A stretch of 64,000 nt of DNA from NCBI GenBank assembly GCA_947494325.1, contig CANLUS010000001.1, forward strand, positions 558,001 through 622,000. The letters are read 5' to 3'. Each line of letters starts with the position of its first letter. The first letter of the stretch is position 1. The notes beneath the pieces were generated by a model, which was given only the letters and a program-made list of their open reading frames with translations, was not told the origin of the DNA and did no database searches. The position numbers and the translations under genes were made by a program. Source of the stretch: an uncultured Flavobacteriaceae bacterium (GTDB taxonomy: Bacteria > Bacteroidota > Bacteroidia > Flavobacteriales > Flavobacteriaceae). Positions 1 to 64,000 of this stretch are shown here, piece by piece.

Positions 1-276
1 GGGGCCTCCTCGTTTCTTAGTAGGGCCTAAAATTTCATGAAATGGCTCTCTTTCAAACCCTTTGAGAATTGCTCTTCTTAAGTCTCTTGATCCCGAATAT
101 TCGTTCGATTTTGCAAAAGAAACAGCCTCTTCTAAGGTTACTTCATTAATTTTATAGTCTTTTGCAAGCTTCTCTTTCCATACTTCATTTCGTCCAGGAA
201 AATACTCCAATTGTTGCGCATAAAATTGAGTAATTGAGCCTAAAAACAATATGATAAGAAGCACCTTTTTTTCCAT
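1..276 (-). CDS. Secreted protein, 5' part only (possible serine hydrolase)
   Basis: This gene reads leftward off the window edge, so only about the first 92 codons are present. The ATG at 276 opens a clear signal peptide: Lys-rich start, hydrophobic core and a cut after an Ala-Gln pair near residue 21. The mature part is charged, and the visible end reads GPTKKRGGP. In my memory of Bacteroidota beta-lactamase-like serine hydrolases, such a stretch precedes the first strand of the catalytic domain. The SxxK and YxN motifs that would prove this lie outside the window, so the function is a guess. The GNAT gene lies 60 bases upstream on the same strand and no clear promoter separates them, so co-transcription is possible. 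Confidence 0.6.
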   Translation of the reverse strand, partial: MEKKVLLIILFLGSITQFYAQQLEYFPGRNEVWKEKLAKDYKINEVTLEEAVSFAKSNEYSGSRDLRRAILKGFEREPFHEILGPTKKRGGP

Positions 277-336
277 TTAATATGATTGTTTAATTCTTTT
301 ATTTTGTCTTGTATGAAATTACAACATTTCTACAAG

Positions 337-855
337 TTAATCTAAGATAAATTTGAGCAACCAATCTAATTGTTTATCGCGCCCAATATAATAAGGATGC
401 ATATCAAATCTTTCAAACCCATAACGTTCATAAAAACGAATTGCCGCCTTGTTTTCTTCCCAAACGCCTAGCCATAAAAAAGAAACTTTCTTCGTTCTTG
501 CGATCTCTATTGCCTTAAAAAGAAGTAGCCTCCCGAAGCCTTGTTTTTGAAAAGTATTTAATATATAAATACGTTCTAATTCAATCGATGAGTCTTCAAA
601 TTGCTCGTTCTGTGCCTGATGTTCATTCAGTTTGAAGTATCCAACAAGAGCACCTTCAACATAGGCAACATAAAAATGGCTATTCACATCTGTCAACTCT
701 TTTTTGAATTGTTTTTCGCTAAATGCAGACCTTATATATGTATTAAAATCATCAGGATTATTATCTTTTTCAAAAGCATCAACAAATGTTTTTTTTGCAA
801 TCTTTAAGAGTAATGCAAGGTCACTAAATTCACATTTTCTAAAATTAATCGCCAT
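337..855 (-). CDS. GNAT family N-acetyltransferase
   Basis: A 172-residue single-domain GNAT protein, expected to move an acetyl group from acetyl-CoA to an amine. The N-terminal FRKCEFSDLALL is a usual GNAT first strand and helix. The acetyl-CoA pyrophosphate loop is QKQGFGR, around residues 102-108, after the LERIYIL strand. The C-terminal half has the common AIRFYERYGFE segment. The length and overall pattern resemble PaiA-type polyamine or small-molecule acetyltransferases, but the substrate cannot be read from sequence. No signal peptide is present, so it is cytoplasmic. The intergenic space to the divergent coiled-coil gene at 917 is short. Confidence 0.88.
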   Translation of the reverse strand: MAINFRKCEFSDLALLLKIAKKTFVDAFEKDNNPDDFNTYIRSAFSEKQFKKELTDVNSHFYVAYVEGALVGYFKLNEHQAQNEQFEDSSIELERIYILNTFQKQGFGRLLLFKAIEIARTKKVSFLWLGVWEENKAAIRFYERYGFERFDMHPYYIGRDKQLDWLLKFILD

Positions 856-916
856 ATTTAAAGATAACTATATATAATTAAAATACTGTAATTTCGTTAC
901 TCTTAAAACACCAGTT

Positions 917-2065
917 ATGAAATCAAGCAAACTTTTCCTTTCAGTTATTGTATTATTTATGGGGTTTTCTATATACGCCCAGAAAGTGCATTATAAAGAT
1001 AATTACTATACGATCGTAAAAAGTAAAATATTTCATAGAGGTCATGATGTATATGGGAAACTCACAAGTGGTGCAAGAGATACAATACATTTAATAGCCA
1101 AAGAATTATATACTGAAAGAGGCAAGCTAAAAGAAAAATACAAAAACGTTCCCAGACGAGAGCGCTATAAATTACCAGAGGGATTTTGGAAGGAGAAAAC
1201 TCCAGCTCCAACTAATGATGCAGTTGCTGTAGTTAAAGTTACCCCTGAAGAAACTTCCAAAGAAGCCCAAGCCAAGGCTATCGTTCAACAAATCAACCCT
1301 ACTGAAAAAGTCACTGCAGTTGCAGCTAATGAAGTCTCTAATAATATGACGAAGAAAGTTGTAGAAGAGAGGGAAAAAGAGACAGATAAAGTAGTGAGTT
1401 CTGATGAAAATGACAAAAAGGTATCTAAAGAAAAATCGGATACAAAACTAACAGTAAACGCAGATCTCAAAAAAGAAGAAGAGGTAGAAAAAAGAGAACA
1501 AAAGGAGGTAAAAGAACAAAAGAAAGAGAAGGAAGAAAAGAAAGAAGCCTTAGAAGAGAAAATCACGCGGCAAAAAGAAGATAAAAAAAATGCAATCGCT
1601 CGACTAGCAACTGAAAAAGCAGCAAGTGAGCAGGCTCAAAGAGAAAAGGAGCAACAACAGAGAGAAGATAAAAAGAATGCTATTGCCAAATTAGAAAACG
1701 AAAAAGTAGCACGTGAGCAAGCTCAGAAGAAAAAAGAGCAAGAAGAATTAGAAGACGAACGCGAAAAAGCTGCTCGTAAAAAAGAAAAAGCGCTCAAAAA
1801 GAAGGAGAAAGAGGAAAAAGAGCGTGAACGTGAACAGAAAAAAATCGAAAAGGAAAAAAAGAGAAAAGAAAAAGAATTAAAGCAAAAAGAAAAGGCAATT
1901 AGTAACCATAAGTCTGCACAGAAAAAATTAGAAAAAGCCGAAAAGAAATATAAAAAACTAAAGGAAAAAGGAGAACTTTCTCCTATTGAAGAAGCCGAAT
2001 GGCTTGAGAAAATTGAAAAATTAAAAGAAAAAGTGACTAAGCGCGAAAAGCAGCTACGAAAATAG
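917..2065 (+). CDS. Secreted Lys/Glu-rich coiled-coil protein of unknown function
   Basis: A 382-residue protein that I do not recognise. Residues 1-21 form a signal peptide ending in an Ala-Gln cut site. Residues about 22-95 form a small folded-looking N-terminal region with several Tyr residues. From about residue 110 to the end it is almost entirely Lys, Glu, Arg, Ala and Gln, as in a long single coiled coil, resembling the composition of the TolA central domain. An internal tandem repeat of 29 residues starts with EDKKNAIA (bases 1577-1663 and 1664-1750). It probably spans part of the periplasm or lies on the surface. The downstream GH5 gene is convergent. Start choice is supported by the signal peptide. 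Confidence 0.75.
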   Translation: MKSSKLFLSVIVLFMGFSIYAQKVHYKDNYYTIVKSKIFHRGHDVYGKLTSGARDTIHLIAKELYTERGKLKEKYKNVPRRERYKLPEGFWKEKTPAPTNDAVAVVKVTPEETSKEAQAKAIVQQINPTEKVTAVAANEVSNNMTKKVVEEREKETDKVVSSDENDKKVSKEKSDTKLTVNADLKKEEEVEKREQKEVKEQKKEKEEKKEALEEKITRQKEDKKNAIARLATEKAASEQAQREKEQQQREDKKNAIAKLENEKVAREQAQKKKEQEELEDEREKAARKKEKALKKKEKEEKEREREQKKIEKEKKRKEKELKQKEKAISNHKSAQKKLEKAEKKYKKLKEKGELSPIEEAEWLEKIEKLKEKVTKREKQLRK

Positions 2066-2086
2066 TAATCTTATTACTACCATAGG

Positions 2087-3124
2087 CTAGTATTCTTTAT
2101 TCTTGCTGCGAATTTCTTGTCGTACTAATTTTCCAGAAGTTGTTAAGTTATTTTCTTCCCAATTACCTGTTGCACTGGCATTAGGCTTTAAAGCCGCTGC
2201 CAATTCTTCTTTGTCAGCGATCGACCAATTACAGGAAGAAATTTTATGGGTATCTAAGAAGCTCCACCAACGTTGAGATTCGTTTGCATCAATGCTCCCA
2301 TCACCAGAGGCTTCTGTTGTTCCATATTCTGTTACAAATAAAGCTATATCATTGTTTAATGCCAACAGCGCAATGTCTCTTAAACTCTCATTATGTGTTG
2401 CGGCATAATAGTGTAATGTATATGCCACATTTTCATCATTGATTTTATGACCAATAACATCGTCAACATTCTGCGACCAATTGCGTGTACCGCAAATGAT
2501 CAAATTATCAGGGGCATGTTTACGGATCTCGGCAATTACTGCTTCATGATATGGCTTTAAAACATCGGTCCAAGAAACATCTAAGGGTTCATTATAAGTT
2601 TCAAAAATGACATTGGGATAGGCTCCATATTTTTGTGCCATTTCACCAAAAAACGTTTTAGCTTCTTCTAAATGATCTTCTCCATGATGATCGTGCCAAT
2701 CGATAATCACATAAATTCCTTCGGCAATGGCGGCGTCAACAACAGCAATAACTTTTGCTTTCTCTTGTTCAGGATTTGTTAAATATCCGTCGTGTTCTAC
2801 TGCCATCGCTGCTCGAACAACTGTGCACTGCCAATCATCTTTGAGCCATTTTACAGTTTCTCGATTATAGTACTTTCCAATCCATTGACTCCAAAATAAA
2901 GACATCCCACGCAATTGAACAGCATTGCTATTTTTATCAACGATCTTATTGCCAGAAACTTTCAATTTTCCATATTCTTCAACAACAGTCGCAAATTCAT
3001 TTTGAGGAATTTCATTTTCATTGGATGGAGTCTCTGAAGAAGAACTACCGCAGGATAAGAACAAAACAATTAGTAAGAGATAAACAGCGTATTCGCTTCG
3101 TGAAAATTTTATGGGCATTGTCAT
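2087..3124 (-). CDS. GH5 family glycosidase (cellulase-like), lipoprotein
   Basis: A 345-residue enzyme of glycoside hydrolase family 5, which cleaves beta-linked glucans or related polysaccharides with retention. A lipobox LFLSC puts the lipid-bearing Cys at residue 25, followed by a Ser-rich linker. The catalytic domain starts near residue 52 (YGKLKVSGNKIVD). The acid/base Glu is E179 in TYNEP and the nucleophile is E266 in VTEYG; the WHDHHG motif (about 143-148) fits the GH5_2 group. It is probably anchored in the outer membrane. No TonB/SusD partners or other glycosidases are nearby, so it is not in a recognisable polysaccharide locus. It follows radA on the same strand with about 60 bases between. 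Confidence 0.9.
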   Translation of the reverse strand: MTMPIKFSRSEYAVYLLLIVLFLSCGSSSSETPSNENEIPQNEFATVVEEYGKLKVSGNKIVDKNSNAVQLRGMSLFWSQWIGKYYNRETVKWLKDDWQCTVVRAAMAVEHDGYLTNPEQEKAKVIAVVDAAIAEGIYVIIDWHDHHGEDHLEEAKTFFGEMAQKYGAYPNVIFETYNEPLDVSWTDVLKPYHEAVIAEIRKHAPDNLIICGTRNWSQNVDDVIGHKINDENVAYTLHYYAATHNESLRDIALLALNNDIALFVTEYGTTEASGDGSIDANESQRWWSFLDTHKISSCNWSIADKEELAAALKPNASATGNWEENNLTTSGKLVRQEIRSKNKEY

Positions 3125-3183
3125 TTTTTTTCAATGAAAGCCTAAAATACAAAGAAAAAGAGTCTTATCGTTTAGAAACTGGG

Positions 3184-4539
3184 TTAAAACAGTTGTTGGT
3201 ATACTTCCTCAATTTTGGAAACCAAGACAACCTTAATAGTATAATTACTATTTGAAATCTTGTTGAACTTAGAAACAATAATTGTAGAAAATCCTAGTTT
3301 TTCCGCTTCTAAAATCCGTTGATCTATGCGATTTACAGGTCGAATTTCTCCTGCGAGACCTACCTCTGCAGCAAAACAAGTGTCTTGTGCAATAGCCTCG
3401 TCTTCATTCGATGATAAAATAGAAGCAACAACAGCCAAATCTATCGCCGGATCATCAACAGAGATCCCTCCTGCGATATTTAAAAATACATCTTTAGCTC
3501 CAAGTCGAAAACCAGCTCGCTTCTCTAACACCGCCAAGATCATATTCAAGCGTTTAATATTGTATCCTGTTGCTGATCGTTGAGGTGTACCATAAACTGC
3601 GGTGCTCACCAAGGCTTGTACTTCAATCATTAAGGGGCGCATTCCTTCTAAAGTTGCTGCAATAGCGGTTCCACTTAAAGATTCATCTTTTTCAGAAATT
3701 AAAATTTCGGATGGATTTTCGACTTCTCGTAAACCCATACTTTGCATTTCATAAATACCAAGCTCTGCTGTAGAACCAAATCTGTTTTTCTGAGCTCTTA
3801 AAATACGATACGTATGATTTCTATCACCTTCGAACTGAAGCACGACATCGACCATATGTTCTAAAATTTTTGGTCCCGCGATAGCTCCCTCTTTGGTAAT
3901 GTGTCCAATTAAAACAACGGGCGTAGACGTTTCTTTGGCAAACTTTATAAGTTCGGCCGTAGTCTCTCGTATTTGAGAAATACTCCCGGGAGAGGCTTCA
4001 ATAGATTCGGTGTGTAATGTTTGAATAGAATCAATCACCACAACATCAGGAATCACTTCTTCAATTGTTTTAAAGATATGTTGAGTTTTAGTTTCCGTGA
4101 GAATAAGACAATCAGAATTTTCATCATGTAATCGCTCGGCGCGCATTTTTATTTGTGATTGGCTTTCCTCTCCAGAAACATAGAGTACTTTTTTATGAAT
4201 ACTTAATGCCACTTGTAAAAGCAAGGTTGATTTTCCAATACCAGGCTCTCCTCCTAACAGGGTCATTGACCCTTTTACCAATCCACCACCAAGCACACGA
4301 TTAAGTTCATTGTTTTTGGTATCAATTCTATCCTCTTCGTTGATCGCAATGTCATTTATTTTTAACGCTTTCGAGACTCTCTTGGTAGGAGTTGTTTGTT
4401 TCCAATTACGTTTTTCTTCTTTTTGAATGACTTCTTCAACAATAGTATTCCATTCATTACAAGCCGTGCATTTGCCCACCCATTTTGCATACTGTGTCCC
4501 ACAATTTTGACAGAAAAAAGAAGTTTTCGTTTTAGCCAT
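3184..4539 (-). CDS. radA: DNA repair protein RadA
   Basis: A 451-residue RadA/Sms ATPase, which drives branch migration during recombination and repair, and during natural transformation in some species. The N-terminal C4 zinc finger is at C10, C13, C24 and C27. Walker A GEPGIGKST is at 97-105, Walker B VVVIDSIQT near 167, and the RadA-specific KNRFG at 251-255. The C-terminal third is the Lon-like domain. Length is normal for the family. Its ATG lies inside the end of lpxH (8-base overlap), so the two are translationally linked in a queD-lpxH-radA operon. It lies in the same window as dprA and comEC. Confidence 0.97.
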   Translation of the reverse strand: MAKTKTSFFCQNCGTQYAKWVGKCTACNEWNTIVEEVIQKEEKRNWKQTTPTKRVSKALKINDIAINEEDRIDTKNNELNRVLGGGLVKGSMTLLGGEPGIGKSTLLLQVALSIHKKVLYVSGEESQSQIKMRAERLHDENSDCLILTETKTQHIFKTIEEVIPDVVVIDSIQTLHTESIEASPGSISQIRETTAELIKFAKETSTPVVLIGHITKEGAIAGPKILEHMVDVVLQFEGDRNHTYRILRAQKNRFGSTAELGIYEMQSMGLREVENPSEILISEKDESLSGTAIAATLEGMRPLMIEVQALVSTAVYGTPQRSATGYNIKRLNMILAVLEKRAGFRLGAKDVFLNIAGGISVDDPAIDLAVVASILSSNEDEAIAQDTCFAAEVGLAGEIRPVNRIDQRILEAEKLGFSTIIVSKFNKISNSNYTIKVVLVSKIEEVYQQLF

Positions 4540-5290
4540 TTTTCAATGCTGTTGTATTGCCATCAAAAACGGCATAAGTAAATTGTGAAATCCAATCTCC
4601 CGTATTTATATAAATAGACTTTTCATTAAGTTCAATAGTCATTGGTAAATGACGATGTCCGAATAAAAAATAATCATAATGTTTACTTTTTAATTTGCGC
4701 TTACAATATTGCACGAGCCATTCATTATCTTCTCCTAAAAACTTCGCATCTTCATCACCGGAGATTAATTTGTTCTTGGTTGATAAATATTGTGCAAACC
4801 GCATTCCAATATCTGGATGTAACCATCGATACAACCATTGTGCAAATCCATTAGTAAACACTTTTTTCATTCGCTTGTAGCCTTTATCTCCAGGACCGAG
4901 ACCATCTCCATGACCGATTAAGAAAACCTTTTCTTTTGACGTAAATTCTAATGGTTTATGATGCACAGGAATATTCAATTCTTTTTCAAAATAATCAAGC
5001 ATCCACAAATCGTGGTTTCCTACAAAAAAATGTATTGGAATTCCGCTATCTCTAATCTCTGCTAATTTGCCTAGTACGCGAACAAAGCCTTTTGGTACTA
5101 CGGTTTTATACTCGTACCAACAATCAAATAAATCCCCCAATAAAAATATCACCTCAGCATCTTTCTTAATGCTATCTAACCAAGCAATAAACTTTTTTTC
5201 ACGCACCACACTATCTGCATGATTTGGAATACCAAAATGCTGATCAGAAGCAAAGTATATTTTTTTGTTATTAGTTAATTTTATATCCAT
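4532..5290 (-). CDS. lpxH: UDP-2,3-diacylglucosamine diphosphatase-like phosphoesterase
   Basis: A 252-residue calcineurin-like metallophosphoesterase. The metal-binding set is complete: SDQH at 15-18, GDLFD at 52-56, GNHD at 91-94 and a C-terminal GHRHLP. The GHGDGLGPGDKGY segment near residue 127 is typical of the LpxH group in Bacteroidota. The likely reaction is cleavage of UDP-2,3-diacylglucosamine to lipid X in lipid A synthesis, on the inner face of the cytoplasmic membrane. It sits 30 bases after queD and overlaps radA by 8 bases. lpxB, the next enzyme of the same pathway, is elsewhere in this window at 19-20 kb. Exact substrate is inferred from family resemblance. Confidence 0.88.
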   Translation of the reverse strand: MDIKLTNNKKIYFASDQHFGIPNHADSVVREKKFIAWLDSIKKDAEVIFLLGDLFDCWYEYKTVVPKGFVRVLGKLAEIRDSGIPIHFFVGNHDLWMLDYFEKELNIPVHHKPLEFTSKEKVFLIGHGDGLGPGDKGYKRMKKVFTNGFAQWLYRWLHPDIGMRFAQYLSTKNKLISGDEDAKFLGEDNEWLVQYCKRKLKSKHYDYFLFGHRHLPMTIELNEKSIYINTGDWISQFTYAVFDGNTTALKNG

Positions 5291-5320
5291 TATAAGTAAG
5301 CAACAGCGTACACGTTGCGA

Positions 5321-5770
5321 TTACTGATCGCTGGCATACCATTCGGCATAAGAGTTTTGGGTTTCATATAGTTTTAGTGAATGCAATTTAACTGATTCTG
5401 GCAACTTAGCACTAATTAGCTCTGCAAAATCAACAATCATATTTTCACTAGTTGGCTGATAATCAACTAAAATTACTTTCGGCGAATGTGGTCTAATTTT
5501 TTCAGCTAGTTCTTTATGTGGTGAATTCTTATTCAACACAGTAGCATGATCGAATATGTCAACAATTTCTTGATTTACAATTTTCTTCAAATCTCCAAAA
5601 TCTAATACCATCCCATTTTTAACATGATTGACATCACTAATTGGTGTGCCAATAACGGTCACATACAATTGATAACTATGTCCGTGCACATTTTTGCACT
5701 TACCATCATAACCATACAACGCATGTGCTGTCTCAAAATCGAAGTGTTTCGTAATTCTTATTTTACTCAT
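5321..5770 (-). CDS. queD: 6-carboxytetrahydropterin synthase QueD
   Basis: A 149-residue member of the 6-pyruvoyl-tetrahydropterin synthase fold, acting in queuosine precursor synthesis by turning dihydroneopterin triphosphate into 6-carboxytetrahydropterin. The zinc ligands are H16, H29 and H31 (ETAHALYG and NVHGHSY), and the catalytic Cys is C25. A late ETQNSYAEW carries the conserved Glu that binds the pterin ring. Length fits QueD rather than a folate enzyme. It is the first gene of the queD-lpxH-radA operon, with a good promoter at 5855-5882. No other queuosine genes are in the window. Confidence 0.92.
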   Translation of the reverse strand: MSKIRITKHFDFETAHALYGYDGKCKNVHGHSYQLYVTVIGTPISDVNHVKNGMVLDFGDLKKIVNQEIVDIFDHATVLNKNSPHKELAEKIRPHSPKVILVDYQPTSENMIVDFAELISAKLPESVKLHSLKLYETQNSYAEWYASDQ

Positions 5771-5854
5771 AATTAAGATTGGTTTTGCACCAACAATATA
5801 TCGTCTAACTTAATACTAATATTTTAATGTACCCGTCTTGTTCAAATGCTCAAA

Positions 5855-5882
5855 CAAAAGTAGGTATTTAAATCACATTCAA
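5855..5882 (-). promoter_or_regulatory. Promoter of the queD-lpxH-radA operon
   Basis: Read on the minus strand this is TTG, 17 bases, then TACTTTTG, close to the Bacteroidota consensus TTG...TAnnTTTG. The leader to the queD ATG is about 80 bases. The upstream box lies inside the last codons of kbl. Confidence 0.6.
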
Positions 5883-7061
5883 CTGTTTTCCAACCTTTGT
5901 AAAAGCCGCAATGGCCTTATCGAGATGTTCTTTCGTATGTGCTGCAGATAACTGGACTCTAATTCGAGCTTTACCTTTCGGGACCACCGGAAAGAAAAAT
6001 CCGATTACATAAATCCCCTCTTCTAACAAAGCATTCGCCATATCTTGAGATAATTTCGCATCATAGAGCATTACAGGAACTATAGCTGCATCAGCACCCA
6101 CTAAATCGAAACCTGCTGCCGACATCTCTTGACGAAAATAGTTCGTATTTGTTTCTAATCTATCACGCAAAGAGGTATCATTAGATAGTAAATCAAATAC
6201 TTTTAATGACGCTCCAACAATTGCAGGGGCCAAAGAATTTGAAAACAAATAAGGTCTAGAGCGTTGACGTAGAATTTCAATTATTTCTTTTTTAGCGGTA
6301 GTATACCCTCCCATTGCACCTCCCATGGCTTTGCCCAATGTTCCAGTTACAATGTCTACTCGATTTAACACATCTTTTAGTTCTAAAGTACCACGTCCGG
6401 TTTTACCAATAAATCCTGTAGCATGGCATTCATCAACCATGACCATGGCATCATACCTATCCGCCAGATCACAAATTTTATCAAGACTTGCAACAATGCC
6501 ATCCATAGAGAACACACCGTCAGTCACTATTATTTTAAAACGTGCACCTGCTTCATTCGCCTCAATCAACCGCGCTTCTAATTCTTCCATATCATTGTTT
6601 TGATACCGATACCGTGCTGCCTTACACAAACGAACCCCATCAATAATGGATGCATGATTCAAACTATCCGAAATAATCGCGTCTTCTTTGCCTAAAAGTG
6701 GTTCAAAAACACCACCATTTGCATCAAAAGCAGCAGCGTATAAAATGGTGTCTTCAAAACCATAAAAGTCAGCGATTTTCTGTTCTAATTCCTTATGGAT
6801 ATCTTGAGTTCCGCAAATAAATCGTACTGATGACATCCCGAAACCATGCGTATCCATGGTATCTTTTGCCGCTTGAATCACTTCAGGATGATTCGATAAC
6901 CCAAGATAATTATTAGCACAAAAATTAATTACTTTCTCACCCGTGGAAATAGTAATTTCAGCATCTTGTGAAGACGTAATAACGCGTTCACTTTTATATA
7001 AACCTGCTTCTTTTATAGCGATCAATTCTTCCTGTAAATATTGTTTTATATTCGAATACAT
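5868..7061 (-). CDS. kbl: Glycine C-acetyltransferase (2-amino-3-ketobutyrate CoA ligase)
   Basis: A 397-residue fold-type I PLP enzyme of the alpha-oxoamine synthase family. It converts 2-amino-3-ketobutyrate and CoA to glycine and acetyl-CoA in threonine breakdown. The PLP lysine is K244 in [10 protein letters not shown], the ring-binding Asp is D210 in MVDECHATG, and the early [10 protein letters not shown] is a family hallmark. Length equals that of typical Kbl proteins; 8-amino-7-oxononanoate synthase is a weaker alternative because biotin genes are absent. No threonine dehydrogenase gene is adjacent. It has its own promoter at 7076-7083, divergent from the small gene at 7129. Confidence 0.93.
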
Positions 7062-7075
7062 AGATTTCTTTTTAG

Positions 7076-7083
7076 CAAAGATA
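7076..7083 (-). promoter_or_regulatory. kbl -7 element
   Basis: TATCTTTG on the minus strand, a perfect TAnnTTTG match 14 bases before the kbl ATG. No good TTG box was found upstream. Confidence 0.5.
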
Positions 7084-7104
7084 GTTAGGTTTTATAAAAC
7101 GATG

Positions 7105-7112
7105 TACCTTTG
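7105..7112 (+). promoter_or_regulatory. -7 element of the gene at 7129
   Basis: TACCTTTG, a perfect TAnnTTTG match 16 bases before the ATG at 7129. It supports that start rather than an upstream one, and forms a divergent promoter pair with kbl. Confidence 0.55.
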
Positions 7113-7128
7113 CTTTTTAATATTTTTT

Positions 7129-7485
7129 ATGGCGCGAGATGAACAATTAAAAGAGCGATGGGAAACACTCAAAACAAGGTTGACCAATCAATTTGCTGAA
7201 GGAGAGGACTTAGATATTGACGGAATTATATACTTAGTTGGAGTTCAAGAATTAGGGCAAGGGTATCGTACTTTTAAAAAAGATGAGAAAGTAAACTTAA
7301 TGCATATTGCGATTTGTAGATTATTAGAACCTCTTGGATATTATGCCTTTGATTTTTTTGATGCAGACGGTTGGCCGCATTACAAAATGGTTGAGGAATT
7401 ACCCACGTTAAAACCTGGAGAACAAACCATTATGATGAAGGAAGCAATTGTGACGTATTTTATAGAAAAAGAGGTCATTTCTTAA
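7129..7485 (+). CDS. Conserved flavobacterial protein of unknown function
   Basis: A 118-residue cytoplasmic protein starting MARDEQLKERW. I recall similar short hypothetical proteins in Flavobacteriaceae but cannot name a family. It has no signal peptide or membrane segment, is rich in acidic and aromatic residues, and contains the stretch YYAFDFFDADGWPHY near residue 80. Longer in-frame starts exist back to 6943, but these lie inside kbl and upstream of the TACCTTTG promoter element, so the ATG at 7129 is preferred. Its stop codon overlaps the stop of convergent dprA by 3 bases. Confidence 0.82.
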   Translation: MARDEQLKERWETLKTRLTNQFAEGEDLDIDGIIYLVGVQELGQGYRTFKKDEKVNLMHIAICRLLEPLGYYAFDFFDADGWPHYKMVEELPTLKPGEQTIMMKEAIVTYFIEKEVIS

Positions 7486-8606
7486 ATCGCTTCAAAAAAC
7501 TTACCCGGTAAAGGTCTTGTTAATGATTTGAGTTCTAAATTCAATAACACACTCGCTGTTTTATGTATTGGAAAATTACAGTAAAGAGCAATTATATCTA
7601 GTTGTTGTTTTCCTTCTTTTAAGAGGTAATTATAAATAATCTTTTCATGATCATTTAATTCAACAAATAATTGTTTTTGGATGGTTTTTGCGTCGATATC
7701 GGGTTTAGAATTCCAATTCAATATGTAAACTAAATCTTTGATTGAAGTGAATACTGAGGCTCTATTTGTTTTAATAAGGTTGTTGCATCCTATACTAAAT
7801 TCGTCCGAAATTCTTCCTGGAACAGCAAATACATCTCTATTATACGAATTTGCAATATCTGCTGTAATTAAGGATCCCCCTTTAACAGCAGATTCAATGA
7901 GAATTGTTGCCTGAGATATTCCGGCCACAATCCTATTTCTTTTCACAAAATTCTCCCTATCTGGTCTCGTTTCAGACCAGAATTCAGTGAGTAATCCGCC
8001 ATTTCCTTGCATTTTTAGTGCCTCTTTTTTATGAACCGCAGGATACGTTCTATCTAAGCCATGAGCCAAAACGGCCAGGGTTTGAAAATTATGTTTGATC
8101 GCTAACTGATGCGCATAAATATCAACGCCATAAGCCAATCCACTTACTATAATCGGTTTAAAAGGTTTGAGCCCTTCGAATAGATCTTCTAGTACTTTTT
8201 TGCCATAGGCCGTCATTTGTCTTGTTCCTACAACACTTATAATATTTTGCTCTCTTATATTTATCTTTCCTTTTTTAAATATTATAAGCGGTGCATCAAA
8301 ACAGTGCTTTAATCGTTTGGGGTATTCTTCGTCATAAAAAGTCACAACATCTATGGCATTCTTAGCTACATAAACTAATTCTTTTTCTACTCTTTTAAAG
8401 ATTTTGATGTCACTTAAGCGTTCTAACATCGATTGCCCAATTCCCGAAATTTTCAATAAGTTATTCTTCTTTTCCTTAAAAACATTGGTAGCATTTCCAC
8501 AATGGGAAATGAGTTTTTTAGCATTCACATCTCCAATGCCTTCAACTTGCTGCAAGGCAAGTAAATGAAATAACTCTTCTTCTTTCAATAGATAAAATTT
8601 AACCAT
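7482..8606 (-). CDS. dprA: DNA-processing protein DprA
   Basis: A 374-residue DprA/Smf protein that loads RecA on incoming single-stranded DNA during natural transformation. The N-terminal helix-hairpin-helix reads VEGIGDVNAKKLI. The Rossmann-like core has VSGLAYGVDIYAH and GSLITADIANSYNR followed by VFAVPG. The last 65 residues look like the DML1-type winged helix seen in longer DprA proteins. The ATG at 8606 is preferred over one 13 codons upstream because the extra residues (Phe, Cys, Cys) are unlike family N-termini. It converges on, and overlaps, the gene at 7129. Together with comEC it suggests competence. Confidence 0.93.
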   Translation of the reverse strand: MVKFYLLKEEELFHLLALQQVEGIGDVNAKKLISHCGNATNVFKEKKNNLLKISGIGQSMLERLSDIKIFKRVEKELVYVAKNAIDVVTFYDEEYPKRLKHCFDAPLIIFKKGKINIREQNIISVVGTRQMTAYGKKVLEDLFEGLKPFKPIIVSGLAYGVDIYAHQLAIKHNFQTLAVLAHGLDRTYPAVHKKEALKMQGNGGLLTEFWSETRPDRENFVKRNRIVAGISQATILIESAVKGGSLITADIANSYNRDVFAVPGRISDEFSIGCNNLIKTNRASVFTSIKDLVYILNWNSKPDIDAKTIQKQLFVELNDHEKIIYNYLLKEGKQQLDIIALYCNFPIHKTASVLLNLELKSLTRPLPGKFFEAI

Positions 8607-8667
8607 CAATATACAACATTTGTTGAAAAAAATCGTCGATAACAATCGCTATCCAACCTATTTTTTT

Positions 8668-8675
8668 TACATTTG
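8668..8675 (+). promoter_or_regulatory. -7 element of the HU-SPOR gene
   Basis: TACATTTG, a perfect TAnnTTTG match. It overlaps a potential TTG start codon at 8673, which argues that translation starts further on, at GTG 8682. Confidence 0.5.
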
Positions 8676-8681
8676 TTTCAA

Positions 8682-9611
8682 GTGAAATTGAGTTCCTACA
8701 TAAGCGATTTATTATACCGTTACGAATGTGTTATTATTCCTGATTTTGGTGGGTTTGTTACCAACACCAAATCGGCTAGAATAGGTACTAATTCAAAGGA
8801 ATTCTACCCTCCCACTAAAGTGCTAACTTTCAATAATCATTTAAAAAATAATGATGGCTTATTAGCTAACTATATAGCCTCCGTAGATAAAATGCCATTC
8901 AAAACAGCGATGAATTTTATTCATTTCGAAGTTCAAGAGTGGTTGCAAAAATTAAAGCACGAAGATATTACTCTAGATAATGTAGGCACCTTGAGTTTAG
9001 ATGGTGAAAATATCATTTTCGAACCTCAAAAAAACATCAACTACTTAACGGAATCGTTTGGTTTGAGTTCATTTGTTTCTCCTGAAATAAAGAGAGAAAA
9101 ATACATTAAAGAGGTTGAAGAACTCGAAGAAAAGGCACCAATATTAGTTTCTCAAAGAAGTAAAGAAGCTCCAAACTATCTAAAATATGCAGCTATTTTT
9201 GTAGTAGGCTTATCTATTTTAGGTTTTGCAGCGAATCAGTTCTATAGAGACTATCAAAACAAACAACAAATTCAGGCAGCATCAAAACAATTAGATCAAC
9301 AAAATAAAGTAATTCAAGAAGCTACTTTTATTGTTAGTGATCCGCTGCCGTCAATTACCTTGAATGCTCAAATCGCCAGTAAACCTTATCATGTTATTGC
9401 TGGAGCTTTTCGTTTTCCTGATAACGCGGTAAGAAAAATGCACCAGTTAAAAGAGTTAGGGTTTAATGCAAGAATCCTTGGAGTCAACCAATGGGGCTTA
9501 ACTCAGGTCTCTTTTGAAAGTTACAATACGAATCAAGAAGCACGAGAAGGACTAGTAGTGATACGTCAAACAATTTCGGAAGATGCTTGGCTTTTGATTC
9601 AAGATCTTTAA
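8682..9611 (+). CDS. HU/CCDC81-type and SPOR domain membrane protein
   Basis: A 309-residue protein with three parts. Residues 1-75 form an HU-like domain of the CCDC81 type found in Bacteroidota (LLYRYECVIIPDFGGFV). One membrane segment lies near residues 165-185, and a C-terminal SPOR domain from about 230 begins with YHVIAGAFRFPDNA. SPOR domains bind septal peptidoglycan, and the cytoplasmic HU-like part could bind DNA or a division partner, so a link between cell division and the nucleoid is plausible but unproven. The GTG at 8682 gives the usual MKLSSYISDLLYRY start; the TTG three codons earlier lies in the promoter. This would leave almost no leader. Confidence 0.9.
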   Translation: MKLSSYISDLLYRYECVIIPDFGGFVTNTKSARIGTNSKEFYPPTKVLTFNNHLKNNDGLLANYIASVDKMPFKTAMNFIHFEVQEWLQKLKHEDITLDNVGTLSLDGENIIFEPQKNINYLTESFGLSSFVSPEIKREKYIKEVEELEEKAPILVSQRSKEAPNYLKYAAIFVVGLSILGFAANQFYRDYQNKQQIQAASKQLDQQNKVIQEATFIVSDPLPSITLNAQIASKPYHVIAGAFRFPDNAVRKMHQLKELGFNARILGVNQWGLTQVSFESYNTNQEAREGLVVIRQTISEDAWLLIQDL

Positions 9612-9631
9612 TAATCTTTCCTACTTATTTA

Positions 9632-9664
9632 TTGAATTTCTCCTGGAGAATTCCCTTATCTTTG
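9632..9664 (+). promoter_or_regulatory. Promoter of the thioesterase gene
   Basis: TTG at 9632-9634, 22 bases, then TATCTTTG at 9657-9664. The ATG follows 55 bases later. Confidence 0.55.
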
Positions 9665-9718
9665 CCAAAAATTTTAGCATTACTGATACGATTCCGCAAA
9701 AGCGAAAAAAATATTTTT

Positions 9719-10231
9719 ATGGAAGCAAAAACTCCGAAAGAATCTCTAACGATATTAACCGATATGGTACTTCCTGCCGAAACAAATGCCTTGAATAATT
9801 TGTTCGGAGGTGAGCTACTGGCACGTATGGATAGAGCTTGTAGTATTGCCGCGCAAAGACACTCTAAGCGTATTGTAGTAACCGCCTCAGTAAATCATGT
9901 TGCATTTAATAAAGCTGTACCTGTAGGTAGTGTTGTTATTTTGGAAGCTAAAGTTTCGAGAGCATTTACCTCCTCGATGGAAATATATGTTGATGTATGG
10001 ACTGAAGACCGCGAGAGTGGGCAAAAAACAAAAGTAAATGAAGGTATTTATACTTTTGTTGCTGTGGATAGAACGGGTACTCCTGTAAAAGTTCCACCAA
10101 TTACACCCGAAACTGATTTAGAAAAGGAACGTTTTGAAAGTGCTTTGCGCAGAAAACAATTAAGCCTAGTGCTCTCAGGTAGATTGAAACCGACAGATGC
10201 TACTGAACTAAAAGCCTTATTTACTAGCTAA
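9719..10231 (+). CDS. Acyl-CoA thioesterase, hotdog fold
   Basis: A 170-residue hotdog-fold thioesterase that splits acyl-CoA to free acid and CoA. The sequence TNALNNLFGGELLARMDRA contains the Asn and Gly-Gly turn, with the Asp in the central helix, of the YciA/BACH acyl-CoA hydrolase group. VVTASVNHVAFNKAVPVG forms the next strands. The ATG at 9719 follows the promoter at 9632-9664 and gives the normal family length; longer in-frame readings back to 9587 overlap the HU-SPOR gene and are rejected. It is cytoplasmic. Chain-length preference cannot be read. Its end is 15 bases into the 3' end of the convergent EnvC-like gene. Confidence 0.92.
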   Translation: MEAKTPKESLTILTDMVLPAETNALNNLFGGELLARMDRACSIAAQRHSKRIVVTASVNHVAFNKAVPVGSVVILEAKVSRAFTSSMEIYVDVWTEDRESGQKTKVNEGIYTFVAVDRTGTPVKVPPITPETDLEKERFESALRRKQLSLVLSGRLKPTDATELKALFTS

Positions 10232-11452
10232 GGTAAGCGCTCTGGCTTTACTTATCCAAGATTCTGGGTTCTGTAACGTGGTGTTTTTAAACAAACTAAA
10301 TGCTAATATTGTCTTGCCGGTGATGGCATCGGTATGAATCGTGCCAATTTCTTGTTTTGTGGCAACCTTTTCACCTCTTTTTACCAATACATTATCAAGA
10401 TTTTTATACGCCGAAATATAATTACCATGTTGAATCAGTACCATTTTTTTTCGACCTGGTTGTAACTGAATAGATAGTACCTTCCCTTTAAAAATAGATC
10501 GTGCTTTTGCTTGTCTTTCTGTGGCTAATTGTATCCCATTACTCTGAATCGTAATTCCCGCTAACGTGGGATGCTTTTGCTTGCCATATTTTCGTATCAC
10601 AATTCCCTTTTCTGTTGGCCAAGGAAGTCTACCTTTATTCGCCACAAAAGTGCTGGCTACTAATTTCTCCTCCGGGGTCATTGCAATTCCAGATGAATTG
10701 CTATTGGCCTTTTTATTTGATCGTGCGATTTCTTCGGCTATCAAACGCTCAATCTGTTTATTGAGTTTATTTTCTTGGCTTTGGATGCGTTTCACCTCAG
10801 CGATATATTTACTCTCTTCTTTTTTAACTTTCTCAACTAATTTTACTTGCGAATTTTTCTCGTTTTTAACACTATCTTGCTCTTTAGTATACAATGCAAT
10901 TAGTAGTATTTTTTCTTCTTGTTTAACAATTAAAGAATCGTTAAAAGCAGCTAATTTTTCATACTCCGTTTTGATCTTCTCTCCTTGTAATTTTCTATAT
11001 GAATTGTACTGTTTCATATATTGCATTCGCTTATAAGCCTGTGAGAAACTCTTCGACGATAACAAGAACATTAATGTACTTTGTTTGCTTTTACTTTTAT
11101 ATGACTGCACAATCATATCAGCATATGCCGTTTTCAGTTTAGTGAGAGAGTTTTCTAAAGAATCTATTTCTTTTTGATTCAATTCGATTTCTTCTGAAAG
11201 TTCTTTTTCTTCTTGATCTATCGTTCTAATTAATCTTGATCGAATCGCTATGCGTTTATTTAAGTCTCCTAATTCAGAAAGTAGTGCTTCCTCTTGTTGT
11301 TTTGATTTAAACAATAAAGTATTTATTTGCCTAATTTCTTTTTGAAGTTGTTCGCGCTTTTTTTGAAGTTGTTTTTTTGTTTGTGCAACAGATGAAAACG
11401 ATACCGTAAAGCACAACAAAATAAAGAAGATAAAATGCAACTTCTTAGACAT
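10217..11452 (-). CDS. EnvC-like murein hydrolase activator with degenerate M23 domain
   Basis: A 411-residue periplasmic protein: signal peptide (1-24), a long coiled coil from about 25 to 250, and a C-terminal LytM/M23 domain. The metal site is lost: the HxxxD region reads TLAGITIQS, and the late HxH region reads LAFSLFK. In EnvC such domains do not cut peptidoglycan but activate amidases at the division site; that role is inferred here. The start is uncertain. ATG 11485 overlaps the DUF4292 stop as ATGA, which favours coupling, but ATG 11452 gives a cleaner signal peptide and is used here. It is the last gene of a four-gene operon. Confidence 0.88.
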   Translation of the reverse strand: MSKKLHFIFFILLCFTVSFSSVAQTKKQLQKKREQLQKEIRQINTLLFKSKQQEEALLSELGDLNKRIAIRSRLIRTIDQEEKELSEEIELNQKEIDSLENSLTKLKTAYADMIVQSYKSKSKQSTLMFLLSSKSFSQAYKRMQYMKQYNSYRKLQGEKIKTEYEKLAAFNDSLIVKQEEKILLIALYTKEQDSVKNEKNSQVKLVEKVKKEESKYIAEVKRIQSQENKLNKQIERLIAEEIARSNKKANSNSSGIAMTPEEKLVASTFVANKGRLPWPTEKGIVIRKYGKQKHPTLAGITIQSNGIQLATERQAKARSIFKGKVLSIQLQPGRKKMVLIQHGNYISAYKNLDNVLVKRGEKVATKQEIGTIHTDAITGKTILAFSLFKNTTLQNPESWISKARALTLASK

Positions 11453-11481
11453 AAAATTAATCCTTTTGCAGGCTAAAGTAA

Positions 11482-12255
11482 TCATTTTAAAACAATTTCT
11501 TTGTATCCATTGGGGATTGTAAAAGGGAAGCTTACAGATTTATTAAATTGAACCGAACGGTAATCAACATCGACTGTAGTTGTATATTTTCCGTCGAGAG
11601 CGGTGATTAAAACTTTCTTTGGAAACATCTCATCATCAATCTTTTCATAATCTTTATACCCTATGGTCAACGTTTTACCTTTTTGCTGTATTTCTTGTTT
11701 ATTCACTTTAAAGTGAGAACCGCTAATAGAAAATAAAATGTCAAATAAAGCATTTGCTTTTTTGGGCATCAAATCAAAAGCATTTTCCTTTTGAGTAGCC
11801 TGGTACTTCGTGTCTTTTAAATTCAATATCGCCTGTCCTAATAATAAATTCTGCACTTTTTCAAAATCAAGGTCAGTGCCTAACCAATTACTCAACAATC
11901 TGAAGTCACCTTCAAAATAAGTCTTATTTATTTTTTCATAATAACTTACTTTATTCGTAGTGATTAAGGCTTTTCCAATTGGAAAACCCAATTTCGATAA
12001 ACTAATCCATATGGTATTGTCTTTTCTTAAGCGTAATGAAGCAGTCACACTTGGCAAACTACTTTTTCCTCTATATTTTACTCTTAATTTTGCAACAAGG
12101 GTTTCCTTATCGAAGTCGTTTGCATAATGGTTCTTTATGATTTTATTGACTGACATGCCTCTTACAGTTGAATTGTTTGCTGCTTTTTTCGCCTTACAGC
12201 TTGTTAAAATTAACAATGTTAGAATAGAGAAATATGTAAATCGTTTGAGCATCAT
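11482..12255 (-). CDS. DUF4292 family lipoprotein
   Basis: A 257-residue lipoprotein of the DUF4292 family. The lipobox LILTSC puts the lipid Cys near residue 20. The rest is beta-rich with KTYFEGDFRLLSNWLG in the middle, and resembles LolA/LolB-type barrels that bind acyl chains. A job in lipoprotein or lipid transport across the periplasm is possible but not shown. It lies directly between the TPR gene (the stop and this ATG touch) and the EnvC-like gene (overlap), an order I recall as common in Flavobacteriaceae. Confidence 0.88.
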   Translation of the reverse strand: MMLKRFTYFSILTLLILTSCKAKKAANNSTVRGMSVNKIIKNHYANDFDKETLVAKLRVKYRGKSSLPSVTASLRLRKDNTIWISLSKLGFPIGKALITTNKVSYYEKINKTYFEGDFRLLSNWLGTDLDFEKVQNLLLGQAILNLKDTKYQATQKENAFDLMPKKANALFDILFSISGSHFKVNKQEIQQKGKTLTIGYKDYEKIDDEMFPKKVLITALDGKYTTTVDVDYRSVQFNKSVSFPFTIPNGYKEIVLK

Positions 12256-13260
12256 TTATTGTGTTGTTTTTTTTCGAGTTTCGAGCGCCAAATTAAAGTA
12301 TTTCGAAGCTTCTATATTTTTCCCCAATCCTTTATACCCTAAACTCAGTTCTTCATAAAAATTCGCTTCCATTTTGAAATCATCTACCACATAATCTATA
12401 CCATTTTGCAATATATCAATAGCCTTTTCATATTTTTTTAACTTATTTAATGCCTTGGCATGTATCAAATATACGAATGGTTGCGACGGAAATAGTTCTA
12501 AACCCTGTTTACTTTCAGCTTCAAGATCAATATAATTTTTACTACGAAATAGCTTTGTTAAAATTGCATTGAGATAAGCAAATGATCTATTCTTAGTATA
12601 ATTAGCCTTTAATTCTTCCAAAGATTGATCTTTAATCTGTTTCGAACTATCATTTTTTTTGGAAGAAGTACTTGGTAACAATGATTGCTTAAACTGCATT
12701 AAATTATCAGATAGCAAGCCATTTTTTTCGAGATCTATTAATAAATTTCTTGCATCTTCAATTTGATTATTTCTGATATATAAAATAATTAAATCTTCTT
12801 GGCGCAAAGGTTTTTGAGCTATAATTTTCTCTTGAATTTTCAATGCCTCTCTAAAATCCTTTTTACGAACATATACTTCTTTCAAATGTGATAACAAAAA
12901 GAGATTATCGGGTTCTTTTTCGAGTGCTTTCCGAGCGTATCCGATTGCTTCAAAATATTTTTCTAAAGCATAGTAATTCTTTGAAAGCTCGAAGTTTACG
13001 GCAAAACTTTCTGGTCGGATGCGTTGACAATTTTCTAAAGCGCTAATCGCTTTGTCATGATTTTCGATTGCTTTTTCACGAAGAGCTTCGAAAAAAAACT
13101 TCTCGAAGTTGAGTGCTTTTTGCTCTTCTTGAAGTTCTTTCATGTTTTTTTGAACCGCATACACCCGTACTAACGAATCATTTTGCGCTATAGAGTCATT
13201 TTGTGCAATCCCAGAAAAGGAAACCCATAAAATAATTATATAAATGATTCGGTTTTTCAC
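12256..13260 (-). CDS. Secreted tetratricopeptide repeat protein
   Basis: A 334-residue protein with a signal peptide ending near residue 20 and several TPR units, for example FAVNFELSKNYYALEKYFEAIGYARKAL split across two helices near residue 87 and another near 265. TPRs are protein-binding scaffolds. The start is GTG at 13260, supported by the signal peptide. It is the second gene of the operon, 8 bases after the nucleotidyltransferase and directly abutting the DUF4292 gene, so it probably helps in envelope assembly, but its partner is unknown. Confidence 0.88.
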   Translation of the reverse strand: MKNRIIYIIILWVSFSGIAQNDSIAQNDSLVRVYAVQKNMKELQEEQKALNFEKFFFEALREKAIENHDKAISALENCQRIRPESFAVNFELSKNYYALEKYFEAIGYARKALEKEPDNLFLLSHLKEVYVRKKDFREALKIQEKIIAQKPLRQEDLIILYIRNNQIEDARNLLIDLEKNGLLSDNLMQFKQSLLPSTSSKKNDSSKQIKDQSLEELKANYTKNRSFAYLNAILTKLFRSKNYIDLEAESKQGLELFPSQPFVYLIHAKALNKLKKYEKAIDILQNGIDYVVDDFKMEANFYEELSLGYKGLGKNIEASKYFNLALETRKKTTQ

Positions 13261-13268
13261 GATTCAGT

Positions 13269-14276
13269 TTAACTTAATTTTGAATAATCTCCAATACTTA
13301 TAGAGGTAAATTTTCCGTTGTATTCAACATTATTACCAATCATTGCATTGTCTAAATCGGCATTTTTTATAGTTGTATTGGTTTGAATTAATGAATTTTT
13401 AATAGTAGAATTTTCAACAATACTATCATCTCCCAATGAAGTATTCGGTCCAATTGTAGCATTGATCAGTCTTACATTTTCACCTATGTAGCAAGGCTCG
13501 ATAATTGTTGAATTCTCTAAAATCGCTGTCTTAGCAACTAAATTTTGACCTTCTTCGTGGGCAAATTGTAGTACCTTTCCATTGGTTTCAACCGTAATTT
13601 CTTTGTTCCCACAATCCATCCATTCATCAACTTTGCCAGGAACAAATTGCGCTCCCTTTTGTTTCATGTGCTCAAGCACATTTGTTAATTGATATTCTCC
13701 TTTCTCTTTAATATCGTTATCTAATAAATACTCGATTTCTTTTCGAACAGCTGCACCATCTTTAAAATAATAAATTCCGATAATGGCTAAGTCAGAGACG
13801 AAAGAGGTAGGTTTCTCCACAAAATCCGTAATGATTCCATCATTCATTTTTATAACTCCATAGGCACTTGGATTCTCAACTTGTTTTACCCAAATAGCCC
13901 CATCTGCTTCTGCATTCAATGTAAAGTCAGCTTTAAAAAGCGTATCAGCAAAAGCAACAACACAAGGTCCTTCTAATGATTCTTTTGCACAATGAATGGC
14001 ATGTGCAGTGCCCATTGCCGTTTCTTGAACAGTTACGACTCCCTTGGCTCCTAAACCTTTTGCAATCTTGAGCAGTTTTTCTTCTGTATTTTTAGGAAAG
14101 GTTGGGCCAATCACAAAAGCAATTTCTTCAACATCTTGATTTAGCACTTTTACAATATCTTCAACTAGACGCTGAACAATTGGTTTTCCTGCTATTAATG
14201 TTAATGGTTTTGGAATTGTTAATGTGTGAGGTCTTAGGCGTGAGCCAATACCTGCCATAGGTACGATAATTTTCAT
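13269..14276 (-). CDS. Sugar-phosphate nucleotidyltransferase
   Basis: A 335-residue NTP-transferase of the RmlA/GlmU type. The nucleotide-binding start is VPMAGIGSRLRPHT with the Lys of PKPL, the metal-binding Asp is in VVAFADTLF, and VDEWMDCGN follows near residue 213. After about residue 250 come hexapeptide-like turns (ENSTIIEPCYIGENV) forming a short left-handed beta helix. It should couple a sugar-1-phosphate to a nucleotide for surface polysaccharide or peptidoglycan precursors; glucose-1-phosphate thymidylyl- or uridylyltransferase activity is likely but not fixed. It leads the operon with the TPR, DUF4292 and EnvC-like genes. Confidence 0.9.
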   Translation of the reverse strand: MKIIVPMAGIGSRLRPHTLTIPKPLTLIAGKPIVQRLVEDIVKVLNQDVEEIAFVIGPTFPKNTEEKLLKIAKGLGAKGVVTVQETAMGTAHAIHCAKESLEGPCVVAFADTLFKADFTLNAEADGAIWVKQVENPSAYGVIKMNDGIITDFVEKPTSFVSDLAIIGIYYFKDGAAVRKEIEYLLDNDIKEKGEYQLTNVLEHMKQKGAQFVPGKVDEWMDCGNKEITVETNGKVLQFAHEEGQNLVAKTAILENSTIIEPCYIGENVRLINATIGPNTSLGDDSIVENSTIKNSLIQTNTTIKNADLDNAMIGNNVEYNGKFTSISIGDYSKLS

Positions 14277-14382
14277 TTAATTCAATTTTTGATTTACGTC
14301 AAGCAAGCTTATAATCTGTGTTTTTAACAACAACAAATTAGGCCCTTTTTTGCGCTATATTTTTCTTTTTCTCTATAAAACG

Positions 14383-14390
14383 CAAATATA
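14383..14390 (-). promoter_or_regulatory. -7 element of the nucleotidyltransferase operon
   Basis: TATATTTG on the minus strand, a perfect TAnnTTTG match, leaving a leader of about 100 bases before the ATG at 14276. Confidence 0.4.
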
Positions 14391-14493
14391 GTTAAAATAG
14401 TGCCAGTCTTTGAATAGAACTCTTTTATAAGTGTATATTCTTTGCATTGTAATAATTCGTAAATTGAAACGTCAAACCCTCTAAACTATTATT

Positions 14494-15378
14494 ATGATTC
14501 ATCGTAAATTTATTTATACGTTACTATTCTTATTTTGTTCAACCTTACTTTTTACTCAAAACAGAAAAGAAGTAATAATAAAGACAGAAAAATTATCCGA
14601 GCATGTATACATGTTAACCGGACAAGGAGGAAATATTGGAGTTTCAATAGGTGATGATGGTGTATTTATGATTGATGATCAGTTTGCCCCGCTTTCGGCT
14701 AAAATTCTTACTGCCGTTCGAAAATTGAGTAATAAACCGATTAAGTTTTTAGTTAACACCCATTGGCATGGGGATCATACAGGGGGCAATATAAACTTTC
14801 AAAAAGAAGGTGCCACTATTCTAGCGCATGACAATGTAAGAAAAAGATTAAAAGAAACTCCTAAAAGGGATAAGTCGATGCGCCCTAAAGAAGCTTTTCC
14901 AGTTATAACCTTCAATGATAAAATGAGTGTTCACATGAACGGAGAGAAAGTTGCAGTTTTCCATATAGGAAATGCGCATACTGATGGTGATGCGCTCTTG
15001 TATTTTTCTAAAAGCAACGTACTCCATACGGGAGATACTTATTTTAAAGGAAGATACCCGTATATTGATTTAAATTCTGGGGGCAGTATTAAAGGGTATA
15101 TCAATGCTGTGAAGGCAGGTTTGTTAATTATTGACGAAGAAACCAAAATTATTCCTGGTCATGGCAGTGTAGCTACACAGACTGATTATAAAACATTTTT
15201 AGAAATGTTAGAAGAAATTATGCAAAATGTTCAAACCCAAATAGGACTTAAAAAATCGGAAGAAGAAGTAGCTAAAATGGAATCTATTACCAAGAAATAT
15301 GATGACCTAGGTTACGGAAGTGGCTTTATCAATAGTGAGCGTTTTAGACGAACACTTTATAAAAGTTTACATAAATAA
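14494..15378 (+). CDS. Secreted metallo-beta-lactamase fold hydrolase
   Basis: A 294-residue secreted MBL-fold hydrolase. A signal peptide covers about residues 1-21. The zinc site is HWHGDH at 90-95, with a further His in FHIGNAHTDGD near 160 and another in IIPGHGS near 222, so both metal sites look complete. Overall layout resembles periplasmic MBL enzymes close to class B beta-lactamases and quinoprotein-linked hydrolases. Substrate is unknown; beta-lactam hydrolysis should not be assumed. It converges tightly on comEC, with one base between their stops. Confidence 0.9.
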   Translation: MIHRKFIYTLLFLFCSTLLFTQNRKEVIIKTEKLSEHVYMLTGQGGNIGVSIGDDGVFMIDDQFAPLSAKILTAVRKLSNKPIKFLVNTHWHGDHTGGNINFQKEGATILAHDNVRKRLKETPKRDKSMRPKEAFPVITFNDKMSVHMNGEKVAVFHIGNAHTDGDALLYFSKSNVLHTGDTYFKGRYPYIDLNSGGSIKGYINAVKAGLLIIDEETKIIPGHGSVATQTDYKTFLEMLEEIMQNVQTQIGLKKSEEEVAKMESITKKYDDLGYGSGFINSERFRRTLYKSLHK

Positions 15379-15379
15379 A

Positions 15380-17410
15380 CTACCATTCTTCGATATACGC
15401 GCCATCTCTCACCGTATAATGAAATGCAATTCTTCTTTTCGAACATATTTGTTGCCAACGTGCAGCATAGCTTTTGTAATTGGAAGCATCTGCTATTATT
15501 ATCGATGGGCTCAGTTCCTCAATAAGGCGTTCTAAATTTATTTTTGGAGAATTAATAAGTAAGACTTTATCGACTTTGAATGAAAACGGTTTGTACACCG
15601 ATAAGCTGTCAACAACCAATATGTTTTTATCATTTATAGTATAAATTGATGAATAATGATCCGTTTCAGTGAGGTTATCAATAGCCCTTCCGGTAGTGTA
15701 ATCACTTATAATATTTGACGTTTGTATATCCGTTTTTTTTAAAACAGTTAAAGTGTTTCGCTCTTTGACTGCTATCAATGAGTTTTTACTTTTATTAAAA
15801 ATGATAAACTCATTTAGTGCTGCTGATTCGTACTTCTGAAATAGAAAAATCCCTTGTAAAAAAATCAGCGAAAGTAATGCAAATTTTAAACGGCCTAAGG
15901 TTTTCTTTTGTATCCACCTTACTGTAAGAATTAAGAATAAGTATGACCCCAATACCAAGAATATTGAAAAAGAAATTTCCTTAAAGAGAAAACTCTTTTG
16001 TCCAGCTATCCATGAAATTAAACTATTCATCGTGGATATTATTTCTTTAAAAAGGCTCAATAACAATATTGGCGTTAGCTGTATCCAACTTAAAAATATA
16101 ATAACAATTCCTAACCCTAAGACAAATCCCAATATCGGAACAATCGCGAGATTTGCAGCAAAAAATAATCCTGGAAACTGATGAAAATAATACAAACTCA
16201 ACGGCAGCACTCCAATCTGTGCAGCTAAGGAAACCGTAAATAATTGCCAAAAATAGTCTAAAAATTTCCATGTTGGGTTCCATATATTATAAATTATTGG
16301 TTGCAACCAAACAATGAAGAAAACGGCTAAATAACTGAGTTGAAACCCTACTTCGAACAAATAATAAGGATTAAATAATAGTAAAAAAAACATCGAGATT
16401 ATCAAGTTTTTATAAACGCTATTTTTTCTTCGAATCGCCAATCCAATACTTACTGCAGTGAACATGGTCACTGCTCTTATAACTGAAGCCGACATTCCAG
16501 CAATAAACGCGAACAACCAAAGTAATAGTACAACACAAATGAGCCGAATTATCTTTCCGTTTTTTAATCGCTTTAATGGTTTTAAAATAAAGTTCAACAA
16601 CAGCATAATGATTCCAACATGCAGTCCGGAAATGGCCAAAATATGAATTGCCCCTGCATTCGCATAACTTTGAAGTAGTTCATTTGATATCTGCTGACGT
16701 TGCCCCAATAATAAGGCATTTACAATGGCTAATTCATCTCCGATAAATCCATTTTTTATCAAGATTTCATTGGTTCTCTCTCTAAACTTATACGCCAACC
16801 CATTAAAAGTACTTTTTTGACCTTCAAGCTTTATAAATTCATCGTTAGCAATCGTAATCTGTTTATAGATATGTTGTCGCTTCAAATAGTTTTTATAATC
16901 GAATTGATATGGGTTTTTTGGTGGGTCTATATCTAAAAGATGGGTATAAACAACTATTTCATCATCTATAGAAATTTGTTTCTTGAGATGCTCCTTTTTT
17001 ATATTCAATAATACCAGCCCCTCACTTGGCTCACCATCTATTTTTAAAACTTTCGCTTCGTATTTATTGAAATAGGAATTTGGTTTTAATTGCGAGGTAA
17101 TTTTGGCAACAATCTGAAGGTTTTTTTTTGCAGATAAAAAGTTCATATAATGATCTGTTCTATTTAAATCATTATGAAAAGTAACAACAGCGATACCGAT
17201 GCAAATAAAGACGCAAAAGGTGGAGCAAGTATATAGAGAAATGAGGCTTAATCTATTTCTTATAAGTAAAAATATTAGCGTCAAAATCGCAAGAGAACTT
17301 ATTAATACAACGCAAACAGTCAAAAAAGAAATATTGACATAAAATCCAATAAGGATGCCTATGACAAGGCATAGTAATAGCTGAAGCGGTATATATTTTA
17401 GCAATTGCAT
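15380..17410 (-). CDS. comEC: ComEC/Rec2 competence channel
   Basis: A 676-residue inner-membrane protein of the ComEC/Rec2 family, which carries single-stranded DNA into the cytoplasm. Two or three N-terminal membrane segments precede a soluble OB-like DUF4131 domain (about 100-200). The ComEC core follows with many membrane helices and the hallmark HILAISGLHVGIIM near residue 250. The C-terminal soluble part is a short, degenerate MBL-like domain without the HxHxDH zinc motif. It is probably single in the genome. dprA and radA are also in this window, though not adjacent. No promoter was recognised. Confidence 0.93.
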   Translation of the reverse strand: MQLLKYIPLQLLLCLVIGILIGFYVNISFLTVCVVLISSLAILTLIFLLIRNRLSLISLYTCSTFCVFICIGIAVVTFHNDLNRTDHYMNFLSAKKNLQIVAKITSQLKPNSYFNKYEAKVLKIDGEPSEGLVLLNIKKEHLKKQISIDDEIVVYTHLLDIDPPKNPYQFDYKNYLKRQHIYKQITIANDEFIKLEGQKSTFNGLAYKFRERTNEILIKNGFIGDELAIVNALLLGQRQQISNELLQSYANAGAIHILAISGLHVGIIMLLLNFILKPLKRLKNGKIIRLICVVLLLWLFAFIAGMSASVIRAVTMFTAVSIGLAIRRKNSVYKNLIISMFFLLLFNPYYLFEVGFQLSYLAVFFIVWLQPIIYNIWNPTWKFLDYFWQLFTVSLAAQIGVLPLSLYYFHQFPGLFFAANLAIVPILGFVLGLGIVIIFLSWIQLTPILLLSLFKEIISTMNSLISWIAGQKSFLFKEISFSIFLVLGSYLFLILTVRWIQKKTLGRLKFALLSLIFLQGIFLFQKYESAALNEFIIFNKSKNSLIAVKERNTLTVLKKTDIQTSNIISDYTTGRAIDNLTETDHYSSIYTINDKNILVVDSLSVYKPFSFKVDKVLLINSPKINLERLIEELSPSIIIADASNYKSYAARWQQICSKRRIAFHYTVRDGAYIEEW

Positions 17411-17546
17411 TCAGTTAAAATTACAGAAATTAATATAGACGCCCTTTAAAACTACTCAAATTAACCGTTTATTAGTAAAAAGCCCCCATTTGTTAAGAAA
17501 ATACCCTTAATTATTGTTTTGGTCGGTGACGAATGAAAAGTCCTGT

Positions 17547-17672
17547 TATATTTGAAGTATCAAAAACTATTAGTTACTATAGTTATGTAGGAGTTCCTAT
17601 AGTATACTAACAAAATTAGAGTTATTTAAAATATTAAACCTCAACGCTTCTCATGTCGTTGAGGTTTTTTTA
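17547..17672 (+). ncRNA. Candidate small RNA with promoter, 13-bp hairpin and terminator
   Basis: The 338-base gap between comEC and the MATE gene holds three aligned signals: a -7 element TATATTTG at 17547-17554, a strong hairpin, and an intrinsic terminator. The hairpin pairs 17570-17582 (TTAGTTACTATAG) with 17597-17610 (CTATAGTATACTAA), 13 pairs with one bulged T and a 14-base loop containing AGGAG. The terminator is at 17637-17672. A transcript of about 110 bases starting near 17561 would end before the MATE start at 17749. The TTTG box upstream is 25 bases from the -7 element, longer than usual. There is no convincing reading frame inside. Confidence 0.45.
17637..17672 (+). terminator. 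Intrinsic terminator
   Basis: A perfect 10-bp stem, AACCTCAACG paired with CGTTGAGGTT, a 10-base loop and a run of seven T. It ends the candidate small RNA and is about 77 bases before the MATE start. Confidence 0.8.
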
Positions 17673-17748
17673 TTTAATTATTTTTCATAATCTTCAATTA
17701 TAATAGCTCGTTATTAGCGAACTTTGCACGCATCTTTTATTCAAAACA

Positions 17749-19077
17749 TTGAAGCCAAAAGTTTCCTTCAAACAAATCAATAAACTAGCTATTCCGGCAA
17801 TAATTGCAGGTATTGCCGAACCGTTGCTATCTATTACAGATACGGCGATTGTTGGTAATGTAGATATCAATCCAATAGAATCTTTAGCAGCAGTAGGAAT
17901 TGCGGGTTCATTTCTATCGGCTATTTTTTGGATTCTAGCTCAAACGCGCTCGGCAATATCAGCGATAATTGCTCAATATCTCGGCGCCGACAAACTAGAT
18001 GAAATTAAAACACTTCCCGGACAAATAATTACCATAAACATTACACTTAGTATTCTTATTTATGGTATCACATTACTGTTTGTAGAGTTCATTTTTAAAC
18101 TTTACAATGCAGAAGGGCTAATTTTGAATTACGCAGTCGACTATTATAAAATTCGAGCGGTAGGTTTACCATTCACCATCTTTACATTTTCCGTTTTTGG
18201 AATTTTCAGAGGTTTGCAAAATACCTTTTGGCCAATGGTGATTAGTATAATCGGAACCGTTTTAAATATAGTATTGGACTATGCATTTGTATTCGGAATA
18301 GATGGTGTCATTCCAGCTATGCACATTAAAGGAGCTGCATATGCAAGTGTGATTGCTCAAGGGTTTATGGCGCTGCTATCATTGATACTAGTAATAAAGA
18401 AAACACCTTTTGATTTAAAATTTACGTTTCCATTCAATAAAGAAATAAAGCGATTATTACTCTTAAGTTTAAATTTATTTATCCGTGCATTGGCATTAAA
18501 TATCGCCCTCTATTTTGCGAATGCATATGCCACTAAATATGGTAACAATTATATCGCTGCACAAACTATAGCTTTTCAAATATGGTTATTTTTTGCCTTT
18601 TTTATAGATGGTTACTCTAGTGTAGGCAATATTGTTTCTGGGCGATTATTAGGTGAAAAAGATTATAAAAACCTTTGGAATCTATCAATAGACTTGACCA
18701 AATACGCGGCCCTTGTAGCACTCATTTTATGTGCAGTTTGTTTTATATTTTATCAGCCCATTGGTCAATTATTTACCAAAGAAACTATCGTTCTCGATAC
18801 CTTTTATAGTATTTTTTGGATCGTCATTATAATGCAACCATTAAACGCTATTGCATTTGTTTTTGATGGGTTATTTAAGGGCTTAGCGGAAGCAGTAACT
18901 CTGAGAAACACATTGTTAATAGCAACTTTTTTAGGATTCATTCCAGCCCTATTGATTGGCGATTATTTCGGACTTAAATTATATGCTGTATGGATCGCTT
19001 TTACAGTTTGGATGCTGTTAAGGATGCTCATCTTAGTTTTCAAATTCAGAAATAAATATCTATCAAAAACAGATTAG
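17749..19077 (+). CDS. MATE family efflux transporter
   Basis: A 442-residue membrane protein with about 12 hydrophobic helices, matching the MATE exporter family, DinF-like branch. The first helix region NKLAIPAIIAGIAEPLLSITDTA and the GRLLGEKDYKN loop near residue 300 are typical. It should pump organic cations or drugs out using an ion gradient. The start is TTG at 17749; no ATG or GTG is available nearby that keeps the first helix. Its stop overlaps lpxB's stop by 3-4 bases (convergent). Confidence 0.92.
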   Translation: MKPKVSFKQINKLAIPAIIAGIAEPLLSITDTAIVGNVDINPIESLAAVGIAGSFLSAIFWILAQTRSAISAIIAQYLGADKLDEIKTLPGQIITINITLSILIYGITLLFVEFIFKLYNAEGLILNYAVDYYKIRAVGLPFTIFTFSVFGIFRGLQNTFWPMVISIIGTVLNIVLDYAFVFGIDGVIPAMHIKGAAYASVIAQGFMALLSLILVIKKTPFDLKFTFPFNKEIKRLLLLSLNLFIRALALNIALYFANAYATKYGNNYIAAQTIAFQIWLFFAFFIDGYSSVGNIVSGRLLGEKDYKNLWNLSIDLTKYAALVALILCAVCFIFYQPIGQLFTKETIVLDTFYSIFWIVIIMQPLNAIAFVFDGLFKGLAEAVTLRNTLLIATFLGFIPALLIGDYFGLKLYAVWIAFTVWMLLRMLILVFKFRNKYLSKTD

Positions 19078-20177
19078 CCATTGTAGATCAAACTAGCTGT
19101 TTTAGCGCTAGCTCCTTTACCTCCTAATTTTTTTTCTAATTCTTGATAATCCTTTAAAACCTGCTCGCGATGTGACTTATCTAATAGTTTAGTAAGTTCT
19201 TTTGTTACTCTTTTTTCATTAAAATCATGTTGAATCAATTCGGTAACAACTTCTCGATCCATAATTAAATTAACAAGTGATATGAACTTTAAGGTAATAA
19301 TTCGTTTGGCTATCTGATAAGAAATATTTCCTGCTTTATAACAAACTACCTGAGGAACTTTGAACAAGGCCGTTTCTAAAGTTGCAGTACCCGAAGTAAC
19401 CAAAGCTGTATGGGAAATCGACAATAAATCATACGTTTTATTTGCAACGAATTTTACAGATGTGCCAGAAAAAAAAGTCTTGTAAAATTCTTCTTCTTGA
19501 CTAGGCGCTCCGGCTATTACGAATTGAAAGTCGGAAAACTTGGGTGCCATTTTCAACATTACCGAAAGCATTTTAGTAATTTCTTGCTTTCTACTTCCAG
19601 GTAACAGGGCTATTATTGGTTTCTCGCCTAATCCATGATCAGACCTAAAACTTTGCTCATCAGTAATTGATCTGTTAGCTATTGCATCAATTAATGGATG
19701 ACCTACAAAATTGACTTTATAGTTGTATTTTTTATAAAAAGCCTCTTCAAATGGTAAGATAACATACATTGCATCAATATCCCTTTTAATCGCCTCGACG
19801 CGACCAGCACGTGACGCCCAAACTTGTGGTGAGATGTAATAATTAGTCTTAATGTTTTGTTTCTTAGCCCATTTTGCAATTCGTAAATTAAACCCAGAAT
19901 TATCAATAAAAATAAGCTGATCTGGTTGATAATTAACAATATCTTTTTTGCAGAAAGAAATCAAACCTACTATTTTACGAAGATTCATTAGTACCTCGGC
20001 AAAACCCATAAAAGCTCTTTCTTTATAGTGTTTTACAAGAGTCCCTCCAACACCTTGCATAAGGTCTCCTCCCCAAAATCTAAAATCGGCCTTCGAATCT
20101 TCTTTCTGTAAAGCCTTCATTAAATTTGAAGCATGTAAATCACCTGAGGCTTCTCCTGCAATAATGTAATACTTCAT
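19074..20177 (-). CDS. lpxB: Lipid-A-disaccharide synthase
   Basis: A 367-residue glycosyltransferase that joins lipid X and UDP-diacylglucosamine into the lipid A disaccharide at the inner membrane. Family hallmarks are IIAGEASGDLHASNL at the start, the SPQVWASRAGRV segment near residue 134, LLPGSRKQEI near 190, and the late VTSGTATLETAL sugar-nucleotide site. Length is normal. It is the last gene of the surE-small membrane protein-lpxB cluster, 11 bases after its neighbour. lpxH of the same pathway is at 4.5-5.3 kb. Confidence 0.96.
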   Translation of the reverse strand: MKYYIIAGEASGDLHASNLMKALQKEDSKADFRFWGGDLMQGVGGTLVKHYKERAFMGFAEVLMNLRKIVGLISFCKKDIVNYQPDQLIFIDNSGFNLRIAKWAKKQNIKTNYYISPQVWASRAGRVEAIKRDIDAMYVILPFEEAFYKKYNYKVNFVGHPLIDAIANRSITDEQSFRSDHGLGEKPIIALLPGSRKQEITKMLSVMLKMAPKFSDFQFVIAGAPSQEEEFYKTFFSGTSVKFVANKTYDLLSISHTALVTSGTATLETALFKVPQVVCYKAGNISYQIAKRIITLKFISLVNLIMDREVVTELIQHDFNEKRVTKELTKLLDKSHREQVLKDYQELEKKLGGKGASAKTASLIYNG

Positions 20178-20188
20178 TATGAGTTAGA

Positions 20189-20467
20189 TTAAAGAAATTG
20201 TGAGACTAAGATTAAGAGCGCAATAAATAGTGTAGCGATTAAAACTCCTCTTGCTCTTTGGTCTTGTTTTTTCTTAATAAAAACGAAAAAAACCACTAAA
20301 TTCGGTATTGCAGCTAAACTCAGAATTTTTCCATACATTTTTTCTTCATGAATAAATCGAAAAGCCTCCTTAAAATTGGCATTAATAAACAATTCTACAT
20401 ATAAGTAATACCCCGCAAGTGTTGCTAAAATACCTACTGCAATCCCTATTAAAATCTCCTTTTTCAT
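20189..20467 (-). CDS. Small membrane protein of unknown function
   Basis: A 92-residue protein with about three membrane helices (residues 5-25, 47-63 and 75-92) and a short basic loop KKKQDQRARG. I do not recognise a named family, although similar short membrane proteins between surE and lpxB seem familiar in Flavobacteriaceae. It lies 44 bases after surE and 11 bases before lpxB, on the same strand. The position hints at a link to lipid A synthesis at the membrane, but this is inference only. Confidence 0.8.
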   Translation of the reverse strand: MKKEILIGIAVGILATLAGYYLYVELFINANFKEAFRFIHEEKMYGKILSLAAIPNLVVFFVFIKKKQDQRARGVLIATLFIALLILVSQFL

Positions 20468-20511
20468 GTATTTAATTTATAAATATTAGAACTCCCACGC
20501 TAATGGAGTTG

Positions 20512-21282
20512 TTACAGGTCCCAGCTGTTTAGCTTTTGAATATAGTGATGTGCTGTTAAATCAAACTGCACAGGTACAACGGATATAAAGCCATTTTCCA
20601 ATGCAAATAAATCGGTATCCTCGCCATGATCCAAGTTTTCAAATTTTCCAGACAACCAATAATAATCTTTTCCTAATGGACTTGTTCTTTTGTCAAAATC
20701 TTCCTTCCAAAGACCGTGTGCTTGTCTACAAATTTTAACTCCTTTAATTTTTTCCTTCTCTAAATTCGGAATGTTGACGTTCAACACCACACCTTCTGGT
20801 AATTTATTTTCTAACACATTCAGGGTGATATTTTTCACAAACTCTTTACAGTGTTTAAAATCAGCATCCCAATTATAGTCTAATAACGAGAATCCAATAG
20901 CTGGAACTCCTTCAATGCCAGCTTCTACAGCAGCACTCATCGTGCCAGAATAAATAACATTTATCGATGAATTCGAACCGTGATTAATTCCAGAGACACA
21001 TAAATCTGGTTTTCTATTTAAAATTTCATTCACTGCAAGCTTCACACAATCTGCAGGTGTACCAGAACAACTGTATTCTAGCTGAATACCATCATCAACA
21101 TTTATTGGATTGCAATACAAAGTTGAGTCTACTGTTATAGCATGACCCATACCACTTTGAGGACTATCTGGAGCCACCACAACAACATCACCTATTTCAT
21201 TCATTATTGAAATCAGTGTACGAATACCAGGTGCCGTTATGCCATCATCATTCGTAACAAGAATCAAAGGTTTTTCATTCAT
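20512..21282 (-). CDS. surE: 5'/3'-nucleotidase SurE
   Basis: A 256-residue SurE nucleotidase that removes phosphate from nucleoside monophosphates. The metal site starts with the adjacent N11, D12 and D13 in VTNDDG, followed by the Ser of DSPQSGMG near residue 46 and the Asn of SGINHGSN near 103. The ATG at 21282 is preferred over one seven codons upstream, as the family begins right before the first strand. Its promoter element TAGCTTTG is at 21306-21313. It heads a cluster with a small membrane protein and lpxB. Confidence 0.95.
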   Translation of the reverse strand: MNEKPLILVTNDDGITAPGIRTLISIMNEIGDVVVVAPDSPQSGMGHAITVDSTLYCNPINVDDGIQLEYSCSGTPADCVKLAVNEILNRKPDLCVSGINHGSNSSINVIYSGTMSAAVEAGIEGVPAIGFSLLDYNWDADFKHCKEFVKNITLNVLENKLPEGVVLNVNIPNLEKEKIKGVKICRQAHGLWKEDFDKRTSPLGKDYYWLSGKFENLDHGEDTDLFALENGFISVVPVQFDLTAHHYIQKLNSWDL

Positions 21283-21305
21283 ATTCTTACTGTTTATTTG
21301 CAAAA

Positions 21306-21313
21306 CAAAGCTA
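21306..21313 (-). promoter_or_regulatory. surE -7 element
   Basis: TAGCTTTG on the minus strand, a perfect TAnnTTTG match 23 bases before the preferred surE ATG. Confidence 0.5.
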
Positions 21314-21726
21314 CTATTTTTTTACGGTATCCTATGTTATAAATTTCGAACTTTTTGTTTCAATAAAATAGGAACGTCGTTAAATGATTATCACATCAAT
21401 TACTTTTTTGAAAGCACTATGAAATTCTTCGTCTAAACAATAACAAACCTTATTTGGCTATCTTAATTTAGCTATAAAACGTAGAATCAAATCTGAATAG
21501 GCAATTCTCAACTCAATTTAGCGTTAAAAGGTAACTAATTGGAGAAAAGGAGGTTTTTAATCAAAGCCTTAGACTAAGTACGGTAGATAAGTCAAATTTC
21601 TGGTACTAATTTTAGGAACGATAAGGAAGTGCTTTCAAAAATCTAGCATGAAAATTATCATACGTTCAAAAATTTAATTAATTCCGATTTACAAAAAAAA
21701 TGTTAAATCGACTTTAAATTAAATAA

Positions 21727-21761
21727 TTGGCACTATTTTAGTACATGGAAACATAATTTTG
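21727..21761 (+). promoter_or_regulatory. Possible prc promoter
   Basis: TTG at 21727-21729, 24 bases, then TAATTTTG at 21754-21761. Because the element ends one base before the ATG at 21763, use of this promoter would favour the ATG at 21784. Confidence 0.35.
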
Positions 21762-21762
21762 A

Positions 21763-23895
21763 ATGAAAAGAATACAAACGTTTATGAAGAAAAATTATAA
21801 GTTTTTAATACCATTGGTATTATTAGCAGGTATTTTATTGAGTTTTCAAATAAAGAATCAACCTGATCCTGAAAAAGATAAAATTCTAGTAGGTTTAATT
21901 AGATATGCCTTAACTCAAGGTCATTACGAACCTCAAGATATGAATGATCAGTTTTCTGAAGCCGTTTTTGAAGACTTTATCACAGGACTAGATCCGACAA
22001 AAAGATTCTTTACTAAAGAAGACATTGATCAATTCTCTTATTATCAAACTAAGATTGATGATCAAATTAAAAGTGAAGATCTTACATTTTATAATACAGT
22101 GTACGCGCGTTTTGCAGTACGATTGCGTGAAGCACGCGCGTTTTATAAAGATATTTTAAAAACTCCTTTTGACTTTGAAAAAGAAGAATCTTTAAATGTT
22201 GATTATGATTTAAAGCCTTATGCTAAAAATCAAACAGAATTAATTGGGTATTGGAAAAAACAATTAAAACTAAATACATTGAGTCGTTTGCATTCGAAAT
22301 TAGAATTAGAAAAAGACAAAAAGAAAGAGGATGCTTCATATAAAATGAAAACATTTGCTGAACTAGAAGAGAATGCAAGGGTTGCTACCATGAAAAGTAC
22401 CGAAGACTTCTTTAATTTCATGGATGATTTAGACGATACAGATTGGTTCTCAGTTTTTATCAATAGCATTTCTACTGGTTTCGATCCTCATACATCTTAC
22501 CTTGCTCCTAGAATAAAAAAGAAGTTTGATATTGATATTGCAGGGAAATTAGAAGGTATTGGTGCAAGACTCTATATTAAAGATGATTTCACAACAGTTT
22601 CAGAACTAGTATCTGGAGGTCCTGCTTGGAGAGCAGGTGAATTAGAAGTTGGTGATGTTATTCTTAAAGTAGCCCAAGCAGATGCCGAACCAATTGACAT
22701 CGTTGGTATGCGTATAGATGATGCCATCGAATTTATTAAAGGGAAAAAGGGTACAGAAGTACGTTTAACTATTAAAAAAATTGACGGCACATCGAAGGTC
22801 ATTTCTATAATAAGAGATGTGGTGGAATTAGATGAAACTTTTGCCAAAACTTCAATAGTTAAAAAAGATGATCGAACATTTGGCTTAATCAATCTCCCAA
22901 AATTTTATATCGATTTTAGCGAACAAAACTTTAGAAATTCTGCCACGGATATGGCTCGCGAGATTCAACGTATGAAAGAAGAAAAAGTAGAAGGTCTTTT
23001 AATTGATTTAAGAAATAATGGTGGAGGCTCGTTGGAGACCGCTATTGCTATTGCCGGTTTATTTATTGAAGAAGGCCCGGTTGTTCAGGTAAAATATAGA
23101 GAAAGCGAACCTAGAATACGTAAAGATAAAGACTTAGAGATTCGATGGGATAAGCCCTTAGTGATTTTAGTAAATGAACTCTCTGCTTCAGCTTCTGAAA
23201 TTTTTGCTGCTGCCATGCAAGATTATAATAGAGCTGTCATTATTGGAAGTAAACAAACCTTTGGGAAAGGAACTGTTCAGAATTTATTGCCTTTAAATAA
23301 TTATGTAAAATATGATAAAGATTTAGGCGCTTTAAAAATGACCATTCAAAAGTTTTATAGAGTAAATGGAGGCTCAACGCAACTAAAAGGAGTTGCTTCA
23401 GATATTGCTATGCCAACTAGATATTCTTATTTAGATGTTGGAGAACGCGACGAAGAAAACCCATTACAATGGGATAAAATTGAAAAAGCATCCTATACTA
23501 CTTGGGATAAATATGAGAATTTTCACGAGGTAGTGAATAATAGTAAAAAACGAATTGGAAGTAATCCTCACTTCAAATTAATCGATAAAAATGCAAAATG
23601 GTTAAAAGAAGGGCAGGAGGATTCTGTTGTGAGCTTGAATATGAGCGAATATCAAAAGGATCTGGAAACGAGAACAGCCGAAAGCAAAGAGTTTAGTTCA
23701 CTTTACACGTATAACAACGACTTAACCTTTAAATCTCCAAAATATGAATTACCATTAATTAAAAATGATTCTATTTTGGCCAAAAAACGAGAAGTATGGC
23801 ACACTAACTTAACGAAAGATATTTATGTGGAAGAAGCATTAAATGTGCTAGCCGAATTAAAAGTAAAAAAGTACGTTAAGCTCGTTAAAAACTAA
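21763..23895 (+). CDS. prc: Carboxy-terminal processing (tail-specific) protease
   Basis: A 710-residue S41 protease of the Prc/Tsp group that trims or degrades periplasmic proteins. A single N-terminal signal/anchor lies at about residues 12-30. A PDZ domain is near 245-340 (LEGIGARLY then GGPAWRAGELEVGDVI). The catalytic domain has its Ser in SASASE (474-479) and Lys at K502 in TFGKGT. The C-terminal 150 residues match the long tail of the large Prc proteins. The second ATG, at 21784, would also keep the signal/anchor and may be the true start, as a promoter-like element ends right before 21763. The ABC permease gene follows 20 bases later. Confidence 0.95.
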   Translation: MKRIQTFMKKNYKFLIPLVLLAGILLSFQIKNQPDPEKDKILVGLIRYALTQGHYEPQDMNDQFSEAVFEDFITGLDPTKRFFTKEDIDQFSYYQTKIDDQIKSEDLTFYNTVYARFAVRLREARAFYKDILKTPFDFEKEESLNVDYDLKPYAKNQTELIGYWKKQLKLNTLSRLHSKLELEKDKKKEDASYKMKTFAELEENARVATMKSTEDFFNFMDDLDDTDWFSVFINSISTGFDPHTSYLAPRIKKKFDIDIAGKLEGIGARLYIKDDFTTVSELVSGGPAWRAGELEVGDVILKVAQADAEPIDIVGMRIDDAIEFIKGKKGTEVRLTIKKIDGTSKVISIIRDVVELDETFAKTSIVKKDDRTFGLINLPKFYIDFSEQNFRNSATDMAREIQRMKEEKVEGLLIDLRNNGGGSLETAIAIAGLFIEEGPVVQVKYRESEPRIRKDKDLEIRWDKPLVILVNELSASASEIFAAAMQDYNRAVIIGSKQTFGKGTVQNLLPLNNYVKYDKDLGALKMTIQKFYRVNGGSTQLKGVASDIAMPTRYSYLDVGERDEENPLQWDKIEKASYTTWDKYENFHEVVNNSKKRIGSNPHFKLIDKNAKWLKEGQEDSVVSLNMSEYQKDLETRTAESKEFSSLYTYNNDLTFKSPKYELPLIKNDSILAKKREVWHTNLTKDIYVEEALNVLAELKVKKYVKLVKN

Positions 23896-23915
23896 TCAGT
23901 TTATATAGTAAAATA

Positions 23916-24998
23916 GTGTCAAATTCACTTACACAATTAGCCCTGAAGAAGTTTAAAAAGAACCGTTCAGGGCTTTTGAGTTTTTGGTATATTGTACTTT
24001 GTGGTATTATCGCCGTATTTGCTTATTTATTTGCTCCTGATGATTCTAGCAACGCCAACCAAATGCATTTAGAAATTCATTCTAAAAAACCAGGGTTTAC
24101 GGTTCAAATGCTTATGCTTCCGTCACAAAAAGTTTCTGATCAAAAATTCTTTTCTAAATTATTTTTTGGCAAACAAAATACAGTAACCGAAATCCCAATT
24201 TCCTCCTATAGAATCACCTCAAGTACCCTTGAGATCGTACCCTATAGTGAGGAAGGTATTCAAAAATTGGTCAAAGAATATCCCTTGAAAATAGTTAAAA
24301 ATAACCCTGAGGAATACATAACAAGTAAAACGTTTCTTTTAGGTACAGATAAATATGGGCGAGATCTTTTAAGTAGGATGCTTATTGGAACTCGAATTTC
24401 ATTTTTTATAGGTTTTATTGCGGTTTTTATTTCCTTGATTATTGGGATCACAATAGGTTCAATCGCCGGGTATTTTGGTGGTAAAATAGATGTCTTTATT
24501 ATGTGGTTAATTAACATTACCTGGTCTATTCCCACGTTATTGTTAGTAATTGCGATTACCTTGGCCCTAGGTAAAGGTTTTTGGCAAGTTTTTGTTGCAG
24601 TTGGACTCACCATGTGGGTAGAAGTAGCCCGTGTTGTTCGAGGACAAATAATGACCACCAAACAACAACAGTATGTTGAAGCGGCTAAAGCTCTAGGGTT
24701 CTCACATGCTCGTATTATATTTAGACATATTTTACCGAATATTATGGCCCCAATAATTGTTATTTCAGCAGCAAATTTTGCGGCTGCTATTCTTATCGAA
24801 AGCGGGCTTAGTTTTTTAGGTATTGGTGCACAACCTCCAACACCATCTTGGGGGGCCATGATTAAAGATCATTACAGCTATATCATTCTAGGAAAAGCTT
24901 ATTTAGCTATTATTCCAGGACTAGCAATTATGAGTTTGGTTATGGCCTTCATGCTAATAGGCAATGCTTTACGCGACGCTTTAGACGTTCGGAATTAA
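23916..24998 (+). CDS. ABC transporter permease, OppC/DppC-like
   Basis: A 360-residue inner-membrane permease of the peptide/nickel ABC type. One N-terminal helix (about 22-42) is followed by a large periplasmic insert (45-150), then five helices. The coupling loop that contacts the ATPase is EAAKALGFSHARIIFRHILP, and LSFLGIGAQPPTPSWG near 297 is typical of OppC. The start is GTG at 23916, 20 bases after prc. The partner permease, ATPases and binding protein are not in this window, so the full transporter must be encoded elsewhere. Substrate is unknown. Confidence 0.92.
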   Translation: MSNSLTQLALKKFKKNRSGLLSFWYIVLCGIIAVFAYLFAPDDSSNANQMHLEIHSKKPGFTVQMLMLPSQKVSDQKFFSKLFFGKQNTVTEIPISSYRITSSTLEIVPYSEEGIQKLVKEYPLKIVKNNPEEYITSKTFLLGTDKYGRDLLSRMLIGTRISFFIGFIAVFISLIIGITIGSIAGYFGGKIDVFIMWLINITWSIPTLLLVIAITLALGKGFWQVFVAVGLTMWVEVARVVRGQIMTTKQQQYVEAAKALGFSHARIIFRHILPNIMAPIIVISAANFAAAILIESGLSFLGIGAQPPTPSWGAMIKDHYSYIILGKAYLAIIPGLAIMSLVMAFMLIGNALRDALDVRN

Positions 24999-25065
24999 AT
25001 GTGATTTTAGAATTATTTCTCAACTTTTAATCCTTGATTCTTAGGCGCTATGACCACTTTTATTT

Positions 25066-25073
25066 TACCTTTG
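25066..25073 (+). promoter_or_regulatory. tilS -7 element
   Basis: TACCTTTG, a perfect TAnnTTTG match 8 bases before the GTG at 25082. It argues against the earlier in-frame start at 25034. Confidence 0.55.
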
Positions 25074-25081
25074 TTACACCT

Positions 25082-26404
25082 GTGCTAATTCGTTTAAAGA
25101 AACATATCGAAACCGACTTTTCTTTTTTGAAGGATAAGAAAATAATAGTTGCCATTTCTGGCGGTATCGATAGTGTTGTGCTTGCCCATTTATTACTACA
25201 GTTGAAATTTCAAATTTCTTTTGCCCATTGTAATTTTGGCTTACGCGGAAAAGCATCTGATGAAGATCAATTGTTTGTTGAAGAATTAGCAAAAAAAATG
25301 AACATCCCTTTTTTTAGTATTGCGTTTGATACCAAAAACTACGCTGCTAAGACAGGAGCATCAATCCAAATGGCAGCTCGTGAATTACGTTATACATGGT
25401 TTGAAAAATTGCGCATGGAAAACAGTTTCGACTTTGTTTCAACGGCACATCATTTAGATGATAATTTAGAAACTTTTTTGATAAATTTTACTAGAGGAAC
25501 AGGGTTAAGTGGCCTTACCGGAATACCGCCAGTTAACGGAACTATTGTTCGTCTATTATTACCATTTTCAAAAGCTGAAATCGAGCAATATGCCAAAGAT
25601 CATAGCATAACTTGGCGTGAAGATCAAAGTAATAAAGAAACTACGTACAAGCGCAATAAAATTAGACATCAAATAATTCCGTTGTTAAAAGAATTAAATC
25701 CTCAACTAATAGCTTCATTTAAAAAAACCACTAAATATTTGAATGAAAGTCAGCAGATTATCAATGATGCTGCCGAATTAGTCAAAAAAGATATTGTCAC
25801 TTCTGAGAAAAAAGGGAGCCTAAAAATTGACCTTCAAAAACTTAAAAAACTGAAAGGCACAAAAGTTTATTTATTCGAACTGCTAAAAGATTTTAGTTTT
25901 ACGGAATGGAATGATATTGAAGATTTAATATATGCCCAATCAGGCAAAGTGATTTATAGTGAAACGCATCGGTTAATAAAAGATAGAGACCATTTTTTTC
26001 TAGAACCTAGAATTTCTCAAAACCAAACAAGTAGTTTTCATATTGTTAAGGGACAAAATACAGTCGTCTTAGAAAATTTTAAGCTGCGTATAACAGAGAC
26101 AATTGCTTCAGAAAACACTGAAAATAACAATGTTGTTAAAGTTGATGCAGAAAAGTTGCAGTTCCCACTGGAGCTTAGAAAATGGAAAAATGGTGATTTT
26201 TTTTATCCTTTAGGAATGACAGGAAAGAAAAAAATAAGCAAGTTTTTTAAAGATGAAAAACTTTCTTTATTAGAAAAAGAGAAGACCTGGTTACTTTGTT
26301 CGAACAATGAGATTATTTGGGTTGTAAATAGACGATTAGATGATCGATTTAAGATCACCTCAAGTACAAATAAAACAATACTAATAGAGTATATTAAATC
26401 TTAA
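25082..26404 (+). CDS. tilS: tRNA(Ile)-lysidine synthase TilS
   Basis: A 440-residue TilS enzyme that adds lysine to C34 of the AUA-reading tRNA-Ile, using ATP. The PP-loop is AISGGIDSVVLAHL, followed by AHCNFGLRG and the STAHHLDDNLETFL segment. The C-terminal part holds the TilS substrate-binding domains (KWKNGDFFYPLGMTGKKK). I use the GTG at 25082, giving VLIRLKKHIETDFSF, because the family begins near there and a TACCTTTG promoter element sits just upstream. An ATG at 25034 would add 16 unusual aromatic-rich residues. The leader would be only a few bases. Confidence 0.93.
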   Translation: MLIRLKKHIETDFSFLKDKKIIVAISGGIDSVVLAHLLLQLKFQISFAHCNFGLRGKASDEDQLFVEELAKKMNIPFFSIAFDTKNYAAKTGASIQMAARELRYTWFEKLRMENSFDFVSTAHHLDDNLETFLINFTRGTGLSGLTGIPPVNGTIVRLLLPFSKAEIEQYAKDHSITWREDQSNKETTYKRNKIRHQIIPLLKELNPQLIASFKKTTKYLNESQQIINDAAELVKKDIVTSEKKGSLKIDLQKLKKLKGTKVYLFELLKDFSFTEWNDIEDLIYAQSGKVIYSETHRLIKDRDHFFLEPRISQNQTSSFHIVKGQNTVVLENFKLRITETIASENTENNNVVKVDAEKLQFPLELRKWKNGDFFYPLGMTGKKKISKFFKDEKLSLLEKEKTWLLCSNNEIIWVVNRRLDDRFKITSSTNKTILIEYIKS

Positions 26405-26441
26405 TATTTTTAATATCCCATACTAATATCAACTTTCAATT

Positions 26442-27386
26442 ATGGATAAAAAAATTGAAAATCAAGTACAACAATTAAAAGAGAAATATGACGCCATTGG
26501 TCAAGATTTAGAAATACATCTTGATGGATTATTACAAAGTAAACCAAGTACATATTGGGATTATATTCAAACCGATGCCTTACTCAATTTACAAACGCAA
26601 CGAACCTTGTTACCAGATGAAATGGTATTCATAATGTACCATCAAATAAATGAACTCATTTTCAAAATGATTCTTTGGGAAATAGATCAGATTTCTCATA
26701 AAAAGGAGCTTTCAACGGCATTTTTCGTAGCTCGTCTAAAACGAATTAGTCGCTATTTTGACATGCTCAGTCAATCTTTTACGATTATGGGTGACGGTAT
26801 GGAAATAGATCAGTATATAAAGTTCAGGGATACATTAACTCCCGCCAGTGGATTTCAAAGTGCTCAATATAGAATGATAGAATTCTGTTCAACCGAACTT
26901 ATCAATCTCATAGATTACAGGTTTCGAAAAACAATTGATAGAGAAACTCCTATTGAGCATGCCTTTGAACATCTATATTGGCAAGCAGCGGGAAAAGATT
27001 ATAAAACCGGTGAAAAATCCTATTTGTTGGAACAGTTTGAGGGAAAATATAAAAATAAGTTCCTAAGAATGATGGAAAAATATAATACCATCAATCTCTG
27101 GTCAAAATTCAAATCACTTCCTCAAGAAGATCAAAAAAATATTGATTTACGAAATGAAATGCGTCATTACGATCATACCGTAAATGTTCTTTGGGTTATG
27201 GCACATTACGGTGCTGCCGAAAAATATATTGGTAGTGGTGATATTGAGGCCACCGGAGGTAGTGAGTGGCAAAAATATATGCATCCGAGATATCAAAGAC
27301 GAATTTTTTTTCCTGATTTATGGACACAAGAAGAATTAGAAAATTGGGGTGTTGATAATCTAACATCACACAAAATATTGTCTTAA
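26442..27386 (+). CDS. Tryptophan 2,3-dioxygenase family protein
   Basis: A 314-residue heme dioxygenase of the tryptophan 2,3-dioxygenase family, which opens the indole ring to N-formylkynurenine. Residues 36-62 contain TYWDYIQTDALLNLQ, the family start, and VFIMYHQINELIFK carries the His near the active site. The heme-binding His is in the late MRHYDHTVNVLW. The GDIEATGGSEW loop near 267 is the Gly/Ser/Thr loop over tryptophan. Other kynurenine genes are not adjacent. It lies 37 bases after tilS and a hairpin follows 70 bases after its stop. Confidence 0.9.
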   Translation: MDKKIENQVQQLKEKYDAIGQDLEIHLDGLLQSKPSTYWDYIQTDALLNLQTQRTLLPDEMVFIMYHQINELIFKMILWEIDQISHKKELSTAFFVARLKRISRYFDMLSQSFTIMGDGMEIDQYIKFRDTLTPASGFQSAQYRMIEFCSTELINLIDYRFRKTIDRETPIEHAFEHLYWQAAGKDYKTGEKSYLLEQFEGKYKNKFLRMMEKYNTINLWSKFKSLPQEDQKNIDLRNEMRHYDHTVNVLWVMAHYGAAEKYIGSGDIEATGGSEWQKYMHPRYQRRIFFPDLWTQEELENWGVDNLTSHKILS

Positions 27387-27457
27387 GGATTTCGTTGTAT
27401 TAGAATCCGATTTAAGATATGATTCTATTAATTTATTCAAAAGATAATATAGATTTC

Positions 27458-27488
27458 AACTCCTTAAAAGCACTACTTTTAGGGAGTT
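27458..27488. promoter_or_regulatory. Inverted repeat (terminator or operator)
   Basis: A 13-bp stem: 27458-27470 (AACTCCTTAAAAG) pairs with 27476-27488 (CTTTTAGGGAGTT), with one G-U pair and a 5-base loop. It ends three bases before the TATTTTTG element of the next gene. The following T-rich stretch is short, so it may be a weak terminator of the dioxygenase gene or a protein-binding site. Confidence 0.5.
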
Positions 27489-27491
27489 TAC

Positions 27492-27499
27492 TATTTTTG
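27492..27499 (+). promoter_or_regulatory. -7 element of the DUF3108 gene
   Basis: TATTTTTG, a TAnnTTTG match 41 bases before the ATG at 27541, directly after the inverted repeat. Confidence 0.45.
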
Positions 27500-27540
27500 G
27501 AACAGTAATTGTATTTTATTAATTGCTAAACAATCAAAAA

Positions 27541-28314
27541 ATGAGAAAAAATTTGCTTGCCATATTATTATTTGCTGCCATTTCGGCCTTCGCTCAAAAT
27601 GAACCAAAAGCGTATAAGGCAGGTGAATGGTTAAGATTTAGAATTAGTTATAGTAATTTTTTAAATGCTGGAAATGCTACAATGCAAATTAAAGAATCAA
27701 ATCATAATGGTAAAAAGGCATTTCATATTCAAGGAAAAGGAAAAACTACCGGAGTTATAAGCTGGTTTTTTAAAGTAAGAGATGATTACCAATCATATTT
27801 CTATAAGGACAATATCCAACCGTATCGTTTTATCCGAAAAATAAACGAAGGTGGCTACAAAAAGAACAAAGAAATTTTATTTGATCATCAAACTAGAAAT
27901 GCCACTGTTAAAGATTATAAAAAAAATACCACAAAGAATTTCACCATTAACAGTGGAGTACAAGATATGGTATCAACCTTATATTATTTGAGAGATAAGG
28001 ATTTGACAAACATGAATATCGGAGATGAAATTTCGTTGCAAATGTTTTTTGATGAAACGACATATGGATTCAAAATGCGCTACCTAGGCCGAGAAACGAT
28101 AAAAACTAAATTTGGAAAAGTTAAATCGTTAAAATTTCGCCCCGTTGTCCAGGCCGGTAGAGTATTTAAAGAGAAAGAAAGTTTAACCGTTTGGGTAACT
28201 GCCGATAAAAACAAAATACCTTTACGCATAAAAGCTTCTCTTGCTGTTGGATCGCTTAGAGCAGATTTAGATGCATATAAGGGATTAGCAAATTCATTTC
28301 CAATAATATTTTAA
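27541..28314 (+). CDS. DUF3108 domain secreted protein
   Basis: A 257-residue exported protein with a signal peptide cut near residue 18 (AISAFAQN). The remainder is beta-rich and matches the DUF3108 family: an early YKAGEWLRFRISY, a central KNYQ-free stretch ending in GVQDMVSTLYYLR, and a late VWVTADKNKIPLRI. The fold is predicted to be related to LolA/LppX-like lipid-binding barrels, so envelope lipid handling is possible. The ATG at 27541 is preferred over a TTG six codons upstream because it opens the signal peptide. The M23 gene follows 71 bases later. Confidence 0.88.
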   Translation: MRKNLLAILLFAAISAFAQNEPKAYKAGEWLRFRISYSNFLNAGNATMQIKESNHNGKKAFHIQGKGKTTGVISWFFKVRDDYQSYFYKDNIQPYRFIRKINEGGYKKNKEILFDHQTRNATVKDYKKNTTKNFTINSGVQDMVSTLYYLRDKDLTNMNIGDEISLQMFFDETTYGFKMRYLGRETIKTKFGKVKSLKFRPVVQAGRVFKEKESLTVWVTADKNKIPLRIKASLAVGSLRADLDAYKGLANSFPIIF

Positions 28315-28385
28315 CAAAAACAGGCTTTTATCGTCTCATTTAAAATAGTAGATTTGTCACATTATTTTTAAATGATCTAGATACT

Positions 28386-29624
28386 TTGAAGCAGCTTATA
28401 CCCCTACTACTAATACTAGTGCTCTTTTCTTGTAAAAAAAATGAAGAACCAATTGCAGAACCAATTGCAGCAGCTGAACTTCCTAAAATAATAAGTAAAT
28501 ACGGTTATGTGTTCAATGATTATAAAGTTGTTGAAGACACTATAAAAAGCGGAGAAAGTTTTGGTGAAATACTCGATAGAAACCATGTCGAATATCCACT
28601 TGTTTATAAAATTGCCGAATCGGTTAAGGATACTTTTGATGTCAGAAGATTAAAGGCAGGCAAACCATATACCATTTTAGCCAAAAAAGATACTACTGAA
28701 AAAGCACAGGTTTTTATTTACAGACCAAATTTAAGTGAATATCTAGTTGTCGATTTTACTGATTCTATTCAAGCCTCAAATCATAAAAAACCTATAAAAA
28801 TTGTCGATAGGATGGAAACGGGTATCATAAACGACTCTTTATCTTCGTTGTCTTTAGTTATAGATAGTAAAGGCTTAGATTATAATATTGTAAATGAAAT
28901 GGCCGATATTTATGCTTGGACCATAGATTTCTTTCACTTGCAACAAGGAGACAGTTTTAAAATTATGTTCGAAGAAAAATATGTAGATGACACTACATAC
29001 GTTGGTATTGGAAAGGTAAAGGCGGCCTATTTCGAGCATAAAAAAACACCATTTTATGCGTTTAACTATGTCACAGATTCTACAAAGAATGTATATGATT
29101 TCTATGACGATGAAGCTCATAATTTAAGAAAGCAATTTTTAAAAGCTCCCGTTAATTTTAGAAATGCTCGTATTTCTTCTAGATATAACTTAAGACGAAG
29201 AATAGCGCATTATGGATATCGAGTAAAAGCGCACAAAGGAACTGATTTTGCCGCTGCTCACGGAACACCTATTATTGCCACTGCAAATGGCACCGTTACA
29301 AAATCAGCTTATGCAAGAGGTAACGGTAACTACGTAAAAATAAAACATAATTCTACCTACAGCACGCAATACTTACATATGTCAAAAAGAAAAGCAAGGG
29401 TTGGTGATTTTGTAAAACAAGGAGACGTGATAGGGTATGTTGGTAATACTGGAAGTTCCGCAGGGAATCATGTCTGTTATCGCTTTTGGAAACATGGTAG
29501 ACAAGTAGATCCATTAAAAGAAAAATTACCCTCAGCCGAACCTATAAAAGAAGAAATAAAAGATGACTTTTTAAGTTATATCGTTCCTTTTAAAGATAGT
29601 CTCGACAACGTTATCGTAAATTAA
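28386..29624 (+). CDS. M23 family metallopeptidase lipoprotein
   Basis: A 412-residue lipoprotein with lipobox VLFSC (Cys near residue 16) followed by KKNEEP, which resembles surface-export signals of Bacteroidota lipoproteins. Residues about 55-260 form linker domains that include GESFGEIL. The M23 domain from about 265 has HKGTDF and YLHMS intact, but the usual HxH is replaced by HVCYRF, with Cys where the second zinc-binding His is expected. It should cut peptidoglycan cross-links if the Cys can bind metal. The start codon is TTG at 28386, inside an ATACTTTG stretch. Confidence 0.9.
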   Translation: MKQLIPLLLILVLFSCKKNEEPIAEPIAAAELPKIISKYGYVFNDYKVVEDTIKSGESFGEILDRNHVEYPLVYKIAESVKDTFDVRRLKAGKPYTILAKKDTTEKAQVFIYRPNLSEYLVVDFTDSIQASNHKKPIKIVDRMETGIINDSLSSLSLVIDSKGLDYNIVNEMADIYAWTIDFFHLQQGDSFKIMFEEKYVDDTTYVGIGKVKAAYFEHKKTPFYAFNYVTDSTKNVYDFYDDEAHNLRKQFLKAPVNFRNARISSRYNLRRRIAHYGYRVKAHKGTDFAAAHGTPIIATANGTVTKSAYARGNGNYVKIKHNSTYSTQYLHMSKRKARVGDFVKQGDVIGYVGNTGSSAGNHVCYRFWKHGRQVDPLKEKLPSAEPIKEEIKDDFLSYIVPFKDSLDNVIVN

Positions 29625-29660
29625 ACCTTCAATCATATCGGATCATTCTTTTAAATATTC

Positions 29661-29668
29661 TACTTTTG
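29661..29668 (+). promoter_or_regulatory. pgi -7 element
   Basis: TACTTTTG, a perfect TAnnTTTG match 21 bases before the pgi ATG. Confidence 0.5.
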
Positions 29669-29689
29669 AAGCAGTAAAATTGCAGCAAA

Positions 29690-31255
29690 ATGTCTTTAAA
29701 AAAAATCGATCCAACCACAACAGCCGCCTGGAAAAAACTGACCGCCCATTTTGAGAAAATAAAAGAAGTTCAAATGCCGTCTCTCTTTGTAAAAGATGAG
29801 GGTAGAAAAGAAACTTTTTCCGCATCTGTAGGAGATATAAATCTCGATTATTCCAAAAATAGAATTACTGAAGAGACCTTAAAATATTTGGTTGAATTAG
29901 CAACTGAAGTCGATCTAAAAGATGGTATTGAGCAATTATTCTTAGGTGAAAAAATTAACGCCACTGAAAACAGAGCTGTCCTACACACCGCTCTGAGAAA
30001 CAAATCTGACAAGCCGGTTTTCGTCGAAGGAAAAGACGTCATGCCCGAGGTTAAGAAATCATTAAGTAAAATGAAGTCTTTTTCAGATGATATCATTTCT
30101 GGAACGCTTAAAGGATTTACTAACAAAGCTTTTACTGATGTCGTTAATATTGGTATTGGTGGTTCCGATCTTGGTCCAAGAATGGTGGTCGAAGCACTTC
30201 CTTTTTATGCCAATCATTTGCAAACGCATTTTATTTCGAATATCGATGGAGACCATGTAGCAGAAACTTTAAAAGCATTAGATCCTGAAACTACATTATT
30301 CGTAATTGTCTCAAAAACATTTACAACTCAAGAAACATTAACTAATGCTGAAACAGTAAAAAAATGGTTTTTAAAATCAGCCTCACAAAATGATATCAAG
30401 CATAATTTTGTGGCAGTTTCAACAAACCTAGAAAAAGTAAGTGCCTTTGGTATTGATGCTGACAATATTTTTACCATGTGGGATTGGGTAGGAGGTCGTT
30501 ATTCTATGTGGAGTGCAGTAGGCTTATCTATCTGTTTAGCAATTGGTTTTGATCAATTTGATGATTTTCTAAATGGGGCTTATGAAGTAGACAAACATTT
30601 TAAATCTGCTTCGTTCGATCAAAACGTACCTGTAATTTTAGCACTACTCAGTGTTTGGTATAATAACTTTTTTAATACCGAGAGTGAAGTTGTTATTCCT
30701 TTTTCTCAATATATGAGTCAATTAGTTCCTTATTTACAACAACTTTCTATGGAAAGTAATGGAAAAGCAGTTGATAGAAACGGACAGGATGTTCAGTATC
30801 AAACGGGTAATATTATTTGGGGCAATACCGGTACCAATGTACAACATGCTTTTATGCAACTAGTTCACCAAGGAACAAAATTAATTCCCGTTGATTTTAT
30901 TGGTTTTTCTAAATCATTACATAATAATGAAGAACACCATGAAAAGTTAATGGCCAATTTTTATGCACAATCGGAAGCATTGTGTATTGGCAAATCAAAG
31001 GAGCAAGTACATTTAGAATTAAAACTGGCCAATAAATTAGATGCTATTAATACCTTACTTCCATATAAAGTCTTTGAAGGCAATAGACCATCCAATTCTA
31101 TTTTAATAAAAAAACTATCTCCTTTTTCTTTGGGAAGTTTAATTGCAATTTATGAGCATAAAACATTTACTCAGGGATACCTTTGGAATATTTTCAGTTT
31201 TGACCAATTTGGTGTTGAATTGGGAAAAGAAATGGCTAATAAAAGGCTTTCTTAA
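29690..31255 (+). CDS. pgi: Glucose-6-phosphate isomerase
   Basis: A 521-residue phosphoglucose isomerase that interconverts glucose 6-phosphate and fructose 6-phosphate in glycolysis. Clear family signatures are [14 protein letters not shown] near 147, [12 protein letters not shown] near 205, and the catalytic-region [11 protein letters not shown] near 265. The His in the late HNNEEHHE region and the Lys near the C terminus ([10 protein letters not shown]) are present. Slightly shorter than E. coli Pgi (about 549). It is cytoplasmic and has its own promoter. Confidence 0.97.
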
Positions 31256-31403
31256 TATCTATTTGACATAAATATTGATAAATTCTAGGCTCACTGTTAA
31301 TAAGTTGAGCTCCACATTCTGGTAAAAAACCTTCTATTTTACATATATTTGTCCGCTTGGCTAAAAGTTAATGTTTTCTTAAAGTTATTTCTATGAAAAG
31401 CCT

Positions 31404-31411
31404 TACTTTTG
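31404..31411 (+). promoter_or_regulatory. -7 element of the first TonB receptor operon
   Basis: TACTTTTG, 32 bases before the ATG at 31444. A second match, TATATTTG, lies at 31344-31351, so the operon may have two promoters. Confidence 0.5.
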
Positions 31412-31443
31412 CCGCGTAAAACATAAACTAATTCAATTTACAC

Positions 31444-33978
31444 ATGAAAAAAATTACTAATTTATTGATGGTTTTGATGTTCGCTATGACATCATCCATT
31501 TATGCACAAACCATTACTGGTACTGTAAATGCTGAAGACGGACCGCTTCCCGGAGCCAATGTTATTCAAAAAGGTACTACCAATGGTGTTACTACTGATT
31601 TTGACGGTAAGTTTTCGTTAAATGTTGCCGAAGGATCAGGTTCTGTTGTTGTTTCTTTTGTAGGTTATAAAAACACCGAGGTGAGCTATACTGTAGCTGC
31701 TGGTGAAACGAAAGATTTAGGTACTATCACATTAGTATCTGACAACACTTTAGACGAGATTGTTGTGACTGCAACTTCTTTTGCAATTGATCGACAAACT
31801 CCTGTTGCTGTTTCTACTATTAAGGCAGTAGAAATAGAAAACAAATTAGGATCTCAAGAATTTCCTGAAATTTTAAAATCAACGCCTGGTGTTTATGCCA
31901 CAAAAAATGGTGGTGGTTTCGGAGATGGTGATTTGAGTTTAAGAGGTTTTAACTCAGTAAACGTTGCTGTAATGATTAACGGTGTTCCCGTAAATGACAT
32001 GGAAAATGGTCGTGTTTTCTGGTCTAACTGGGCGGGTTTATCCGATGTTACTTCTGCAATGCAAGTACAGCGTGGTCTAGGAGCATCTAAAGTTGCTGTG
32101 CCTTCAATTGGTGGTACTGTTAATATTTTGACGAAGACTACTGATGCAAATAAGGGAGGAAGCATTTTCGTTTCAACTGGTAACGATAACTATCAAAAAT
32201 ATGGTATCACATTATCTACAGGAATGATGGATAATGGTTTTGCTGCGACTATTTCTGCTGCAAAAACAACAGGTGATGGTTATGTTGATGGAACAGAATT
32301 TAACGGTGCAAATTACTTCTTGAACATTTCAAAGCAATTAGGGGATAATCATAAAATATCATTGACAACGTTTGGTGCGCCACAACGACATGGTCAAAGA
32401 CAAGATAGAGTTTTAATTTCTGATATTAGAAATGCTGAGCAAGATGTGAAGTTCAACCCTAACTGGGGTTATAAAAATGGCCAAGTGGTTCATATAGAGG
32501 ATAACTTCTATCATAAATCTCAAACGTCATTAAATCACGATTGGACAATTTCTGACAATACATTTTTATCTACTGCACTTTATGCCTCTTGGGGTACTGG
32601 TGGTGGTGGTGGTACTGTCGGTTCAAACAGAGATTTATTTAAAGTAAGATTAGGTGGTGACGACCAACCAGTAGATTTAGATAATATTGTAAGAATTAAT
32701 AAAGCAAACGGTGCATTAGGTTCTGAAGCTGCGTTAAGAGCTTCTAGAAATGACCACAGCTGGTTTGGTTTATTATCTACGTTTAAGACGGAGATCAACG
32801 ATAATCTAGATTTTATCGGTGGTATTGATTTAAGAACATATACTGGTAAGCACTTTAGAGAAGTTACTGATTTATTAGGTGGAGAGTATTTGTTAGATAA
32901 TAACGACGTAAACAATCCAAATAATGCTGCACGTGTAGGTGATAAAATCGCTTACAACAATGATGGTGAAGTAGGTTGGCAAGGTCTATTTACTCAACTT
33001 GAGTATAACAATGACGTATTTGCAGGTTTTATTTCTCTTGCTGCATCTAATACTTCTTATAGAAGAATCGATTATTTTAACTATCTAGATAGTGATCCAT
33101 TACAAACTACAGATAGATTTAACTTTTTTGGTTATAGTGTAAAAGGTGGAGCAAACTATAATATCAATGAAACACAAAATGTATTTGTAAACATTGGTTA
33201 TTTTGAAAAAGCAGCCTTTTTCGACGCTGTATTCTTAAATTTCAACAATGAAACTATTAATGAGGATGCTGAAACTGAAAAAATATTTAGTGCTGAGATA
33301 GGTTACGGAATCAGATCTGAAAAATTTGCTGCAAATGTGAATTTATATAGAACTGAGTGGAACGATAGAACTTTCCCTAGATTTTTCCAAAACCCTGATG
33401 GTACCAATAGTGTTGCTAACATTACTGGTGTGAATGCATTACACCAAGGAGTTGAATTTGATTTCGAATATAGACCATCTACTCGTTTTAGATTAAATGG
33501 TATGTTATCTCTTGGAAACTGGGAGTGGGCAAATGATATTGAAAATGTTCAAATTTTTGATGAAGAGCAGAATTTAGTACAAACTGTAGATTTATTTATT
33601 GAAGGTTTAAAAGTAGGTAGACCTGCTCAAACAACTGCAGCCTTAGGATTCGATTGGGAACTATTTGAAAAAACTCACTTTACAGTTGATTACAACTATT
33701 TTGGTGATATCTATGCTGACTACGATCCAAATGATAGAGGAACTGCTGGTTTACCACAAGCTTGGAAACTACCAAATTACAGTACGTTTGATGCAAGTTT
33801 AAGATATGGTTTTAAAATCATGGACTTTGACGCTGTAGTAACAGGTCGATTAAATAATGTCTTCAATGTAGACTATATTCAAAGTGCCTTAGATGGTACC
33901 GGTTCAGTTGCCAGTACTGCTTTAGTATATTATGGTTTCGGAAGAACGTTTAACCTTAGTGCAAGAATTAAATTTTAA
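31444..33978 (+). CDS. TonB-dependent receptor with carboxypeptidase-like N-terminal domain
   Basis: An 844-residue outer-membrane importer. Signal peptide 1-21; residues 22-105 are a CarboxypepD_reg-like beta sandwich (ITGTVNAEDGPLPGANV). The plug runs from about 105 to 230 with ILKSTPGVYAT, SLRGFNSVNVAVMINGVPV and GGTVNILTK. The rest is a 22-strand barrel ending in a C-terminal Phe. Eleven bases later comes a lipoprotein that is not SusD, so this is not a standard glycan pair. An endonuclease lipoprotein follows next. I infer import of nucleic-acid fragments or another nutrient; substrate cannot be read from the barrel. Confidence 0.93.
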   Translation: MKKITNLLMVLMFAMTSSIYAQTITGTVNAEDGPLPGANVIQKGTTNGVTTDFDGKFSLNVAEGSGSVVVSFVGYKNTEVSYTVAAGETKDLGTITLVSDNTLDEIVVTATSFAIDRQTPVAVSTIKAVEIENKLGSQEFPEILKSTPGVYATKNGGGFGDGDLSLRGFNSVNVAVMINGVPVNDMENGRVFWSNWAGLSDVTSAMQVQRGLGASKVAVPSIGGTVNILTKTTDANKGGSIFVSTGNDNYQKYGITLSTGMMDNGFAATISAAKTTGDGYVDGTEFNGANYFLNISKQLGDNHKISLTTFGAPQRHGQRQDRVLISDIRNAEQDVKFNPNWGYKNGQVVHIEDNFYHKSQTSLNHDWTISDNTFLSTALYASWGTGGGGGTVGSNRDLFKVRLGGDDQPVDLDNIVRINKANGALGSEAALRASRNDHSWFGLLSTFKTEINDNLDFIGGIDLRTYTGKHFREVTDLLGGEYLLDNNDVNNPNNAARVGDKIAYNNDGEVGWQGLFTQLEYNNDVFAGFISLAASNTSYRRIDYFNYLDSDPLQTTDRFNFFGYSVKGGANYNINETQNVFVNIGYFEKAAFFDAVFLNFNNETINEDAETEKIFSAEIGYGIRSEKFAANVNLYRTEWNDRTFPRFFQNPDGTNSVANITGVNALHQGVEFDFEYRPSTRFRLNGMLSLGNWEWANDIENVQIFDEEQNLVQTVDLFIEGLKVGRPAQTTAALGFDWELFEKTHFTVDYNYFGDIYADYDPNDRGTAGLPQAWKLPNYSTFDASLRYGFKIMDFDAVVTGRLNNVFNVDYIQSALDGTGSVASTALVYYGFGRTFNLSARIKF

Positions 33979-33989
33979 GAAATAAGAAA

Positions 33990-35150
33990 ATGAAAAAAGT
34001 AATTTATTTATTATCGTTTGTAGCCGTTCTTTTTACGAGCTGTGACCCTCTTGATGATGTCTATGACGAATTAGACGCTCAAGGACCTGGAAACATTATT
34101 GTTGGTGAGGCAAAGTTTACTTTAACTGATGATGATTATGATGATTTAGGTTTAAATTTTGGTAATTTCGGATCGACAGATCAAGCTAAAAGCTTATTAC
34201 CAGCTTTCTTAGCAGATAAGTTCCCTGTTTGGGGAGAAGGTTCTTTAGCAGAAGTTACTTACGAATTATTTGCTCCATTACAAGAGCAAGATAGCATCGT
34301 GAGATATACAGTAACTACTGAAGATTATGATTCAAATCCTGAGACAGAAAGATTCAATAATTTTGATGATAATGATCAGATATTTGATTTCTTAAATGTT
34401 AGATACCCTACACCGGTTGACAATATGTTGGTTTCACTTACTTATGATTTCTTTAACGGAAGTGTAAATGAGTTTAACAATGGTTTCTTCTATACTGGTG
34501 GCGAGTGGATATTCGTTCCTGGCCTTACAGATGATGAATACACATTAGTTGGTGAGCGTTTTCCAAACTTCTCTTCTGAAGACGAAGCAGATGAAAAAAT
34601 GCCTCTTTTATTACTAGACAAGTTTAAGTTTGATTTTCCTGAAGCAGGTGATATTGAAGCTACGATGTATAAATTGTTCGTTACTGATGTTAGTGATTTA
34701 GACGGTGATGGTAGAACAGATGATAGAACTACCTATAGTTTTATTAAGTATTTCCAATATGATGGTGCTGCATGGTCAGCATATGATAATACGGTAAACG
34801 AAACATTACAATTTGGTAATGATGGTACTACTTGGGTTCCTGACAATACGATTACTTACACAATTGGAAGTGCTGATATCGCGATTATTGCTTCTGCATT
34901 AGAAGGAACATATCCTGATCCTGTTGCCAACGTTGTAAGATTTAATAGTTTTGACAGAAGAGCTAGTAGTGGTAATTACTGGAGTGACGACATGTTATTA
35001 GAAGCATTTAATGCTCTTTTAAACTCGGTAAACCCTAGTGCAGAAGAAGGTCAAAAATATGTACTAACTTTCGCAACCTTTACAGGAAGCGTTGTTGATG
35101 AAACTCAAAAAGTTATAAAATCTGGAGGTGTCTGGATTTATAACAACTAA
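33990..35150 (+). CDS. Repeat-containing surface lipoprotein, TonB receptor partner
   Basis: A 386-residue lipoprotein (lipobox LFTSC, Cys near 18) with a very acidic start (DPLDDVYDELD), consistent with export to the cell surface. I do not recognise a family. It has about four divergent repeats of 60-90 residues, each pairing a short DDxY-type start with an NFxSxDxA helix and a YPxP or DKFP turn; examples begin near residues 43, 105, 175 and 285. It is not SusD-like and has no TPR helices. It lies 11 bases after the TonB receptor and ends at a terminator, so the two form one operon and it may act as a substrate-binding lid. Confidence 0.85.
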   Translation: MKKVIYLLSFVAVLFTSCDPLDDVYDELDAQGPGNIIVGEAKFTLTDDDYDDLGLNFGNFGSTDQAKSLLPAFLADKFPVWGEGSLAEVTYELFAPLQEQDSIVRYTVTTEDYDSNPETERFNNFDDNDQIFDFLNVRYPTPVDNMLVSLTYDFFNGSVNEFNNGFFYTGGEWIFVPGLTDDEYTLVGERFPNFSSEDEADEKMPLLLLDKFKFDFPEAGDIEATMYKLFVTDVSDLDGDGRTDDRTTYSFIKYFQYDGAAWSAYDNTVNETLQFGNDGTTWVPDNTITYTIGSADIAIIASALEGTYPDPVANVVRFNSFDRRASSGNYWSDDMLLEAFNALLNSVNPSAEEGQKYVLTFATFTGSVVDETQKVIKSGGVWIYNN

Positions 35151-35173
35151 GTTTTACTTATCATATAGAATTA

Positions 35174-35207
35174 AAAACCTCTTGTCAAATTTGATAAGAG
35201 GTTTTTT
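35174..35207 (+). terminator. Intrinsic terminator of the first TonB receptor operon
   Basis: AAACCTCTT pairs with AAGAGGTTT, with inner TCAAA/TTTGA pairing, and is followed by six T. It separates the operon from the endonuclease gene. Confidence 0.8.
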
Positions 35208-35219
35208 AATTTAATTAGT

Positions 35220-35227
35220 TATTTTTG
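35220..35227 (+). promoter_or_regulatory. -7 element of the endonuclease I gene
   Basis: TATTTTTG, 28 bases before the ATG at 35256 and just after the preceding terminator. Confidence 0.45.
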
Positions 35228-35255
35228 TAGCTGTACATTCATTGAATCAAAATAC

Positions 35256-36605
35256 ATGAAAAAAGTTCTAAGTATATTCATTTGTAGCCTCCTTTTACTT
35301 ACGTGCAGTAAAGACAGTGGCGGAGGTATGGTAAAACCCCCAGAGGAAAACCTAAAACCTGTAGCGGTTGCTGATGCTGCTTCAACAACAGAAGATGAAG
35401 ATATTGACATTAATGTATTGTCAAACGATACTGTCATCACTGGTTCAAGAGTAGATTCATTTGATGCAAACGGAACTAATGGTGGTAGTATTATCGAAAA
35501 TAGAGATGGTACTTTTACCTATACGCCTTCAGATAACTTTGTAGGAACCGATACATTTACTTATACCTTATGTGATAATGACCCTACTCCAGATTGTTCT
35601 ACTGCAATGGTTACAGTTACCGTTATTGACGCTGGTTCTCCTACTGCTGCAGACGACCAAGTAAATACAGTTAAAAATACGATGATCATTATTAATGATT
35701 ATGCTCAAAATGATTCTACCGTTGATAGCGCAAGCATTAACGAAGTTGATTCGTCTAGTTCTACTGGTACTGCTACAATTAATTCTGATGGTACTATTTC
35801 TTATACTCCTCAAACTGATTTTGTAGGTGATGATACGTTTACCTATACAATTTGTGACGATGATACACCAGACCCTACTTGTGCAACAGCGACGATCACT
35901 GTTTCCGTTTTAGAGGCCACAGCATTCAATATTCCAGCCGATTTAAGTGCGTACTATGCTACTTTACCAATTACAACTGATAGTGACTTGAATTTTACCT
36001 TTGTTTCGAATCATACTTCCGATAAACACACTACCATTTTATCTTATGGCGAAAGGCACGGGTTTTTATATGACGCAGATGAAGACGCAACAAATACGCC
36101 GAATGTTGTTTTAATGTATAGTAGTGAGAGTCGCGATGAAAGAGAATATACTTCAGGTAACAACTCACATTCGCCGCAAACATTTAATACAGAACATGTG
36201 TATCCTCAATCTCGATTAGAGGCTGCTGATGCAGTTACTGATTTGCATCATCTAAGATCTTGTGATGCTGACGTTAATTCTAACAGAAGTAATTTTCCAT
36301 TTGTAGATGGGAGTGGTAACTTTGATTTAATTAATGGAAATACTTGGTATCCCGGAGATGAGTGGAAAGGTGATGTCGCCAGAATGATGATGTATTTAAA
36401 TGTAAGATACGGTGAGACTTTCGAAAAAGTTGGTACCCTAGAACTATTTTTACAATGGAATGCTGAAGATCCAGTTTCTAGTTTTGAATTACAGCGTAAC
36501 GCAGTTATTCAAGGAGCACAAGGGAATCGCAATCCTTTTATTGACAATCCATATTTAGCGACCCTCATTTGGGGTGGAACTCCTGCTGAAAATAGGTGGG
36601 AATAA
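35256..36605 (+). CDS. Lipid-anchored endonuclease I with two cadherin-like domains
   Basis: A 449-residue nuclease. The lipid Cys is C17 (LLLLTC), followed by a Gly-rich linker. Two Ig/cadherin-like repeats lie at about 36-122 and 127-217; both contain the GTxTYTP and FTYTxCDxD pattern. The C-terminal half from about 225 is an endonuclease I (NucM) domain with NTEHVYPQSR (E313, H314), DLHHLRSCDADVNSNR, and EWKGDVARMMMY. Such enzymes cut single- and double-stranded DNA and RNA outside the cytoplasm. The linker domains would hold the nuclease away from the membrane. It follows a TonB receptor operon and precedes a small membrane gene by 12 bases. Confidence 0.93.
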   Translation: MKKVLSIFICSLLLLTCSKDSGGGMVKPPEENLKPVAVADAASTTEDEDIDINVLSNDTVITGSRVDSFDANGTNGGSIIENRDGTFTYTPSDNFVGTDTFTYTLCDNDPTPDCSTAMVTVTVIDAGSPTAADDQVNTVKNTMIIINDYAQNDSTVDSASINEVDSSSSTGTATINSDGTISYTPQTDFVGDDTFTYTICDDDTPDPTCATATITVSVLEATAFNIPADLSAYYATLPITTDSDLNFTFVSNHTSDKHTTILSYGERHGFLYDADEDATNTPNVVLMYSSESRDEREYTSGNNSHSPQTFNTEHVYPQSRLEAADAVTDLHHLRSCDADVNSNRSNFPFVDGSGNFDLINGNTWYPGDEWKGDVARMMMYLNVRYGETFEKVGTLELFLQWNAEDPVSSFELQRNAVIQGAQGNRNPFIDNPYLATLIWGGTPAENRWE

Positions 36606-36617
36606 AATTTTACCATT

Positions 36618-37049
36618 ATGAAACAAATTCATTCTTATTGGGCGTATATCGCCGTATTGATTTTAATTGTTGCGTTTATAAATGCCGTAATGGGTATGGC
36701 AAAAAAAAGATCATTTACTGATAAAGATTTACGCATTTCTTTATTTACTTTAATTGTAATGCACATTCAATTACTAATTGGGTTAGGTTGGTACTTTATG
36801 AGCCCATGGTTTAAAGCCTTAAAAGACGTTGGCGTGAGTGCGGCAATGAAAGATGCACAATTAAGACTATTTTCTATTGAGCATCCAACCATGATGATTT
36901 TAGCGATTGTTTTTATTACCATTGGTTGGTCTAAACATAAAAAGAAAACAACCGATGAGAGTAAGTTTAAAACTATTATGATCTTTTATGGAATCGGTTT
37001 GTTCTTTGTACTTACAAGAATGCCATGGAAGCAATGGCTCAATTTGTAG
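36618..37049 (+). CDS. Four-helix membrane protein (often called cytochrome B-like)
   Basis: A 143-residue protein with four hydrophobic helices (about 7-27, 40-62, 88-107 and 118-134). Several His residues (H5, H49 and H90) sit at or near helix ends and could bind heme, which is why relatives in Flavobacteriaceae are often labelled cytochrome B. I see no other heme motif. It starts 12 bases after the endonuclease gene and probably shares its transcript, but a functional tie is unclear. Confidence 0.75.
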   Translation: MKQIHSYWAYIAVLILIVAFINAVMGMAKKRSFTDKDLRISLFTLIVMHIQLLIGLGWYFMSPWFKALKDVGVSAAMKDAQLRLFSIEHPTMMILAIVFITIGWSKHKKKTTDESKFKTIMIFYGIGLFFVLTRMPWKQWLNL

Positions 37050-37070
37050 AACTTTAATAGTTTCGAAGCA

Positions 37071-37853
37071 TCATTTTATATTTATGTGAAAAGAATCCAT
37101 ATCGTTCAAAAATTGTAGTTTCTCTCTTGTTTTTTCAAGATGCTTTGCACTAAGCGTTACAATTTCGGTCATTTCGGATGAAATCGGAATATTGGAAACT
37201 TTTTCTCCTAAGCTATTATAAGCAGCTGAATGCCCAATATATTCATGCTTATTAATATCGAACCCTACTCGATTCACACCTATACAATAGGTCATGTTTT
37301 CGATAGCCCGAGCTTTTAGTAAAGCGTCCCATGCTGCTATTCTAGGTTTTGGCCAATTGGCCACATACAATAAGAGATCATAATCATCGACATTTCTCGC
37401 CCATACCGGAAAACGTAAATCGTAACAAATTAAAGGGCAGATGTTCCATCCTTTGTAGTGTAAAATTAACTTTTCAGTTCCAGATGTATAAATTTTATGT
37501 TCTCCAGCCAAGGTAAAAGAGTGACGTTTATCATAGGTTTTTATTTCTCCTGAGGGATACACAAAAACTAATCGATTATAAAAATGCTCATTTTCTTTAA
37601 TAATTAAGCTCCCCGTAATTGCGCAATCCTTTTGATTTGCAAAGTTTTTCATCCATAAAATAGTTTCACCATCCATCGATTCGGCTACAGCATTCGGGTT
37701 CATAGTAAAACCTGTGCTAAACATTTCAGGTAAAATAATGAGATCAACTGATTCAAAAATTGCGTCAATTTTTTCAGAAAAATAAGCTCTGTTTTGCTTG
37801 GGATTTTCCCAGGCTAAATTTGCTTGAATTATGACTGTTTTTAAATCTTTCAT
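37071..37853 (-). CDS. Nitrilase-family amidohydrolase (omega-amidase-like)
   Basis: A 260-residue carbon-nitrogen hydrolase. The catalytic triad is visible: Glu in ILPEMFSTGF near 43, Lys in YDKRHSF near 105 and Cys in PLICYDLRFPVW near 139. The spacing and the MFSTGFTMNP motif match YafV/omega-amidase enzymes, which hydrolyse alpha-ketoglutaramate and similar amides. It is cytoplasmic. It lies 3 bases after the upstream EEP nuclease gene and is probably co-transcribed. Its link to the nuclease locus may be accidental. Confidence 0.92.
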   Translation of the reverse strand: MKDLKTVIIQANLAWENPKQNRAYFSEKIDAIFESVDLIILPEMFSTGFTMNPNAVAESMDGETILWMKNFANQKDCAITGSLIIKENEHFYNRLVFVYPSGEIKTYDKRHSFTLAGEHKIYTSGTEKLILHYKGWNICPLICYDLRFPVWARNVDDYDLLLYVANWPKPRIAAWDALLKARAIENMTYCIGVNRVGFDINKHEYIGHSAAYNSLGEKVSNIPISSEMTEIVTLSAKHLEKTREKLQFLNDMDSFHINIK

Positions 37854-37856
37854 GAT

Positions 37857-38903
37857 TTATTCTTTATCTTTTATGAGGTAAATATACACAGGAAAATGAT
37901 CACTATAGCCTCCCTGATAAGTATTATAATGATAACTTCTAAACGGATAGTTTTTAAAAGGTCCTTTCTCTGTAATCAAGTATTTTTTATTATAAATTCC
38001 AGCTTTATAAAAACGATATGAAGCATTCTCTTTCTCTAGCAAAGGTTGCGAAACTATAATTTGATCAAATAAAAATAACTGGTCTCTATAAACTAAGGTA
38101 TTCATTCCTCTTCGATGCATATTTGCCATTGGGTTATATAGGCCAACACTCTTTTTAACAGCCGCTTTTTTTTCCTTTGCATTGAGTGTTTTTTTAATAC
38201 TCGGACTGTCAGGGTCATCATTCAAATCTCCCATTGTAATTATTTTGGCCTGTTCATTTATTGTTTGTAAAGAGTCAATAATTTTATTGTTGAGATTGGC
38301 AGCCGCTATTCGAAATGGACGACTTTTTGCTTCTCCTCCGCTCCTCGATGGCCAATGGTTTACAATAATGTGAATTAAATCATCATCAAGTAACCCCGAA
38401 ACAACCAATTGATCTCTGGTGTAATCTCGCATCCCATTTTCTTTAAATAATAACAATTCATGTTTATTATAGTTCAAAGGTTTGAAATATTTTCTTCGAT
38501 ATAACAACGCCACATCAATGCCTCTTTCATCGGGAGAATCGAAATGAATAATGTCATACTGCATATCTTTAAGTTTATCAGAGGCCACCAAGTCTTTCAA
38601 TACTTTGTAATTCTCTACTTCACACACACCGATTATTGCAGGGCTAACCCCCGATTGTTCCATTCCAATCTCACTCAATACACGACTCAGTTTGTCAATC
38701 TTATCCCAATAAATCTTTGAGGTATATTTATCTTTTCCATCAGGAGTTCTGTCATCATCGAACTTTTTAGGATCATTAATCGTGTCAAATAAATTCTCAA
38801 CATTGTAAAATGCAATCGTTCGAATATCAAATTTGTCTCCTTGGCCATAAGAAAGACATATCGATAATAAGAATATGGTGGAAATCAACTTTTTAATAGG
38901 CAT
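37857..38903 (-). CDS. Secreted endonuclease/exonuclease/phosphatase family protein
   Basis: A 348-residue EEP-fold phosphodiesterase with a signal peptide (1-20, cut near SYGQ). The catalytic residues are present: Asn and Glu region FYNVENLFDT, Glu in GVCEVEN, His in VNHWPSR, Asp/Asn in GDLNDDPDSPS and the late SDHFPVY. The family includes DNases, RNases and phosphatases; a secreted nuclease is most likely here. It is divergent from the second TonB receptor, with about 150 bases between. A paralogue without a signal peptide is at 45046. The nitrilase gene follows after 3 bases. Confidence 0.92.
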   Translation of the reverse strand: MPIKKLISTIFLLSICLSYGQGDKFDIRTIAFYNVENLFDTINDPKKFDDDRTPDGKDKYTSKIYWDKIDKLSRVLSEIGMEQSGVSPAIIGVCEVENYKVLKDLVASDKLKDMQYDIIHFDSPDERGIDVALLYRRKYFKPLNYNKHELLLFKENGMRDYTRDQLVVSGLLDDDLIHIIVNHWPSRSGGEAKSRPFRIAAANLNNKIIDSLQTINEQAKIITMGDLNDDPDSPSIKKTLNAKEKKAAVKKSVGLYNPMANMHRRGMNTLVYRDQLFLFDQIIVSQPLLEKENASYRFYKAGIYNKKYLITEKGPFKNYPFRSYHYNTYQGGYSDHFPVYIYLIKDKE

Positions 38904-38923
38904 AGCTAGAAATAATAAGTAGT

Positions 38924-38931
38924 CAAAAGTA
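38924..38931 (-). promoter_or_regulatory. -7 element of the secreted EEP gene
   Basis: TACTTTTG on the minus strand, 20 bases before the ATG at 38903. CAA sites 10 and 15 bases further upstream are not well spaced as the upstream box. Confidence 0.5.
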
Positions 38932-39056
38932 ACAACAATTTCAACGCAAAAAATATTATTTTAAAAAATATAGCCTTTCTATCTTAGAAAATAAATACTG
39001 CTTTCATTTGGCAGCAAACGGCTCTTTTTTTGTAAAACTAATCTTGTCATTGATTT

Positions 39057-41786
39057 ATGAAAAAATGCGTTATACCGCTTGTGATCTCCTTTTTAATAAG
39101 TATGAATCTTAATGCACAACTTGTAAATAATGTAAAAGGCACTGTCTTGAGTTCAGAAACAAAATTACCCCTTTCAAATGTTGTAGTAGCCATTGATAAA
39201 ACAAGTATTTCGCATCGTACTGATAGAAATGGTAATTTCAATTTATCACATATCCCTAATGGTAACGTTGTGGTTAGAATTTCCTTTAAAGGATATGAGT
39301 CTCAATATTTTCCAATTATCTTAAAGCAAGGAACGATCATAGATTTAGGAACTATCTTTCTATCGAATTATCACATAGAACTTCAGGAAAACGAAGGTTC
39401 TATTACATTAACAGAAGACGATCTTAACAACGATAGAGGAGAATCTGAAAACACGACTGGTATTCTCCAAGCATCCAGAGATATCTTTCAAAATAAAGCA
39501 GCCTTTGACTGGGGACAAGCTTTTTTCAGAATTCGCGGTTATGGATCTGAAAACGCCGTTGTTCTACTTAATGGTATTTCAATGAATAAACTATTCAATG
39601 GTAGACCTGATTGGAATAATTGGGGAGGCCTCAACGATGCCACCCGCAATCAGCAATTAACACCAGGTTTGAGTACATCGACGCATAACTTTGGAGGAAT
39701 CTTAGGAAGCTCTAATATTTCAACAAGAGCTTCTAAATATCGATCAGGGCTAAGGGTTACTAGTTCTTATTCTAATCGCACTTATGCAGGTCGCGGTATG
39801 ATAACCTATAACTCAGGCATACAAAAAAACGGATTCGCCTATAGTCTTTCTAGCTCAAGGAGGTGGGGTAATCAAGGCTTTATTAATGGTACTGTGTATG
39901 ATGCTATCGGGTTTTTCGCAGCGGTCGAGTATCTTATTAATGAACATAACAGTTTAAATATTACCGCACTTTTCACCCCCAATAGAAGAGGGCAGGTAGC
40001 TGCAATTACATCACGTGTTTTTAATGAATTAGGCAGAAGGTACAATCCGTATTGGGGAATTCAAGATGGTACAATTAGAAATTCTAGAATTAGAAAGATA
40101 AAAGAACCCATTTTTCAATTAAATTATTTTCATGACAATGAAAATACAACCTTGTCAATTGGTGCGAGCTACCAAATAGGAAGTCAAAGTCGAAGTCGCT
40201 TGGATTATATAAATGCGCCCAATCCGAACCCGAATTACTGGCGATATCTTCCAACAATATCTGAAAAACCTCAGATCGATTGGCAGCGAATCTATGATGC
40301 AAATACCACAATCAGTAATATCAATAGCGCAGGGCAAGCTAGATACATACTTTACGAAGATCGAACCGAAGATAATGTGCTCTCTTTAAACATGACCTTA
40401 AATAAAAGACTCACACCATTTCTTACCATGGATATTGGTAGTACCTATAAAGATCTTTCCTCTAACAATTTTGGCAATCCAATCGACCTATTAGGAGCCG
40501 AGTATTATTCGGACTCAAATCAATTCTCACTAGTAAATGGTGAACCATCAAAGAACGATGTGCTAGGTGAATTAAACAAAGGGCTAGGAGAAAAGATTAA
40601 ATACCACTATAATCTTACCTCGAATGAATTAAACACTTTTACTCAACTACGTTTCAATTTTAAAAAGACCGATTTCTTTATTAGTGGATCATATATCAAT
40701 ACTTGGCATCAAAGAGATGGGTATTTCATGAATCAACTTTTTGAAGATACTTCGCTAGGTAAAAGCGATAAACTCACATTTACAGATTTAGGAATAAAAG
40801 GAGGGTTCACTTATAAAATAACAGGAAAGCATTTAGTAACCGTAAATGCAGGATATCTTTCTAAAGCGCCTGTAATTCGCAACTCTTTTGTCAACATAAG
40901 AGAAAATAATTTGCAAGTTCCTGATCTTTTAAGTGAAAAAATACTAAGCTCTGAGGCGACATATACGTTAAGATCTTCAAATCTAAAGGCAAAAGTCACG
41001 GGATATTTTACCGAGTTCAAAAATGGAACAGATATTAATTTCCTTTTTGCGCAAATCGGATCTGGATCAGATTTTTTTCAAGAAGTGGTTACCAACATTC
41101 ATAAAAGACATTTTGGAGGAGAACTTGGCGTTGAATATCAAGCGAATTCCTCCGTAAAAATTATTGCTGCCGCAGCTTTCGGTCAACATACCTATGCCAG
41201 TAATGCCAACGTCGCTATCAATTTCGACACTGCCGGGTTCAATGATGACCTTATTAATACCTCTGGGTTCAAAAATTTAGGCCAAACTTATATTAAAGAT
41301 CTCAAAATAGCGAATGGTCCTCAACAGGCATACTCCTTAGGAATTACTTATAGAGACTCTAAATCCTGGTGGATAGGAGCAACTATGAATTATCTTTCAA
41401 ATGCTTATGTAGATGTTTCCACGATTTCAAGAACAAATGATTTCTTTAATAATCCTAATGATCGATTCAATCATCCATTCGAAGATATTGACACCAATCT
41501 TGCTAAACAACTATTAAAACAAGAAGCATTTCAAGGGTTCTATTTATTAAACTTTACTGGAGGTAAATCTTGGCGTGTCAAAGGTAAATACATCAGTTTA
41601 TTCGTAAGTATTAATAATGCCTTTGATCAAATTTACAAGACCGGCGGTTATGAACAGTCTCGCACGGCCAATTACGCTAGTCTAATCGAAGATAGGTCAG
41701 AAGGTGATGATCGGCGGAATTTTGGAAATAAATACTGGTACGGACTTGGTAGGACTTATTTTTTGAATCTAGCAATTAATTTATAA
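39057..41786 (+). CDS. TonB-dependent receptor, second in the nuclease locus
   Basis: A 909-residue outer-membrane importer. Signal peptide 1-21; CarboxypepD_reg-like domain about 27-105 (VKGTVLSSETKLPLSNVVV); plug about 125-235 with FFRIRGYGSENAVVLLNGI and GGILGSSNIS; the remainder is a beta barrel ending in FLNLAINL. The plug is unlike a typical siderophore receptor. It is followed after 10 bases by the DUF5689/LTD protein and flanked by two EEP nuclease genes, one divergent upstream and one convergent further down. I infer that it imports products of nucleic-acid cleavage. Confidence 0.93.
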   Translation: MKKCVIPLVISFLISMNLNAQLVNNVKGTVLSSETKLPLSNVVVAIDKTSISHRTDRNGNFNLSHIPNGNVVVRISFKGYESQYFPIILKQGTIIDLGTIFLSNYHIELQENEGSITLTEDDLNNDRGESENTTGILQASRDIFQNKAAFDWGQAFFRIRGYGSENAVVLLNGISMNKLFNGRPDWNNWGGLNDATRNQQLTPGLSTSTHNFGGILGSSNISTRASKYRSGLRVTSSYSNRTYAGRGMITYNSGIQKNGFAYSLSSSRRWGNQGFINGTVYDAIGFFAAVEYLINEHNSLNITALFTPNRRGQVAAITSRVFNELGRRYNPYWGIQDGTIRNSRIRKIKEPIFQLNYFHDNENTTLSIGASYQIGSQSRSRLDYINAPNPNPNYWRYLPTISEKPQIDWQRIYDANTTISNINSAGQARYILYEDRTEDNVLSLNMTLNKRLTPFLTMDIGSTYKDLSSNNFGNPIDLLGAEYYSDSNQFSLVNGEPSKNDVLGELNKGLGEKIKYHYNLTSNELNTFTQLRFNFKKTDFFISGSYINTWHQRDGYFMNQLFEDTSLGKSDKLTFTDLGIKGGFTYKITGKHLVTVNAGYLSKAPVIRNSFVNIRENNLQVPDLLSEKILSSEATYTLRSSNLKAKVTGYFTEFKNGTDINFLFAQIGSGSDFFQEVVTNIHKRHFGGELGVEYQANSSVKIIAAAAFGQHTYASNANVAINFDTAGFNDDLINTSGFKNLGQTYIKDLKIANGPQQAYSLGITYRDSKSWWIGATMNYLSNAYVDVSTISRTNDFFNNPNDRFNHPFEDIDTNLAKQLLKQEAFQGFYLLNFTGGKSWRVKGKYISLFVSINNAFDQIYKTGGYEQSRTANYASLIEDRSEGDDRRNFGNKYWYGLGRTYFLNLAINL

Positions 41787-41796
41787 CAAGAAAGTC

Positions 41797-43809
41797 ATGA
41801 AATCAAACAAAAAATTTGAAATTCCATTTTTAGTTATTATATGTGCTTTACTTTGTCATAACTGCGTCAAAAGTGATGATTTCGATATACCTCAAACTGC
41901 TTGTTCAGATGCTATTGTTGCAACGAAAACAATAGATGCTATTTTCAATATTGCAACTACAGAAGTAAAAAAATATACGAGTGGTGATGTTATTGAAGGT
42001 TTCGTTATTTCTAGTGATCAAGAGGGCAATTTTTTTAAAAATATTTCTGTCCAAACCTTAGATGGAGCAATAGGTTTAACAGTTCCAATAGATCAAACAG
42101 ATTTATACACACTTTACAATCCTGGCAGAAAAGTATTGATTCAATTACAAGGTCAATATATTCAACTCGATGATAACATGTTGGAAATAGGAAGTTTATT
42201 TATAGATAATTTTCAAAATGAACAGGTAGGTAGAATCGCAAATCCGGCCTTCGAAAATATCGTGCTAAAATCATGTGAAACCGTTGACGAAGAACAGTTG
42301 ATAAACAATATCAATATTAACCAAATCAAAGATTCTCATTTACACACCCTAGTAGAACTAAGTGACGTGCAATTTGTTCAAGCGTCAATTGGCAAACGAT
42401 TTTACGAAAGTGATGACAATATTTCGAACGGTACAAATCATCTTATTCAAGATGCCAGCGGAGCTTCTCTTATTTTTAGAACAAGTGCTTTTGCGAACTT
42501 TGCGCAATTGAAAGTTCCAGAAGGCAATGGCACTATTCGAGGTGTTCTTACAAAATCTAAAGGTATGTATCAATTAATTCCGAGAACCACAGAAGATTTC
42601 AAATTAAGCAAAGAACGAATCCGTGTAGGTTTTGCCGATGTGATCACTGGTTCTCAAATAACAATTAACGATCTAAGAAAATTATATAATGGCACCAATA
42701 CTACTATTACTGAAGAAATTTTTATTGAAGGAATAGTTACCTTATCGGGGTTTGAAACCAACAATATTTCGAGTAAAAATGCTTTCATACAGGATGGTAC
42801 CGGAGCCATTTCTTTAAGTCTATTAGCCAACAATACATTAGAAGAAGGAATGCTGCTTAAAATAGGGGTACAGGGTTTATTACTAAGTAAATATAAAGGA
42901 TTACTCGAAGTTGAAGTCACCCAGAATCAAGATATCCAATTCATCAATGAAAACCAGATCCTTCCAGATCCTTTGTTGATCACTATTGAAGATTTATTAA
43001 GCGATGCGTTTCAATCACAATTGGTGAAAATTGATAGTGTTCAGTTCGAAAATGAGAATGGTACATACAGTGGATCTCAAATAATTACCGACTGCCTTAG
43101 TACAGCGAATCTAAGAACAAACAGCGAGGCCTCATTTTCTAACAATCCTTATCCATCAGGAAACGGAACAATTGTTGGTATTGCAACTCACGAAAATTCA
43201 GCACAACTATTACTAAGAGATGAAACTGATGTCATAGATTTAAATCAAGAGCGTTGTACAATAAGTACAGAACCAATCACCACCATTTTCTTTTCAGAAC
43301 TGGCAGATCCAAATAACAATTCAGCAGCCAGGTTCATTGAAATATACAATTCTGGAACTGAAAGTGTCAACTTACGTAATTGGCAAATAAAAAGGTTTAC
43401 CAATGCAAATACAACCTCTACAGTTTCCATCGATTTATCGGGCTCAATTATTAGTCCAAATCAAGCCTTTGTCATTGCTTCAAATGCCGTCGAATTTGAA
43501 AATATATATGGTTTTGCTCCTAACTTAGCAGCTGGTACTGGAAGTCCCGCAGATTCTAATGGAGATGACAATTTAGTCTTAATAGATCCTAATGGAGCCA
43601 TCATCGATATTTTTGGTGTCATAGGAGAAGATGGGTCTAATACCAATCATGAATTTGAAGATGGTAGAGCTTTAAGGAATAGCTCCATAAACCAAGGAAA
43701 TCCAATATATATCTTTTCTGAATGGCAACTATGGAATGATACGGGTGGTGCAGGTACCACTAATTTACCTCAAGATGCACCTGGAGTATTTACTCCGGGC
43801 GTAAGGTAA
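41797..43809 (+). CDS. DUF5689 and lamin-tail domain surface protein
   Basis: A 670-residue protein with a lipoprotein-like signal (Cys near 23, followed by VKSDDFD, resembling a surface-export signal). From about 30 to 255 it has a DUF5689-type region with OB-fold-like strands (GDVIEGFVISSDQEG). A second similar unit lies at about 285-400 (FIEGIVTLSGFETN). A lamin-tail domain starts near 490 with FFSELADPNNN and RFIEIYN and ends in a Gly/Pro-rich tail. Lamin-tail and OB-type units occur together in extracellular nucleases such as ExeM, but no nuclease motif is present here. It is probably the binding partner of the TonB receptor 10 bases upstream. Confidence 0.88.
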   Translation: MKSNKKFEIPFLVIICALLCHNCVKSDDFDIPQTACSDAIVATKTIDAIFNIATTEVKKYTSGDVIEGFVISSDQEGNFFKNISVQTLDGAIGLTVPIDQTDLYTLYNPGRKVLIQLQGQYIQLDDNMLEIGSLFIDNFQNEQVGRIANPAFENIVLKSCETVDEEQLINNININQIKDSHLHTLVELSDVQFVQASIGKRFYESDDNISNGTNHLIQDASGASLIFRTSAFANFAQLKVPEGNGTIRGVLTKSKGMYQLIPRTTEDFKLSKERIRVGFADVITGSQITINDLRKLYNGTNTTITEEIFIEGIVTLSGFETNNISSKNAFIQDGTGAISLSLLANNTLEEGMLLKIGVQGLLLSKYKGLLEVEVTQNQDIQFINENQILPDPLLITIEDLLSDAFQSQLVKIDSVQFENENGTYSGSQIITDCLSTANLRTNSEASFSNNPYPSGNGTIVGIATHENSAQLLLRDETDVIDLNQERCTISTEPITTIFFSELADPNNNSAARFIEIYNSGTESVNLRNWQIKRFTNANTTSTVSIDLSGSIISPNQAFVIASNAVEFENIYGFAPNLAAGTGSPADSNGDDNLVLIDPNGAIIDIFGVIGEDGSNTNHEFEDGRALRNSSINQGNPIYIFSEWQLWNDTGGAGTTNLPQDAPGVFTPGVR

Positions 43810-43820
43810 ACTTGGATATT

Positions 43821-44324
43821 TTAGAATTGTTTTGGTGGTTGCTTTTCAAAATCAGATTTATTGATAGCTTTCCCATTGATGGTTGCCGTATCCCAATCTT
43901 GGGTGATTTTCCATTGTCCATCAATCTTTTTTAAGACGATATGAAACTGTCCATAAATCGTATTTGTGCCTTCCGAACCTTTAAGCCGCATTCTATAGAA
44001 TCCTACTTCATATGAAGTCAATGCATTCGTTTTTCGACTATCAAACCAGAAGTCCAAATGAACGCTCGTTTTATTTTTCTTGTGAGTTTCAAACCGTTTT
44101 AAATTCGCTTTCTTGAAGTTGTTTTCGGTATCAATCCCACCTGGCGTTACCCTTAAAACCTCATCAGCATATAAGGAGTTTAGCGCGATTCCATCAATAC
44201 CTTCAAAGGCCTGCTGAAAAGGTTTCCAAAGCTCTTGATCGATTTCATTTTGAATACTTTTTTCATCTTGTACATAACTATTAATCATTGAAAACAACAG
44301 CATCAGAAAGCATAAATTTTGCAT
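43821..44324 (-). CDS. Secreted NTF2/DUF4440-like protein
   Basis: A 167-residue protein with a short signal peptide (about 1-17) and one NTF2-like alpha-beta domain. The first helix holds WKPFQQAFEGIDGIALNSLYADEV, then VTPGGI, and a late strand contains WKITQDWDTATING, typical of DUF4440/SnoaL-like proteins. Members bind small hydrophobic ligands or act as simple enzymes; nothing here points to one function. It converges on the DUF5689/LTD gene with 11 bases between stops. Its link to the nuclease locus is uncertain. Confidence 0.82.
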   Translation of the reverse strand: MQNLCFLMLLFSMINSYVQDEKSIQNEIDQELWKPFQQAFEGIDGIALNSLYADEVLRVTPGGIDTENNFKKANLKRFETHKKNKTSVHLDFWFDSRKTNALTSYEVGFYRMRLKGSEGTNTIYGQFHIVLKKIDGQWKITQDWDTATINGKAINKSDFEKQPPKQF

Positions 44325-44678
44325 ATTTTAAAATTTAATGAGATAACAAGTTTACATAAAAAAACAAAATATGAACACAAGCTATCTTTACTTTTTTTGA
44401 TCAATTAACCTTTGCCTAACACTTAAAAAACAGATGTCATATAAAATATTAATACATTTTAACACGCTTTCTACAAATAATGAATCGTTTCCTTATTAAT
44501 CATAACTAAACGTAGACTATTTTCTAAATTAACTATTAAAAGAGCAATATAAACCCAATGTAAACAATTATTTTATTCTATTTATTATAACGCTAAAACA
44601 ACGTTTTCATAATCCAAAAATCTCAAAATTGCTCGATCGACGATCTACCTTTGAAGTATTCATTAAAAAACTTGAATT
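44325..44678. other. Intergenic region between divergent genes (354 bases)
   Basis: Very AT-rich. It contains the -7 element TACCTTTG at 44646-44653 for the next gene and an 8-base palindrome TCGATCGA near 44633. I see no RNA gene, repeat array or convincing reading frame. Confidence 0.45.
44646..44653 (+). promoter_or_regulatory. -7 element of the gene at 44679
   Basis: TACCTTTG, a perfect TAnnTTTG match 25 bases before the ATG. Confidence 0.5.
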
Positions 44679-45011
44679 ATGAAAAAAATTAGTGCGCTTA
44701 TCATCATGTTTGCTTTAGGAACTGTGCTTTCTTTTGCTCACAACGTAAATTCTGAACCATCATCTCAACTTTCACTAGAGATCGAAAAAATGTTAGCAAA
44801 GCCTTCTTTTACTTTTTCGAAAAAAGAGATAAAAGCAACTGTTCTTTTAACATTGAATAACGATTCTGAAATCGTCATTATCGAAGTAAAAACCGATAAT
44901 AGGTTAGTAAAGTCTTTTGTAAAAAGTAGGTTGAACTACAAAAAGATTAAAAACAACACAATTGAAAAAGGTAAAATCTATAAAATGCCTTTAACTATTT
45001 TAGAAAGCTAA
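44679..45011 (+). CDS. Small secreted protein of unknown function
   Basis: A 110-residue exported protein. A signal peptide covers about residues 1-20 (ALGTVLSFA). The mature part has a beta-strand pattern, KATVLLTLNNDSEIVIIEV, and ends with LNYKKIK...YKMPLTIL. I recall comparable short proteins in Flavobacteriaceae that look like a reduced TonB C-terminal domain, but no functional name is justified. It has its own promoter and terminator, so it is a single-gene unit, between the nuclease locus genes. Confidence 0.78.
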   Translation: MKKISALIIMFALGTVLSFAHNVNSEPSSQLSLEIEKMLAKPSFTFSKKEIKATVLLTLNNDSEIVIIEVKTDNRLVKSFVKSRLNYKKIKNNTIEKGKIYKMPLTILES

Positions 45012-45040
45012 TGAGAAGCTTATTATTTGAATTAAGTGTG

Positions 45041-45066
45041 CCCTTTCAATTTTGGAAGGGTTTTTT
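45041..45066 (+). terminator. Intrinsic terminator of the gene at 44679
   Basis: CCCTTTC pairs with GGAAGGG (one T-G pair), a 6-base loop and six T. The stem overlaps the stop and last codons of the convergent EEP gene. Confidence 0.65.
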
Positions 45067-46011
45067 GTTTTCTAACTTAACAAACACAGGAAAATGATCA
45101 CTAAAACCTCCCTGATGCCATTTGCCAATATAGGTTCTAAAAGGATCTCCTTTGCGTTTGCCTTTCCAAGATTTTAAAAAATGTTCTTCAAAAATTTCTG
45201 CCTGACGAAAAACGAGTCCGTTATTTTCATTAAACAATTTTTTACTAAAAATTATTTGATCGAATAAATACCAATTATCATCATGTGTTGCAGTACCCTT
45301 TCCTTTGTCATAGATTGATTCAAAAGGATTGTAAAAATCTTCTGATACTAAATGTTGTTTGATACTTGGACTATTTGGATTGTCATTAAAATCACCCATA
45401 ATTATAATATTGGGATTTTCTGTTTCAGTTTTTATTTGATCAATAACTTGATGTACTAAATTCGCCGCTTTAATCCTTTTTGGTTGCGTTTCTAAGGTAC
45501 CTTTTCTTCTCGAAGGCCAGTGATTTACTATGAAATAGGTAAGTACTCCATGCAGCTTTCCTTTTACTAATAAGACATCTCGAGAGTAATCGGGTTCACC
45601 ATCTTCGTCCATAAATATAAGAGGAAATGCCTCCGAATCTAACAACTCAAAATGCTCCTTCTGGTATAAAAGAGCAACATCTATCCCTCGCTCATCTTGC
45701 GAATCGTAATGCACAATTCCATAATGATGTTCTTCTAAGTCTTTCGCCTCTACCAAATCGGTCACAACTTTTAAGTTTTCAATTTCCGCAACACCAACTA
45801 TTACCGGTGGGTTTCCCGTTTCCTCCACTCCTATTTGTGAAATTACAGAACTCAACTTATTAATTTTTCTGTGATATCGTTTATTGTTCCAACGTTTTCG
45901 CCCTTCAGGTGTAAAATCGTCATCATGCGTCTTCGGATCGTCAACTGTATCAAACAAGTTTTCCAAATTATAAAATGCAAGTGTAAAGGTCGAATTAGAG
46001 TCGTTTTTCAA
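45046..46011 (-). CDS. Endonuclease/exonuclease/phosphatase family protein, no signal peptide
   Basis: A 321-residue EEP-fold protein, paralogous to the one at 37857. Active-site parts are FYNLENLFDT, GVAEIEN, VNHWPSR, GDFNDNPNSPS and the late SDHFPVF, all intact. Unlike the paralogue it begins directly with the catalytic domain and has no signal peptide, so it is predicted to be cytoplasmic, perhaps finishing breakdown of imported oligonucleotides. The start is TTG at 46011, inside a TACTTTG stretch; no upstream ATG would add a leader before the preceding gene region. It converges on the small secreted gene. Confidence 0.88.
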   Translation of the reverse strand: MKNDSNSTFTLAFYNLENLFDTVDDPKTHDDDFTPEGRKRWNNKRYHRKINKLSSVISQIGVEETGNPPVIVGVAEIENLKVVTDLVEAKDLEEHHYGIVHYDSQDERGIDVALLYQKEHFELLDSEAFPLIFMDEDGEPDYSRDVLLVKGKLHGVLTYFIVNHWPSRRKGTLETQPKRIKAANLVHQVIDQIKTETENPNIIIMGDFNDNPNSPSIKQHLVSEDFYNPFESIYDKGKGTATHDDNWYLFDQIIFSKKLFNENNGLVFRQAEIFEEHFLKSWKGKRKGDPFRTYIGKWHQGGFSDHFPVFVKLENKKPFQN

Positions 46012-46060
46012 AGTATAAATTTATATGAGTTCGAAAAGTACAAAAAATCAACAAACTTCA

Positions 46061-46068
46061 TACCTTTG
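46061..46068 (+). promoter_or_regulatory. hflX -7 element
   Basis: TACCTTTG, a perfect TAnnTTTG match 17 bases before the hflX ATG. Confidence 0.55.
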
Positions 46069-46085
46069 CTGCTAGGTTAACTATT

Positions 46086-47288
46086 ATGATAGAGAAGAAA
46101 AAATTAGATTATGAAAAGGCAGTACTGATTGGTGTTATTAGTCAGCTTCAAGACGAAGAAAAATCGACAGAATATTTAGATGAACTCGAGTTTTTAACGT
46201 TTACGGCGGGCGGCGAATCCGTCAAACGCTTTACGCAAAAACTCGATGTACCGAATCCTAAAACATTTATTGGTACTGGTAAACTAGATGAGGTTAGAGA
46301 CTATATCAATAGCCATGGCATTCAAACTGCAATTTTTGATGACGAGTTAAATCCTGCTCAATTAAGAAACATCGAAAAGATTCTTGACTGTAAAGTACTA
46401 GATAGAACGAATTTAATTCTCGACATTTTTGCTCAGCGAGCGCAAACAAGTTATGCTCGGACGCAAGTGGAGTTAGCGCAATGTCAATATTTACTTCCTC
46501 GTTTAACACGAATGTGGACACACCTTGATAAACAAAAGGGAGGTATAGGAATGCGTGGTCCTGGAGAGACCGAAATTGAAACGGATAGACGTATCATTCG
46601 AGATAAGATTTCTTTACTTAAAAAGAAACTGGTGACAATTGATAAGCAAATGGCACAACAACGTAAAAATCGAGGAAAGATGGTGCGTGTGGCGCTGGTT
46701 GGATATACAAATGTTGGCAAATCAACCCTCATGAATGTGGTTTCTAAAAGTGATGTTTTTGCCGAAAATAAATTATTTGCTACACTTGATACTACAGTTA
46801 GAAAAGTAGTCATCAAAAATATTCCTTTTTTAATGACCGACACTGTGGGTTTTATACGAAAACTGCCTACTCAATTGGTTGAATCCTTTAAATCCACCTT
46901 AGATGAAGTTCGAGAAGCTGATTTATTATTACACGTTGTTGATATTTCTCATCCAAATTTCGAAGATCATATCAATTCGGTAAATAAAATATTAGAAGAA
47001 ATTAAAAGTTTAGACAAGCCTTCTTTAATGGTATTTAATAAGATCGATGCCTATACACATGAGACGATTGATGAAGACGATTTAGTTACTGAAAAGACGT
47101 CGGTGCATTTCACTTTAGACGAATGGAAGAAAACATGGATGTCTAAACTAGATGATAACTGTATCTTTATTTCTGCCCTGAACAAGGAGAATTTAGATGA
47201 CTTTAAAGCGAAGGTATTTGAAGCGGTTAAAAAAATCCATATTTCTCGTTTTCCCTATAATGATTTCTTATATCAAGAGTATGAATAA
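46086..47288 (+). CDS. hflX: GTPase HflX
   Basis: A 400-residue HflX GTPase that binds the large ribosomal subunit and can split stalled ribosomes. The N-terminal HflX domain reads FTAGGESVKRFTQKLDVPNP and the GTP-binding region follows: G1 GYTNVGKST from residue 206, G3 DTVGFIRKLP, G4 NKID. The linker GGIGMRGPGETEIETDRR is diagnostic of HflX. Length is normal, with a short C-terminal domain. It is cytoplasmic and has its own promoter. Confidence 0.96.
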   Translation: MIEKKKLDYEKAVLIGVISQLQDEEKSTEYLDELEFLTFTAGGESVKRFTQKLDVPNPKTFIGTGKLDEVRDYINSHGIQTAIFDDELNPAQLRNIEKILDCKVLDRTNLILDIFAQRAQTSYARTQVELAQCQYLLPRLTRMWTHLDKQKGGIGMRGPGETEIETDRRIIRDKISLLKKKLVTIDKQMAQQRKNRGKMVRVALVGYTNVGKSTLMNVVSKSDVFAENKLFATLDTTVRKVVIKNIPFLMTDTVGFIRKLPTQLVESFKSTLDEVREADLLLHVVDISHPNFEDHINSVNKILEEIKSLDKPSLMVFNKIDAYTHETIDEDDLVTEKTSVHFTLDEWKKTWMSKLDDNCIFISALNKENLDDFKAKVFEAVKKIHISRFPYNDFLYQEYE

Positions 47289-47318
47289 TTCTCTGGATGT
47301 ATGGTATTAAAGAAATAG

Positions 47319-48434
47319 TTATTTTTCAGTATTCTCATCGATGATTCCGAGACGTTTCGCTCGTTTTTCCCAATTCTTTCTCGCTAGTTGTTGCATATCA
47401 GAATCTTTATCACTTTCATCCATAATTTCTAAGCCCAATAGTGTTTCGATCACATCTTCCATTGATACAATACCACTTATAGACCCATATTCGTCAACAA
47501 CCAAGGCAATATGTTCTTTCTCTTGTACCAACTTTTCGAAAAGACTTGGAATCGCAACGTGACGCTCTACAACTAATAATGTTCGTTTCAAATCAACCAA
47601 TTGTTTTTCTATAGTGCCTTCAGCAACAGCTCGATAGACTTCATCCTTCAAAATATAACCTGTAATGTGATCTTTGTCATCCTTAAAAATAGGAATACGA
47701 GAAAAGCGCAAGTCTTTGTTTTCTTCAAAAAAATCTTTTACGTTTTGATCCTCTGGAGCCATTTTCAAAACTGTTCTAGGCGTCATAATATCCTTTGCTA
47801 AAATGGTTTTAAAATTTAGTAAATTCTTTATTACTTTCGATTCCGATTCTTCAAAAACACCTTCTTCCTCTGCAATATCTGTCATGGCATGAAAATCTTC
47901 ACGACTCAAAATACTACCATGTCCTTTTCCACCAATGAGTTTTGTGGTCAACTGTAATAACCAAATTAAACCCGTCCATTTCAACGGAAATATCAACACT
48001 TTCAATGCTGTTGTTGTAAATCCAGCTAATTGTTTCCAATAAGTTGCTCCAATTGTTTTAGGAATAATTTCAGAGGCTACCAAAATCAGAATGGTCATAA
48101 TCGAAGAGACAACACCTACCATGATATCTTCGGTAACAGTTACTCCGAGGATTGTTTTTTGTGCGCTTCCATAAATTTCTGCATAGGCAACTTTGGCTTG
48201 AACCCCGACTAAAATAGCACCTACCGTATGAGCAATCGTATTTAAAGTTAGAATTGCAATTAACGGTTTATCCACATCTTTTTTAAACTCTTCTAAGGCG
48301 TCCGCAAAAGCTTTACCCTCCTTCTTTTTTACATTGATAAAAGTGGGAGTAACACTTAATAAAACAGCTTCTAAAATAGAGCACAGAAACGAAAAGAATA
48401 TAGAAACTACTCCGTAAAGAATAAGTAAAGTCAT
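47319..48434 (-). CDS. CNNM/CorC-type membrane protein with CBS domains
   Basis: A 371-residue protein: an N-terminal DUF21 membrane domain with about four helices (1-180), then a pair of CBS domains (about 205-335; LKMAPEDQNVKDFFEENKDLRFSR starts the first, and VVDEYGSISGIVSMEDVIE ends the second). Such proteins are linked to magnesium or cobalt transport and are often labelled hemolysin. The usual C-terminal CorC_HlyC domain is missing; the chain stops about 35 residues after the CBS pair. No promoter was recognised. Confidence 0.92.
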   Translation of the reverse strand: MTLLILYGVVSIFFSFLCSILEAVLLSVTPTFINVKKKEGKAFADALEEFKKDVDKPLIAILTLNTIAHTVGAILVGVQAKVAYAEIYGSAQKTILGVTVTEDIMVGVVSSIMTILILVASEIIPKTIGATYWKQLAGFTTTALKVLIFPLKWTGLIWLLQLTTKLIGGKGHGSILSREDFHAMTDIAEEEGVFEESESKVIKNLLNFKTILAKDIMTPRTVLKMAPEDQNVKDFFEENKDLRFSRIPIFKDDKDHITGYILKDEVYRAVAEGTIEKQLVDLKRTLLVVERHVAIPSLFEKLVQEKEHIALVVDEYGSISGIVSMEDVIETLLGLEIMDESDKDSDMQQLARKNWEKRAKRLGIIDENTEK

Positions 48435-48479
48435 TATAGATTTGATTTTTTGCTAAGTTAACAGAAAATATAGCATAAA

Positions 48480-48507
48480 AAAAGAGCTCAGAAATCTGAG
48501 CTCTTTT
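48480..48507 (-). terminator. Intrinsic terminator, usable in both directions
   Basis: A perfect 12-bp stem, AAAAGAGCTCAG paired with CTGAGCTCTTTT, with a 4-base loop. It lies 22 bases after the stop of the DUF3078 gene on the minus strand. Confidence 0.8.
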
Positions 48508-48528
48508 ATGAGGTTGATCTCGTATATA

Positions 48529-49449
48529 TTATAATGAATAGTTTAAACCAAACAACCAATAAGATTGTACTTTGTTATCTAGGTCATTAAAAGTAGCAGT
48601 AGGTTGTGTAATTTGTAAATTATTAAGTCCTTCTTGCTTATTTCCTCTTAAACCAAATTCAAAACCTAAACCAATACCTTTCCATAATGTATATCCGAAA
48701 GAGTTGATCCATGTCCAGTTAGACAAATCACCACTTTTATAACTTTGAAAAGTAGATAGATTTGATTTAAAGTTGATTTTATTAAATTGTTTCGTATAAT
48801 CAGCAACAATCTTTGCACCTGTAGATGACTCGAAAACAGCATCGTTCTCAGCAAAAACAAAGTTATAATTCAACGGGTGAATTACTACCACTAAGTTTTC
48901 TAATGGCGTCCAAGTTGCTCCAATACCTAAATCTAAAAAGCCTGGATCGTTAAAGTTGTTAATTATAGAAGTTCTATATTCTCCAAGAGCAGAAATCGCC
49001 CATTTATCGTTTAATTTACGACCATATAAAGAGGAAATAGTAAATACATCTGTTGTCCCATCAAAACTATCACTATCTGTATCAATATCGGTATTGTCAT
49101 TTTTTACCCAAGCAAGGTTAATGTTTCCAGAATTTCTCCAGAAAAATTTCTCTTGAGTAAGGTTCGCAAAACCATTTACAGTAACTCCGATATTACCTGT
49201 AGATGAATTTGGGGCTGCGTTAGAATACCAATTATTAAAACCTTGGAGGTTGGCACCAATAGTACCAAAAGCACCCTTTTTCCATCCTGGTAAGGCATCT
49301 ATTTTAGCCTGCAACGCATCTACTTCACCCTGAAGTTTTGCAATAGAATCTTTTTTAGGCCCTTGTTGCGCCTTTAATTCTTCAGCTGTTTGTGCATAAG
49401 TTGATGCTATCCCGAACATCAATCCTAGTACGAATACTAATTTTTTCAT
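48529..49449 (-). CDS. DUF3078 family outer-membrane protein
   Basis: A 306-residue protein with a signal peptide (1-19), a short coiled coil (about 22-55, KDSIAKLQGEVDALQAKIDAL) and then a beta-rich region with aromatic, alternating strands typical of outer-membrane barrels (GFNNWYSNAAPNS, WTWINSFGYTLWKG, WLFGLNYSL at the C terminus). It matches the DUF3078 family of Bacteroidota. Function is not known. It has a good promoter at 49478-49510 and a terminator, so it is transcribed alone. Confidence 0.9.
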   Translation of the reverse strand: MKKLVFVLGLMFGIASTYAQTAEELKAQQGPKKDSIAKLQGEVDALQAKIDALPGWKKGAFGTIGANLQGFNNWYSNAAPNSSTGNIGVTVNGFANLTQEKFFWRNSGNINLAWVKNDNTDIDTDSDSFDGTTDVFTISSLYGRKLNDKWAISALGEYRTSIINNFNDPGFLDLGIGATWTPLENLVVVIHPLNYNFVFAENDAVFESSTGAKIVADYTKQFNKINFKSNLSTFQSYKSGDLSNWTWINSFGYTLWKGIGLGFEFGLRGNKQEGLNNLQITQPTATFNDLDNKVQSYWLFGLNYSL

Positions 49450-49477
49450 TTTTTATTTGATTTTTAGTTTGAGTGCG

Positions 49478-49510
49478 CAAAATTACGCTATTTCATTCAT
49501 ATAGACACAA
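49478..49510 (-). promoter_or_regulatory. Promoter of the DUF3078 gene
   Basis: On the minus strand TTG, 22 bases, then TAATTTTG, fitting the Bacteroidota consensus; the ATG at 49449 follows after 28 bases. Confidence 0.55.
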
Positions 49511-49536
49511 CATCTATAGTAAAGTCACAAAAGAAC

Positions 49537-50046
49537 TTACTTTTTTCTTTTGTATAAGGGTACGGTTGAACAGGCTTCACCAAACAGTATTGTTTTGGCA
49601 GTAGGGAGTAATTTTTCGACTAATTGTACTTGAGCAGTTTCTGGTATCGGTTTATCAGAACACCCCTTTATAATTACAGGTTTGTCTTTATATTCATTTT
49701 CATTTAAATTGGAGATTATTTCTTGAAAAATACTTGTTTCTAATAATTCCAAATTTCCAACGACAACTTTCGTCGCAAAGTTGGCCAATTTTGTTGTAAT
49801 TAACAAATAGGCCCATGAAGGTATAATAGCTTCTGTTTTACAGGTTAACGCTACATAATGGTCTTGATATACATTCCAATCATGATTAAGTACGTTTTCT
49901 CGAAAATCTTTTTCTCTTAAAATAAGACCTTCATACAGCCAATTTGAAATATCAAATACGGTTCTTTGTCCTTCAGGATATAATTCCTCAAGATCAATAG
50001 TCACTAATGGACTCTTCGCCACCCGATTGATAATTTCTTCTGCCAT
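49537..50046 (-). CDS. DUF2480 family protein
   Basis: A 169-residue cytoplasmic protein of the DUF2480 family, seen mainly in Bacteroidota. Notable parts are VTIDLEELYPEGQR, FDISNWLYEGLILREKDFR and the late IIKGCSDKPIPE. The Cys in KGCS and one in GEACST may be functional, but this is speculation. It is the last gene of the sufE-DUF59-DUF2480 run, 4 bases after the DUF59 gene, which suggests a role in iron-sulfur cluster assembly. Confidence 0.9.
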   Translation of the reverse strand: MAEEIINRVAKSPLVTIDLEELYPEGQRTVFDISNWLYEGLILREKDFRENVLNHDWNVYQDHYVALTCKTEAIIPSWAYLLITTKLANFATKVVVGNLELLETSIFQEIISNLNENEYKDKPVIIKGCSDKPIPETAQVQLVEKLLPTAKTILFGEACSTVPLYKRKK

Positions 50047-50050
50047 TTTT

Positions 50051-50371
50051 CTATAAAAATCCTAATTCTAATTTTGCTTCCTCGCTCATCATATCTTGGG
50101 TCCAAGTAGGATCGAACGTGATTTCAACTTCAGCATTATCTATTTCTTTCAAGGTTTTAACTTTCTCCTCAACCTCAACTGGTAATGTCTCGGCCACTGG
50201 ACAATTCGGAGAGGTAAGTGTCATTAATATTTTTGCTTCATTATTTTCATTTACAAAAACATCATAAATCAATCCTAGTTCATAGATATCAACTGGAATC
50301 TCAGGATCGTAAATTGTTTTTAAAACATCTACAATTTTGTCTCCTATTTCTTTAACATCATTATCGGTCAT
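50051..50371 (-). CDS. DUF59/MIP18 family Fe-S assembly protein
   Basis: A 106-residue protein of the DUF59 (MIP18, SufT-like) family. The hallmark is VLKTIYDPEIPVDIYELGLIYDV, followed by LTSPNCPVAETLP with the conserved Cys, and TFDPTWTQDMMSEEAK at the end. Members help deliver or mature iron-sulfur clusters. It sits between sufE (29 bases upstream) and DUF2480 (4 bases downstream) on one strand, in line with a SUF-related role. Confidence 0.93.
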   Translation of the reverse strand: MTDNDVKEIGDKIVDVLKTIYDPEIPVDIYELGLIYDVFVNENNEAKILMTLTSPNCPVAETLPVEVEEKVKTLKEIDNAEVEITFDPTWTQDMMSEEAKLELGFL

Positions 50372-50400
50372 AACTCATTTTTGTGTTTACAAAGATACGA

Positions 50401-50826
50401 TTATTGCATCAATTTAGTTTGAAATGCCATCGCATATAACTTTAACTGTTTAATCATTGAAAGCAGTCCATTGGCTCTTGTTGCTGATAAATGTTCTTTT
50501 AATCCAATATCATCTATAAAAGACATATCCGCATTTAAAATATCCTGTGGTTTCTGATTCGAAAAAACACGCAATAATAAGGCAATAATTCCTTTGGTTA
50601 AAATGGCATCACTATCGGCAGAAAAAACTACCAGATCCTCTTTCAATTCTCCTTGAACCCAAACTTTTGATTGACATCCTTTAATAATGTTATCTTCGGT
50701 TTTATGAGCTGACGCTATCAAGGGCAATGACTTACCCAACTCTATGATATACTCATAGCGTTCCATCCAATCATCGAACATTGAAAATTCATCTACAATT
50801 TCTTCTTGTATTTCTTTGATAGTCAT
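50401..50826 (-). CDS. sufE: Cysteine desulfuration protein SufE
   Basis: A 141-residue SufE that accepts sulfur from the SufS desulfurase and passes it on for cluster assembly. The acceptor Cys lies in NIIKGCQSKVWV near residue 49, and early DDWMERYEYIIELG and late FIDDIGLKEHLSATRANG are family features. It is the first gene of the run sufE-DUF59-DUF2480. SufS and SufBCD are not in this window. Confidence 0.94.
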   Translation of the reverse strand: MTIKEIQEEIVDEFSMFDDWMERYEYIIELGKSLPLIASAHKTEDNIIKGCQSKVWVQGELKEDLVVFSADSDAILTKGIIALLLRVFSNQKPQDILNADMSFIDDIGLKEHLSATRANGLLSMIKQLKLYAMAFQTKLMQ

Positions 50827-50836
50827 TTTTTAAACT

Positions 50837-50844
50837 TATTTTTG
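50837..50844 (+). promoter_or_regulatory. -7 element of the PfkB gene
   Basis: TATTTTTG, 58 bases before the ATG at 50902. It faces the sufE element at 50878-50885, with the palindrome CAGTCAAAGACTG (50847-50859) between. Confidence 0.4.
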
Positions 50845-50877
50845 CACAGTCAAAGACTGATTTTGCCTATTTAGTCG

Positions 50878-50885
50878 CAAAATTA
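50878..50885 (-). promoter_or_regulatory. sufE -7 element
   Basis: TAATTTTG on the minus strand, 51 bases before the sufE ATG at 50826. Confidence 0.4.
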
Positions 50886-50901
50886 AGGTAAAAAAACAAG
50901 A

Positions 50902-51828
50902 ATGAGTAAATTATTAGCTGTTGGTACTGTTGCGTTCGATGCAATAGAAACGCCATTCGGTAAAACTGATAAAATATTAGGTGGTTCTGCCACTTTCGTG
51001 GGATTAGCCGCTTCACAATTTGGAATTAAAACTGGCTTGGTTTCTGTGGTTGGAGATGATATGCCAACTGCCTATTTAACCATGTTAAATGAGAGAAACA
51101 TCGATACTTCGGGTGTTGAAGTCGTACAAGGAGGTAAAACATTCTTTTGGAGTGGTCGATATCACAACGATATGAATTCTAGAGATACCTTGATAACTGA
51201 TCTCAATACCTTGGCTGATTTTAATCCTGTTGTTCCTGAAAATTTTAAAGATGCTCCTATTGTTATGTTAGGTAACCTACATCCTTTAACTCAGAGTTCT
51301 GTTTTAGATCAACTATCTGAAAAACCAAAAATGGTAATTTTAGACACGATGAATTTTTGGATGGATTCGGCTTTAGATGATTTAGTTGATGTTATCAAAA
51401 GAGTAGATGTTATTACTATTAATGATGAAGAAGCACGTCAATTAAGTGGCGAATATTCTTTAGTAAATGCCGCTAAGAAAATCCATGAAATGGGCCCTAA
51501 ATATGTGGTTATTAAAAAAGGAGAACATGGAGCCTTGTTGTTTAATGAAGGAAATATGTTTTTTGCACCTGCATTGCCATTGGCTGAAGTATTTGATCCT
51601 ACAGGGGCAGGTGATACCTTTGCAGGAGGGTTTGCAGGATACATTGCAAAAACAGAAGATATTTCATTTGAAAACATGAAGAATGCGGTTATTTATGGCT
51701 CAAATTTAGCCTCATTTTGTGTCGAGAAATTTGGCACAGAACGCATGCAGGATCTCACTAAAGAGGAAGTTCATAAACGACTGCAATCATTTAAAGAACT
51801 AACACAATTTGAAATTAAATTAAATTAA
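50902..51828 (+). CDS. PfkB family carbohydrate or nucleoside kinase
   Basis: A 308-residue ribokinase-like kinase. The N-terminal GGSATFVGLAASQFG is the substrate-binding glycine region. The C-terminal anion hole and catalytic Asp are in DPTGAGDTFAGG near residue 233. VVIKKGEHGALLF precedes it. It phosphorylates a sugar or nucleoside with ATP; an adenosine-kinase-like role is possible because a PurF homologue follows, but substrate is not fixed by sequence. It is cytoplasmic. A terminator follows at 51837. Confidence 0.92.
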   Translation: MSKLLAVGTVAFDAIETPFGKTDKILGGSATFVGLAASQFGIKTGLVSVVGDDMPTAYLTMLNERNIDTSGVEVVQGGKTFFWSGRYHNDMNSRDTLITDLNTLADFNPVVPENFKDAPIVMLGNLHPLTQSSVLDQLSEKPKMVILDTMNFWMDSALDDLVDVIKRVDVITINDEEARQLSGEYSLVNAAKKIHEMGPKYVVIKKGEHGALLFNEGNMFFAPALPLAEVFDPTGAGDTFAGGFAGYIAKTEDISFENMKNAVIYGSNLASFCVEKFGTERMQDLTKEEVHKRLQSFKELTQFEIKLN

Positions 51829-51836
51829 TATATCTG

Positions 51837-51864
51837 TCCGTGCTTTCGAGCGCGGATTTTTTTT
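51837..51864 (+). terminator. Intrinsic terminator between PfkB and PurF homologue
   Basis: TCCGTGC pairs with GCGCGGA (one T-G pair), a 6-base loop, then eight T. It ends only ten bases before the next ATG. Confidence 0.7.
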
Positions 51865-51873
51865 ACAAAAAAT

Positions 51874-53772
51874 ATGAGTGACGCTATTAAACACGAATGT
51901 GGAATTGCCTTAGTTAGGTTGTTAAAACCTCTCGAATATTACCAAAAAAAATATGGCACTTCTTTTTACGGTATTAATAAAATGTACTTAATGATGGAAA
52001 AACAGCACAATCGAGGTCAAGATGGTGCTGGCTTTGCCAGTATTAAGTTAGACGTAAACCCTGGAACAAGATATATTAGTAGAGTTCGATCGAATCAACA
52101 GGCGCCTATTCAAGATATTTTTGCTCAAATAAATGAGCGATTGAATGGCATTCTGGAAAAAAATCCTGATAAGAAAAATGATGTGCAATGGCAACTTGAG
52201 CATATGCCATATGTTGGTAATCTTTTTTTAGGTCATGTTCGGTATGGAACATTTGGCAAAAACAGCATCGAAAGCGTTCATCCTTTTTTACGTCAAAATA
52301 ACTGGAAGCATAAAAACCTCATTGTTGCAGGTAATTTTAATATGACCAACTCTAATGATTTATTAGATGAGTTAATAGAGCTAGGAATGCACCCAAAAGA
52401 AAATACCGATACTGTTACTGTAATGGAAAAAATTGGGCATTTCTTGGATGATGAAGTTGCTAATATCTATCAGCAGTGCAAAGAAAAAGGAATTAATAAA
52501 AAAGATGCTTCTTTGGTAATTGAGGAAGAATTGGATATTAAAAAAGTATTACAACGCGCCTCGAAAAACTGGGATGGTGGGTACGCAATGGTAGGTCTTT
52601 TGGGTCACGGAGATGCTTTTGTATATCGTGATCCTGCTGGGATACGACCAGCTTACTATTACCAAGATGATGAAGTTGTTGTAGTCGCCTCCGAACGCCC
52701 TGCGATTCAAACGGTCTTTAACGTAGATTATACGGATGTTCACGAGTTAGAACATGCCCATGCCTTAATTATTAAAAAAAATGGAAACGTTTCAGTCCAA
52801 CAAGTACAAGAACAACTACCTAAAAAATCATGTTCCTTTGAGCGCATATACTTTTCTCGCGGAAGCGATGCCGAAATTTATGAAGAGCGTAAGAATCTCG
52901 GAAAAAATGTGTTTCCAAAAATTCTACAATCAATTCACAATGATGTAGATGGTACAGTGTTCTCATTTATACCAAATACTGCCGAAACTTCCTTTTACGG
53001 AATGGTGCAAGCGGCTGATGATTATTTAATACAGCACAAACTGTCGACTATCCTTGACGGAAAAAGGAATCTTTCGGCCGAAAAAGTAACCCAAATACTG
53101 TCGGAGCGCGCTCGAATGGAAAAAATTGCTATTAAAGACGCCAAACTTAGAACTTTTATTGCCGATGATAATAGTCGAGATGACTTAGTGGCACACGTAT
53201 ATGATGTTACCTATGGTGTGGTGAAACCTTCAGATAACTTAGTAATCATTGATGATAGCATTGTACGGGGAACAACATTAAAGAAGAGTATTATCAAAAT
53301 TTTAGACCGACTCAACCCTAAAAAAATTGTGGTGGTCTCTTCAGCTCCACAAATTCGCTATCCAGATTGCTATGGAATTGATATGGCAAAACTTGAAGAG
53401 TTTATTGCATTTAAAGCCACGTTAGAATTGTTAAAAGAAACAGACCAATATCATATTATCGATGACATCTATAAAAAATGTAAAAATCAAGATTCGGTGG
53501 CCGATGATAAATTAGAAAATTATGTTCGAGAGATGTATAAACCATTCTCACCCGAGCAAATTTCAAATAAAATTGCCCAATTATTAAAAACTGAGGATAT
53601 CAATGCAGAGGTCAACGTCATCTTCCAATCAATTGAGGGGTTACATCAGGCTTGCCCTAAAAATGAGGGGGATTGGTATTTTACAGGAAAATATCCCACA
53701 CCTGGAGGTGTGAAAGTAGTAAATCGAGCATTTATCAATTTTTATGAGGGTAATAACAAAAGGGCCTATTAA
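51874..53772 (+). CDS. purF: Long amidophosphoribosyltransferase-like protein
   Basis: A 632-residue PurF homologue, longer than the usual 460-510. It would transfer the glutamine amide to PRPP, the first step of purine synthesis. The nucleophile is C9 in HECGIALV, which would need removal of eight residues; NRGQDGAGFAS and GHVRYGTFG follow. The PRPP-binding loop is VIIDDSIVRGTTLKKS near residue 463. The extra length lies in the glutaminase part (about 70-170) and C terminus. Flavobacteriaceae often carry a shorter PurF too, so this may be a paralogue with a somewhat different role. Confidence 0.85.
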   Translation: MSDAIKHECGIALVRLLKPLEYYQKKYGTSFYGINKMYLMMEKQHNRGQDGAGFASIKLDVNPGTRYISRVRSNQQAPIQDIFAQINERLNGILEKNPDKKNDVQWQLEHMPYVGNLFLGHVRYGTFGKNSIESVHPFLRQNNWKHKNLIVAGNFNMTNSNDLLDELIELGMHPKENTDTVTVMEKIGHFLDDEVANIYQQCKEKGINKKDASLVIEEELDIKKVLQRASKNWDGGYAMVGLLGHGDAFVYRDPAGIRPAYYYQDDEVVVVASERPAIQTVFNVDYTDVHELEHAHALIIKKNGNVSVQQVQEQLPKKSCSFERIYFSRGSDAEIYEERKNLGKNVFPKILQSIHNDVDGTVFSFIPNTAETSFYGMVQAADDYLIQHKLSTILDGKRNLSAEKVTQILSERARMEKIAIKDAKLRTFIADDNSRDDLVAHVYDVTYGVVKPSDNLVIIDDSIVRGTTLKKSIIKILDRLNPKKIVVVSSAPQIRYPDCYGIDMAKLEEFIAFKATLELLKETDQYHIIDDIYKKCKNQDSVADDKLENYVREMYKPFSPEQISNKIAQLLKTEDINAEVNVIFQSIEGLHQACPKNEGDWYFTGKYPTPGGVKVVNRAFINFYEGNNKRAY

Positions 53773-53811
53773 ATTGGCATCTTAATTGTTTATGATATTA
53801 AAAATAGAAAA

Positions 53812-54300
53812 ATGAGAACACTAAAATTATTTATTTTTATCCCATTTATTGCAATTATTATGATGAGTTTTTCGCAATGTCGTGGAGAAAAGTTTGATTC
53901 AAAAGCGCCTGCAACAATTACCCAATCTTATTACCAAACATGGGTAGGAGGTGTGCCTGGTTCTAGAGGCACTTTGGTTACTATTAAATTAAATACTCCA
54001 GAAAAAGAGGTGATTTTTGATTCTATTTATTTTAATGGAGCTATTGTTAAACTCAAAACTTCGAGTAATGAGAGCGGTATTACTTTAACAGGAAATTTCA
54101 TGGCTAATTCAAAGCAAAATGACATTGTTATGGAAGGTGATCCGAAAAAAGAACTTGGAAATACTCCAACAAAAAAGACTCATGAAATTCCTTTCGAACT
54201 TAAACAAGGAGAAGCTATTATTAGCTATAAAATCAAGAACAAAACAAGATATTACAAGCTTGTCGGAATTAAAAAAACAAAGTCTCTTTTTTATCAATAA
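53812..54300 (+). CDS. Putative lipoprotein of unknown function
   Basis: A 162-residue exported protein with a lipoprotein-like signal (MMSFSQC, Cys near 23). The rest is beta-rich with repeated Lys and Thr (ITLTGNFMANSKQND). I do not recognise a family. It lies 39 bases after the PurF homologue and about 57 bases before another lipoprotein on the same strand. Function unknown. Confidence 0.75.
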   Translation: MRTLKLFIFIPFIAIIMMSFSQCRGEKFDSKAPATITQSYYQTWVGGVPGSRGTLVTIKLNTPEKEVIFDSIYFNGAIVKLKTSSNESGITLTGNFMANSKQNDIVMEGDPKKELGNTPTKKTHEIPFELKQGEAIISYKIKNKTRYYKLVGIKKTKSLFYQ

Positions 54301-54357
54301 TTATTTTTTGGCACAGAGTTTGGTTTACACTTAAAACAAACAATAAAAACTGTGCTT

Positions 54358-55278
54358 ATGAAAGCTTTAAAATTACTTACGGGATTATTTTTAGCAACAA
54401 CATTACTTACGTCATGCGTCGTTTCTGTAAACGATTTTGACGATTTCGATGATTCGATTAGTTTAGAACAATTGGTAACTTCATATGATTTATGGTATGT
54501 AGATTTTAATAAAACTACAGGCAATGGAGAGGTTCCATTTTTATCGAAAGCATTTACAATTTCTTTTCAAAACGGACGTTTATATGCTAATAACAATCTT
54601 GTTGGAATTGGTTCTGTTGGAAACGGTTTAGGTTTGCAAGTAGGTTATTACAATACCATCAATGGTGTGTTAGAAGTAGATCACAATCTAGATGGGTTCA
54701 TTGACTTAGAAGTGTCACAAATATCTAATGACGAAATTAGAGTAAGAGATACATTTTCGAATACAACTTATTACCTTATAGGTTATTTTAGAAACACCTT
54801 CGATTACGATCTAGTTTTCTATGATAATATCGAGTATTTTTTACAAGAGTATGTAGCATGGGAAAAAACGTTCACAAGTAATGTAGGTGCCTTAAACGAG
54901 TTCGATGATGAAACTTTTTTAGAGTTTACTCCAAATGGAAATTCCAGTGTATTTAGATCTTCACAGGACGACTTTGGCACAGATATTGATTTCTTAAATT
55001 GGGATTTTGTTGGTGACTATGAAGTGTTTAATGTGAGTGGTGTAGATGACCTAAAGATTTTAACATTAGATTATGATTTCTTTGACAATGAAGAGTTCGA
55101 ATTAAGCGTTATTAATGATGGAAAGATAAGTTTATTCCATCAAGCTTCAGGTACAACTTATGAATTCACTGGAAGAGGTTATATCCAATTCAAAAATGGT
55201 GACACGAAAAGTACACCAAGAAATAAAAAACGATTTAAAACAAATCGTAAAACGAAAAAAAGAAATATAAAAGCATAA
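54358..55278 (+). CDS. Putative surface lipoprotein with basic tail
   Basis: A 306-residue protein with lipobox LLTSC (Cys near 20) followed by an acidic run NDFDDFDDS, consistent with a surface-exposed lipoprotein. The middle is beta-rich with many aromatic and acidic residues, giving two similar units (each with a YDLWYVDF or EYVAWEKTF-type start). The last 26 residues are strongly basic (Lys/Arg-rich), unlike the acidic body. I do not recognise a family. ATG 54358 is preferred over a GTG two codons upstream. A strong terminator follows. Confidence 0.75.
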   Translation: MKALKLLTGLFLATTLLTSCVVSVNDFDDFDDSISLEQLVTSYDLWYVDFNKTTGNGEVPFLSKAFTISFQNGRLYANNNLVGIGSVGNGLGLQVGYYNTINGVLEVDHNLDGFIDLEVSQISNDEIRVRDTFSNTTYYLIGYFRNTFDYDLVFYDNIEYFLQEYVAWEKTFTSNVGALNEFDDETFLEFTPNGNSSVFRSSQDDFGTDIDFLNWDFVGDYEVFNVSGVDDLKILTLDYDFFDNEEFELSVINDGKISLFHQASGTTYEFTGRGYIQFKNGDTKSTPRNKKRFKTNRKTKKRNIKA

Positions 55279-55325
55279 AGATAAGGTTTGGTTAGTTGAT
55301 TTTGGTTGATTAATTTCAACCAACG

Positions 55326-55354
55326 CCGCCTCAGGTTTCTGAGGCGGTTTTTTT
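55326..55354 (+). terminator. Intrinsic terminator
   Basis: CCGCCTCAG pairs with CTGAGGCGG around a 4-base loop, then seven T. It ends the lipoprotein gene; the next gene starts about 35 bases later. Confidence 0.85.
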
Positions 55355-55388
55355 GTACTTTTATGAAAAGATTTCTTTTCAATAAACT

Positions 55389-56525
55389 ATGATTAATAAA
55401 CGCCTTTTAATTAAAAATTTACTCGCCTACAATGATGAAAATAGTTTTTATGATAAGAAAGTCCAACTCAATCTTAATTCGAAGGAAGGGAAAGCCAAAT
55501 TTTTAAAACATGTGTGTGCCTTATCAAATTCGAACCCAGACAATAATTCTTATATTGTTATAGGTATCGAGGATGAAACTAATAAAATTATTGGTGTTGA
55601 TTTTTTTGATGATAGTAAAATTCAAAATTTGGTCAATGCGTATTTAACACATCCTCCGAAAATTCAATATGAAAATGTTGCCTTTCCTAGACTATCGAGA
55701 CATAAGGTTGTAGGCCTCGTCACAATTAATCCAATCCCTAGTATCACATCCTTAAAAAAAGGAACCTGGAAATACCAAAAAAATACGATTTTTATAAGAC
55801 GAGGGAGCAATTCGATTCCATCTCAGGATGTTATTTTAAAAAACACAAACAAAGCCATAGTAGAAGCGATTGAGAAGAATGCAGCTAATAATATTGAACT
55901 TACCCTAAATAGTGTTTTTAACTTTATTGATACCTACAAGAAAGAGCTTTCTCCTACATATAAAGTTTTTAAAGATCAATTCATAGTCTGTTGGGCCGGC
56001 ATTAAAAAGGAAGTCGATGGTCAAATCTACTATTCTCGAGTAGATATAGAATTAATAAATGAACAAGTACGTTTATTCTATTCTGATTTGGACGACGTAC
56101 AAATTCAATATAATGAACAGTCCTTCATAATTACCGAATTTATACAGTTAGGAATTCAACAAGATTTTACCTACTACCCATTAGAGAAAACGATCATTCA
56201 TTTCAAAGATAATGGGACGCATGATATTGCCACAGAACTCTTATTTGAACCTCCTCAATTTGATCCTATATTATTAAAGCATATATACAATAGCAATAAC
56301 GCGTTATTAGAAAAATTAAAAAAAAGACTACCACTTTCAAAAAATGATCGAAAAGATTTAGAGCAACTCCCAACAAGTTATCTAATTTGTTCTTTGAATG
56401 GGTTTCCTAATGCAAAGGAAAAATTAAGTGAAATAAAGCCTTTTCTAAGAAAACTCGAAAATAAGAGTCCTTATATAAAGGTGAAAGAAACAGAACGTAT
56501 TTTAAGAAAGATAAAGTACAATTAA
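55389..56525 (+). CDS. AlbA/Schlafen-type putative DNA-binding protein
   Basis: A 378-residue cytoplasmic protein. Residues about 25-150 form an AlbA_2/Schlafen-like domain: KFLKHVCALSNSN, then YIVIGIEDETNKIIGV and a late FIRRGSNSIPS. Such domains occur in putative transcriptional regulators and defence proteins. The C-terminal 220 residues have no recognisable domain; the usual HATPase-like module is not seen. It follows a terminator and stands alone. Confidence 0.82.
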   Translation: MINKRLLIKNLLAYNDENSFYDKKVQLNLNSKEGKAKFLKHVCALSNSNPDNNSYIVIGIEDETNKIIGVDFFDDSKIQNLVNAYLTHPPKIQYENVAFPRLSRHKVVGLVTINPIPSITSLKKGTWKYQKNTIFIRRGSNSIPSQDVILKNTNKAIVEAIEKNAANNIELTLNSVFNFIDTYKKELSPTYKVFKDQFIVCWAGIKKEVDGQIYYSRVDIELINEQVRLFYSDLDDVQIQYNEQSFIITEFIQLGIQQDFTYYPLEKTIIHFKDNGTHDIATELLFEPPQFDPILLKHIYNSNNALLEKLKKRLPLSKNDRKDLEQLPTSYLICSLNGFPNAKEKLSEIKPFLRKLENKSPYIKVKETERILRKIKYN

Positions 56526-56529
56526 GGTT

Positions 56530-56928
56530 TTATTGCAATGTACGAACGTAGTTCACTACGTCCCAACGTTCTTTTTCTGATAGAATTGGCCCCCATTTAA
56601 TCATGGCATTTCTACCATTTGTGACTTTCCAAAATAATTCACCGTCCGTTTGATTTTTGACAATAGGTAAGGTTAAATTTTGAGGTTTTGGCTCTAAAGC
56701 CTTTCCTCCAGGACCATTGCCTTTTCCTCTAGGGCCATGACAAATCATACAACGTGTTTTAAATATTCTTTTTCCCTTATTGGCAGAAACTCCTCTAAGA
56801 GATCCTTTCACTGGATTCTTAATAGCCTTTGCTTCTTTAGGTGCAACCCATCGATCCTTTTGCAATTTGACTCCTACAAATCCCAAAAAAATAAACGAAA
56901 ACGCTACAACGAGTATTTGTTTTTTCAT
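56530..56928 (-). CDS. Class I cytochrome c
   Basis: A 132-residue exported c-type cytochrome. One N-terminal signal/anchor (about 5-22) is followed by a linker, then the heme motif CMICH near residue 57, followed by GPRGKGNGPGG. The sixth ligand is probably the Met in NAMIKWGP near 108. It ends with ERWDVVNYVRTLQ, the usual last helix. It probably carries electrons in the periplasm. It converges on the AlbA gene with 4 bases between stops. Confidence 0.92.
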   Translation of the reverse strand: MKKQILVVAFSFIFLGFVGVKLQKDRWVAPKEAKAIKNPVKGSLRGVSANKGKRIFKTRCMICHGPRGKGNGPGGKALEPKPQNLTLPIVKNQTDGELFWKVTNGRNAMIKWGPILSEKERWDVVNYVRTLQ

Positions 56929-57159
56929 TATTTTTAATATTACGAGTATAAGTAATTGATAATTAAATACTTAAAATAATATAATGCCCATTTCTGTGCC
57001 AATTAATTGCTAAAAATAGAAAACCAACATTACATACAAACGATTTTTATTGTTTTTTATTCTTAAAAATTCTCTCATATACCTATAATTTAACATTCAT
57101 CTTCTAAAATATTTGACCTATTTTTATACAAGATTAAGCATTTGAATTGAGAATTATAT

Positions 57160-57915
57160 ATGACTAAAACAGCATTAATAACTGGCGCCACGAGTGGAAT
57201 TGGCAAAGCGACCGCCCACGAATTCGCGAGGCAAAACATTCGACTAATTCTTTGTGGAAGAAGACAAGAGCGTTTAAACTCCTTAGAAAAAGAACTAAGT
57301 TCTATAGTAGAGGTCTGCACCTTGAAATTTGATGTAGGTCAACGAGAGGCGGTTTTTGAGACCATTGCATCTTTACCAAATAATTTTAAAAAGATAGATA
57401 TTCTTATAAATAATGCCGGAAATGCACATGGTTTAGATCCTATTCAAGAGGGAAATTTAGACGATTGGGATGCGATGATGCATAGTAACGTAAATGGTTT
57501 ATTATATGTAAGCAAAGCCATTATTCCGCAAATGGTATATCGTGAAAGTGGACATATTATTAATATTGGTTCTTCTGCCGGTAGGGAGGTGTACCCTAAA
57601 GGAAATGTATATTGTGCCAGTAAACATGCTGTAGCAGCTATTACCGAAGGAATGCGCATTGATTTAAACCCTCATAATATAAAAGTTGGTGCAGTGAATC
57701 CTGGTTTAGTGGAAACCGAATTTTCTAAAGTTCGTTTTAAAGGAGGTGCGATTGCCGATGGTGTGTATAAAGGGTTTAAAGCTTTGCAAGCAAAGGATAT
57801 TGCCGAAATTATCTATTTTGCTATCTCTCGACCTCCACATGTTAATATTGCTGATTTATTGGTATTTCCAACGGCACAGGCAAACAGCGTAACTGTAAAG
57901 AAAACACTCCCATAA
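57160..57915 (+). CDS. Short-chain dehydrogenase/reductase
   Basis: A 251-residue classical SDR. The NAD(P) loop is TGATSGIGKATA near residue 8, the NNAG motif near 87, and the catalytic Ser, Tyr and Lys are in NIGSSAGREVYP and YCASKHA near 152. The Arg residues after the first strand (CGRRQERL) suggest NADP. Similar to YdfG-type 3-hydroxy acid dehydrogenases, but substrate is not fixed. A bidirectional hairpin lies between it and the convergent ALDH gene. Confidence 0.92.
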   Translation: MTKTALITGATSGIGKATAHEFARQNIRLILCGRRQERLNSLEKELSSIVEVCTLKFDVGQREAVFETIASLPNNFKKIDILINNAGNAHGLDPIQEGNLDDWDAMMHSNVNGLLYVSKAIIPQMVYRESGHIINIGSSAGREVYPKGNVYCASKHAVAAITEGMRIDLNPHNIKVGAVNPGLVETEFSKVRFKGGAIADGVYKGFKALQAKDIAEIIYFAISRPPHVNIADLLVFPTAQANSVTVKKTLP

Positions 57916-58023
57916 AAAACAGGAAAAACCCTTAGAATTTTCAGGATATTTCCTCTTGACAGATACCTAACATTTGACGCATCTTTGACCTCTAAATTAG
58001 TTGAAAATACGTCAACAAAAAAT

Positions 58024-58068
58024 AACCTTGTTTCTCCCTGCAAAGACAGGCATTGAAACAAGGTTTTT
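58024..58068. terminator. Bidirectional terminator between SDR and ALDH genes
   Basis: AACCTTGTTTC (58024-58034) pairs with GAAACAAGGTT (58055-58065), with an inner CCTG/CAGG pairing; T runs are present on both strands. It separates two convergent genes. Confidence 0.8.
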
Positions 58069-58081
58069 CGTTGTACTCTAA

Positions 58082-59635
58082 TTATAAATCAAACTTAATT
58101 CCTTGAGCTAATGGCAATTCGTCAGAATAATTTATGGTATTTGTCTGTCTTCTCATATACACCTTCCAAGCATCAGATCCCGATTCACGTCCTCCTCCTG
58201 TTTCTTTTTCACCTCCGAAAGCGCCACCTATCTCAGCACCTGAGGTACCAATGTTTACGTTTGCAATTCCACAGTCAGAACCAGCATACGATAAAAATTT
58301 CTCAGCCTCTTTCATTTCGTTTGTCATAATCGCAGATGATAATCCTTGTGCCACACCATTTTGTTTATCAATTGCATTTTCAACTTCGCCGGAATACTTC
58401 ATTAAATATAAAATCGGTGCGAATGTTTCGTGTTGAACAATTTCAAAATGATTTTCAGCCTCAATAATGGCCGGCTTTACATAGCAACCACTTTCATAGC
58501 CTTCTCCTTCTAAAACACCACCTTCAACCAAAACATTTCCGCCTTCTGATTTTGCTTTTTCTATAGCAGAAAGGTATGTATCAACAGCATCCTTATCAAT
58601 TAAAGGACCTATATGATTTTTCTCATCTAAAGGGTTTCCAATTGTTAACTGAGCATACGCTCCAACAATGGCATCTCTCACTTTATCGTAAACAGATTCA
58701 TGAATGATTAATCTTCGCGTCGAAGTACAGCGTTGTCCACAAGTTCCAACGGCTCCAAACACCGCTCCAGGAACAATCACTTTTAAATCTGCCGAAGGAG
58801 TTATAATAATAGCATTGTTACCACCTAACTCCAATAAAGATTTTCCGAAACGTTCAGCAACGGTTGCGCCAACGATTCTTCCCATTCTTGTAGATCCAGT
58901 TGCAGAAACTAGCGGAATTCTAGTATCTGTCGTCATAAATTCTCCTACTTTATAATCACCATTAATAATACATGAAATTCCTTCTGGTAAATTATTCTCT
59001 TTTAAAATTTCTGCGATAATATTTTGACAAGCAACAGCACATAAAGGTGCTTTTTCTGAAGCTTTCCAAACACATACATCGCCACAGATCCAAGCTAAGG
59101 CTGTATTCCAGGCCCAAACGGCCACCGGAAAGTTGAACGCAGAGATGATTCCTACGACTCCTATGGGATGCCATTGTTCTCTCATAACATGGCCTGGGCG
59201 TTCAGATGGAATTACTTGACCATTTAATTGTCTGGATAATCCGACAGCAAAATCACAGATATCAATCATTTCTTGAACTTCTCCATACCCCTCTTGTAGC
59301 GACTTTCCCATTTCATAAGAAACTAATTTACCTAAGGGTTCTTTTAAGTCTCTTAACTTATTTCCAAATTGACGGACAATTTCTCCTCTTTGCGGCGCAG
59401 GCATATTTCTAAAAGAGAGAAATGCCTCTGTTGCGGCTGTCATTACTCTCTCATAATCTTCTCTTGTTGTAGTTTTTACCTTCCCTATTAATTTCCCATC
59501 AACTGGTGAGTATGATTCAATTATTTCACCATTTGAAAAATTCTTAGAGCCTGTAGAAGTTCCTTCGTTTATATCTTTTACACCTAACTGTTCAAGTGCT
59601 TTTTCTATTCCGAAATCAGTTGCTATTAATGTCAT
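58082..59635 (-). CDS. Aldehyde dehydrogenase, ALDH7 type
   Basis: A 517-residue NAD(P)-dependent aldehyde dehydrogenase. The catalytic Glu is in LLELGGNNAI near residue 270 and the Cys is in GTCGQRCTSTRR near 305; the latter motif matches the ALDH7 (antiquitin) group, which oxidises alpha-aminoadipic semialdehyde in lysine breakdown. Late FGGEKETGGGRESGSDAWKVYMRR is also typical. No other lysine pathway genes are adjacent, so the precise substrate is inferred from family resemblance. Confidence 0.93.
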   Translation of the reverse strand: MTLIATDFGIEKALEQLGVKDINEGTSTGSKNFSNGEIIESYSPVDGKLIGKVKTTTREDYERVMTAATEAFLSFRNMPAPQRGEIVRQFGNKLRDLKEPLGKLVSYEMGKSLQEGYGEVQEMIDICDFAVGLSRQLNGQVIPSERPGHVMREQWHPIGVVGIISAFNFPVAVWAWNTALAWICGDVCVWKASEKAPLCAVACQNIIAEILKENNLPEGISCIINGDYKVGEFMTTDTRIPLVSATGSTRMGRIVGATVAERFGKSLLELGGNNAIIITPSADLKVIVPGAVFGAVGTCGQRCTSTRRLIIHESVYDKVRDAIVGAYAQLTIGNPLDEKNHIGPLIDKDAVDTYLSAIEKAKSEGGNVLVEGGVLEGEGYESGCYVKPAIIEAENHFEIVQHETFAPILYLMKYSGEVENAIDKQNGVAQGLSSAIMTNEMKEAEKFLSYAGSDCGIANVNIGTSGAEIGGAFGGEKETGGGRESGSDAWKVYMRRQTNTINYSDELPLAQGIKFDL

Positions 59636-59702
59636 TTTATTTAGTTTAATTGGGCTGCTAAATTACAAATAATTTGCGTGTACAATTGTTTTATTAAAAC
59701 AA

Positions 59703-59730
59703 AAAAGCCGAACATTTCTGTTCGGCTTTT
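59703..59730 (-). terminator. Intrinsic terminator of the sigma/anti-sigma operon
   Basis: AAAAGCCGAACA pairs with TGTTCGGCTTTT around a 4-base loop; T run on the minus strand. It follows the anti-sigma gene stop by about 40 bases. Confidence 0.85.
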
Positions 59731-59768
59731 ATGCTATACTTGGTAACCAGCCAAATATAATTAACCAA

Positions 59769-61199
59769 CTAAAACCTAAAATTTAACCCAGTATAAACAC
59801 CCAGATAATAAGGCTTAAAGCCTCCATCATTCTCAGAAAAAGTATTCAATTGGTATTTAAACATGGGAGATACATTGATATATAATTTTTTATTAATCTT
59901 ATAATCTACATCCAATCCTACATTTCCACTAAAATTAACATTGTTAAGGTTAGAGGCCTCTCCGAGGGTAATCGAACCATCTATATTTTCAATATCGACA
60001 GTATTTCTATACAAAACATAGGTGCTTACACCTCCAATGAGGTTCACTCCTACCTTTTTCTGTATTAGGGCATACTTTGCCTCCATCGGTATTTCTACAT
60101 AGCTTAACGACTGATTTAAGTCTCCATTTAAATTATTAAACGTTCTAACACCATTAGCAGACAACTCTTGACTTTGCAGATCGGCGTTCGCATTTGAAGG
60201 TGGTGATGACAATGTGATTACCTTTAATCCACTTACATTTGTATTTATATTGGTATCATTCGTTAAGGAATTTGTAGAAGTTACCAAAGCTGTTACGTTT
60301 TCAGTTTGATAAGAAAGGTCTAAAGAATTAACACCTGATTGTAAGCTCAAGCGATCGTTTATCTTATAATTCACTTTTACCCCATATGATAAAGATGGTC
60401 TACTCTTTTTTTCATTACTAGCAAGTGCACTATGAATAGGAGACCCTTTGCTCAAGGTATTAAAATAGACAGGAGCAACAGTTGAACCCACTGACCATTT
60501 TGCACCATCATCTTCCTTGTCAAGCAACGCAACCTTAGCATCATTTTCTTTAAGAGCTTCATTAATGTCTTTTTTAGCCTGATCATTTTGTGCTTCTTCA
60601 ATTTTTAAATTTGAAGCTATAACAGTCTCTGAAGTATTCGATCTAAACTCTTCTTGTTTCTCTTTTGTTGGGTCAAGTTCTTTTTTAGCTAATTGTACAA
60701 TTTTATTCTCATCTCCTCGAATTTTATCAATCTCAGATGGATCTGAAACTATTGTCTTATCAATAATATCTGTTGTTGCAACGGCATCTCTTTTTTCTGA
60801 AACCCTCTTGGATACACTGTTTTTCTGTTGAGTTTGTGGCACCACGACAAGCTCCTCATCTATTTTTGGGGCATCTTGTTGTTGCTTTATGGGGTTCAAT
60901 CCGTTCTTATTAATAATATTCTCTTCCTTTTCTTGACTGTCAGTATCAGTAATAATTGAGTCTGTATCGGGCAATTCAGGGGTTGTACTTTGAGAGTTAT
61001 ACATCCAAACTCCGCTACTAACGAGTAGAACAAGAATTGCCGCTGCACTGCCTAATCGCAACCACAGCGGTACAACTCTTCTTTTCTTCTTCTTCACTAA
61101 TTGCTCCTCTATGTTCTTCCATACTTCTGCATCTGGAAAAACTTCAAAGTCTTTCAATTTCTCTTGAAATAATCTATCTATATGTTTCTTTTCATCCAT
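59769..61199 (-). CDS. Dual-membrane anti-sigma-like protein with outer-membrane barrel domain
   Basis: A 476-residue protein. Residues 1-42 form a cytoplasmic helix pair (HIDRLFQEKLKDFEV, WKNIEEQL) of the kind that binds ECF sigma factors. One membrane helix lies at about 48-68. Residues 70-250 are low-complexity, acidic and Lys-rich, a plausible periplasm-spanning tether. From about 255 to the end it has barrel-type strands (SYGVKVNYKINDRLSLQSGV, ending in YTGLNFRF). This matches the dual membrane-spanning anti-sigma proteins (Dma) of Bacteroides as I recall them. Its ATG shares one base with the stop of the sigma gene (TGATG). Confidence 0.82.
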   Translation of the reverse strand: MDEKKHIDRLFQEKLKDFEVFPDAEVWKNIEEQLVKKKKRRVVPLWLRLGSAAAILVLLVSSGVWMYNSQSTTPELPDTDSIITDTDSQEKEENIINKNGLNPIKQQQDAPKIDEELVVVPQTQQKNSVSKRVSEKRDAVATTDIIDKTIVSDPSEIDKIRGDENKIVQLAKKELDPTKEKQEEFRSNTSETVIASNLKIEEAQNDQAKKDINEALKENDAKVALLDKEDDGAKWSVGSTVAPVYFNTLSKGSPIHSALASNEKKSRPSLSYGVKVNYKINDRLSLQSGVNSLDLSYQTENVTALVTSTNSLTNDTNINTNVSGLKVITLSSPPSNANADLQSQELSANGVRTFNNLNGDLNQSLSYVEIPMEAKYALIQKKVGVNLIGGVSTYVLYRNTVDIENIDGSITLGEASNLNNVNFSGNVGLDVDYKINKKLYINVSPMFKYQLNTFSENDGGFKPYYLGVYTGLNFRF

Positions 61200-61747
61200 C
61201 ACTCAGAAACTTTATTTTTTTTTTCTTCTATTTTATTTTGCTCTACTTTCTTCTTCAAAATCTGTCTAGCACGCGACAAATTTGATTTCGATGTACCTTC
61301 CGATATTTCTAGCATCCCAGCAATATCTCTATGCGAATAGCCATCAAGTACATACATGTTAAAAACCAATCGATAACGATTGGGTAATTCTTGAATGATA
61401 CTTAAAAGGTAATCCAGCGAAACTGTTGTTTCATCAACTTCGACTTCAACTTCATCTGGAATTTCGTCAGAAATTAAATTCAATACATTCTTTTCTCGAT
61501 ATTTTTGAAGTGCTGTATTCACAACGATTCTTTTCAACCAACCTTCAAAAGATCCTTTAAATTGATATTGATCTATTTTATTAAAAATAGTTATGAATCC
61601 ATCTTGTAAATTATCCTGAGCTTCTTGGTAATTTTTCGAATACTTTAAGCATAACGCAAAGAGTTTACCAGCGAAAAGCTGGTAAACTTCAGATTGTGCT
61701 TTTATATCACGTTGTTTACACTTATTTATGAGTTTTTCTAAACTCAT
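61199..61747 (-). CDS. ECF RNA polymerase sigma factor
   Basis: A 182-residue ECF sigma factor. Region 2 contains EAQDNLQDGFITIFNKIDQ and KGSFEGWLKRIVVNTA; region 4 contains LPNRYRLVFNMYVLDGYSHRD and the helix-turn-helix EISEGTSKSNLSRAR. It should direct transcription when released by the anti-sigma protein encoded directly after it, with which it shares a TGATG junction. A small lipoprotein gene precedes it by 17 bases. Target genes are unknown; this operon itself could be autoregulated. Confidence 0.95.
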   Translation of the reverse strand: MSLEKLINKCKQRDIKAQSEVYQLFAGKLFALCLKYSKNYQEAQDNLQDGFITIFNKIDQYQFKGSFEGWLKRIVVNTALQKYREKNVLNLISDEIPDEVEVEVDETTVSLDYLLSIIQELPNRYRLVFNMYVLDGYSHRDIAGMLEISEGTSKSNLSRARQILKKKVEQNKIEEKKNKVSE

Positions 61748-61764
61748 TAGAATCTCAAGTTTTT

Positions 61765-62172
61765 TTACTGATTAACTGGTACTATAACCTCTTCAAAAAC
61801 ATTTTCTCCGTCACCGTCAACACCTTTCCAAAATTTAAAGATATAATCTTCGCGCTGAACCACATTTACTCTAAACGTATATTCTATTTCTCTCAAGTCG
61901 TCGGTACATACATCAGCTTCATTTACTAATGAATTAATCGCTACTGTTCTCGATGTACCTTCGTATTGATAAAATAAATCGTAAAAAGAATGACATCCAC
62001 TTGGTAAATCATAGATTACTGTAATCTCGTGACTAGACCCAAAATTAAACGCATCAGGCACTATGGCTTCTTTAATAGGTAATGTTTCTAATTTGAAATT
62101 GTTTGCATCATCATCTACACTGCAAGATACAACCAAAAACATCAGTACTAAACTTACAAAAACTCTTTTCAT
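61765..62172 (-). CDS. Small lipoprotein in the sigma-factor operon
   Basis: A 135-residue lipoprotein with lipobox LVVSC (Cys near 17) followed by SVDDDANN, resembling surface-export signals. The mature part is beta-rich with conserved-looking Cys residues (SGCHSFYD and DVCTDD) that could form a disulfide. I do not recognise a family. It lies 17 bases before the ECF sigma gene on the same strand; an envelope-stress signal or sensor role is possible. Confidence 0.8.
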   Translation of the reverse strand: MKRVFVSLVLMFLVVSCSVDDDANNFKLETLPIKEAIVPDAFNFGSSHEITVIYDLPSGCHSFYDLFYQYEGTSRTVAINSLVNEADVCTDDLREIEYTFRVNVVQREDYIFKFWKGVDGDGENVFEEVIVPVNQ

Positions 62173-62235
62173 ATTCTTGTTCTTAATTTGTGCTTTTAAG
62201 ATGCTAATATTATGAATGGTTGCGTTAAATAATCC

Positions 62236-62243
62236 TATTTTTG
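62236..62243 (+). promoter_or_regulatory. -7 element of the LuxE-like gene
   Basis: TATTTTTG, a TAnnTTTG match nine bases before the ATG at 62252; this makes the earlier in-frame ATG at 62216 unlikely. Confidence 0.5.
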
Positions 62244-62251
62244 CACGTACT

Positions 62252-63232
62252 ATGAGCTTAAAAAGTCAAATATTTGATATAAAGTCAAAGAAGATGTTCG
62301 AGAATGTGGCTTTTTCTGTTTTTAAATATCAGTTTGAGCATAATAAAGTCTATCGTTCCTTTTGCGACTTACTTTACAAGCATCCAAGTGATATTTCACG
62401 TATTGAAGACATTCCTTTTTTACCTATTCAATTTTTCAAATCTCATTCAGTTGTTTCTCAACGACTTTCACCAGACGTCGTTTTTTCAAGTAGTGGAACC
62501 ACTGGTCAAACCACGAGTAAACATGAAGTGACAGATGTATCAATATATGAAATGAGTTATAGGCGAGCATTCGATCATTTCTACGGTAATATTGAAGAGT
62601 ATACCATACTCGCATTATTACCTTCTTACTTAGAACGTCAAGGGTCTTCATTAATCTATATGGTAGATGATCTTATTACTCGTTCGAAAAAGAAGACTAG
62701 TGGGTTCTATTTAGATAATGTTGATGAATTAGCTTCAGAATTAAGACGTCTTGACGCTCAAGGTGAAAGAGTATTACTTATCGGCGTTTCTTTTGCATTA
62801 TTAGATTTCGTCGAAAAATATTCTTTTAATCTAAACAATACCATTATCATGGAAACTGGGGGTATGAAAGGTAGAAGAAAAGAGCTCATTCGAGCTGATT
62901 TACACGCTATACTTTGCAACGGTTTTGGAACTAATCTCATACATTCGGAGTATGGTATGACCGAATTACTAAGTCAGGCATATTCCAAAGGAAATGGTGT
63001 ATTCGAATGTCCTCCATGGATGAAAGTATTTAGTAGAGATCCTGAAGACCCTTTACATTTATTTCCAGATAAGAAAACAGGCGGTGTAAATATTATAGAT
63101 TTGGCGAATCTCAACTCTTGTTCTTTTATTGCTACTCAAGATTTAGGTAGAACCTTCGAAGATGGAACCTTCGAAATTTTAGGTCGATTTGATCATTCAG
63201 ATATTAGGGGTTGTAATTTGTTGCTCGGTTAA
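62252..63232 (+). CDS. LuxE-like acyl-protein synthetase
   Basis: A 326-residue protein of the LuxE acyl-protein synthetase/ANL-related family. The nucleotide loop FSSSGTTGQTTSKH is near residue 73, and the later NGFGTNLIHSEYGMTEL is the adenylation-type motif. LuxE activates fatty acids with ATP and takes the acyl group on a Cys; single genes like this in Flavobacteriaceae are often called acyl transferases and their role is unclear. No lux operon is present. The ATG at 62252 follows the promoter element closely. Confidence 0.88.
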   Translation: MSLKSQIFDIKSKKMFENVAFSVFKYQFEHNKVYRSFCDLLYKHPSDISRIEDIPFLPIQFFKSHSVVSQRLSPDVVFSSSGTTGQTTSKHEVTDVSIYEMSYRRAFDHFYGNIEEYTILALLPSYLERQGSSLIYMVDDLITRSKKKTSGFYLDNVDELASELRRLDAQGERVLLIGVSFALLDFVEKYSFNLNNTIIMETGGMKGRRKELIRADLHAILCNGFGTNLIHSEYGMTELLSQAYSKGNGVFECPPWMKVFSRDPEDPLHLFPDKKTGGVNIIDLANLNSCSFIATQDLGRTFEDGTFEILGRFDHSDIRGCNLLLG

Positions 63233-63258
63233 GCGACTATATACGAAAACCCAAAATA

Positions 63259-63708
63259 ATGAAACAACTAATTTTTGCACTATCGTTTATATTTGCAACT
63301 TCTATTGGAGCTCAAAAAATAGATTACAACACTGATAAAGGATATCTCGTTGAAGGGTATGATGTGGTCTCTTACTTTAATAATAAGCCTCTCGAAGGAA
63401 ACAAAAAATACAATACCACGTATAAAGGTTTGAAGTTCAAGTTTTCTTCGCAGCAAAATTTACAAACCTTTTTAAAAAATCCAGAAAAATATATTCCTCA
63501 ATATGGCGGCTATTGTGCTTATGCTGTTGCAGAAAAGAAGTCAAAAATGGATATAGATCCCGATGTTTATGAAGTAAGAGATGGAAAATTGTATTTGTTT
63601 TATAGCTCATGGTTTTCTAGTAAACTAACCGATTGGCAAGAAGGTGACACTAAAAAATTACAGGCAAAAGGTGATGAAAATTGGAAAGAATTAAAATATA
63701 AGAAATGA
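63259..63708 (+). CDS. Secreted YHS domain protein
   Basis: A 149-residue exported protein with a signal peptide (about 1-18) and one YHS-type domain: YLVEGYDVVSYF, then LKFKFSSQQNLQTFLKNPEKYIPQYGGYCAYAV. YHS domains often bind metals, as seen in some copper and heavy-metal proteins. A tandem paralogue follows directly and overlaps its stop. Function unknown. Confidence 0.9.
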   Translation: MKQLIFALSFIFATSIGAQKIDYNTDKGYLVEGYDVVSYFNNKPLEGNKKYNTTYKGLKFKFSSQQNLQTFLKNPEKYIPQYGGYCAYAVAEKKSKMDIDPDVYEVRDGKLYLFYSSWFSSKLTDWQEGDTKKLQAKGDENWKELKYKK

Positions 63709-64000
63709 TGAAAAAAATATTCGTTTTACTATTCTTAGTTTCAGCTACAGCTTACTCACAGCAAGTTGATTATAATATTCAAAAAGGTTTTGTGGCAAAC
63801 GGTTACGATGTAGTTTCATATTTTTCAAATAAAGCTACCAAAGGTAATAGCAAATACACCTACACCTATAAAGGGGCTGCATATAAATTCGTATCGAAAG
63901 AAAACCTCGAAAGTTTTAAAAGCAATACCGAAATGTACATACCTCAATATGGAGGATACTGTGCCTATGCTATTGGGAAAAATGGTGAAAAAGTATCTAT
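63708..64000 (+). CDS. Secreted YHS domain protein, 3' end cut by window
   Basis: Paralogue of the preceding gene. It opens with a signal peptide (MKKIFVLLFLVSATAYSQ) and shows NGYDVVSYFSNKATKGN and YIPQYGGYCAYAIG. The ATG at 63708 shares one base with the stop of the upstream gene (TGATG); an ATG one codon earlier is also possible. The end lies outside the window. Function unknown. Confidence 0.85.
   Translation, partial: MKKIFVLLFLVSATAYSQQVDYNIQKGFVANGYDVVSYFSNKATKGNSKYTYTYKGAAYKFVSKENLESFKSNTEMYIPQYGGYCAYAIGKNGEKVS

Follow-up and report, generated by a model that had tools for sequence, protein, structure and literature searches.

TonB-dependent receptors are known to import small ligands, glycans and some proteins. 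Extracellular nucleases of the ExeM/NucH type carry lamin-tail, OB and EEP domains in a single protein. The closest described relative of the locus analyzed here is a pair of genes in Riemerella anatipestifer, RA0C_RS04915 and RA0C_RS04920. Clean deletion of either gene abolishes natural transformation, and the loss is total for both, as it is with comEC and dprA (PMC8459023). Huang et al. (2021) proposed a speculative receptor model of DNA import for this one species and reported homologues of RS04915 in Flavobacteriaceae only (PMC8459023). The parts of that paper available to us contain no experiment demonstrating passage of DNA through the receptor and no discussion of a conserved EEP partner. 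Among open-licence PMC papers (titles, abstracts and term counts; no bioRxiv), DNA import by such a receptor was proposed only in PMC8459023, and the word DUF5689 was found only there.

Gene content of the locus

The window (the whole 64,000-nucleotide stretch of DNA that was analyzed, from an uncultured Flavobacteriaceae bacterium) contains counterparts of this pair. The relevant genes are:

31444-33978, plus strand: receptor 1 of module B, a TonB-dependent receptor (Pfam CarbopepD_reg_2, Plug and barrel)
33990-35150, plus strand: acidic lipoprotein partner with internal repeats, module B (no known family: no Pfam or NCBIfam match)
35256-36605, plus strand: Endonuclease I (EndA) lipoprotein with two Ig-like domains, module B (Pfam Endonuclease_1, E 2.5e-35)
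37857-38903, minus strand: EEP nuclease (Exo_endo_phos_3), module A (Pfam E 3.5e-114; signal peptide by eye)
39057-41786, plus strand: receptor 2 of module A, TonB-dependent-receptor-like, counterpart of RA0C_RS04915 (CarbopepD_reg_2, divergent Plug)
41797-43809, plus strand: lipoprotein with two DUF5689 stretches and a lamin-tail (LTD) domain, module A, counterpart of RA0C_RS04920 (Pfam; lipobox by eye)
45046-46011, minus strand: second EEP (Exo_endo_phos_3), adjoining hflX (Pfam E 2.1e-106; no signal peptide by eye)
15380-17410, minus strand: ComEC, inner-membrane DNA channel of transformation (Pfam Competence, E 2.3e-59)
7482-8645, minus strand: DprA, which binds incoming single-stranded DNA (Pfam DNA_processg_A)

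The original prediction held that this interval encodes two TonB receptors, each followed by a non-SusD partner, together with a lipid-anchored endonuclease I, a secreted EEP nuclease and a cytoplasmic EEP paralogue. We found all of these genes where it had placed them (open reading frames and Pfam). Neither partner lipoprotein has a SusD family match in Pfam, the Endonuclease_1 protein has a lipobox by eye, and both EEPs are Exo_endo_phos_3 proteins, of which the first has a signal peptide by eye and the second does not. The interval also encodes a 143-aa membrane protein, a nitrilase, a DUF4440 protein and a 110-aa ORF that had gone unnamed.

The prediction that these genes form one coherent scavenging system stood only in part. 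The complete gene set occurs in a single stretch in the window and L079 only. That is, it is present in 2 of the 56 receptor-2 loci read, and we reject the idea that the 15 kb form a single conserved operon. Co-occurrence across genomes is thus rare for the full set, which counts against the prediction of one system; it is conserved for module A. The part that stood is that nuclease, partner and receptor genes belong together in function, because of two further finds. The genome from which the window comes encodes a protein of 1987 aa that combines Endonuclease I, lamin-tail domains, DUF5689, an EEP domain and a T9SS tail. An Aureibacter plasmid carries a relative of receptor 2 and, downstream of it in the same orientation, two genes for DUF5689, one for Endonuclease I and two for EEPs. 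A fusion of DUF5689 to Endonuclease I was also found. We lean toward reading the 15 kb as two TonB-linked nucleic-acid modules, A and B, side by side.

Two known types of system resemble parts of the locus. As in SusC/SusD glycan importers, a surface lipoprotein comes after the TonB receptor in each module, and receptor 1 matches SusC with 93.6 bits, below the cut-off of 368. In contrast to those importers, the window has nucleases and not glycosidases; the lack of a SusD match in either partner led us to reject a SusCD identity. Weak matches to the ExeM/NucH models NF033680 and NF033681 come from the lamin-tail region of the DUF5689 protein and from the EEP of cytoplasmic type. These matches are far under the model cut-offs, however, and in the window each domain has its own gene and the set is coupled with a TonB receptor.

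Conservation of module A

Receptor 2 is 34% identical to RA0C_RS04915 (E 3.6e-134, residues 37-907 of 909), and a quick tree placed the two in one clade of 19 rows with support 99. By Pfam its CarbopepD_reg_2 match is clear, its Plug match (20.3 bits) is under the cut-off of 23.9, and there is no barrel match; against receptor 1, which has both Plug and barrel, it gives a 28% match across the full-length range. PDB sequence searches found no useful relative, and none for DUF5689. A scan of viral contigs found no relatives of receptor 2 or of DUF5689.

The order of genes is the same in R. anatipestifer. There, recA and comEC are followed by an EEP gene that diverges from receptor 2, and then by DUF5689. 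Four genes separate recA from comEC and three separate comEC from receptor 2, which fits RS numbers in steps of five, and the sole DUF5689 gene found in that species directly follows its receptor 2. In the window, the EEP gene is head to head with receptor 2, the DUF5689 lipoprotein gene is directly downstream, and ComEC is nearby. The two loci also differ. Identities are 29-39% (29% for the DUF5689 protein, 39% for the EEP at the same position), and in the window protein DUF5689 occurs twice and is accompanied by a lamin-tail domain. R. anatipestifer has no EndA unit beside its receptor 1, whereas the receptor 1-EndA unit of the window adjoins module A. The need for the pair in transformation was shown by deletions in R. 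anatipestifer; a like role in the window organism is predicted.

In surveys on the 104 Mb scale, we examined 146 genomes of the order for receptor 2 (strong match in 55, any match in 119) and 198 genomes of the phylum for DUF5689 (match in 92); the places of these matches, and of those to Endonuclease I, were listed from the strongest down. Receptor 2 and DUF5689 are neighbors in 54 of 56 Flavobacteriales loci: 51 by script, L048 and L052, in which the overlap is past the script limit, and L095, in which the receptor is in two frames. The pair is missing in L087, where a 613-aa lipoprotein with weak OB matches comes next, and in L092. A divergent EEP gene adjoins receptor 2 in 42 of the 56; the 14 loci without it are 12 of genus g2, G067 (the window's genus) and G036 (contig edge). 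Outside Flavobacteriales, receptor 2 adjoins 7 of 8 strong DUF5689 loci, and 6 of those 7 have the divergent EEP. The receptor-2 system was seen in Flavobacteriales, other families of the class, Cytophagales and Bacteroides plasmids.

These counts (54/56 for the pair and 42/56 for the divergent EEP) reject chance adjacency for module A. For the 15 kb as a whole, it is very improbable that receptors and nucleases with no relation to one another came together by chance. Receptor 1 does have its own conserved context and is distant from receptor 2 in G067, and Endonuclease I is present in many settings in 119 of 197 class genomes. Against this, beyond the adjacency within module A, the order PGI-receptor 1-143-aa protein-EEP, divergent from receptor 2-DUF5689-EEP-hflX, is common to the window, L064 and L079.

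Both EEPs in the window retain the motifs E-[VI]-E-N, NHWPS, GD-x-ND and SDHFP, which we take to be catalytic; a relaxed form of the pattern was found in 48 of 54 EEPs (29 of 54 with a stricter form). The module A EEP is probably periplasmic, and both its location and its role are predicted. Its pI is 8.8 and that of receptor 2 is 9.1, that is, both are basic. With a pI of 4.4, the DUF5689 lipoprotein is acidic, which sets it apart from a simple DNA-binding protein; its DNA binding is presumed. OB-fold matches were weak and sub-cut-off in the relatives L087 and L154, and there were none in the window protein. An AlphaFold model of one DUF5689 stretch (two window rows) had a mean pLDDT of 32 and was not used. 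DUF5689 is not confined to the receptor-2 system: a control search also gave matches in Bacillus subtilis.

Receptor 1 and endonuclease I

Receptor 1 is 39% identical to an R. anatipestifer receptor and falls in a clade of 20 rows (support 100, quick tree). In that tree L097:11648, which is labelled TBDR1 and contributed to the 13-row TBDR1 profile, grouped with background rows. The acidic lipoprotein has a pI of 4.05, and relatives of it adjoin receptor 1 in L079, L096 and L097. EndA matches Endonuclease_1 with 122.8 bits (cut-off 25) and retains EHVYPQS and NSNRSNF, presumably its catalytic motifs.

Module B is for the most part separate from module A. Receptor 1 has a context of its own, M23-PGI-receptor 1-143-aa protein, from which EndA and the partner are usually absent. 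EndA is beside receptor 1 in 3 of 12 receptor-1 loci (the window, L012, L061, L064, L079, L092 and L096-L101, the last six hand-chosen among the distant receptor-2-survey places listed). It is within the stretch read in 2 of the 56 receptor-2 loci, where L012, L079 and similar loci were read for ~8-10 kb on each side and an EndA farther off would be missed. Relatives of receptor 1 come directly before Endonuclease I in 7 of 40 EndA loci sampled among the matches listed (every third row of the weaker part, 34, plus 6 from the stronger part); L220, L226, L227 and L232 have <1 kb upstream, and L227 has only part of a receptor. Module B is probably an accessory unit of surface nuclease and receptor, and its presumed substrate would be nucleic-acid fragments used as nutrient.

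The scavenging model in its full form extends this to both modules: EndA would cut DNA or RNA, the partners bind it, both receptors import it and the EEPs finish it, with transformation a side use or absent. We consider this unlikely. It accords with the nucleases in the neighborhood and in the fusions, with the rise in transformation of R. columbina when peptone or phosphate is removed, and with the failure of F. johnsoniae to be transformed in the conditions tried (PMC7965970). A surface nuclease would also be expected to counter transformation by long DNA. The pair is nonetheless essential for transformation of R. anatipestifer (PMC8459023), and therefore DNA must remain long enough for recombination. 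In addition, EndA and the second EEP are in just 2 and 4 (the window, L064, L079 and L093) of the 56 receptor-2 loci read, and transformation of R. anatipestifer falls without phosphate (PMC8383284).

Proposed DNA passage across the outer membrane

Uptake by a type IV pilus and secretin has the same presumed outcome, DNA in the periplasm and then ComEC. In contrast, 47 of 56 receptor-2 carrier genomes had no secretin match, including R. anatipestifer and all 26 genomes of f4 (we use f4 as a presumptive label for the R. anatipestifer family and f1 for Flavobacteriaceae). The window's own genome does have a secretin, in a T2SS/T4P-like operon. ComEC and DprA are encoded in the window, and a helix-hairpin-helix (HHH) protein of weak resemblance (22%, E 5e-8) and a DUF1343-family (RS09020 family) gene are in the genome.

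Based on the R. anatipestifer match, the conserved pair and EEP, the recurrence outside the order and the lack of a secretin match in most carriers, the best reading of module A is a gate for DNA import in the outer membrane. The fusions that join these domains, the ComEC and DprA genes of the window and the basic pI of receptor 2 and the EEP also speak for it. We moderately favor the view that Flavobacteriales use it in natural transformation and not as a food system alone. Given the transformation role of the pair in R. anatipestifer, imported DNA need not be food alone. The surface DUF5689 lipoprotein would capture extracellular DNA and pass it to receptor 2. TonB energy would then open the receptor plug, and DNA would reach the periplasm; it is this passage through receptor 2 itself that we infer. 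The reduced transformation of tonBA and tonBB mutants of R. anatipestifer (PMC8383284) speaks for a part of TonB. In the periplasm the helix-hairpin-helix (ComEA-like) protein may retain DNA. The EEP nuclease may shorten this DNA or recover what is not passed on, and ComEC and DprA would carry one strand into the cell.

It is also conceivable, though quite improbable, that receptor 2 acts indirectly, by importing a small ligand or shaping the envelope, and that DNA crosses elsewhere. Other envelope genes in the same R. anatipestifer screen also reduce transformation (PMC8459023). The TonB effects are partly explained by iron, to which the authors tied that of tonBB (PMC8383284). The acidity of the DUF5689 lipoprotein fits an indirect role too. 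Arguing against it are the total loss for both genes, like that for comEC and dprA (PMC8459023), the fusion of DUF5689 to nucleases and the coupling of an EEP in 42 of 56 loci.

Several observations weigh against the gate as well. A block at a later step could be the cause of the transformation loss in R. anatipestifer, the DUF5689 lipoprotein is acidic, the window's genome has a secretin, and DUF5689 matches occur in B. subtilis. The tonBB effect was tied to iron, the OB fold of DUF5689 is supported by weak matches in two relatives, and the HHH resemblance is weak. F. johnsoniae was not transformed, and its genus carries the receptor 2-DUF5689 pair (Table 4, PMC8459023).

The question addressed is how DNA crosses the outer membrane in Bacteroidota without a pilus secretin. 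With this gene cluster, the bacteria may draw DNA through the outer wall by way of a receptor of the nutrient type, where others use a pilus. Tentatively, and with less than even confidence, we propose that receptor 2 is a TonB-driven, pilus-free DNA channel across Bacteroidota, served by the DUF5689/lamin-tail capture lipoprotein and the EEP; the receptor 1 clade would also be nuclease-coupled, so that there would be a group of nucleic-acid TonB receptors. Relative to the parts of PMC8459023 available to us, the conserved EEP partner, the occurrence of receptor 2 beyond Flavobacteriaceae and the DUF5689-nuclease fusions are new. The locus and its relatives turn a receptor model for one species into a general, testable one. 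If it is true, TonB receptors would import DNA too.

Genes of the window and their counterpart in Riemerella anatipestifer

We found every member of the predicted gene set at its predicted position, and the motifs of EEP (Exo_endo_phos_3 nuclease) and Endonuclease I (EndA) were intact. The genes are listed here with two others of the same window, comEC and dprA.

Genes of the window (strand given where minus)
31444-33978, receptor 1 (module B)
33990-35150, lipoprotein without a Pfam match (module B partner)
35256-36605, Endonuclease I lipoprotein with two Ig-like domains (module B)
37857-38903, minus, EEP nuclease with signal peptide (module A)
39057-41786, receptor 2 (module A)
41797-43809, DUF5689 and lamin-tail lipoprotein (module A)
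45046-46011, minus, second EEP without signal peptide
15380-17410, minus, ComEC
7482-8645, minus, DprA

ComEC, DprA and a gene at 3184-4539 (minus), which from its Pfam domains we take to encode a RadA-like ATPase, each lie less than 40 kb from receptor 2. A nitrilase/amidohydrolase gene (37071-37853, minus; NCBIfam NF007757, above cut-off) lies 3 bases 3' of the signal-peptide EEP in the same orientation, and the two probably share a transcript. A 143-aa membrane protein of no convincing family (36618-37049, plus) lies 3' of receptor 1, or of its EndA, in many Flavobacteriaceae.

The core of module A is already known, in one species, to be essential for transformation. Natural transformation of R. 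anatipestifer was abolished by clean deletion of either of two genes: RA0C_RS04915, whose outer-membrane product carries a carboxypeptidase-regulatory domain, and RA0C_RS04920, which encodes a DUF5689 protein. A speculative receptor model has been put forward for the pair (PMC8459023). Our comparison genome was strain CCUG25054, which differs from the strain of that study; this genome was identified with a published primer. Receptor 2 had a single strong match (34%, E 3.6e-134), and the runner-up was a receptor-1 relative (E 7e-42). The sole DUF5689 gene detected comes after the receptor-2 counterpart, and an EEP gene (39% identity to the window EEP) is divergent 5' of it. Four genes separate recA from comEC and three separate comEC from the receptor. 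These counts agree with RS numbers that rise by five per gene, which would make the EEP RS04910, a gene used only as an expression control in the parts of PMC8459023 consulted. Mutants in tonBA and tonBB had lower transformation, the tonBB effect being attributed by the authors to iron (PMC8383284). Cas9-like and Cas1-like ORFs (by eye; L106:85-3825) lie a few kb past the transformation cluster.

Conservation and range of module A

A strong match to receptor 2 (at least 425 bits; the best match of any other kind was 162 bits) was present in 55 of 146 Flavobacteriales genomes in a profile survey. By family, these were 27/28 in f1 (taken to be Flavobacteriaceae), all 26 of those listed in f4 (taken to be the R. 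anatipestifer family), and a single genome in each of f3 and f9.

The original prediction was of one extracellular nucleic-acid scavenging locus comprising both receptors, their partners and three nucleases. We compared 56 receptor-2 loci: the window, 54 other fetched neighbourhoods and R. anatipestifer. Co-occurrence held for module A, with DUF5689 adjoining receptor 2 in 54 loci and a divergent EEP in 42. In contrast, within the stretch examined EndA was found in only two (the window and L079) and the second EEP in four. The proposal is partly supported, through fusions and gene runs that link receptors to nucleases, but not as a single joint unit, and we redirected it. Exceptions to receptor-DUF5689 adjacency named in PMC8459023 are F. 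columnare and Galbibacter. At L095 (genome G127), receptor 2 is split across two frames and the downstream DUF5689 gene is present.

RS04915 homologues were reported in Flavobacteriaceae only, in the portion of PMC8459023 consulted; we saw receptor 2 beyond that family, so its range is wider than given there. DUF5689 matched in 92 of 198 genomes in a phylum survey. Outside the order, we fetched all 8 strong DUF5689 places and 12 weaker ones. Receptor 2 was adjacent at 7 of the 8 (6 of these 7 with a divergent EEP) and absent at the 12. Three of eight matching plasmid records, from Aureibacter, Flammeovirga and Bacteroides, carry a receptor-2 relative, DUF5689, and EEP and/or Endonuclease I; the remaining five had a lamin-tail match only or lay outside the receptor comparison. 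In a quick tree, 19 receptor-2 rows formed one clade (support 99).

Module B and receptor 1

Receptor 1 belongs to a second clade (20 rows, support 100) and has a context of its own: M23, PGI, receptor 1, 143-aa protein. Of 12 Flavobacteriales receptor-1 loci sampled, three (window, L079 and L097) have EndA next to the receptor; the acidic partner adjoins it at these three and at L096, four in all. Receptors with the partner group as a clade in the quick tree. L064 has the window's gene order minus EndA and the acidic partner.

Of 40 EndA loci sampled, 7 had a receptor-1 relative upstream in the same orientation, no more than 500 bases away; receptor 2 was so placed in none of the 40. In distant families (L169, L170), a receptor-1 relative is followed by OB plus Endonuclease I or OB plus PLD proteins with T9SS tails. 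Receptor 1 is therefore also tied to nucleases, but less tightly within Flavobacteriales. A lamin-tail protein lies 5' of receptor 1 in nuclease runs by Pfam at L169, L215 and L228, below cut-off at L219, and by eye at L170, L222, L224 and L235. At L170:6222-11321, a receptor-1 relative of the same clade has 3' of it a DUF5689, PLDc and T9SS protein, with a different nuclease-type fold.

Proposed DNA import and its relation to nutrition

Domain fusions point to DNA. In Flammeovirga, a single protein combines DUF5689 with Endonuclease I. Elsewhere in the window's genome, a 1987-aa secreted protein (L105:3000-8963) joins Endonuclease I, fn3, lamin-tail, DUF5689 (26.5 and 28.8 bits in two scans, cut-off 28.6), EEP (27.5 bits, cut-off 24.5), a SprB repeat and a T9SS tail. 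Two relatives have weak OB-fold matches. Computed isoelectric points are basic for receptor 2 and for the EEP with a signal peptide; those of receptor 1, its partner, EndA and the DUF5689 lipoprotein are acidic, an argument against the lipoproteins binding DNA simply through charge.

Secretin is the outer-membrane channel in pilus-type DNA uptake. It had a match in 9 of the 56 receptor-2 genomes and none in the other 47, among them R. anatipestifer and all 26 genomes of f4; the receptor 2-DUF5689 pair therefore cannot generally be a pilus accessory. The window's genome has a T2SS/T4P-like operon (L121:4001-8454) that encodes a secretin, a prepilin-like ORF and, as read by eye, a GspE/PilB-like ATPase. 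This secretin, the F. columnare and Galbibacter exceptions, and F. johnsoniae, not transformable in one study (PMC7965970) although its genus has the pair (PMC8459023), caution against over-reading module A.

Within the open-licence PMC papers covered by our searches, several points are new: the match of the window locus to the R. anatipestifer transformation pair, the conserved EEP, the phylum-wide range, the nuclease fusions, the frequent absence of secretin and the nuclease link of the second receptor clade.

Most likely, module A imports DNA across the outer membrane and feeds ComEC, and the EEP would process or salvage the entering DNA. Module B would contribute a surface nuclease and its own receptor, probably for nutrient use. 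Nutrition and transformation are not necessarily alternatives: in the reports as consulted, leaving out peptone or phosphate raised transformation in R. columbina (PMC7965970), whereas lack of phosphate lowered it in R. anatipestifer (PMC8383284).
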